Notes under the pieces: model-generated | What the model was told of the DNA's origin: nothing | Seen by the model: the letters and a program-made list of their open reading frames with translations, nothing else | The model's database searches: none | Shown: positions 1 to 24,138 of the stretch, one piece after another | Position numbering within the stretch: the stretch's first letter is position 1 | Layout of the letters: each line of letters opens with the position of its first letter | IMG/VR virus record: IMGVR_UViG_3300034418_000202 | Location: 1 to 24,138 of that record | DNA length: 24,138 bases | Reading direction: 5' to 3' (one strand) | Origin: a virus | Program-made: the position numbers and the translations under genes

Positions 1-2
1 TT

Positions 3-839
3 TTAGGTACACCGGCAGGGCATAATCATTTTTATGATTTGATGCAGACGGCTATTAGCGAGGTGGAGAACGGGTCTGACCAGTGGTATCACAAGACAGT
101 CAAGGCTAGTGAGAGTGGGCTGGTTAAGGAGGAGGAACTTGCCGCTGCCCGTGCGCAGATGACACCGGAACAATATGAACAAGAATATGAATGTTCGTTC
201 ACGGCGGCTATTATTGGTGCTTATTATGCGAAGCTGTTAGCTGCGGCTGACGATGATGGCAGGGTGACACGGATACCTTATGACCCTATGTACCCTGTGC
301 ATACCGCTTGGGATTTGGGTATAAATGATTCCACAGCTATTTGGTTTGCGCAGATATTCCGTGGCGGTGCTGTTAATGTGATTGATTATTATGAGAGTAG
401 CGGGGTTGGCTTAGACCATTACGCTGACATTCTTAGCAAGAAGGATTACACCTATGGAGACCATCTGGCCCCGCATGACATTGAGGTGCGGGAGTTAGGC
501 AGCGGTAGGTCTAGGCTAGAGACTGCTTATACGCTGGGTATTAAGTTTCGTGTAGTTCCAAAGATGAAGGTAGCTGACGGTATTAACGCTGCACGGATGC
601 TGATACCTAAATGTTATTTTGATAAAGATAAGTGCCATGAAGGTTTGGAGTATTTACGGCAGTACAGGCAAGAGTTTGACGAGAGGCGTAAAGTATTCCG
701 CGACCATCCGTTGCACGACTTTACCAGCCACGCGGCTGATGCCTTTAGATATTTGGCGGTTGGTCTGGAGAACAGAAGCAACTTCACTAAACCTCCACAG
801 CAAGTAGCCCAGATGGACTACAACCCGTTTACGCTATGA
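3..839 (+). CDS. Terminase large subunit, C-terminal part (5' end outside window)
   Basis: The reading frame is open to the left edge, so the gene starts upstream; about 278 C-terminal residues are present. The terminase large subunit is the ATP-driven motor that pumps DNA through the portal and cuts the concatemer. What is seen is the end of the ATPase half (LGTPAGHNHFYDL at the very start, a typical coupling-region motif) followed by the RNase H-like nuclease: a first acidic motif WDLGINDST (Asp codon 312-314), a central APHDIEVRELGSGRSR block, and the final SHAADAFRY motif (Asp codon 738-740) near the C terminus. These match T7 gp19-type terminases. An ATG at 39 is internal and not a real start. 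The stop overlaps the next gene's start as ATGA, implying translational coupling. Placement upstream of the portal differs from T7, where the terminase lies at the far right end. Confidence 0.95.
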   Translation, partial: LGTPAGHNHFYDLMQTAISEVENGSDQWYHKTVKASESGLVKEEELAAARAQMTPEQYEQEYECSFTAAIIGAYYAKLLAAADDDGRVTRIPYDPMYPVHTAWDLGINDSTAIWFAQIFRGGAVNVIDYYESSGVGLDHYADILSKKDYTYGDHLAPHDIEVRELGSGRSRLETAYTLGIKFRVVPKMKVADGINAARMLIPKCYFDKDKCHEGLEYLRQYRQEFDERRKVFRDHPLHDFTSHAADAFRYLAVGLENRSNFTKPPQQVAQMDYNPFTL

Positions 840-1243
840 GTAAATCAGTTGATGTAGAGGCCATCAAGTATCTGCTTGATTGGAGTGATTACCACGGGTG
901 GTGGGGCGTTGAGGAGATAGAGACGCTTATCAGGCCGCCTATGATGCTAGACCAATATCTTGTGATGCGAGATGCCCAGGGTGCGCCTATGTGCTTTGCT
1001 ACCTGGGCATTTCCCAATTACAGGCATATTGTTCATTATACGGAGGAACTGAGTTTTCCGAAAGAAGGTTACGCTGGCGGTGGCACAGTACCCTGGATTA
1101 TTGACTTTATTGCCCACGGTGGGAAACGAAACATAGCAATAGGTTTCAGAAAATTAAAAAGTGTGTTATCTAGTAAAGGTTATACAAATGCGTACTGGCT
1201 TCGGACTGAAACTCAGAAGCTGGGGTTTCACGATTGGAGTTAG
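836..1243 (+). CDS. HlyC/ApxC-like toxin-activating lysine acyltransferase homologue
   Basis: This 135-residue protein resembles the RTX toxin-activating lysine acyltransferases (HlyC, ApxC), which move a fatty acyl group from acyl carrier protein to internal lysines of a protoxin. Visible matches in order are: a His in the segment SDYHGWWGV (His20), corresponding to catalytic His23 of HlyC; DQYLVMRDAQGAPMCFATWA (39-58), matching HlyC's NQYALL...PVAYCSWANLS strand region; and a VPWIIDFIAHGG motif (85-96) matching HlyC's KWFIDWIAPFG, with Asp90 at the position of the catalytic Asp92. HlyC is about 170 residues; this one is shorter at the C terminus. Translation is coupled to the terminase (ATGA overlap). 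No RTX protoxin is in the window. The family call rests on alignment by eye to remembered HlyC sequence; the substrate (phage ejection protein or host protein) is unknown. Confidence 0.75.
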   Translation: MSKSVDVEAIKYLLDWSDYHGWWGVEEIETLIRPPMMLDQYLVMRDAQGAPMCFATWAFPNYRHIVHYTEELSFPKEGYAGGGTVPWIIDFIAHGGKRNIAIGFRKLKSVLSSKGYTNAYWLRTETQKLGFHDWS

Positions 1244-1245
1244 AC

Positions 1246-1494
1246 ATGGGCGGTATGAGAAAAGGCGCAAGGGCAGCTATAGATGTTGGTGCATTAAAAA
1301 AAATCCCTGATGCAGCAAGAAGAATGGCTTTAGCTATGAAAGGCGATTTAGAGGGACAAGAGACACCTAAATTAGAAAGTCCTAAAGTTATCACATCAGA
1401 ACCAACAATCACGCTAGCAAACGCGGCATCGAAGGAAAGGCGCAAACGCGCCCGTGGCAACACAATTATTGAATCAACAGGAATGATAGTTTAA
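1246..1494 (+). CDS. Small basic protein upstream of portal, unknown function
   Basis: An 82-residue basic protein starting MGGMRKGARAA. I chose ATG 1246 because GGAG at 1236-1239 lies six bases upstream; a TTG at 1234 would add four residues but has no ribosome site and overlaps the previous stop. The N-terminal half is a predicted basic amphipathic helix (ALKKIPDAARRMALAMKG); the C-terminal end is ERRKRARGNTIIESTGMIV. The arginine/lysine cluster followed by a small-residue and hydrophobic tail recurs in the next two genes, and T7 gp7.3 ends in a comparable SGRKRARAGGKKSL motif. In T7, gp6.7 and gp7.3 sit just before the portal and are small virion proteins ejected early. I infer a similar role here from position and motif only; no family could be assigned. 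Confidence 0.7.
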   Translation: MGGMRKGARAAIDVGALKKIPDAARRMALAMKGDLEGQETPKLESPKVITSEPTITLANAASKERRKRARGNTIIESTGMIV

Positions 1495-1505
1495 AGGAGA
1501 TTACT

Positions 1506-1886
1506 ATGGGTGGTGGTGCACCAAGCTGGTTCCCTGGCAAAAAACAAATTGATAAGGCGGTTAGGGGCGGCAAAAAGCTGGTCGGTGAAGCCTTTGAGGA
1601 AGTAGTTGAGAAGCCATTTAAGAAAGTAACGGCTGAGACTTTTGATGTGGTTATGAATACTGATAAAGAAGAACGCCGCGCAATGCTGTATGGCATGCCG
1701 GAACAGCCAGCGACGACACCGGAAGTTACGCCAGAAGTAACGCCTGAAGTTGTGCCTGATGACACAATGCTTGGTCGCGGCACTCGCCGCACTAAAGGCA
1801 AACGGGCTGGTGCTGCTGGTACTTTGATGGAGGGCTACGGTGTAGCCTACGCAACGCCTAGCGCAAAATCACCAACAGGAGGCTAA
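1506..1886 (+). CDS. Small lysine-rich virion protein, T7 gp7.3-like
   Basis: A 126-residue protein with an AAAGGAG ribosome site just upstream of ATG 1506. It begins MGGGAPSWFPGKKQIDKAV and continues with a lysine-rich amphipathic stretch, comparable with the start of T7 gp7.3, which is also a run of basic helices. The middle carries a threefold Thr-Pro-Glu-Val repeat, and the C-terminal third has RGTRRTKGKRAGAAGTL followed by a glycine-rich low-complexity tail, again like the basic C-terminal motif of gp7.3. Length is close to gp7.3 (99 residues) and the gene lies in the same place, between terminase-side genes and the portal. In T7, gp7.3 is a small virion protein needed for infectivity and ejected with DNA. 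Homology is inferred from layout and composition, not from high identity. Confidence 0.65.
   Translation: MGGGAPSWFPGKKQIDKAVRGGKKLVGEAFEEVVEKPFKKVTAETFDVVMNTDKEERRAMLYGMPEQPATTPEVTPEVTPEVVPDDTMLGRGTRRTKGKRAGAAGTLMEGYGVAYATPSAKSPTGG
1716..1751 (+). repeat. Three tandem 12-base repeats encoding Thr-Pro-Glu-Val
   Basis: Three successive degenerate 12-base units encode TPEV TPEV TPEV in the middle of the gp7.3-like gene, followed by VPDD. The third codon positions differ between units (gtt, gta, gtt; ccg, cca, cct), so the peptide is kept while the DNA has drifted. It probably forms a flexible linker between the basic N-terminal helices and the basic C-terminal motif. Confidence 0.85.
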
Positions 1887-1888
1887 TA

Positions 1889-2113
1889 ATGTCTTTTCTG
1901 AAGCCAAAAGTATATGTTCCACCCGCACCACCACCACCACCTCCACCAGCACAGGCGGGTGAAGAAGATACGCAACGCGCAGTGGCCTTGGCTGAAGAAG
2001 CGACAATGAAGGCTAGAAAGCGTAAAGGCGCTGGGTCCACCATTGTTGCTGGTGCTTTGGGTCAGCAAACCGGAACCACTGGTGGCAGCGGCGCACCTAC
2101 ATTATTGGGGTAA
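1889..2113 (+). CDS. Small proline-rich virion protein, T7 gp6.7-like
   Basis: A 74-residue protein preceded by a strong AGGAGG site. It starts MSFLKPKVYVPP and has seven consecutive prolines (residues 14-20), then a short helical segment, then KARKRKGAGSTIVAGALG and a glycine-rich end finishing in APTLLG. The pattern of a short hydrophobic/Lys-Pro start, a proline run, a basic RKRKG(A/R)xST motif and a terminal TLLG is one I recognise from small proteins next to portals in many podoviruses; T7 gp6.7 (MCFSPKIKTPKMD start) looks like a distant relative. The role is probably a minor virion or ejected protein. The proline run should stall ribosomes and make expression dependent on elongation factor P. 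No enzymatic domain is visible. Confidence 0.7.
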   Translation: MSFLKPKVYVPPAPPPPPPPAQAGEEDTQRAVALAEEATMKARKRKGAGSTIVAGALGQQTGTTGGSGAPTLLG

Positions 2114-2116
2114 TAC

Positions 2117-3706
2117 ATGCAAGATTTCGTTAAGGGCTTAGTAAAGCGGTACGAATACCTTAAAGGCCGTAGAGATAATTGGGATACGCATTATCAGGAA
2201 CTAGCTGATTACATGCTGCCCCGCAAAGCGGATATTGTTCGTAAGCGTAGCCGTGGCGAAAAACGCATGGAACTTATCTTTGACGGTACTGCACTCCAGG
2301 CCGTTGACTTGCTTGCCGCTAGTTTGCACGGGATGCTGACCAGCGGTGCCACGCCTTGGTTTATGCTGGACATGAAAGACGAGAATATTGGGCGTGACGA
2401 TGACGTGCGTGAGTGGCTGCAAGATACTAGCCAGCGCATGATGCGGGCTTTTGGTCAGTCAAACTTTGAAACTGAAGTCCATGAAATGTATGTGGACTTG
2501 GTTGTGTTTGGCACAGGCTGTATGTTTGCTGAGATTGACGATGGTAATCTGCGGTTTAGCACACGCCACATCTCTGAGTTCTATGTGCAAGAAAACCAAT
2601 TCGGGATTGTAGATACAGTATTCCGTCTTTACAAAATTCCAGCGCGTCAGGCTGTGCAACGGTTTGGCATAGACAACGTGACAGACTACATTCAAAAGAT
2701 ATTCAAGAATAAGCCGGATGAAGAAATTGAAATCCTACACGCTGTAGTGCCGCGTATTAACCGTGACCCTAACAAGCGAGACAATAAGAACATGCCATTC
2801 GCATCGTTCTATATTGACATGCAAACCAAAGGGCTGCTTTCTGAAAGTGGTTTCCAAGAGTTCCCGTACATTGTCCCACGATTTTTGAAGGCGACTGGTG
2901 AGACAATGGGGCGTTCCCCAGCGATGGTTGCGTTGCCTGACGTTAAGATGCTTAATCTTATGTCAAAAACAATCATCCAAGCTGCGCAGAAACAAATAGA
3001 CCCTCCCTTACTTGTTCCTGACGATGGTTTCCTCTTGCCCATCCGTACGCAGCCTGGGGGATTGAATTTCTTTAGAAGCGGTACACGCGATATGATTACG
3101 CCGCTAAACACAGGCGCAAACATTCCTATCGGTCTAAGCATGGAAGAACAGCGCCGCACAGCAATCCGTTCAGCCTTCTATGTTGACCAGCTTCTTAGTG
3201 GGCAGTCTCCAAACATGACAGCGACAGAGGTTGTCCAAAGGCAAGAAGAACGCATGCGGGTGATTGGCCCCGTGCTGGGCAGATTGATGAATGAAATGCT
3301 GCGGCCTTTGATTGACCGTGTATTTGCTTTGATGCTGCGTTCAGACATGCTTGCACAACCACCGGAAATCCTACAGGGGCGTGATGTGGATATTGAATAT
3401 GTATCACCGCTTGCCCGCGCGCAAAAATCAAGCAGCCTAAACAGCACGATGAAGGCGCTTGAGATATTGATGCCACTATCACAAGCAATTCCAGTTGGCG
3501 ACCATATTGATGCTGACGGATTGGTAAAGCATGTTACCGATGCACTAGGCGTTCCGAAATCAGCATTGAGGTCAGAACGTGAGGTTCAACAGGTTAGAGA
3601 GGAACGTGCAGCGCAACAACAGGCGCAGATGGAGATGATGCAAGAACAGCAAGATGTCCAGAATGTAGCCCAGATAGCGCAAGCGTCCAGGATGGTTAGT
3701 AAGTGA
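2117..3706 (+). CDS. Portal protein (head-to-tail connector, T7 gp8-like)
   Basis: 529 residues, very close to T7 gp8 (536). The portal forms the dodecameric ring at one head vertex through which DNA enters and leaves and onto which tail proteins assemble. The N-terminal region RYEYLKGRRDNWDTHYQELA, the following YMLPRK and the FDGTALQAVDLLAASLHGML block (residues about 10-80) are characteristic of the podovirus head-tail connector family. The region around FYVDQLLSGQSPNMTATEV and QEERMRVIGPVLGRL (about 355-395) is the clip/wing part conserved in this family. The C terminus is glutamine- and methionine-rich (EERAAQQQAQMEMMQEQQD), as expected for the barrel end. Only a weak GGGG precedes the ATG, three bases after the previous stop, so re-initiation is likely. 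The TGA overlaps a GTG start of the next gene. Confidence 0.95.
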   Translation: MQDFVKGLVKRYEYLKGRRDNWDTHYQELADYMLPRKADIVRKRSRGEKRMELIFDGTALQAVDLLAASLHGMLTSGATPWFMLDMKDENIGRDDDVREWLQDTSQRMMRAFGQSNFETEVHEMYVDLVVFGTGCMFAEIDDGNLRFSTRHISEFYVQENQFGIVDTVFRLYKIPARQAVQRFGIDNVTDYIQKIFKNKPDEEIEILHAVVPRINRDPNKRDNKNMPFASFYIDMQTKGLLSESGFQEFPYIVPRFLKATGETMGRSPAMVALPDVKMLNLMSKTIIQAAQKQIDPPLLVPDDGFLLPIRTQPGGLNFFRSGTRDMITPLNTGANIPIGLSMEEQRRTAIRSAFYVDQLLSGQSPNMTATEVVQRQEERMRVIGPVLGRLMNEMLRPLIDRVFALMLRSDMLAQPPEILQGRDVDIEYVSPLARAQKSSSLNSTMKALEILMPLSQAIPVGDHIDADGLVKHVTDALGVPKSALRSEREVQQVREERAAQQQAQMEMMQEQQDVQNVAQIAQASRMVSK

Positions 3707-3906
3707 CACCTGAGATTGAAAAGCTAAAAGACCTTTACAGACAAACATTTAACAGCGAGAGTTCAGTTAAAGTATTAGCTGATTTAGAGGCACGGTGTAA
3801 TTATCGTGCTTCTAGTTATGTGGCTGGCGATGCCAATGCCACAGCATTCGAGGAAGGGAAACGTGCTGTTATCCTTCATATCCACAATATGATGAAAGAG
3901 GAGTAA
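3703..3906 (+). CDS. Small Bbp19-like phage protein
   Basis: A 67-residue protein starting at GTG 3703, whose last bases form the portal stop codon (GTGA overlap), giving tight coupling. The pattern is an N-terminal helix (LKDLYRQTFNSESSVKVLADLE), a central Cys-containing turn (ARCNYRASSYVAGDANATAF) and a final EEGKRAVILHIHNMM helix. The VLxDLexxC...AxxEGxRxxxxxI layout is that of the Bbp19-like small phage domain, found beside portal and scaffold genes in podoviruses and siphoviruses. Its biochemical role is not known to me; the position suggests a capsid assembly or minor head function. The GTG start has no separate ribosome site, so expression probably depends on ribosomes finishing the portal gene. 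Confidence 0.7.
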   Translation: MTPEIEKLKDLYRQTFNSESSVKVLADLEARCNYRASSYVAGDANATAFEEGKRAVILHIHNMMKEE

Positions 3907-3908
3907 AC

Positions 3909-4754
3909 ATGTCATTGGAAAACGCCGAACAGGTAGCCCAGCCGGAAGCTGCGCCTATGATGGAAACCCCATCGGAAGTAGCGTCAGGCGGGTCTGGTAA
4001 CGAGTTTCTAAACATGATACCAGAAGAACTACGCCAGCATCCTAGCATTTCGCCTATAAAGGATGTTGAAAACCTAGCCCGTTCCTATGTGAACGCGCAA
4101 AGATTGATTGGTGCTGACAAGATAGCGGTTCCAGTCAACCCGACAGATGAAGACTTAGACCGCATTTACGACCGTCTAGGCCGTCCAGAGACACCAAAGG
4201 ATTACGGTTTTGACGTTGATGGAAACGTAATTACTGAAGAATTAGCAGCAAATTACGCAGATGTTGCGCACAAACTGCGCTTAACACCTGACCAAGCCAA
4301 GGGTGTTCTTGATTACTACAGAAGCACAGTTGAACAGGAAGGTGCGCAGTCTCTTGAATTAGCCGAGGTTGCCAAGGAACAAACTGTGCAGTCATTACGG
4401 CAAGAATGGGGTAGGGCTTTTGACCAAAAAGTTGAAGCGGCTGCGCGAGTAGCACAAGAGTTTGCAGACCCTGAGATGTTTAACATCACTTTAGCAGATG
4501 GTTCAAAGCTGGGCGACAACGCTGAGTTTATTAAAGCATTTGCAAAAATCGCAGATTTCAGGCAATCTGTGACCAGTGAAGACACTGTTGCAGAAATGTC
4601 ACAGTCAAGCGTAATGACACCAGCTACAGCGCAAGCTGAGATTGATGCCATTATGAATGACAAGTCTCATGCTTATTGGGATAGAAAGAACCCGATTGCG
4701 AGACAGAAAGCTGTGGAACGTATGCAACATTTGATGGAACAGTTACATGGATGA
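3909..4754 (+). CDS. Capsid assembly scaffolding protein (T7 gp9-like)
   Basis: 281 residues, acidic, preceded by AGGAG six bases before ATG 3909. Scaffold protein templates procapsid assembly and leaves before or during DNA packaging. The N-terminal part is acidic and disordered; then comes IPEELRQHPSISPIKDVENL and LARSYVNAQRLIGADKI (residues about 37-77), the 'slfK...dla.sYi.aqk.iG' motif seen in many podovirus scaffolds, then RLGRPETPKDYGFDV. A long predicted helical region follows, and the end carries SHAYWDRKNPIARQKAVERM, a motif that is typical of this family and places the helical C terminus for coat binding. T7 gp9 is 307 residues. It sits directly upstream of the coat gene, as expected. 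The C terminus overlaps the next gene by eight bases. Confidence 0.9.
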   Translation: MSLENAEQVAQPEAAPMMETPSEVASGGSGNEFLNMIPEELRQHPSISPIKDVENLARSYVNAQRLIGADKIAVPVNPTDEDLDRIYDRLGRPETPKDYGFDVDGNVITEELAANYADVAHKLRLTPDQAKGVLDYYRSTVEQEGAQSLELAEVAKEQTVQSLRQEWGRAFDQKVEAAARVAQEFADPEMFNITLADGSKLGDNAEFIKAFAKIADFRQSVTSEDTVAEMSQSSVMTPATAQAEIDAIMNDKSHAYWDRKNPIARQKAVERMQHLMEQLHG

Positions 4755-4986
4755 GGAACTGACCATCACAGATATTCGGCTTGAATGCCTACGATTAGCT
4801 GTCGAGTTCGGTAGCGGTCGTGATGTACTCAAGCCACACTTACTCGCAGATACTTACTTCGAGTGGGTGATGCAGGGTAGCGAGGCGACTCGTCCTGCTG
4901 ACGACCAGAAAGATGGTGGCCTTAAGTCGGCTGAAAAGACCAGGAGTGTCCGTAAGGGTAGCGCACCGAAAAGCGTTCAAATGTAA
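4747..4986 (+). CDS. Small unknown protein between scaffold and coat
   Basis: A 79-residue protein whose ATG lies inside the last codons of the scaffold gene (8-base overlap). The N-terminal half reads as a helix, IRLECLRLAVEFGSGRDVLK, followed by a second helix ADTYFEWVMQG; the C-terminal half is charged and apparently disordered (DDQKDGGLKSAEKTRSVRKG). The R-x-E-C-L-x-L-A-V start followed by a 'vl..A..y.ewv' helix is a common pattern in small phage proteins near coat genes, but I know no function for it. The tight overlap suggests it is co-translated with the scaffold. It could be an assembly co-factor or simply a minor head protein; neither is shown by the sequence. Confidence 0.65.
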   Translation: MDEELTITDIRLECLRLAVEFGSGRDVLKPHLLADTYFEWVMQGSEATRPADDQKDGGLKSAEKTRSVRKGSAPKSVQM

Positions 4987-5013
4987 CCCGTGAAAAAGAA
5001 GGAGTGACAAGAT

Positions 5014-5877
5014 ATGTCAACCCAAGTAACCACGGCATTTGTCCAGCAGTATTCTGCAAACGTGCAGATGCTATCGCAGCAGATGGGTTCCCGTCTGCGT
5101 GATGCGGTGCGCGTAGAGAATATGACTGGTAAAAATGCCTTCTTTGACCAGGTTGGTAAGGCAACAGCGCAGAAGCGCACAACTCGCCATGCCGACACAC
5201 CACAGATTGATACCCCACACGCACGTCGTCGGGTGTCACTCGTAGACTATGAGTATGCAGACCTGATTGATGACCAGGACAAAGTACGCATGCTTATCGA
5301 CCCAACATCAGCATATGCACAAGCTGCCGCCGCAGCTATGGGCCGTGCAATGGACGATGAAATCATCGCCGCTGCACTTGGCACAGCATTTACTGGTGAA
5401 ACTGGTTCAACCTCAACAGCCCTGCCAGCCGCACAGCAAATTGCTAACGGCGGTGCTGACATGTCACTTGCAAAGTTGCGTCAGGCTAAGAAGATTCTTG
5501 ACCTGTCAGATGTTGACCCATCTATCCCACGCTACCTCGCATGTGGCCCTGACCAGATTGAAGCACTCTTGGCTGACACAAACGTCACCTCAAGCGACTT
5601 CAATACTGTGAAGGCACTTGTTCAGGGTGAAGTCAATCAGTTCATGGGCTTCAACTTCATTGTAACCAATCGTCTAGCTAAATCTGGTGACATCCGTTCA
5701 TGCTTTGCATGGGCAGAGGATGGTCTTGCATTGGCAGTAGGCCGTGACGTAATGGCGCGCATTGATGAACGTAACGACAAAGGTTACGCGACTCAGGTGT
5801 ACTATTGCATGTCAATCGGTTCTACCCGCATGGAAGAAGAAAAAGTCGTCCAGATTGACTGCGACGAAGCTGCTTAA
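5014..5877 (+). CDS. Major capsid protein
   Basis: 287 residues with a good AAGGAG site before ATG 5014. It follows the scaffold gene and has features of the HK97-fold phage capsid group usually listed as 'phage capsid protein': an N-terminal FVQQYSANVQMLSQQMGSRL helix, EYADLIDDQDKVRMLIDPTS with a following alanine-rich spine helix (YAQAAAAAMGRAMDDEIIAA), a DVDPSIPRYLACGPDQIEAL block, and a P-domain-like strand region MGFNFIVTNRL and AVGRDVMARIDERNDKGYA toward the C terminus. It is unlike T7 gp10, which is a different coat lineage, so the head and tail modules appear to come from different sources. No frameshift signal for a second, longer coat form was found at the end of the gene. Confidence 0.9.
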   Translation: MSTQVTTAFVQQYSANVQMLSQQMGSRLRDAVRVENMTGKNAFFDQVGKATAQKRTTRHADTPQIDTPHARRRVSLVDYEYADLIDDQDKVRMLIDPTSAYAQAAAAAMGRAMDDEIIAAALGTAFTGETGSTSTALPAAQQIANGGADMSLAKLRQAKKILDLSDVDPSIPRYLACGPDQIEALLADTNVTSSDFNTVKALVQGEVNQFMGFNFIVTNRLAKSGDIRSCFAWAEDGLALAVGRDVMARIDERNDKGYATQVYYCMSIGSTRMEEEKVVQIDCDEAA

Positions 5878-5891
5878 GGGAGTGATGTGAA

Positions 5892-6353
5892 ATGGCTACT
5901 GTATACTCAACACAGCGCACTAATTCACGCGCAACCCCTGTAGTGATGAACAAGACCAACGAAATGGGTGGTCGGGTTCGTGTTGCACATGGTGTTTACG
6001 AAGCATCTGCACTGGCTGCTGATGATGTCATTGAAATGTTCCGTCTTCCAGACGGCGCACGGATTTTGACAGGTTCACTGGCGCATGACGCGCTTGGTGC
6101 ATCAACTCAGTTGTCTGTAGGTCATGGTGCTTACGCAAACGCTGACGGCACAACTGTTGCTTTGGACGCAGATGAGTTCAAGGCCGCAGCTTCATCAGCC
6201 AGCGCCGCTAAAGCAGACATTGCTGCTACACTGGCACTTGGTTCAGGTATCGAAATTGATGCCGACGATGAAGGCTATCCAGTCACAGTTACCCTGACTG
6301 GCGCAGCCGCTACAGGAACGATTGAACTGACAGTTCTCTACGTTGTAGACTAA
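5892..6353 (+). CDS. Putative head decoration / minor capsid protein
   Basis: 153 residues, right behind the coat gene with a GGGAGTG site upstream. It is alanine- and threonine-rich, with predicted beta strands: an N-terminal part beginning MATVYSTQRTNSRATPV, a motif VRVAHGVYEASALAADDVIE, FRLPDGARILTGSLAHDALG, and a C-terminal LTGAAATGTIELTVLYVVD strand pair. Small beta-rich proteins in this position in podoviruses are usually head decoration or stabilisation proteins present in many copies. I infer that role from position, size and composition; there is no catalytic motif. The hairpin that follows could help to set the high dose of coat and decoration proteins relative to downstream genes. 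Confidence 0.65.
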   Translation: MATVYSTQRTNSRATPVVMNKTNEMGGRVRVAHGVYEASALAADDVIEMFRLPDGARILTGSLAHDALGASTQLSVGHGAYANADGTTVALDADEFKAAASSASAAKADIAATLALGSGIEIDADDEGYPVTVTLTGAAATGTIELTVLYVVD

Positions 6354-6357
6354 ATAA

Positions 6358-6383
6358 TGTGGGGGCGGTTCGCCGCCCCCATA
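6358..6383 (+). terminator. Strong UUCG-loop hairpin after the head module
   Basis: Five bases after the decoration gene stop there is a perfect GC-rich inverted repeat: GGGGGCGG at 6361-6368, loop TTCG at 6369-6372, and CCGCCCCC at 6373-6380. It can be extended by T-A (6360/6381), a G-T wobble (6359/6382) and T-A (6358/6383) to 11 pairs. The position is equivalent to the T7 late terminator Tphi, which follows the coat gene. There is no T-run after the stem, so it is not a textbook intrinsic terminator; alternatives are an RNA processing site, a 3' stabiliser of coat mRNA, or a partial terminator for a phage polymerase. Confidence 0.6.
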
Positions 6384-6407
6384 CAACCCATCATGCTGGA
6401 GGGCGAT

Positions 6408-6776
6408 ATGATGAAACCGTGCGGCGATTTTCGCTGGGATTTAGAAGTTGGTCAAATAGCTGAGAGGTGGCTAGGCGACATATTAAGTGGCAACACCATA
6501 GAGGTGAAAAGGGATTTTGTAGCTTCACGAACTGGGAATGTGTTTGTGGAGTTTTCTTGTAGGAATAAGCCAAGTGGCATAGCCACAACAATGGCGACAC
6601 ATTGGGCATTCGTACTTGATGATGAAACTGTGGTATTATTACCAACAGAGAAACTGAAGACGATAGCCAGAGAAGCATATAGGAAACGCGGGCCGTTCAA
6701 GGGTGGTGAGAAGAACTTGAGTCTCGGTGTGCTAATTAGAGTTGAAAGGTTGGTAAACCATGCCATCAGTTGTTGA
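6408..6776 (+). CDS. Unknown protein, possible PD-(D/E)XK-type nuclease
   Basis: 122 residues. I place the start at ATG 6408 (or the adjacent ATG 6411), because GGAGGG at 6398-6403 lies directly upstream; the more distant ATG 6357 would put the hairpin inside the gene and has no ribosome site. The N terminus reads DFRWDLEVGQIAERWLGDIL, then NTIEVKRDF, then TGNVFVEFSCRNKPSGIATT and THWAFVLDDETVVLLPTEKL. The order of an acidic helix (Glu19), an Asp in a strand (Asp36) and a Glu in the next strand (Glu48) suggests a PD-(D/E)XK nuclease fold, although the usual Lys two residues after the Glu is Ser50 here, with Arg52 possibly replacing it. Holliday-junction or packaging-related cleavage are possibilities. 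The C terminus overlaps the next gene by 17 bases. Confidence 0.55.
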   Translation: MMKPCGDFRWDLEVGQIAERWLGDILSGNTIEVKRDFVASRTGNVFVEFSCRNKPSGIATTMATHWAFVLDDETVVLLPTEKLKTIAREAYRKRGPFKGGEKNLSLGVLIRVERLVNHAISC

Positions 6777-7356
6777 TATTTGTAATGAAGCCTTAGACTT
6801 GCTTGGCGCAGCAACCATCACATCTCTTACGCAAAACTCCAAAGAAGCCAGACTGTGTAACCGTAACTATGAATTAGTGCGGGATGCTGTGTTACGCGCA
6901 CATCCTTGGAATACGGCGGTGACACGGGCAGAACTGGCGCAAGACACTGCAACGCCAGCTTTCGGGTTTACTTACCAGTACACATTACCAACAGAACCGT
7001 TCTGCTTACGAGTTCTGTCATTCTGGGATTCAAACGTAAATAGCGATATAGCGGCTTACGATAGCAATGTCATGTATAAGATTGAAGGACGCAAAATCCT
7101 GTCAAACCAAGGCACATGCAGGATTGTATATATTGGTCGCATTGAGGACACAGAACAGTATGACTCGCTGCTTTCGTCAGCAATCGCACATCGTCTAGCT
7201 GCCGAAACAGCTTATGCAATTACAGGCAGCGGTACTGTCGCGCAAACTATGAACGCATTATATGAACAAAGATTAAGAGAAGCCAAGTCTATTGATGCTA
7301 TGGAAGGTTATCCAGAACAGCCTCAAGCAGACACATACACCAACATCAGGTTCTAA
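6760..7356 (+). CDS. Tail tubular protein A (T7 gp11-like adaptor)
   Basis: 198 residues, matching T7 gp11 (196) in length and in position before the gp12-like gene. Gp11-like proteins form the dodecameric adaptor ring linking the portal to the nozzle. The N terminus has the family pattern VVDICNEALDLLGAATITSL with an RLCNRNYELVRDAVLRAHPW motif (residues about 31-50), followed by the FGFTYQYTLPTEPFCLRVL segment. A strand IVYIGRIEDTEQYDSLLSSA and the C-terminal helix RLAAETAYAITGS complete the characteristic order. The gene starts inside the previous gene's end (17-base overlap), and the stop lies two bases before the gp12-like start. Confidence 0.93.
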   Translation: MPSVVDICNEALDLLGAATITSLTQNSKEARLCNRNYELVRDAVLRAHPWNTAVTRAELAQDTATPAFGFTYQYTLPTEPFCLRVLSFWDSNVNSDIAAYDSNVMYKIEGRKILSNQGTCRIVYIGRIEDTEQYDSLLSSAIAHRLAAETAYAITGSGTVAQTMNALYEQRLREAKSIDAMEGYPEQPQADTYTNIRF

Positions 7357-7358
7357 GC

Positions 7359-9767
7359 ATGGCGCGTGTATCCTCCATTATCACCAACTTTCGTACTGGT
7401 GAAATATCTCCAAAGCTAGAAGGCCGCATTGACTTACAAAAGTACAATGAAGCTGCCCAGACATTAAACAATATGGTTGTGTACCCGTCAGGCGGCGTTA
7501 CACGGAGACCAGGCACATACTTTGCTGGACGTACAAAAGACGGTGGTAAAGTCAGGCTGATTGATTTTGAGTTCAGCGACGAACAGGCGTATATCCTAGA
7601 GTTTGGCGCTAACTACATTCGGTTCTACAAAGATGGTGGTTTGCTAACAGAGGCTTCACAAAGCATCACAGCGGTTACACAAGCGAACCCTGCCGTAGTT
7701 ACAATTACTTCACACACATTCACAAACGGCGACAGGGTGCTAATATCCGGTGTTGCTGGCATGACAGAGTTGAACAACCGTGAATTTACTGTAGCGAATA
7801 CAACGGCTAATACATTTGAATTGTCTGGTATCGACAGCACGGCGTTTGACGCATACACAAGTGGCGGCACGGCATCGAAGATTGTTGAGGTTACGACTAC
7901 ATATTCAGTTACGGACATCTTTGAAATTAACCACGCACAGTCTGCCGATGTGTTGTACCTAGCGCACAAAGACCACGCACCAGCCAAGCTAACACGCACA
8001 ACAGCTACCAGTTTTACGCTTACTGAAATTGATTTCACTGACGGCCCTTACCTTGACGAGAATGACACGGCAACAACCCTGTATGCGTCAGCCCAGACCG
8101 GAAGCGTAACGATTACAGCATCAGCAGCATTGTTTACCGCAGCGGATGTTGGGCGTTACATCAGGTTCCGTGAGGTGCTTGAAATTGAACATGATGAGTG
8201 GGCGGCAAGCACCAGCTATGCTAATGGTGTATCTGTACGTTATAATGGACATGTGTATACTCAGGTAACAGGTTCTACCCAAACATCTGGGAACACACCG
8301 CCAGTACACCTAGAAGGCACAGAGACATATGGTGCGATTAATTGGCGTTACGACCATGATGCTACAGGTTACGTTGAAATAACCGCTTTCACAAACTCAA
8401 CAACGGTTACGGCTACAGTAAAAGAAGATTCATTTGGGAATAGCAACTTGCCTGACCACGTTGTAGGTTCTGGCAATGCTACAAAGAAATGGTCACTAGG
8501 TGCATTCGGTGGCGACCAAGGCTACCCAAAGGCAGTAGGTTTCTACGAACAACGCCTATACTTTGCTGGCACCACAGGCCAGCCGCAGACTGTATTTGGT
8601 TCTGTTAGTGCAGACTTTGAGAACCACACGCCTGGCACGAATGATGACGACGCAGTAAACCTGACGATTGCATCAGATAAGGTGAATGTTATCAGGCATT
8701 TGCTTCCAGCACGTTTCCTGCAAATCCTAACCACAAGCGCAGAATTTACGCTATCAGGTGGCACAGGTGCTACACCAGTTACACCAACAAACGTGAACGT
8801 GCTGCGTGAGACGACATTCGGTTGTTCAGAGGTAAGACCGCTACGGGCTGGCAACAGCACCATCCTTATCCAGAAGGGGCAAGAGAAGGTGAAAGAGATT
8901 ACCTTTGACTTGGACACTGATGGATTGTTGGGCATCGACTTGAGTATCCTGGCTGACCATATCCCCCGTGGTGGTCTGATTGACATGGTGTGGCAACAGG
9001 AACCAGAACTTATTGTGTGGTTTGTTCATAATGACGGACGGTTGATTGGGCTAACATACGACCGTGCTAATGCAGCTATCGGCTGGCATGACCACGACAT
9101 TGGTGGCAGCGGCATTGTTGAGAGTGTTACGGCTATCCCATCTGGCGCAGAAGACCAAGTATATGTGTCTGTAAAGCGTACTATAGACGGTGCTACTGTG
9201 CGCCATGTTGAATATCTGAAGACTATTGAGTTTGGCGATGACGTTGAGGATGCGTTCTACTTAGACAGCGGTTTGACATACGAAGGCGCGGCTACAACCA
9301 CCATTAGTGGGCTAAATCATTTAGAGGGCGAGACAGTAGCTATTTTAGCTAATGGGGCTACTCACGCTGACAAAGTTGTATCAGGTGGACGGGTCACACT
9401 AGACCGTTCATCATCTAAGGTGCATATAGGCTATGGATACACGTCTACTATTGAGACGCTGCGGCTAGAGGCTGGCGCTGACGACGGCATTGCCCAAGGT
9501 AAGATTAAGCGTATTCATGGTGTGACTGCGCGGTTCTTTAAGACAGTCGGCGCAGAGTTGGGGCCAGACCTCAACAACCTAGACAGACTACCATTCCGTG
9601 ACAGCAGCATGGCTATGAACCAAGCTGTGCCGTTGTTCACAGGCGACAAAGAGATTTATTTCCCATCAGGGTATGAGACAGATGCACGGGTTATTGTGCG
9701 GCAGTCACAGCCATTGCCTATGACTGTGCTGGCTATCATGCGGAGGTCAAACACTTTCGATGCTTAG
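7359..9767 (+). CDS. Tail tubular protein B / tail nozzle (T7 gp12-like)
   Basis: 802 residues against 794 for T7 gp12. This protein forms the hexameric nozzle that closes the tail and contacts the fibres. The start ITNFRTGEISPKLEGRIDL, followed by NNMVVYPSGGVTRRPGTYFA, is diagnostic. Two accessory inserts can be seen: residues about 102-174 (SITAVTQANPAVVTITSHTF through SGGTASK) look like the small beta domain listed as FCCH-like that recurs in phage nozzles, and residues about 279-333 (EWAASTSYANGVSVRYNGHV, then NWRY) look like a chitin-binding or CBM5/12-type carbohydrate module. The middle KKWSLGAFGGDQGYPKAVGF and FYEQRLYFAGT motifs are also typical of the family. The nozzle may therefore add glycan binding to its structural role. 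The stop overlaps the following gene by eight bases. Confidence 0.93.
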   Translation: MARVSSIITNFRTGEISPKLEGRIDLQKYNEAAQTLNNMVVYPSGGVTRRPGTYFAGRTKDGGKVRLIDFEFSDEQAYILEFGANYIRFYKDGGLLTEASQSITAVTQANPAVVTITSHTFTNGDRVLISGVAGMTELNNREFTVANTTANTFELSGIDSTAFDAYTSGGTASKIVEVTTTYSVTDIFEINHAQSADVLYLAHKDHAPAKLTRTTATSFTLTEIDFTDGPYLDENDTATTLYASAQTGSVTITASAALFTAADVGRYIRFREVLEIEHDEWAASTSYANGVSVRYNGHVYTQVTGSTQTSGNTPPVHLEGTETYGAINWRYDHDATGYVEITAFTNSTTVTATVKEDSFGNSNLPDHVVGSGNATKKWSLGAFGGDQGYPKAVGFYEQRLYFAGTTGQPQTVFGSVSADFENHTPGTNDDDAVNLTIASDKVNVIRHLLPARFLQILTTSAEFTLSGGTGATPVTPTNVNVLRETTFGCSEVRPLRAGNSTILIQKGQEKVKEITFDLDTDGLLGIDLSILADHIPRGGLIDMVWQQEPELIVWFVHNDGRLIGLTYDRANAAIGWHDHDIGGSGIVESVTAIPSGAEDQVYVSVKRTIDGATVRHVEYLKTIEFGDDVEDAFYLDSGLTYEGAATTTISGLNHLEGETVAILANGATHADKVVSGGRVTLDRSSSKVHIGYGYTSTIETLRLEAGADDGIAQGKIKRIHGVTARFFKTVGAELGPDLNNLDRLPFRDSSMAMNQAVPLFTGDKEIYFPSGYETDARVIVRQSQPLPMTVLAIMRRSNTFDA

Positions 9768-10182
9768 AATTGTGCCATTCAACTCTAGCCTTGTTAATAG
9801 CATTGAGACTGACTTTGAGTTTCCAGAAAGCATGCGGGCTGCGTTTGACAACGGCAAACAGGTTATTGGCTATGCTGTGATGGGCGATGATGACGTAGTG
9901 GCTGTCGGCGGCATACATGAGATGTGGGATGGTGTTGGCGAGGGCTGGGTAATCCTGTCCAAGCATGCGCCGAAATGGAAGCTGTCACTAGCTAGGTATG
10001 CTAAGACACTGTTTAGTAGTATACTGGCGACAACGAATTTACATCGTGTGCAAGCTAGTATTCACACGGGCGACCCAGAGGCGATTAGGTTTGCCAGATG
10101 GATGGGATTTGAAGATGAAGGTATTATGTATAAATTTGGGCCAGACGGTAGTAACTACTATCGCATGGCAAGGGTGATATAA
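9760..10182 (+). CDS. Internal virion protein, T7 gp13-like with GNAT fold
   Basis: 140 residues, lying exactly between the gp12- and gp14-like genes, as gp13 (138 residues) does in T7. The layout is that of a GNAT acyltransferase: a DNGKQVIGYAVMGDDDVVAV strand pair, a GWVILSKHAPKWKLSLARYA region, LHRVQASIHTGDPEAIRFAR and WMGFEDEGIMYKFG near the end, which is the usual 'A..faeklGFe.eg..r' signature of GNATs. The acetyl-CoA-binding Q/RxxGxG/A loop is not obvious (APKWKLSLARY sits in that place), so catalytic activity is uncertain. T7 gp13 is needed for virion morphogenesis and is likewise GNAT-like but probably inactive. ATG 9760 overlaps the nozzle gene by eight bases, and the stop shares one base with the next start. 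Confidence 0.75.
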   Translation: MLRIVPFNSSLVNSIETDFEFPESMRAAFDNGKQVIGYAVMGDDDVVAVGGIHEMWDGVGEGWVILSKHAPKWKLSLARYAKTLFSSILATTNLHRVQASIHTGDPEAIRFARWMGFEDEGIMYKFGPDGSNYYRMARVI

Positions 10183-10637
10183 TGGCTTGGCAAGCAGTAG
10201 CAGCGGGCGCAGCGCTTGCTGGCGGCGTTATGGGTTACAAGGGAAATCAAGCTGCGGCAAAAGCTGCCAAGCAAACTGCTGAGTTCAATGCACAGGTTGC
10301 CGAGAACGAAGCTGTTATATTGCGCCGTGCCAAGGTAGATGAGGAAGCAAACTTACGCCAGAATTCCGAAAGGCTGGTTTCAACTCAAAAAGTAGCGACG
10401 GCAGCTTCCGGCGTAGAAATGTCTGGGAGTCCAATGCAAGCGATAGCAGACGCTTATTTTAATGTGAACATGGATGCTTTAAAAATACAATATGCCGGTG
10501 ATATCGAAGCCACAGCAAAAGCATCTGAAGCGGCACTTGCCCGCGCTGGCGGCCGCGCAAAGGCAACAGCATATAAAACAGCATCGTACCAATCATTGCT
10601 AGAATCCGGTTCCAAAGCCGCAACCCTAATGGCGTGA
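10182..10637 (+). CDS. Internal virion protein, T7 gp14-like pore protein
   Basis: 151 residues. The N terminus has a small hydrophobic, alanine- and glycine-rich segment (AVAAGAALAGGVMGYKG, residues about 5-21), followed by a long alanine-rich helix that carries the family pattern: AEFNAQVAENEAVILRRAK, RLVSTQKVATAASGVEMSGS (the conserved 'aa.sGv...gS' turn) and IQYAGDIEATAKASEA. T7 gp14 (196 residues) is ejected from the virion first and forms the outer-membrane part of the channel for DNA entry. The shorter length here comes mostly from the ends. The ATG shares a base with the preceding TAA, so it is translationally coupled. The downstream gp15- and gp16-like genes complete the ejection set. 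Confidence 0.88.
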   Translation: MAWQAVAAGAALAGGVMGYKGNQAAAKAAKQTAEFNAQVAENEAVILRRAKVDEEANLRQNSERLVSTQKVATAASGVEMSGSPMQAIADAYFNVNMDALKIQYAGDIEATAKASEAALARAGGRAKATAYKTASYQSLLESGSKAATLMA

Positions 10638-10644
10638 GGTAAAT

Positions 10645-12984
10645 ATGCCTAAGATTCCACTATACAATCAAGGTCAAGCTGGCGGCATAAGGCTGGCTAC
10701 AGGTAGCCTTGGCCCCCGCGCTGGTTCAGAGTTTGAAGCACCAGGCCGCGCATTTGCCAGTTTAGGGGAAAGCATAACTAATATTGCTACTCAATTCGGA
10801 ATGGCAGAAAAAAATAAAAACACGGCTGACAAAGATGCTGAAATTAGTGAACGCCTTGCAAGAGAAATAAAAAACATTGAGAATGACCCCGCTTACACAA
10901 CCGCGTCAGACGCGCGCACAGCTGTAGACCTGTTGAAGACACGGACATTTAGCGAGATTGATTCGCTAGACATGACTCCTAGCCAAAAACGCGCATTACG
11001 TTCTTCTGCTGCTAAGAACCTTTCTATACAGGGGCTAGATGCTGAACAAAAAGCGTATGGTAGGGGGCTGCAAGAAAGCGGTAAGAAAATGACCGCGCTA
11101 TTTGATAGTAAGTTGGACTTGCTTAACTCTATGGTTCCTGGCGACCCAAGGGTTGACCTTATCAAAGCTGACTTGAATAATTACCGTCAAGAAGCGGAAC
11201 TAAATGGCTTTTCCCAATACTTGCCGGACGGATACAAAACATCACAGGCAACTGAGGATGTTATTGCAAAGCGTCAGGTTGCTAATGTCATTTCCAAAGA
11301 GAATGTAACTGAAACAGACATCGACAACCATGCGGTTTTTTTAACAAAGCAGTTTCGGTCTGGGCAGATTAGTGAAAGCGTGTTTAAGTCAGGTTCTAAA
11401 ACTCTTGAATCGAAGCGAAAGTCTTTAAGGCTTATTGAGGCAGCTAGTCAAAGTGAAACCCTCCAATCATTTAAAAATGTTGCGAACAACATACTTTATG
11501 ACGATGACGCCACGTTCACAGATTTAGAGGCAGCAAAAGAGGAAGCTGAAAACAAAACTGGCAGATTTGCGGGTCTTGATGACGCCGACCGCCCTGCGAT
11601 TGTATCTATCCTGAAATCTGGCATGGCAGAACGCGCGAATATTGAAGGTGCGGAAGTTGCAAAAAACCTTGAGTTCGCCGCGTTAGAAGTTGCCAGGAAT
11701 GGTATTGTCTCATCGGAAGCAAAACAAAACTTGGACAGGCTGCAAAAAATAAACCCAGTGGCAGCTGAAAAGTCAGCAAGGGTTCTTAAAGCAGCAAGCA
11801 CGGCTAATAAATTTGTCGGCGGTTTAGAACTTGCATCAAATAAAACATGGGCTGAAAGAACTGCTGATTTGGTTAAGCAGCGTGACGCTGCTGTAGACGC
11901 CGGACGCAAAGACGACGCGCTTGTTTTGAACGATGCACTAAAAACAGCCCGTGATTTGCAGATTGAACGCACTGAAGCCATCAAGAAAGACCCTAAAAAG
12001 TATTACGACTTAAATGCTAAAGGCCGCAAAGAAGAACAAAAAGGCGCTGGTTATGTTGCGTGGGCAAAGTCAGTCGACTTGCGCGATGATGAAATAACTC
12101 TTTTCACAGTAGACCAGCAAGAGAATATAAAGGAACGAATTGAAGCAGCGTCACCTTTAATGAAAGCGGCTATATACGACGAAGTAAAGTCAGAGTTCCC
12201 TGGTGCGCCTAGCCATATAATAGTGCAGTCATTTCGTAAGGCGGGTATGTCTGTTGTTGACAACATCTTGATGGTGACTGCGGGGAATCCTGTTGCTGAT
12301 GATTTAGCGGCAGCAATAGCTTATGACGACAAAGACCTAAAAGCACAGATTGGCGATGTAGACGTAGAGAAAAACATTGCACAGCATGTAATGAACGAGA
12401 TGTCTGTCTTCAATAAATCAATTACTGGCGCAAGCCAGCAAGGGCCGTTTTTAAATAGGGCCGGTATTGGTGCAGAAGGCAACACAGGCGGTCGGGAATC
12501 TTTTGTGGGGGAAATGAACGCAGCTGTTCTAAAGTTAGCAAAACTTTATTTTGTTAAAGGGAATGACCCAGCTAAGGCTGCGCGCATGGCTGCGCGCGTC
12601 CACACATCGCAGTTTGTGTATTCAGAAATAAACGACCAGCCAATTAGGGTTCCGGCTAAATATGGCCAAGCTGACGCAGACAAATTTGCTGCTGGTTTAT
12701 CTCAGGTATTAAAGCAACTGCGCCCAGAACAAATCCAGCTACAGTCTGGCGCTAACGAAACAGAACAGCAAATAAAAACAGACTTAGCTGTTAGTCGTAT
12801 TCGCACAAAAGGGGCGTGGCTGACTACTGGAGACAGCAAGGGTGTCTACTTGGTTGATGAGTTAGGTGTTCCAGTAAAAGACAGGGACAATAAGCGCATA
12901 ACAATCATGTTCGCTAATATTGCGGGGGCAGCAAGCGTCTCCGACATTCCAGACTTACCGTCTGAGTTTGGGGATACCCCATAA
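10645..12984 (+). CDS. Internal virion (ejection) protein, T7 gp15-like
   Basis: 779 residues against 747 for T7 gp15, in the same gene position. The start is ATG 10645 with GAGG at 10637-10640 region just upstream. The protein is long, mostly helical and rich in Ala, Lys, Asp and Glu, without a signal peptide or catalytic motif that I can recognise. The N terminus (IPLYNQGQAGGIRLATGSLG) is the short conserved leader typical of marine podovirus gp15 equivalents, followed by AFASLGESITNIATQFG. In T7, gp15 with gp16 forms the periplasmic tube for genome entry; I infer the same here from length, helical nature and synteny rather than residue-level similarity. A short TGGGG/CCCCA inverted repeat (12969-12982) marks the end of the gene. 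Confidence 0.82.
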   Translation: MPKIPLYNQGQAGGIRLATGSLGPRAGSEFEAPGRAFASLGESITNIATQFGMAEKNKNTADKDAEISERLAREIKNIENDPAYTTASDARTAVDLLKTRTFSEIDSLDMTPSQKRALRSSAAKNLSIQGLDAEQKAYGRGLQESGKKMTALFDSKLDLLNSMVPGDPRVDLIKADLNNYRQEAELNGFSQYLPDGYKTSQATEDVIAKRQVANVISKENVTETDIDNHAVFLTKQFRSGQISESVFKSGSKTLESKRKSLRLIEAASQSETLQSFKNVANNILYDDDATFTDLEAAKEEAENKTGRFAGLDDADRPAIVSILKSGMAERANIEGAEVAKNLEFAALEVARNGIVSSEAKQNLDRLQKINPVAAEKSARVLKAASTANKFVGGLELASNKTWAERTADLVKQRDAAVDAGRKDDALVLNDALKTARDLQIERTEAIKKDPKKYYDLNAKGRKEEQKGAGYVAWAKSVDLRDDEITLFTVDQQENIKERIEAASPLMKAAIYDEVKSEFPGAPSHIIVQSFRKAGMSVVDNILMVTAGNPVADDLAAAIAYDDKDLKAQIGDVDVEKNIAQHVMNEMSVFNKSITGASQQGPFLNRAGIGAEGNTGGRESFVGEMNAAVLKLAKLYFVKGNDPAKAARMAARVHTSQFVYSEINDQPIRVPAKYGQADADKFAAGLSQVLKQLRPEQIQLQSGANETEQQIKTDLAVSRIRTKGAWLTTGDSKGVYLVDELGVPVKDRDNKRITIMFANIAGAASVSDIPDLPSEFGDTP

Positions 12985-12985
12985 C

Positions 12986-14770
12986 ATGGTAGATTTATTT
13001 ATCCCAGAACAAACTGATGACCCAGTTTTAAGTGGTAATCTGCTTGATTACACATATTCCGATGATAGCCTGGTATTCACTACTGCCATTGAAGATGCTT
13101 TATACAGCAATCCGACTACATCTTTATTTAGAATGGGTGAACTATATTTAGCTAATCGGTCTGGCAAAAAGCTAAGTAAAGATGATTGGTTGCAAAGTGA
13201 GTTCTATCGTGAGGGTTTAACGGTAGGCGACGACGGGATTACCGATGAGGCCGCAGCTGTATTGGCCGAGAGGTTTGATTACAGAACAAGACGCGACCAA
13301 ATCTTTTCACGTTCACAGGAAGGTTTTGGCACTAGCGCAATCATGCTTGGTGGTGGCTTCTTAGGCAGCATGTTCGACCCGTTAGCTGTAGGTGCATCAA
13401 TAGTTCCAAGTATCGCTGTTGGGCGCTTGGCATATAGTGCTACACAGACAGGCAGATTGGCTAGGGCAGCAAAGAAAATTGACGATGTGAGTGCGGCTAA
13501 TAAAGCAAAGTACGGCGCAACAGCGACCAGGCTTGCTGAAGGCGGCTTAGTCGGCGGTGCTGAAGCAGCTTTGTTTGAACCATTCATTTACGGCGCTGCG
13601 AGGTACGAACAGGATGACACTTACGGCGCTATGGATTCATTTATGAACATAGTGTTTGGTACTGCACTTGGCGGCGGCTTGCATGCTGTTACTGGTAAAG
13701 TTGGTGACATGACTAAACGTGCATCACCGCAAACAATAAACAATGCGTTGCAAACATCTGTTGGCGAACTTGTCACGACAGGTCAAGTGCGCGGCGCATC
13801 AAAGATAATCGAGGCAGATGTTCAGACAAGAACTGCTGGTGTTTCAGCGCGGAGACTTGACCCTCAAAGAAACCCTGGCGCGTTTGGTTCACCGCCGCGC
13901 GGCATGTTTGAGGAAGATATTATCCCAGAGGTAAAAGGTGTCGCTTACCCAGAAATTCTTAGGGCAGCATTGCCGTCTAACCGTGCAAAATTACGCCCAC
14001 AAACACTACGCCAGGCTGTTCTAGCGCGTGGGGGGATAGACCCCAACGACCCAAACCTTGCAGACCTTGGCGAAGCCGCAAAAGGAATTAAGCGTAGCCG
14101 TGCTAAAGGCGGTGTTTCTATTGACGAAATAGGTCTGCGGCTGACGGAAGAAGGTTACTTTGATGGGCGAGTTCCAGATGGTGAACGCCCCACTGTAGCG
14201 GAGATTATTGACGCGATTGTAGAAGATTACGATAGCAGCGACGGCAAAACTTTGCACAGCGGTAGGTTTTTTTCGCCCAGAGACCCTAGGCTACCAGCTT
14301 TTGAAAAAGCAGAAGAATTGTTTGAGGAGGCACGGCTTTTAGGAATTGACCCAAAAGGCATGCGCCAGGAAGACTTCTACAGAGTTCTTGGTCAAAAGCA
14401 AGATTTTGAGTTGCGCGGGATGGAAGCCCACAGTCGTCCAGAAGGCCCAAGCCAGGATGACATTGATTCATCAATAGCTGACGCGGAAGCTGCTGGTTAT
14501 CGTGGTATTGAGTTCAGCGAGTTTAGCAAAATGATGCGAGAGTTAGACGCAGAACCAGAATACAATCCGGTTGCTAGAGATGCTGATGATATAGAACTGA
14601 CAGCGATGATTGAGGACATAAAGGCCAGGGTGGAAAATGGCGAACTAGATTCCAATGAGGTTGCAGAATATTTAGCTGAAGCCGACAATATTATTCGGCA
14701 AGCTGAAAACCACGACTCATTAGCGCACCAGGCTGTAGCCTGTATTACAGGGAAATCATTCACAACATGA
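12986..14770 (+). CDS. Internal virion protein, N-terminal part of a divided gp16-like function
   Basis: 594 residues from ATG 12986, one base after the previous stop. A start further upstream at 12920 would overlap the gp15-like gene by 65 bases and adds a poor N terminus, so it is rejected. The segment GFGTSAIMLGGGFLGSMFDP and following residues (about 113-151) and SFMNIVFGTALGGGLHAVTG (about 218-237) are hydrophobic and could insert into membrane. Residues about 335-430 (LRQAVLARGGIDPNDPNL, then a SIDEIGLRLTEEGYF motif) match a helical module I know from large polyvalent and inner-capsid phage proteins. No lytic transglycosylase motif of the T7 gp16 type is visible. Together with the next gene it totals 1460 residues, near the 1318 of T7 gp16. 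The TGA overlaps the next ATG. Confidence 0.75.
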   Translation: MVDLFIPEQTDDPVLSGNLLDYTYSDDSLVFTTAIEDALYSNPTTSLFRMGELYLANRSGKKLSKDDWLQSEFYREGLTVGDDGITDEAAAVLAERFDYRTRRDQIFSRSQEGFGTSAIMLGGGFLGSMFDPLAVGASIVPSIAVGRLAYSATQTGRLARAAKKIDDVSAANKAKYGATATRLAEGGLVGGAEAALFEPFIYGAARYEQDDTYGAMDSFMNIVFGTALGGGLHAVTGKVGDMTKRASPQTINNALQTSVGELVTTGQVRGASKIIEADVQTRTAGVSARRLDPQRNPGAFGSPPRGMFEEDIIPEVKGVAYPEILRAALPSNRAKLRPQTLRQAVLARGGIDPNDPNLADLGEAAKGIKRSRAKGGVSIDEIGLRLTEEGYFDGRVPDGERPTVAEIIDAIVEDYDSSDGKTLHSGRFFSPRDPRLPAFEKAEELFEEARLLGIDPKGMRQEDFYRVLGQKQDFELRGMEAHSRPEGPSQDDIDSSIADAEAAGYRGIEFSEFSKMMRELDAEPEYNPVARDADDIELTAMIEDIKARVENGELDSNEVAEYLAEADNIIRQAENHDSLAHQAVACITGKSFTT

Positions 14771-17367
14771 GTTATGAAAATTGTAGAAAAGATATAATTT
14801 CTGCGGCGACGGCCAAAGGCGTCAAACTTACTGCCAAAGAAGCTGACGACTTAATGGACAAGTACGCGCGCGAACTGGAGAAACAGTTTGGCAACCGTGT
14901 TATTGGAGACCCAGAACATAAGACCGTTGTAAATATCATTACAGAAAACAAGAAGAACGAGTTGATACGCGCTTATATTGAAAAGCGAAATCGGGTGTTA
15001 AACCTAGTAAAGTACACTCAGTTGAAAGATTTTATTGACGGATACGATGGGCCACCAGGCGAGGCTTTAGAGGCTTTTTTAGTTGGCACACACAAGAACG
15101 TTCTTAATGGCCGCCGTAGCGTTGACTACAAGCAGAAATCTATATTCAACGAAGAATTTGGTGGAGTGTTAGCCGCTTTAGAGGAACGTGATTTAGTTCA
15201 AACATTTGCTAGCGGCAAGCTAGACGCTGCTATTAAGCGAGAGATATTTGTTTACCGTGCTAAAAGCGATGTAACTATTGATGGCAGAGAATACCCAGGT
15301 GGCAAGTTTGGGGCTAGTGGCATCAAAGAGGCGGCTGATATTGCTGAAGTATTGGTAAAAGCGCAAAGCCGTATGTTGCGCCGGAAAAACAGAAACGGTG
15401 CGTTTATTGCTGAGTTGGAAAGTTGGATTATTCGTCAAGACCACGATGCCAGTTTGATGCGAAAGGCAGGGTTTGAGGGCTGGTACAGGTTTGTTACAGA
15501 AGGCCAGTTGCTAGACGAAGCCCGCATGATAAAACAGCTTGACCCTAAAGAGGTGGATAAACTAGGGGAAGCTGGCGCGCTGAAGGAAGCGTTGCAGCGA
15601 AGCTATAATAATCTGGTTATGGGCAACCATATGAAAGTGGATGATATTCAAGGCTTCAAAGATGTAGACAAGATTACCGCGTTTAAAGGACCAGCCAACA
15701 AAGCAAAGTCTGCGAGTCAATCGCGCACAATACATTTTAAAGGGCCTGATGAAGCCCACGCATACTCACAAAAATTTAGCCGCATGTCATTTGCAGAAGC
15801 ATTTATGTCTGGAATGCAGCATGACGCAGAGACAATAGGGCTTCTTGAGGCGTTTGGCCCGAACCCTGGGGCGATGCTTGCCCGCATTTTGGATGAGTAT
15901 GAGGCGAAGCAAACGCCTGAAATGAAGAAACCGCTTTCACGGCGACGCATTGAAAATCAAATGAAAGAGGTTGACGGTTCTATGCGCGCTAGGCATATGT
16001 CTGCGCCTATCTTTGGCGGCGCGGATTTTGCTGACATAGCTGGTGGGTGGCGCATGCTGCAAAACATGATACGTTTAGGTGGTGCAACAATTTCATCGTT
16101 TTCAGACATTGCTACAAAAGCATCAGCAATACACGCTATGACTGATAAAAACATATTCCAGGCTTATGCCTCGTCTATTGGAGATGTGTTTAGCACTTTC
16201 AATTCAAAAGACCAGAAGCAGTTAGCATTTCTAATAAATGTTGGCGTTGAAAATATGCAACAAAACTTTTTGTCGCGGTTTGGTTCAAACGACAGCGGCC
16301 CAGGAATGATTGCAAAAGCCCAACAAATATTCTTTAAAATCAACGGTATGCAATGGTGGAACAAGGTTCAAAAAGTTGGTGTTGCGCGTACACTCGCCGC
16401 AGATTTAGCCAGCAAAGCGGGAAAGACATTTGACCAGTTGCCTACAGAAAGCAAATCGTTGCTGTCCAGGTACGGCATATCATCTGATGACTGGGATTTG
16501 TTGCGCAGCGCAGATTTGTTTGCAGCTGATGGGCGTAAGTACATGGTTGCACAGGCTGTAGAAAATATCGACCCAGCAAAAATTGACGCCGAGTTAAGTA
16601 AACGCCTAGGGATAACAGATATAACACAGAACCAGCGTGACAATTTTGTTGATGAGTTGCGTGGTAAACTTGGCACCCTTTACACAGACACGGCAGACAT
16701 TGCTATTCCGACCCCAGGTGCTAAAGAACGTGCAATTATGAACCAAGGATTGATGCGGGGCACACCAGCCGGTGAGGCAATCCGCACAATCATGCAGCTA
16801 AAAGCATTCCCTATTACCTATCTAACGAAAGGCATAGCTAGTCAGTATCACATGAGTGGTAAGGCTGGGATTGCTAAGATGATGATTGGCAGCACAATCA
16901 TGGGTTATTTGTCGATGGCTACTAAAGATATCCTTAGAGGAAAAGAACCACGGGATGCTTTTAGTGCTGACATGGCTAAGAATAAAGACACATTCATAGC
17001 TGCGTTTTTGCAGGGCGGCGGTGCTGGTATTTTTGGAGACTTCATATTTGGCGAGGCAAACAGATATGGTCAGTCATTTACAACAACCCTTTTAGGCCCC
17101 ACAGCTGGAACCGCTGATGACCTATACACAATATACTCAAAAGTAATTCAGGGTGATGATGCGGCGTCAAATTTGGTGCGCTTGGGATTGCAAAATGCAC
17201 CATTTATCAATCTATTCTATACCCGCGCGGCCATGGAATATTTGTTTATTTATGGAATACAGGAAGCATCAAACCCAGGGTATCTGCGTAGAATGGAAAA
17301 GCGGTTAAAAACAGAAAACGACCAAGAGTTCATATTCTCGCCATCTGAATACGCGGTTCAATTCTAA
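14767..17367 (+). CDS. Internal virion protein, C-terminal gp16-like part
   Basis: 866 residues, coupled to the previous gene by ATGA. It starts with a helical region containing CRKDIISAATAKGVKLTAKE, and has several blocks I recognise from gp16-type proteins of marine podoviruses: FMSGMQHDAETIGLLEAFGP (about 350), NMIRLGGATISSFSDIATKA (about 433), and the C-terminal hydrophobic pair GIAKMMIGSTIMGYLSMATK (about 702) and FIAAFLQGGGAGIFGDFIFG (about 743), then NRYGQSFTTTLLGPTAGTAD. These hydrophobic stretches fit a protein that ends up in or across the inner membrane during DNA entry. No peptidase or transglycosylase site is seen. A gap of about 50 bases follows, the first in more than 10 kb. 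Confidence 0.8.
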   Translation: MSYENCRKDIISAATAKGVKLTAKEADDLMDKYARELEKQFGNRVIGDPEHKTVVNIITENKKNELIRAYIEKRNRVLNLVKYTQLKDFIDGYDGPPGEALEAFLVGTHKNVLNGRRSVDYKQKSIFNEEFGGVLAALEERDLVQTFASGKLDAAIKREIFVYRAKSDVTIDGREYPGGKFGASGIKEAADIAEVLVKAQSRMLRRKNRNGAFIAELESWIIRQDHDASLMRKAGFEGWYRFVTEGQLLDEARMIKQLDPKEVDKLGEAGALKEALQRSYNNLVMGNHMKVDDIQGFKDVDKITAFKGPANKAKSASQSRTIHFKGPDEAHAYSQKFSRMSFAEAFMSGMQHDAETIGLLEAFGPNPGAMLARILDEYEAKQTPEMKKPLSRRRIENQMKEVDGSMRARHMSAPIFGGADFADIAGGWRMLQNMIRLGGATISSFSDIATKASAIHAMTDKNIFQAYASSIGDVFSTFNSKDQKQLAFLINVGVENMQQNFLSRFGSNDSGPGMIAKAQQIFFKINGMQWWNKVQKVGVARTLAADLASKAGKTFDQLPTESKSLLSRYGISSDDWDLLRSADLFAADGRKYMVAQAVENIDPAKIDAELSKRLGITDITQNQRDNFVDELRGKLGTLYTDTADIAIPTPGAKERAIMNQGLMRGTPAGEAIRTIMQLKAFPITYLTKGIASQYHMSGKAGIAKMMIGSTIMGYLSMATKDILRGKEPRDAFSADMAKNKDTFIAAFLQGGGAGIFGDFIFGEANRYGQSFTTTLLGPTAGTADDLYTIYSKVIQGDDAASNLVRLGLQNAPFINLFYTRAAMEYLFIYGIQEASNPGYLRRMEKRLKTENDQEFIFSPSEYAVQF

Positions 17368-17418
17368 CAACCTTTCGCAACAGGTAAAAATGCTGTATAT
17401 ATATGCTAGGAGTTAAAT
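17368..17418 (+). promoter_or_regulatory. Intergenic gap before the adsorption module, AT-rich possible promoter
   Basis: A 51-base gap separates the ejection genes from the gp17-like fibre. It holds an alternating TATATATAT run at 17396-17404, followed by TAGGAG as ribosome site for ATG 17419. An AT-alternating stretch at a module boundary could be a -10-like element or a phage polymerase promoter, but there is no clear -35 box and I found no second copy elsewhere in the window. Confidence 0.25.
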
Positions 17419-19164
17419 ATGACAGTTAGCAGTACCACAACTAAAAATAGCTACGCGGGTGATAGCAGCACCGTTGCGTTTTCGTACACGTTCAAGATAT
17501 TTGACGAAGACGACATCACGGTTGTTTTGCGTAACAACACTACTGGCGCTGAAACAGTCCAGGCTATTTCAACTAATTACACTGTATCTGGTGTTGGTAA
17601 CGCTGGTGGTGGCACTGTTACGTTTGTAACTGCCCCAGCCACAGGCAATACTGTTGTTTTGCTGCGGATTACTCCGCTGACACAGCTAACTGACTACACG
17701 CCAAACGACCCGTTCCCAGCGGAATCACATGAGGACGCGCTTGATAAGCTAACATTTATCACGCAAGAACTACAAGAGGAAGTCGGGCGTTCACTCAAGC
17801 TATCGCAGACAAACACTATTGCTACGGCTGAGTTTACGGCAGGGCCAGCCGACCGTGCTAACAAAATCTTAGGCTTTGACACCAATGGTGACTTGGCTAT
17901 CTTCCAGGAGATTGGCACATACAAAGGCACAGACACAACCACGACAACGGCAGACTATGTTGAACGTGACATTGTGAAGTCAACCACAGCCGCACAACTA
18001 GATAACGTATACATTGCGTTACAGAACTCGCCTACTGGCACAGCCCTAACAAACACATCATATTGGGCATTGCTTGTAGATGCGGTATCTGCCGCAACTT
18101 ACGCAACCAATGCAGCTAACAGCGCAGCGGCTGCGTCAACATCAGAAACCAATGCCGCTACTAGCGAGACAAATGCTGCGGCAAGCTATGATGATTTTGA
18201 TGACAGATATTTAGGGGCAAAAGCTGCCGACGTTCTGGTAGACAATGACGGCGACCCGCTGATTACTGGTGCTTTGTACTTTAACACCACTGATGGTGAT
18301 ATGCGCGTTTACAACGGTAGCGCGTGGATTAACGTAGTATCATCACTAGGCAACCTTGCTAACATTGTTGAAGATGCAACACCGCAGCTTGGTGGTGATT
18401 TGGACATCAATGGGCAGAGTATTGTGTCCACGTCAAATGCTGACATTGTTCTTACGCCAGATGGCACAGGTAATGTAACGCTTGGCACATTGACGTTTGA
18501 TGCAGACCAGACAGTAGGTGCTGGTCAGGATGACTATGTTCTGACCTACGATGACGCATCTGGTACTATTGTGCTTGAGGCTAGCGCTGGCGGTGATGTT
18601 GTTAATGACACAACTCCGCAGCTTGGTGGCACACTTGATATAAACGGTCAGCTTGTTCAGTTCCCAGATAGTACAGGTGCTACAGATAACCGGCTGCAAC
18701 TTGGTACAAGCCAAGATATGCAACTGTATCACGACGGCACAACAAACAAGATTGATACATCTGCATCACAGGAACTGCATGTAAATAGTGACGATGTGCT
18801 CTTTTATGATAATTCAGGCACAACACGAACTGCTATCGTGTCACCTGGCAGCACAATGAATTTCCAGCTATACGACAGCACAGGCACGGTTCGCGTGTTC
18901 GCTGTCAACGGTAGTGGCAATGAGTTTTATCGTAGCGTTTATATTGAAGACCAGAGAAACCTTGCCTTTAAAGAGGATTCTGCAAACGGAAATAATTATG
19001 TAGCGTTTCAAGCACCAGCTTCTGTTGCAGCAAACGTGGTATGGACATTGCCTGATGCAGATGGAACAAGCGGTCAAAGACTGCAAACAGATGGTTCAGG
19101 CGTTCTAAGTTGGGCAGATGAACAAGACCCTCAAGCATTAGCATTCGCAATAGCGTTAGGATAG
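17419..19164 (+). CDS. Tail fibre protein with T7 gp17-like attachment domain
   Basis: 581 residues (T7 gp17 is 553). The N-terminal ~135 residues are the gp17 virion-attachment domain: STTTKNSYAGDSSTVAFSYT, FKIFDEDDITVVLRN, an ISTNYTVSGVG strand, LRITPLTQLTDYTPNDPFPA and ESHEDALDKLTFITQELQEE. This is followed by a possible small carbohydrate-binding-like unit (about 175-215, ending TNTSYWALLVDA), then a coiled linker of alternating Ala/Thr-Ser-Glu-Thr-Asn (about 223-258), and shaft modules with two related TPQLGGxLDINGQ motifs (about 321 and 400). The distal end, YVAFQAPASVAANVVWTLPD plus QRLQTDGSGVLSWA, is a widespread fibre module. No chaperone domain is present. It attaches to the gp11/gp12-like tail and probably carries the other adsorption proteins. 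Confidence 0.92.
   Translation: MTVSSTTTKNSYAGDSSTVAFSYTFKIFDEDDITVVLRNNTTGAETVQAISTNYTVSGVGNAGGGTVTFVTAPATGNTVVLLRITPLTQLTDYTPNDPFPAESHEDALDKLTFITQELQEEVGRSLKLSQTNTIATAEFTAGPADRANKILGFDTNGDLAIFQEIGTYKGTDTTTTTADYVERDIVKSTTAAQLDNVYIALQNSPTGTALTNTSYWALLVDAVSAATYATNAANSAAAASTSETNAATSETNAAASYDDFDDRYLGAKAADVLVDNDGDPLITGALYFNTTDGDMRVYNGSAWINVVSSLGNLANIVEDATPQLGGDLDINGQSIVSTSNADIVLTPDGTGNVTLGTLTFDADQTVGAGQDDYVLTYDDASGTIVLEASAGGDVVNDTTPQLGGTLDINGQLVQFPDSTGATDNRLQLGTSQDMQLYHDGTTNKIDTSASQELHVNSDDVLFYDNSGTTRTAIVSPGSTMNFQLYDSTGTVRVFAVNGSGNEFYRSVYIEDQRNLAFKEDSANGNNYVAFQAPASVAANVVWTLPDADGTSGQRLQTDGSGVLSWADEQDPQALAFAIALG
18376..18654 (+). repeat. Pair of shaft motifs TPQLGGxLDINGQ in the gp17-like fibre
   Basis: Two imperfect direct copies encode ATPQLGGDLDINGQ (starting 18376) and TTPQLGGTLDINGQ (starting about 18610). 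They differ mostly at third codon positions and at one residue. Such units are the triple-stranded beta building blocks of trimeric fibre shafts; here they bracket a GTGNVTLGTLTFDADQTVG segment. Confidence 0.7.
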
Positions 19165-19168
19165 GACA

Positions 19169-19513
19169 ATGGCAAACGCATTTTTATCAGAAACAGATAC
19201 AGCCATAGGCACGTCACCAGCCAGTGTCTTGACTTGTGGCGCATCAACCCAAACGACTGTAATTGGCATGAGTGTTGCCAATATTGTCACCAGCCAGATT
19301 ACTGTTGACGTACAGCTTGACGCATCTGCGCGTACCAGCGGTGCTGAAGATAGTGTATACTTGGTTAAGGCTGCACCGATACCTGTTGGCGGTAGCTTGG
19401 TTGTTATTGGTGGCGACCAGAAAGTTGTGATGGAACCAGGGGATGTTATCAAGGTTACGTCAGATACAGCATCATCCGCTGACGTAGTTATTAGTCACCT
19501 TGATATTACATAA
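19169..19513 (+). CDS. Small tail-associated structural protein
   Basis: 114 residues, four bases after the fibre stop, with a TAGGA site before ATG 19169. The protein is all beta by appearance: MANAFLSETDTAIGTSPASV at the start, an ITVDVQLDAS strand, EDSVYLVKAAPIPVGGSLVV and DQKVVMEPGDVIKVTSDTAS, then a short final strand DVVISHLDIT. This order (paired strands, a PVGGSLxVI turn and an EPGDxIKVxS motif) is one I recognise from small virion proteins placed next to fibre genes in marine podoviruses and myoviruses. I infer a tail or fibre accessory role. It is too small for an enzyme, and there is no signal peptide. Confidence 0.6.
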   Translation: MANAFLSETDTAIGTSPASVLTCGASTQTTVIGMSVANIVTSQITVDVQLDASARTSGAEDSVYLVKAAPIPVGGSLVVIGGDQKVVMEPGDVIKVTSDTASSADVVISHLDIT

Positions 19514-19523
19514 GGATTAGGCA

Positions 19524-20621
19524 ATGGCTTATTTAGGCAACACACCTGCGGCACGATTCAGTTCCATGCAGTATCAGGATTTAACTGGTGGTACTGGGAC
19601 TAGCTTTACGTTAGACCACGCTGTTGGTAACGAACAGGAAATAGAGGTTTTTGTCAACAACGTCCGGCAAGAACCTAGTGTTGCGTATACTGTGTCCGGC
19701 ACTGCATTGACTATGACAGGCAGCATTGTAGCCACTGATGTTTTCTATGTAGTGTTCCAAGGTCTTGCCCAGCAAACGGCAACACACCCATCTAATCAAG
19801 CCCTACAGGCTACCAGCGGTACATTCTCTGGTGCTGTGTCTGCTGCATCTGCAACCGTAACTGGCGACCTCACCGTAGACACCAACACGCTTTACGTTGA
19901 CAGCACGAATAACAACGTGGGCATTGGGACTGGTTCGCCTAATATGCCGTTGCACATCAGTAACTCTACCGATGGAAATCTAGTTAATTTATATACAACT
20001 GGAACAGGTGGTAGTGCGGCTCAATTAACAATTACTGGTGCTTCAAACCTCATTAAAATAACAACGGGCGGAAGTGATGCTTTAGCATTTGAAACATCCG
20101 GTTCTAACGAACGGATGCGTATTGATAACAATGGAAATGTTGCGCTAAATGGCAGTGTTCGTGACTCATCAAGGTTTACCATTAACGGAAATGTGTCCAA
20201 CCCTAACCTTCAATCGTGGCAAAATACCACGTCTGGCGTTACTCACTTTTGGTTTAGAAATCCGAATGGAATTGTTGGAAGTATAGTCACTAGCGGTTCA
20301 TCAACTGCTTACAACACCTCATCCGACTATCGCCTCAAGACCGCAGTCACTTACGACTGGGATGCAACCACACGCCTCAAGCAGTTACGCCCAGCTAGGT
20401 TTGAGTGGATTGCTGATGGCGAGGACGCTGTGCCTGTCGATGGTTTCCTAGCACACGAGGTGCAGGACGTTGTTCCAGAAGCTATCACCGGCACACACAA
20501 TGAAGTGGATGACGAGGGCAACCCTGTCTATCAGGGCATTGACCAGTCTAAGCTAGTACCGTTGTTGGTTAAGACTATCCAAGAATTAGAAGCCCGCATT
20601 GCAGCGTTGGAGGCAAACTAA
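19524..20621 (+). CDS. Tail fibre with C-terminal S74 self-cleaving chaperone (first copy)
   Basis: 365 residues, with AAGGA before ATG 19524. The N terminus MAYLGNTPAARFSSM plus the strand set VFVNNVRQEPSVAYTVSGTA (about 42-61) resembles the beta attachment domain of gp17-like fibres. The centre has short shaft motifs (DLTVDTNTLYVDSTNNNVGI) and a serine/threonine/asparagine-rich adhesin-like part. The C-terminal ~100 residues are an S74 intramolecular chaperone: SSDYRLKTAV with Ser267 and Lys272 five residues apart, as in the Ser-Lys dyad of phage endosialidase chaperones; then GFLAHEVQDVVPEAITGTHN and the terminal coiled helix LVKTIQELEARIAALEAN. The chaperone helps trimerisation and then cuts itself off before Ser267. 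The TAA shares a base with the next ATG, and GGAGG upstream favours re-initiation. Confidence 0.9.
   Translation: MAYLGNTPAARFSSMQYQDLTGGTGTSFTLDHAVGNEQEIEVFVNNVRQEPSVAYTVSGTALTMTGSIVATDVFYVVFQGLAQQTATHPSNQALQATSGTFSGAVSAASATVTGDLTVDTNTLYVDSTNNNVGIGTGSPNMPLHISNSTDGNLVNLYTTGTGGSAAQLTITGASNLIKITTGGSDALAFETSGSNERMRIDNNGNVALNGSVRDSSRFTINGNVSNPNLQSWQNTTSGVTHFWFRNPNGIVGSIVTSGSSTAYNTSSDYRLKTAVTYDWDATTRLKQLRPARFEWIADGEDAVPVDGFLAHEVQDVVPEAITGTHNEVDDEGNPVYQGIDQSKLVPLLVKTIQELEARIAALEAN
19866..19925 (+). repeat. Fibre shaft repeat shared with 21753-21812
   Basis: Sixty bases here and at 21753-21812 in the second S74 fibre are related: by eye 49 of 60 positions match, with no gaps, and most differences are at third codon positions. 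Both encode DLTVDTNTLYVDSTNN followed by xVGI. They are the best DNA-level sign that the two S74 fibres share a common ancestral shaft segment and could recombine with each other. Confidence 0.85.
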
Positions 20622-21109
20622 TGGCACTAAGTAAAATTACAAAAGCTGATGACATAACGTTATCCGGCGGTGTCTATGTGGGCGGCACGGCTTCGGATAA
20701 TTATCTGGATGACTATGAGGAGGGGACTTGGACTCCGACTTATGAGGGGTCAACTTCAAACCCTACAGTAACTCACGATACCCAAGATGGTCGGTATACA
20801 AAAGTAGGTAACCTAGTAACAATAACCTTTAAAATTGGCACAGATTCCGCTACTGGTGGAAGCGGAAATCTTCTTGTTGCTGGACTACCTTTTACTCCAG
20901 CCACCACATTTTACTTTGGAGTTGTTGCATACAACTTTTCTGGCGCAAACGGCACTTATAATAGCGATAGACCAATTTATAGTTTTGTTACAGGAAGCAC
21001 GATGCGTCTTTGGCGGGGAGACACCGGCAACCTACAGTGTTCTGCTCTTTCTAGTTCAACTAACGCTAATCGCTTATTCGGGGTAGCTCATTACTACACA
21101 GACACATAA
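20621..21109 (+). CDS. Putative receptor-binding / fibre-tip protein
   Basis: 162 residues starting on the last base of the previous stop. It begins MALSKITKADDITLSGGVYV, a short shaft-like leader, then SDNYLDDYEEGTWTPTYEGS (about 26-45) and GRYTKVGNLVTITFKI (about 58-73), a module frequently seen at the tips of phage tail fibres in front of the variable host-binding part. The remainder is beta-rich with aromatic residues (FYFGVVAYNFSGANG, MRLWRGDTGN). In other phages this module is usually the C-terminal part of a long fibre; here it is a separate small gene between two S74 fibres. It lacks its own virion-attachment domain, so it likely docks onto one of them. Its ligand cannot be inferred. 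Confidence 0.65.
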   Translation: MALSKITKADDITLSGGVYVGGTASDNYLDDYEEGTWTPTYEGSTSNPTVTHDTQDGRYTKVGNLVTITFKIGTDSATGGSGNLLVAGLPFTPATTFYFGVVAYNFSGANGTYNSDRPIYSFVTGSTMRLWRGDTGNLQCSALSSSTNANRLFGVAHYYTDT

Positions 21110-21139
21110 CCCCATCGGAGATGAGGGTTGGACAGTCCA
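21108..21139 (+). other. Two adjacent hairpins between the fibre-tip gene and a small gene
   Basis: AACCCCATC at 21108-21116 can pair with GATG-A-GGGTT at 21120-21129 (nine pairs, one bulged A at 21124, loop GGA). Right after it, TGGAC (21129-21133) and GTCCA (21135-21139) form a tight second inverted repeat. The first arm includes part of the TAA stop. There is no T-run, so it is a structural or processing element rather than a clear terminator. The AAAGGAG site of the next gene follows. Confidence 0.45.
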
Positions 21140-21155
21140 GCCAAAGGAGATAAAA

Positions 21156-21410
21156 ATGGCACTAACAGAAGAAACAGTACAAGACAAAATTGAAATCGTA
21201 GGCGACTACAAGCACGTTCAGGTACGCACCGCAACAGTCATCAAGCGTGATGGCGTTGAGATTAGTCGTGCGTTTTCACGACACGTTGTAGCACCTAACG
21301 CTGACATCAGTGGTGAAAGCGCAGAGGTACAAGCTATCTGTGCAGCGGTACATACACAGGCTGTGAAGGATGCCTATGCGGCACATCTGGCGGCACAAGA
21401 AACTCCATAA
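21156..21410 (+). CDS. Small conserved phage protein of the fibre region
   Basis: 84 residues with a strong AAAGGAG site. It reads MALTEETVQDKIEIVGDYKH, VQVRTATVIKRDGVEISRAF, SRHVVAPNADIS and a helical end VQAICAAVHTQAVKDAYAAH. I recognise this type (beta strands 'qVqVRtatvI.rDGveisr.f.RHv..P..d.sg' followed by a helix) from marine phage genomes, where it stands beside fibre genes, but no function is known to me. Its size and the conservation of the strand part suggest a structural accessory such as a fibre connector or chaperone. It lies between the fibre-tip gene and the second S74 fibre. Confidence 0.65.
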   Translation: MALTEETVQDKIEIVGDYKHVQVRTATVIKRDGVEISRAFSRHVVAPNADISGESAEVQAICAAVHTQAVKDAYAAHLAAQETP

Positions 21411-21419
21411 GGAAACACG

Positions 21420-22637
21420 ATGGCATATATAGGAAAATCCCCTACAGGAACTGGCGTTAGGTCACGTTATTATTACACAGCCACTGGCGGTGAAACATCA
21501 CTGTCCGGTGCTGATGATAATAGCAACACGCTGGTATTTAGTGATGGCAACTATGTAGACGTTATGCTTAACGGCGTTACGTTGGTTGCTGGCACTGACT
21601 ACAACACTTCGACAGCCAATACCATTGGTGGTCTGGCGGCTTTGTCTGCAAGCGACATTGTAGAAATTGTGGTGTATGACATCTTTACTGTAGCGGATAC
21701 TGTGTCTGCTAAGAATGGCGGTACGTTTAGCGGTAATGTGGCTATGAACGGCGACCTTACCGTGGACACTAACACCCTCTACGTTGATAGCACGAATAAT
21801 CGGGTGGGCATAAACCAAGCGTCACCAAGCCACCCTATTCACGTTGGCACATCTGATTTGATACTGGACAGCAGCGGAAACTTACAGCTAGGCAAAACGG
21901 CATCTGGAATAGGAACCAACGGCATCACCCTTTACGGCGATGGTGCTATTGGTGCGGCTGACTTTACGCGAGATGGCGGCAGAACACTTGCGCTGAACCG
22001 CAAGACTAGTGATGGCGACATTGTTGAATTCCGCAAAGACGGCACCACTGTGGGTAGTGTTGGAACAAACGAAAACACTGACTTGTATATTGCGGGTGGT
22101 GATACTGGTCTTTTGTTTAACGATAGTGCTGATTTTATTTCTCCAGCTACCGCAACTGGCTCAGGTAGAGATAATGCGGTAGATTTAGGATATTCAACGG
22201 TTCGTTGGGGTGACGTTTACGCCACAAACGGCACTATCCAAACATCTGACGCTAACGAAAAGCAGCAAATCGCAACTCTGACTGATGCTGAAATCACAGC
22301 CGCTAAAGCCATCAGCCAACTGTTCAAAACCTTCAAGTGGAACAGCGCAGTTGAAGCCAAAGGCGATGCAGCCAGAACACACACAGGTGTTATTGCGCAG
22401 GACGTTGAGGCAGCTATGACTTCCGCTGGGCTAGATGCTGGTGACTATGCGTTTTTTATTAGCAGCACTTGGTATGTTGATGCTGATGGCAATGAGGTAG
22501 AAGCTGACGCTGAAGGTGCTATTGAAAAGAACCGCAAGGGCATCCGCTATCCTGAGTTGCTTGCCTTTGTGGGTGCAGCAACTGAACAACGGTTGGCTAA
22601 TATTGAAACACGCCTAGCGGCACTGGAGAATGTGTAA
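21420..22637 (+). CDS. Tail fibre with C-terminal S74 self-cleaving chaperone (second copy)
   Basis: 405 residues, AAGGA before ATG 21420. The N terminus MAYIGKSPTGTGVRSRYYYT followed by YVDVMLNGVTLVAGTDYNTS (about 45-64) parallels the first S74 fibre. The centre has shaft segments (GDLTVDTNTLYVDSTNNRVG; SGNLQLGKTASGIGTNGITL) and GRDNAVDLGYSTVRWGDVYA, the typical linker into the chaperone. The S74 domain has QTSDANEKQQIATLTDAEI with Ser276 and Lys281 spaced as in the Ser-Lys dyad, then GVIAQDVEAAMTSAGLDA, a region KGIRYPELLAFVGAATEQ and the terminal coiled helix RLANIETRLAALENV. This chaperone belongs to a different sub-type from the first copy (TSDxNEK rather than SSDYRLK), so the two were acquired separately or have diverged long ago. 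Confidence 0.9.
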   Translation: MAYIGKSPTGTGVRSRYYYTATGGETSLSGADDNSNTLVFSDGNYVDVMLNGVTLVAGTDYNTSTANTIGGLAALSASDIVEIVVYDIFTVADTVSAKNGGTFSGNVAMNGDLTVDTNTLYVDSTNNRVGINQASPSHPIHVGTSDLILDSSGNLQLGKTASGIGTNGITLYGDGAIGAADFTRDGGRTLALNRKTSDGDIVEFRKDGTTVGSVGTNENTDLYIAGGDTGLLFNDSADFISPATATGSGRDNAVDLGYSTVRWGDVYATNGTIQTSDANEKQQIATLTDAEITAAKAISQLFKTFKWNSAVEAKGDAARTHTGVIAQDVEAAMTSAGLDAGDYAFFISSTWYVDADGNEVEADAEGAIEKNRKGIRYPELLAFVGAATEQRLANIETRLAALENV

Positions 22638-23701
22638 TGAGTAGGGCAAGAGAATTTGCAGATTTAGCTGGTAGCGCAGATGCTGGTGGTCTGACAGGCC
22701 GCAACTTCATCATCAATGGTGCTATGCAGGTTAATCAAAGAGGTGATGTTAGTGCTTCATCAGGGGGTGGTTATTTTTCTTGTGACCGTTATTCAATACG
22801 ACAGTCTGGTAGTTATCTAGCTTCGTTAACCTTTGATGTAACGCAAGAAACTACCTCACCACCTAATGGTTTTAAATATTATTACCAGTTAAAAACTTTA
22901 ACAGGGGATACGCCTTCTGGCGATGAAGCAGGTAGTGTTAGATATGTTGTAGAAGATAAAGATATTGAAAACTTTGGCTTTGGAACATCTGATGCTAAGT
23001 CATTTACTTTATCTTTTTGGGTTAAAGCGAGTGTTGCAGGTATTTATTCCGTAGGGTTTGTTGCAGGTGGTAGTGACTACTCTTATGTAGCAGAATACAC
23101 TATATCTTCTGTTAACACTTGGGAGTATATATCTATTTCTGTACCTGCCCCTACTTCTGGAACGTGGTCATCTTCGGGTGCAGGTATGCAAATACACTGG
23201 AATGTAGCAGGTGCTTCTGGCGGTACTTATGACACAACAGCCGGTTCTTGGATAGCGGCTGATAAACGTTATAGTAATAATCAAGTTAATAATACTGCGA
23301 CCGCAAACAACACGTTTAATTTCACAGGCGTCCAGCTAGAAGTAGGTGACACAGCCACGCCGTTTGAACACCGCAGCTTTGGCGATGAGTTGCGTAGGTG
23401 TCAGCGGTATTACCAGTTAAATGTATCGTGTTCTGGGGGGTATTCAAACAGCGGTGGCTCACAAGCTGCGTTTATTGTTCCTTTTGCTGTAGATATGCGG
23501 GCTACACCAAGCGCAACATTAGTAAGCGGAACAAATGTAATAGAAGACTATTATAGTGCTAGTAGAACTGCCACTTCTATTGGCACCTTTGGGAGTCCGT
23601 CTAGTAGTAGAAGCCTAGGCGTAGTTCTTGATACTTCTACCATAGGAGACAAAACTCAAGGTTTATTTGCTAACGCTGTTGGTTTTGATTCGGAGTTATA
23701 A
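22637..23701 (+). CDS. Receptor-binding tail protein with conserved GVQLEVG anchor
   Basis: 354 residues, GGAG eight bases before an ATG that shares a base with the previous TAA. The N terminus AGGLTGRNFIINGAMQVNQR (residues about 17-36) is a well-known phage tail motif. A jelly-roll-like, aromatic, carbohydrate-binding-type domain follows (SFTLSFWVKASVAGIYSVGF and TWEYISISVPAP, about 115-180). Then comes the very common FTGVQLEVGDTATPFEHRSF and ELRRCQRYYQL block (about 229-262), and finally a variable domain to the end. This layout is typical of receptor-binding tail proteins. The DNA of the two variable parts is much more AT-rich than the conserved anchor, suggesting exchange of binding domains. 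There is no chaperone or enzyme motif. Confidence 0.82.
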   Translation: MSRAREFADLAGSADAGGLTGRNFIINGAMQVNQRGDVSASSGGGYFSCDRYSIRQSGSYLASLTFDVTQETTSPPNGFKYYYQLKTLTGDTPSGDEAGSVRYVVEDKDIENFGFGTSDAKSFTLSFWVKASVAGIYSVGFVAGGSDYSYVAEYTISSVNTWEYISISVPAPTSGTWSSSGAGMQIHWNVAGASGGTYDTTAGSWIAADKRYSNNQVNNTATANNTFNFTGVQLEVGDTATPFEHRSFGDELRRCQRYYQLNVSCSGGYSNSGGSQAAFIVPFAVDMRATPSATLVSGTNVIEDYYSASRTATSIGTFGSPSSSRSLGVVLDTSTIGDKTQGLFANAVGFDSEL

Positions 23702-23703
23702 AA

Positions 23704-23898
23704 ATGAATGAAATAGCTATTACATCAGCACAATATCAAACACATCAAATAAACGAGACAGAAGCTGTAAACTGTAGTATCAAAGCCACTATTGACGGCA
23801 TCGAAACGTCAGTACCCCTTGACCCAGCCAACCGGCACTACGCAGAGATTATGCGTCAGGTAGACGCTGGCACCTTGACCATAGCAGAGGCAGACTAA
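23704..23898 (+). CDS. Small conserved phage protein, unknown function
   Basis: 64 residues, starting two bases after the previous stop. The C-terminal half, SVPLDPANRHYAEIMRQVDA and GTLTIAEAD, is a motif I have seen in many marine phage small proteins in fibre or lysis regions; its function is not known to me. The N-terminal half reads as beta strands (ITSAQYQTHQINETEAVNCS). It contains no membrane segment. The TAA shares its last base with the holin-like start. Confidence 0.65.
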   Translation: MNEIAITSAQYQTHQINETEAVNCSIKATIDGIETSVPLDPANRHYAEIMRQVDAGTLTIAEAD

Positions 23899-24071
23899 TG
23901 ACCGAAGAAACCAAGACAACGGCTGACCTAGCTTTTGGTGGTATTACTGTTGGTGCGTTCTTTGAGGCGTTGCCTGAGATTACTGCGCTAGTTGCGTTGT
24001 GTTGGTGGTTGCTGCGTATCTGGGAGACCGAGACCGTGAAGCGGTTGACTGGTCGACAGGACGATGTATAA
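23898..24071 (+). CDS. Holin-like small membrane protein
   Basis: 57 residues, translated by hand because of its small size; GAGG at 23887-23890 precedes ATG 23898. The sequence has a short polar N terminus (MTEETKTTAD), then a hydrophobic segment running from about residue 11 to 41 (GGITVGAFFEALPEITALVA, then LCWWLLRIW), and a charged C terminus (ETETVKRLTGRQDDV). The order 'lp...aLvaLcWwllRIwEtetVkrltGr' is that of small holins common in marine podoviruses and is comparable in position to T7 gp17.5, directly after the fibre genes. A holin accumulates in the inner membrane and triggers lysis at a set time. The hydrophobic stretch contains a Glu-Pro break, so one or two membrane passes are possible. 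The next gene starts inside its last codons. Confidence 0.78.
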   Translation: MTEETKTTADLAFGGITVGAFFEALPEITALVALCWWLLRIWETETVKRLTGRQDDV

Positions 24072-24138
24072 GGCGATTGTCCTAGCTTGTGTCATTGGTT
24101 CACCGACTAACTGTGTAGAATTTCACGATATTAGAGGC
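24064..24138 (+). CDS. Start of a small exported protein (3' end outside window)
   Basis: Only the first 25 codons are present. ATG 24064 overlaps the end of the holin gene by eight bases, with AGGA just upstream. The translation begins MYKAIVLACVIGSPTNCVEF, a lysine followed by a hydrophobic segment with two cysteines, like the start of a short exported or membrane-anchored protein. Small proteins of this kind follow the holin in marine podoviruses. It could be a spanin component, but too little is visible to decide. Confidence 0.5.
   Translation, partial: MYKAIVLACVIGSPTNCVEFHDIRG

Follow-up and report, generated by a model that had tools for sequence, protein, structure and literature searches.

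Among the genes of the 24,138-nucleotide stretch of viral DNA analysed here (hereafter the window), gene 7, lying downstream of two S74 fibre genes, consists of AT-rich variable blocks on both sides of a GC-richer conserved block, and this raises the question of whether binding domains have been exchanged by recombination at conserved anchors, as a sequence-only reading of the locus had proposed. Since host recognition determines which bacteria a phage kills, the way in which such a gene is put together bears directly on what its virus can infect. The evidence presented below makes it highly probable that gene 7 encodes an adhesin of exchangeable parts, whose domains are swapped by recombination at conserved anchors. 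Domain swapping at conserved motifs is an already known way of changing hosts: in adhesins of the T-even kind of phage, conserved motifs alternate with variable segments, and exchange takes place at the motifs.

Predicted domain architecture and base composition of gene 7

The gene and its segments, all on the + strand, are the following:

22637..23701, +: gene 7, a 354-residue tail fibre and probable adhesin (profile match to phrog_4492)
22688..22753, +: 5' exchange zone, residues 18-39, around RNFIINGAMQVNQRG, at the predicted start of the jelly roll (change points; starts of fold alignments)
22745..23311, +: variable cassette 1, residues 37-225, bulk of the predicted CBM-like jelly roll (predicted model; CBM4 folds; GC3 0.217)
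23312..23416, +: conserved anchor, residues 226-260 (homolog identity; structure; break points; GC3 0.571)
23417..23698, +: variable cassette 2, residues 261-354, predicted C-terminal domain (GC3 0.255; conserved D-x-E-L end)

Profile searches related gene 7 to the tail fiber protein family phrog_4492 (E 2.1e-58), with residues 15-352 aligning to positions 785-1094 of 1096, i.e. solely to the last third of the profile, and a Pfam search recovered no family at E <=1. A structure search with the predicted model matched residues 21-237 to CBM4 folds, a beta-sandwich of the CBM4/CBM22-like type (to 4bj0, Z 12.8 and 2.8 A over 161 residues, model residues 22-237), and the same jelly roll matches those of the Pseudomonas phage Pa193 tail fibre (PDB 9b45; model residues 20-245, Z 10.7) and of CBA120 tailspike 4 (5w6h; residues 22-237, Z 11.3). 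As a sequence-profile search for solved relatives returned just two antibody chains at E <=1 (0.36 and 0.45), gene 7 has no solved relative by sequence, and its likeness to these two phage proteins is one of fold alone. Most of the top fold alignments start at residues 20-25. The model is of low to moderate confidence over residues 1-50 (block pLDDT 40-58), poor at the 5' exchange zone (54-57), and again low to moderate in the C-terminal domain from residue 261 (55-78). As modelled, the protein comprises a CBM-like jelly roll and a separate C-terminal domain, and the conserved anchor corresponds to the last strand of the former (226-236) together with a linker helix (248-258) that joins the two. 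Sugar binding by the jelly roll is putative, as a shared fold proves no function. Homologs were drawn from 149 distinct ORFs by retaining those that span residues 40 to 255; some contigs contribute two such ORFs. Median amino acid identity to the window, over 133 ORFs of which one is the window's own copy (L001), runs 54, 24, 30, 69 and 18% along the gene, the 69% being the anchor, and the D-x-E-L terminus of the C-terminal domain is conserved.

A recount reproduced exactly the two hand counts from which the proposal had started (20 G/C of 60 at 22861-22920 and 34 of 60 at 23341-23400), each of which is mild when taken alone: 2.2% of all 60-nt windows have 20 G/C or fewer and 8.3% have at least 34. 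No other 400-nt stretch of the window is as rich in AT as 22744-23143 (GC 0.368 against 0.471 overall), and GC3 of 0.217, 0.571 and 0.255 across gene 7 bears out the contrast between flanks and conserved block. We compared these values with those of 2000 random re-codings that keep the protein and follow the codon use of the window. Residues 37-225 fall far below the expected 0.425 (SD 0.034; no re-coding as low) and residues 261-354 below 0.405 (0.15% as low). Residues 226-260 lie in the upper 4% (expected 0.431), alone just a weak excess, and residues 1-36 are not GC-rich in this genome (0.333 against 0.470). The AT-rich centre that had been suspected in the first S74 fibre is likewise present: GC3 at 19960-20298 is 0.283 against an expected 0.435, with 0 of 2000 re-codings as low, and its flanks have 0.469 before and 0.551 after. 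Because the contrast persists given protein and codon use, the AT-richness is synonymous; amino acid content is ruled out as its cause, the contrast sitting at third positions.

Break points and two-way swaps among homologs

A search unconditioned on domain, over 133 sequences including the window, recovered 26 matches with a length of 150 nt or more and an identity of 75% or more, 8 of them end-to-end and 18 partial. Twenty of the 24 internal match ends fall at residues 16-42 or 226-263, which together make up 18% of the gene (binomial 9e-12, the pairs being not fully independent and the zones having been drawn after earlier comparisons, one of 134 rows and one of chosen pairs, had revealed the break locations); the other four (residues 66, 87, 128 and 173) all belong to matches of 76-78% identity. 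Thus, the sharp fall in identity anticipated at the edges of the conserved block is indeed seen, at two conserved zones. Change points of 10 chosen pairs lie within residues 18-39. In five pairs, DNA that is 93-99% identical on one flank of the anchor is 42-50% identical on the opposite flank; L263 and L276, for instance, are 99% identical up to residue 262 and 42% beyond. The swaps go both ways: among 125 of the 133 sequences, 14 pairs have jelly rolls at least 80% identical, of which 8 share the C-terminal domain and 6 do not, and 13 pairs have C-terminal domains at least 80% identical, with the jelly roll shared in 8, 60-80% identical in 1 and below 60% in 4. Hence C-terminal domains that are unrelated can be joined to one and the same jelly roll, and vice versa. 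Because this domain comparison allowed free end gaps, unrelated domains receive near-0 identities that carry no meaning, and just values of at least about 55% were used; the way its pairs were selected leaves the 3' break no place outside about residues 222-262, and the corresponding 14/14 result is not counted as a test.

Gene 7 of the window itself shows the 5' break directly: it is 95% identical to L069 up to 22732 (range 22729-22732) and 50% identical after it, a pattern unlike the smooth divergence that the sequence-only reading had named as the outcome contrary to exchange. A 3' break is probable as well. Same-residue anchor codons are common to the window and L271 in 24 of 26 cases (9.9 expected), and to the window and L247 in 26 of 29 (11.4 expected), with jelly rolls that are 44-48% identical. 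In the family at large, DNA identity in the anchor reflects mostly amino acid constraint, codons for the same residue being identical at 0.465 against 0.397 expected (133 sequences); an excess pointing to recent exchange is confined to some pairs, these two among them. One scan of viral_contigs recovered the window's C-terminal domain in only two contigs of the same virus and in no swapped relative, and none of the relatives searched carries this domain on another jelly roll, or the converse. One contig, L003, is identical to the window over the whole of gene 7.

Matches were also found in 26 Pseudomonas records, of which nine were retrieved. The cultured Pseudomonas putida phages ErraM (L316) and Laguja-2 (L322) are 80-100% identical in 30-nt blocks over residues 411-600; over 601-640, where the CQRYF motif lies (residue 606), identity is 57-67%. 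It falls to 63-70% at residues 391-410 as well, and partly recovers in the C-terminal domain (83% at 641-650, 77-89% from 661). The break is therefore not a clean replacement to the gene end, which slightly lowers our confidence in exchange.

The same data bear on three other explanations. If there had been no exchange, the anchor would be a slow-evolving structural core whose flanks accumulate point mutations quickly under selection from the host; the mostly amino acid-level conservation of the anchor and the location of conserved residues at the jelly-roll edges agree with this, but such a process would hardly yield the five pairs with one near-identical and one unrelated side, nor the reverse pairs in which the C-terminal domain is alike and the jelly roll is not, nor the abrupt drop against L069 inside the window's own gene, and we consider it very improbable. 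About as improbable is a misjoining of distinct alleles by metagenome assemblers where the anchor is conserved. Metagenome contigs supply all loci except a few, and in gene 6 L015, L039 and the window have in common an exact run of 167 nt (21711-21877), enough to misjoin: L015 is the same as L039 as far as 21877 and the same as the window from 21711 onward, with 24 mismatches to the latter in 21401-21710, and for this reason could itself be an assembly chimera. A few unrelated gene 7 pairs also have exact runs of 55-74 nt around the anchor, but runs of at least 55 nt occur in just 6 of 7726 such pairs (median 10 nt, 99th percentile 29, maximum 74), identical or near-identical whole alleles recur across contigs in the 8 end-to-end matches, and the cultured P. 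putida phages break at the same motif, so that chimeras alone cannot account for the breaks. Variable adhesin segments bordered by constant ones might also suggest a dedicated diversity generator, an invertible segment or a diversity-generating retroelement, in place of general recombination. Against it, whole domains are swapped for unrelated ones and not point-varied, no direct repeat of at least 24 nt lies over gene 7 in 17400-24138, and the one inverted pair of at least 24 nt in that interval (17564-17590 and 19461-19487; 27 nt, 70% complementary) does not flank gene 7, unlike the repeats around a shufflon segment. No reverse transcriptase or recombinase was detected in the part of the protein set that was scanned, the window being a fragment, and we give this alternative hardly any credence.

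We accordingly favour recombination between co-infecting phages at one or the other of two short conserved DNA blocks at the jelly-roll edges (residues about 18-39 and 228-262), which would serve as exchange anchors in a protein built of a short N-terminal segment, the CBM-like jelly roll, the linker helix and the separate C-terminal domain. Crossing-over is likely to be homologous at these anchors; the jelly roll or the C-terminal domain would be replaced independently, with frame and fold edges preserved and the neighbouring genes left in place. The exchanged parts would bind host sugars, and their replacement may alter host range. The joints, located to a few codons at both edges of a domain of sugar-binding type, suggest how viruses can replace a whole binding domain with the fold intact, and provide a rule by which such adhesins can be divided for separate study of their parts.

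The silent-site GC stripe

The GC stripe of gene 7 is a property of nearly the whole family, anchors exceeding cassettes in GC3 in 131 of 133 sequences including the window, and it is present in contigs of low, middle and high GC3 alike (130 homologs). Composition was analysed in 132 sequences, site conservation in 131, contig GC3 in 130 and fourfold sites in 118; the GC3 rows omit L325-L327, which the motif patterns missed. Mean fourfold-site GC is 0.503 in anchors, 0.337 in contigs and 0.270 in cassettes (118 homologs for this and the following two comparisons). Even the top ORF of each contig averages 0.445, below the anchors' mean, though 13% of ORFs exceed the anchors, and the cassettes lie inside the ORF range. 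With the stripe family-wide and the anchors the outlier on average, composition by itself is no evidence for foreign blocks; of the original compositional argument the contrast survives, and the conclusion drawn from it needs correcting.

The variable domains might still have come from an AT-rich gene pool common to many phages, with resident anchors, a possible but doubtful explanation of the stripe alone. It fits the slope of just 0.51-0.52 with which cassette GC3 tracks contig GC3 (130 homologs), although the anchor slope is low too (0.60), and it predicts anchors at the genome's own level, which the anchors' fourfold-site mean exceeds; a foreign origin of the AT blocks is accordingly disfavoured. 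Codon choice driven by site conservation is disfavoured by the jelly roll, whose columns are equally GC3-poor whether conserved (-0.075) or variable (-0.083); in the anchor, columns with high or middle conservation stand at about +0.12, the 7 variable anchor columns at just +0.011 and residues 1-10 at -0.068 (131 homologs), with which a partial site-level effect is still compatible. In a backbone control the anchor's GC3 residual was matched in no nozzle, 0.6% of portal and 7.9% of capsid 35-residue windows, so the anchor is extreme, yet not unique. In gene 7, as in the two S74 fibre families, the 35 residues with the highest GC3 include part of a shared anchor, the stretch starting at residue 223 (gene 7), 123 (gene 6) or 104 (gene 3); the collar repeat of the two fibres occupies residues 111-131 of gene 6 and 114-134 of gene 3.

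We also considered, as an unlikely reading, that the anchors are recombination hotspots bearing a compositional scar, GC-biased heteroduplex repair (gene conversion) raising silent-site GC whatever the phage's composition. It is weakened by the window's two anchors, which when pooled have a fourfold-site GC of 0.40 (20 sites), within the 0.23-0.53 range of its ORFs; the second anchor alone (0.64, 11 sites) lies above that range. Were biased repair the cause, the peak would testify to GC-biased gene conversion in phages, and fourfold-site GC could map adhesin exchange points without alignment. A small search of open-access literature, at the level of titles and abstract openings, returned no report of a GC peak at such anchors.

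Neighbouring fibres and related adhesins

The genes around gene 7, likewise on the + strand, are:

19524..20621, +: gene 3, first S74 fibre (PF13884, E 4.7e-7), whose low-GC3 centre (19960-20298) is flanked by the collar and the S74 end
19863..19924, +: collar anchor copy 1 (GDLTVDTNTLYVDSTNN), a 62-nt direct repeat 84% identical to 21750-21811
20621..21109, +: gene 4, first 119 nt conserved and the rest replaced in L015 (L015 alignment)
21420..22637, +: gene 6, second S74 fibre (PF13884, E 5.2e-12), whose C-terminal part moves among fibre genes
21750..21811, +: collar anchor copy 2, in gene 6, direct repeat of copy 1
23704..23898, +: gene 8, 64 residues, conserved right-hand neighbour (relatives; position)

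The upstream S74 fibres seem to exchange in the same manner via anchors of their own, the collar and the S74 end. The fibres of L037 and L069 switch partner at or beside collar anchor copy 2; L041 carries 22211-22628 (90%) on a gene-3-type fibre, and L069 has the gene-3 S74 end (20295-20555, 90%) on a gene-6 N-terminus. Between L003 and the window, 31 of the 33 differences in gene 3 lie in 20114-20453, the other two being private to the window. In gene 4, L015 is 90% identical to the window over 20620-20739 and 38-53% in 60-nt blocks of 20740-21099.

Gene 7 resembles the T-even kind of adhesin in the alternation of conserved motifs with variable segments and in break points at the motifs, and differs in family and fold (CBM-like jelly roll plus separate C-terminal domain, as predicted) and in its setting, a podovirus-type structural module from metagenomes known here by sequence. 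Smug et al. (2023, PMC10684548) describe ongoing domain shuffling that has its hotspots in receptor-binding proteins; in the parts available, their study detects shared domains via sensitive homology search across many families. Gene 7 agrees with it as a probable receptor-binding protein with domain shuffling, and adds breaks placed to a few codons within one family and tied to fold edges and silent-site GC. In the hypervariable metaviromic islands of marine phages the commonest recognisable genes are those for putative proteins with a carbohydrate-binding domain (14) and for tail fibres (12) (PMC3909814); that work rests on read recruitment, its main text does not contain the word "recombination", and the passages available describe no intragenic junctions. 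In the uncultured phage AP013538 the relative of gene 7 is annotated as a carbohydrate-binding-domain protein, as in those islands. Downstream, gene 8 has 498 relatives; at 75 of the best 80 loci, two of which belong to the same virus, a gene-7-like ORF accompanies it in the same orientation, and in phage 7B11-B a small gene at the corresponding place is annotated as a tail assembly chaperone, by analogy with which gene 8 may encode a tail-assembly chaperone.

Gene content and the modelled fold of the probable adhesin

The window is a 24,138-nt virus record, with close relatives among IMG/VR contigs, and it holds a structural module. Its PHROGs matches comprise a head-tail adaptor, the major head protein and tail proteins, and from the PHROGs and Pfam families we infer a T7-type podovirus; likewise, the product of 7359-9767 is named as a probable nozzle from its protein families. 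The fibre genes are:

17419-19164: fibre whose N-terminus belongs to phrog_1640; it also matches Pfam T7-tail, under the curated cut-off
19524-20621: gene 3, first S74 fibre
21420-22637: gene 6, second S74 fibre
22637-23701 (+): gene 7, tail-fibre protein (phrog_4492), a probable adhesin

Surprisingly for a phage structural region, a 135-residue protein (836-1243) adjoining a terminase-like gene appears HlyC-like, matching Pfam HlyC (RTX toxin acyltransferase family) with E 3.8e-10, over the curated cut-off.

The structure model of gene 7, built from 49 sequences (mean pLDDT 75.6), begins with a low-confidence helix at residues 4-15. A beta sandwich follows and reaches about residue 236; after it come a helix at 248-258 and a C-terminal strand domain of lower confidence. 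By VIA-align, model residues 21-237 superpose on CBM4 domains (Z 12.8), and two phage adhesins also align through their jelly rolls (Pa193 fibre, Z 10.7; CBA120 tailspike 4, Z 11.3). The conserved block of the sequence-only reading (here residues 226-260, the second anchor) thus corresponds to the last jelly-roll strand plus the linker helix. The opposite end of the jelly roll has a conserved zone too, RNFIINGAMQVNQRG (the first anchor, approximately residues 18-39), but there the model is poor (block pLDDT 54-57).

Break points and two-way domain swaps

With the window as reference, the 133 homologs spanning gene 7 (one being its own copy) show median amino acid identities of 54% over residues 1-35, 24 and 30% in the jelly roll, 69% at the anchor and 18% in the C-domain. 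Intra-family matches of at least 150 nt and at least 75% identity number 26, with 8 running end to end and 18 broken inside the gene; 20 of the 24 internal match ends fall within residues 16-42 or 226-263, i.e. 18% of the gene. Domain swaps run in both directions among the relatives' loci (L-numbers): 1) the jelly roll is common (88-99%) and the C-domain different in L263/L276, L194/L221, L004/L005, L005/L006, L007/L009 and L269/L312; 2) the C-domain is common (82-100%) and the jelly roll at most 62% identical in L255/L259, L191/L228, L012/L023, L007/L231 and L244/L309. At an 80% threshold discordant pairs are no rarer than concordant ones (11 versus 8). Five contigs (L013, L299, L193, L202 and L216) each carry two gene-7-like ORFs; in L299 the DNA of the pair is 85% identical across 119 nt at the anchor region.

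Nine cultured Pseudomonas putida phages, out of 26 such records with a match, were also compared. They carry two C-domain alleles, one in L316-L318 (three phages) and another in L319-L324 (six), with 62-73% identity between them in both 100-nt blocks spanning most of the domain. Laguja-2 (L322) and ErraM (L316) are 80-100% identical in 30-nt blocks of the jelly roll from residues 411 to 600, drop to 57-67% over 601-640, adjoining the CQRYF motif at 606, and partially recover toward the gene end, with an additional dip (63-70%) at 391-410. Past this motif L322 matches L319 at 83-100%, despite jelly rolls at 73-100%.

Similarity of the anchor DNA itself is explained mostly by protein conservation: across 8259 divergent pairs, 46.5% of same-residue codons are identical, against 39.7% expected. 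A minority of pairs with unrelated flanks nevertheless agree at nearly all silent anchor choices, as in the window and L271 (24 of 26 same-residue codons identical, 9.9 expected) or L247 (26 of 29, 11.4 expected), and such sharing fits exchange inside or at the anchor in these pairs. Exact runs of at least 55 nt around the anchor occur in only 6 of 7726 unrelated pairs (longest 74), so few misjoins are to be expected at that place. For gene 6 a misjoin is possible, as L015, L039 and the window have 167 identical nt in common.

In the T-even adhesin locus the exchange points are conserved motifs, and gene 7 behaves alike; by its testable features this adhesin belongs to the T-even kind, with a putative effect on host range.

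Silent-site composition of anchors and cassettes

The sequence-only reading had contrasted an AT-rich and a GC-richer 60-nt sample of gene 7; both counts are correct to the base, and the contrast is real and much larger than they imply. The 400-nt stretch of lowest GC in the window is 22744-23143. When the protein was kept and codons were drawn at random by the window's codon use (2000 trials), the GC3 of residues 37-225 was never matched (0/2000) and that of residues 261-354 was reached in 0.15% of trials; residues 1-36 have GC3 of 0.333 versus 0.470 expected, i.e. no enrichment in the window. The AT-rich centre proposed for the first S74 fibre was also borne out, and that gene shows the same pattern as gene 7.

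Measured as GC3 relative to each contig's codon use in 131 homologs, the stripe runs from +0.064 in the first 36 residues (-0.068 in residues 1-10) through -0.084 in the jelly roll and +0.098 at the anchor to -0.089 over residues 261-345. All ten-residue bins within 41-220 and 261-350 lie below zero. Fourfold-site GC is 50% in anchors versus 27% in cassettes (jelly roll and C-domain), anchors being higher in 127 of 133. Circular label shifts equalled this contrast in 2 of 353 cases, the best being a three-residue shift. In 118 homologs the anchors (0.503) surpass both the ORF mean of their contigs (0.337) and the average of the per-contig maxima (0.445), and exceed their contig mean in 106; the cassettes (0.270) are inside the ORF range and under the mean in 86. 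Thus on average the anchors, rather than the cassettes, are the compositional outlier. The window itself shows this weakly, with 0.40 for its pooled anchors and 0.64 for the second anchor against 0.23-0.53 for its ORFs. The stripe is present in low-, middle- and high-GC3 contigs alike; in four GC-rich P. putida phages it is weaker, with the anchor above the jelly roll in every one and the C-domain lowest. In full scans the highest-GC3 35-residue window starts at residue 223 in gene 7, 123 in gene 6 and 104 in gene 3, the latter two overlapping the collar repeat (a 62-nt direct repeat at 19863-19924 and 21750-21811). This peak is suggestive of recombination-linked GC bias but falls short of proof, because conserved capsid windows sometimes equal the anchor value (7.9% of 35-residue capsid windows, 0.6% of portal, none of nozzle).

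Receptor-binding proteins have already been described as mosaic (Smug et al., PMC10684548) and hypervariable (the metaviromic-island paper, PMC3909814). Added here are joints placed at both ends of one fold, two-way swaps inside one family, the comparison with cultured phages and, at those joints, the peak in silent-site GC.

Probable exchange in the fibre region and beyond

Between the window and L032, which comes from the same virus, 11 of 19,372 positions (4767-24138) differ. For L003 the count is 42 of 4225, and the differences form clusters, 33 within 20013-20453 and 9 within 23936-24029, while 20454-23935 is free of them. As 11 of the 42 are private to the window (20013, 20060 and the last nine, where L003 has the L032 codons), the tract specific to L003 narrows to 20114-20453, within the S74 fibre. 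Over 21711-22863, up to its contig end, L015 equals the window exactly, and its gene 4 is 90% identical at 20620-20739, then unrelated over 20740-21099. L069 fuses a gene-6 N-terminus to a gene-3 S74 end, and in gene 7 its identity to the window is 95% as far as 22732 and 50% beyond; L041 carries the gene-6 S74 end on a gene-3-type fibre, and in L037 gene-3-type sequence gives way to gene-6-type at the collar repeat. It therefore seems that the fibre region has undergone exchange between genomes as well as from one fibre gene to another.

In the small gene after gene 8, the window has nine substitutions in 94 nt (23936-24029) relative to L032 and L003, which otherwise match it perfectly for kilobases around; seven are silent and two lie within a single Val/Ile codon, and the stretch resembles a short gene-conversion tract that this contig alone has. 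Elsewhere in 4767-24138 the window departs from L032 at just two sites, 20013 and 20060, each altering an amino acid (S/G and I/M); both lie where the first S74 fibre is AT-rich, in its centre.

At 10664-10814, the start of gene 10645-12984, DNA similarity is lost in nine contigs (L108-L112, L115, L173-L175) though these continue and have head and tail genes 82-95% identical; the genes downstream of 10645-10814 seem to form a second exchanged module. The tail gene at 7359-9767 is about 200-210 nt longer in L109-L112 and L173-L175 than in the window, the extra DNA, an optional domain, lying at 7787-7879.
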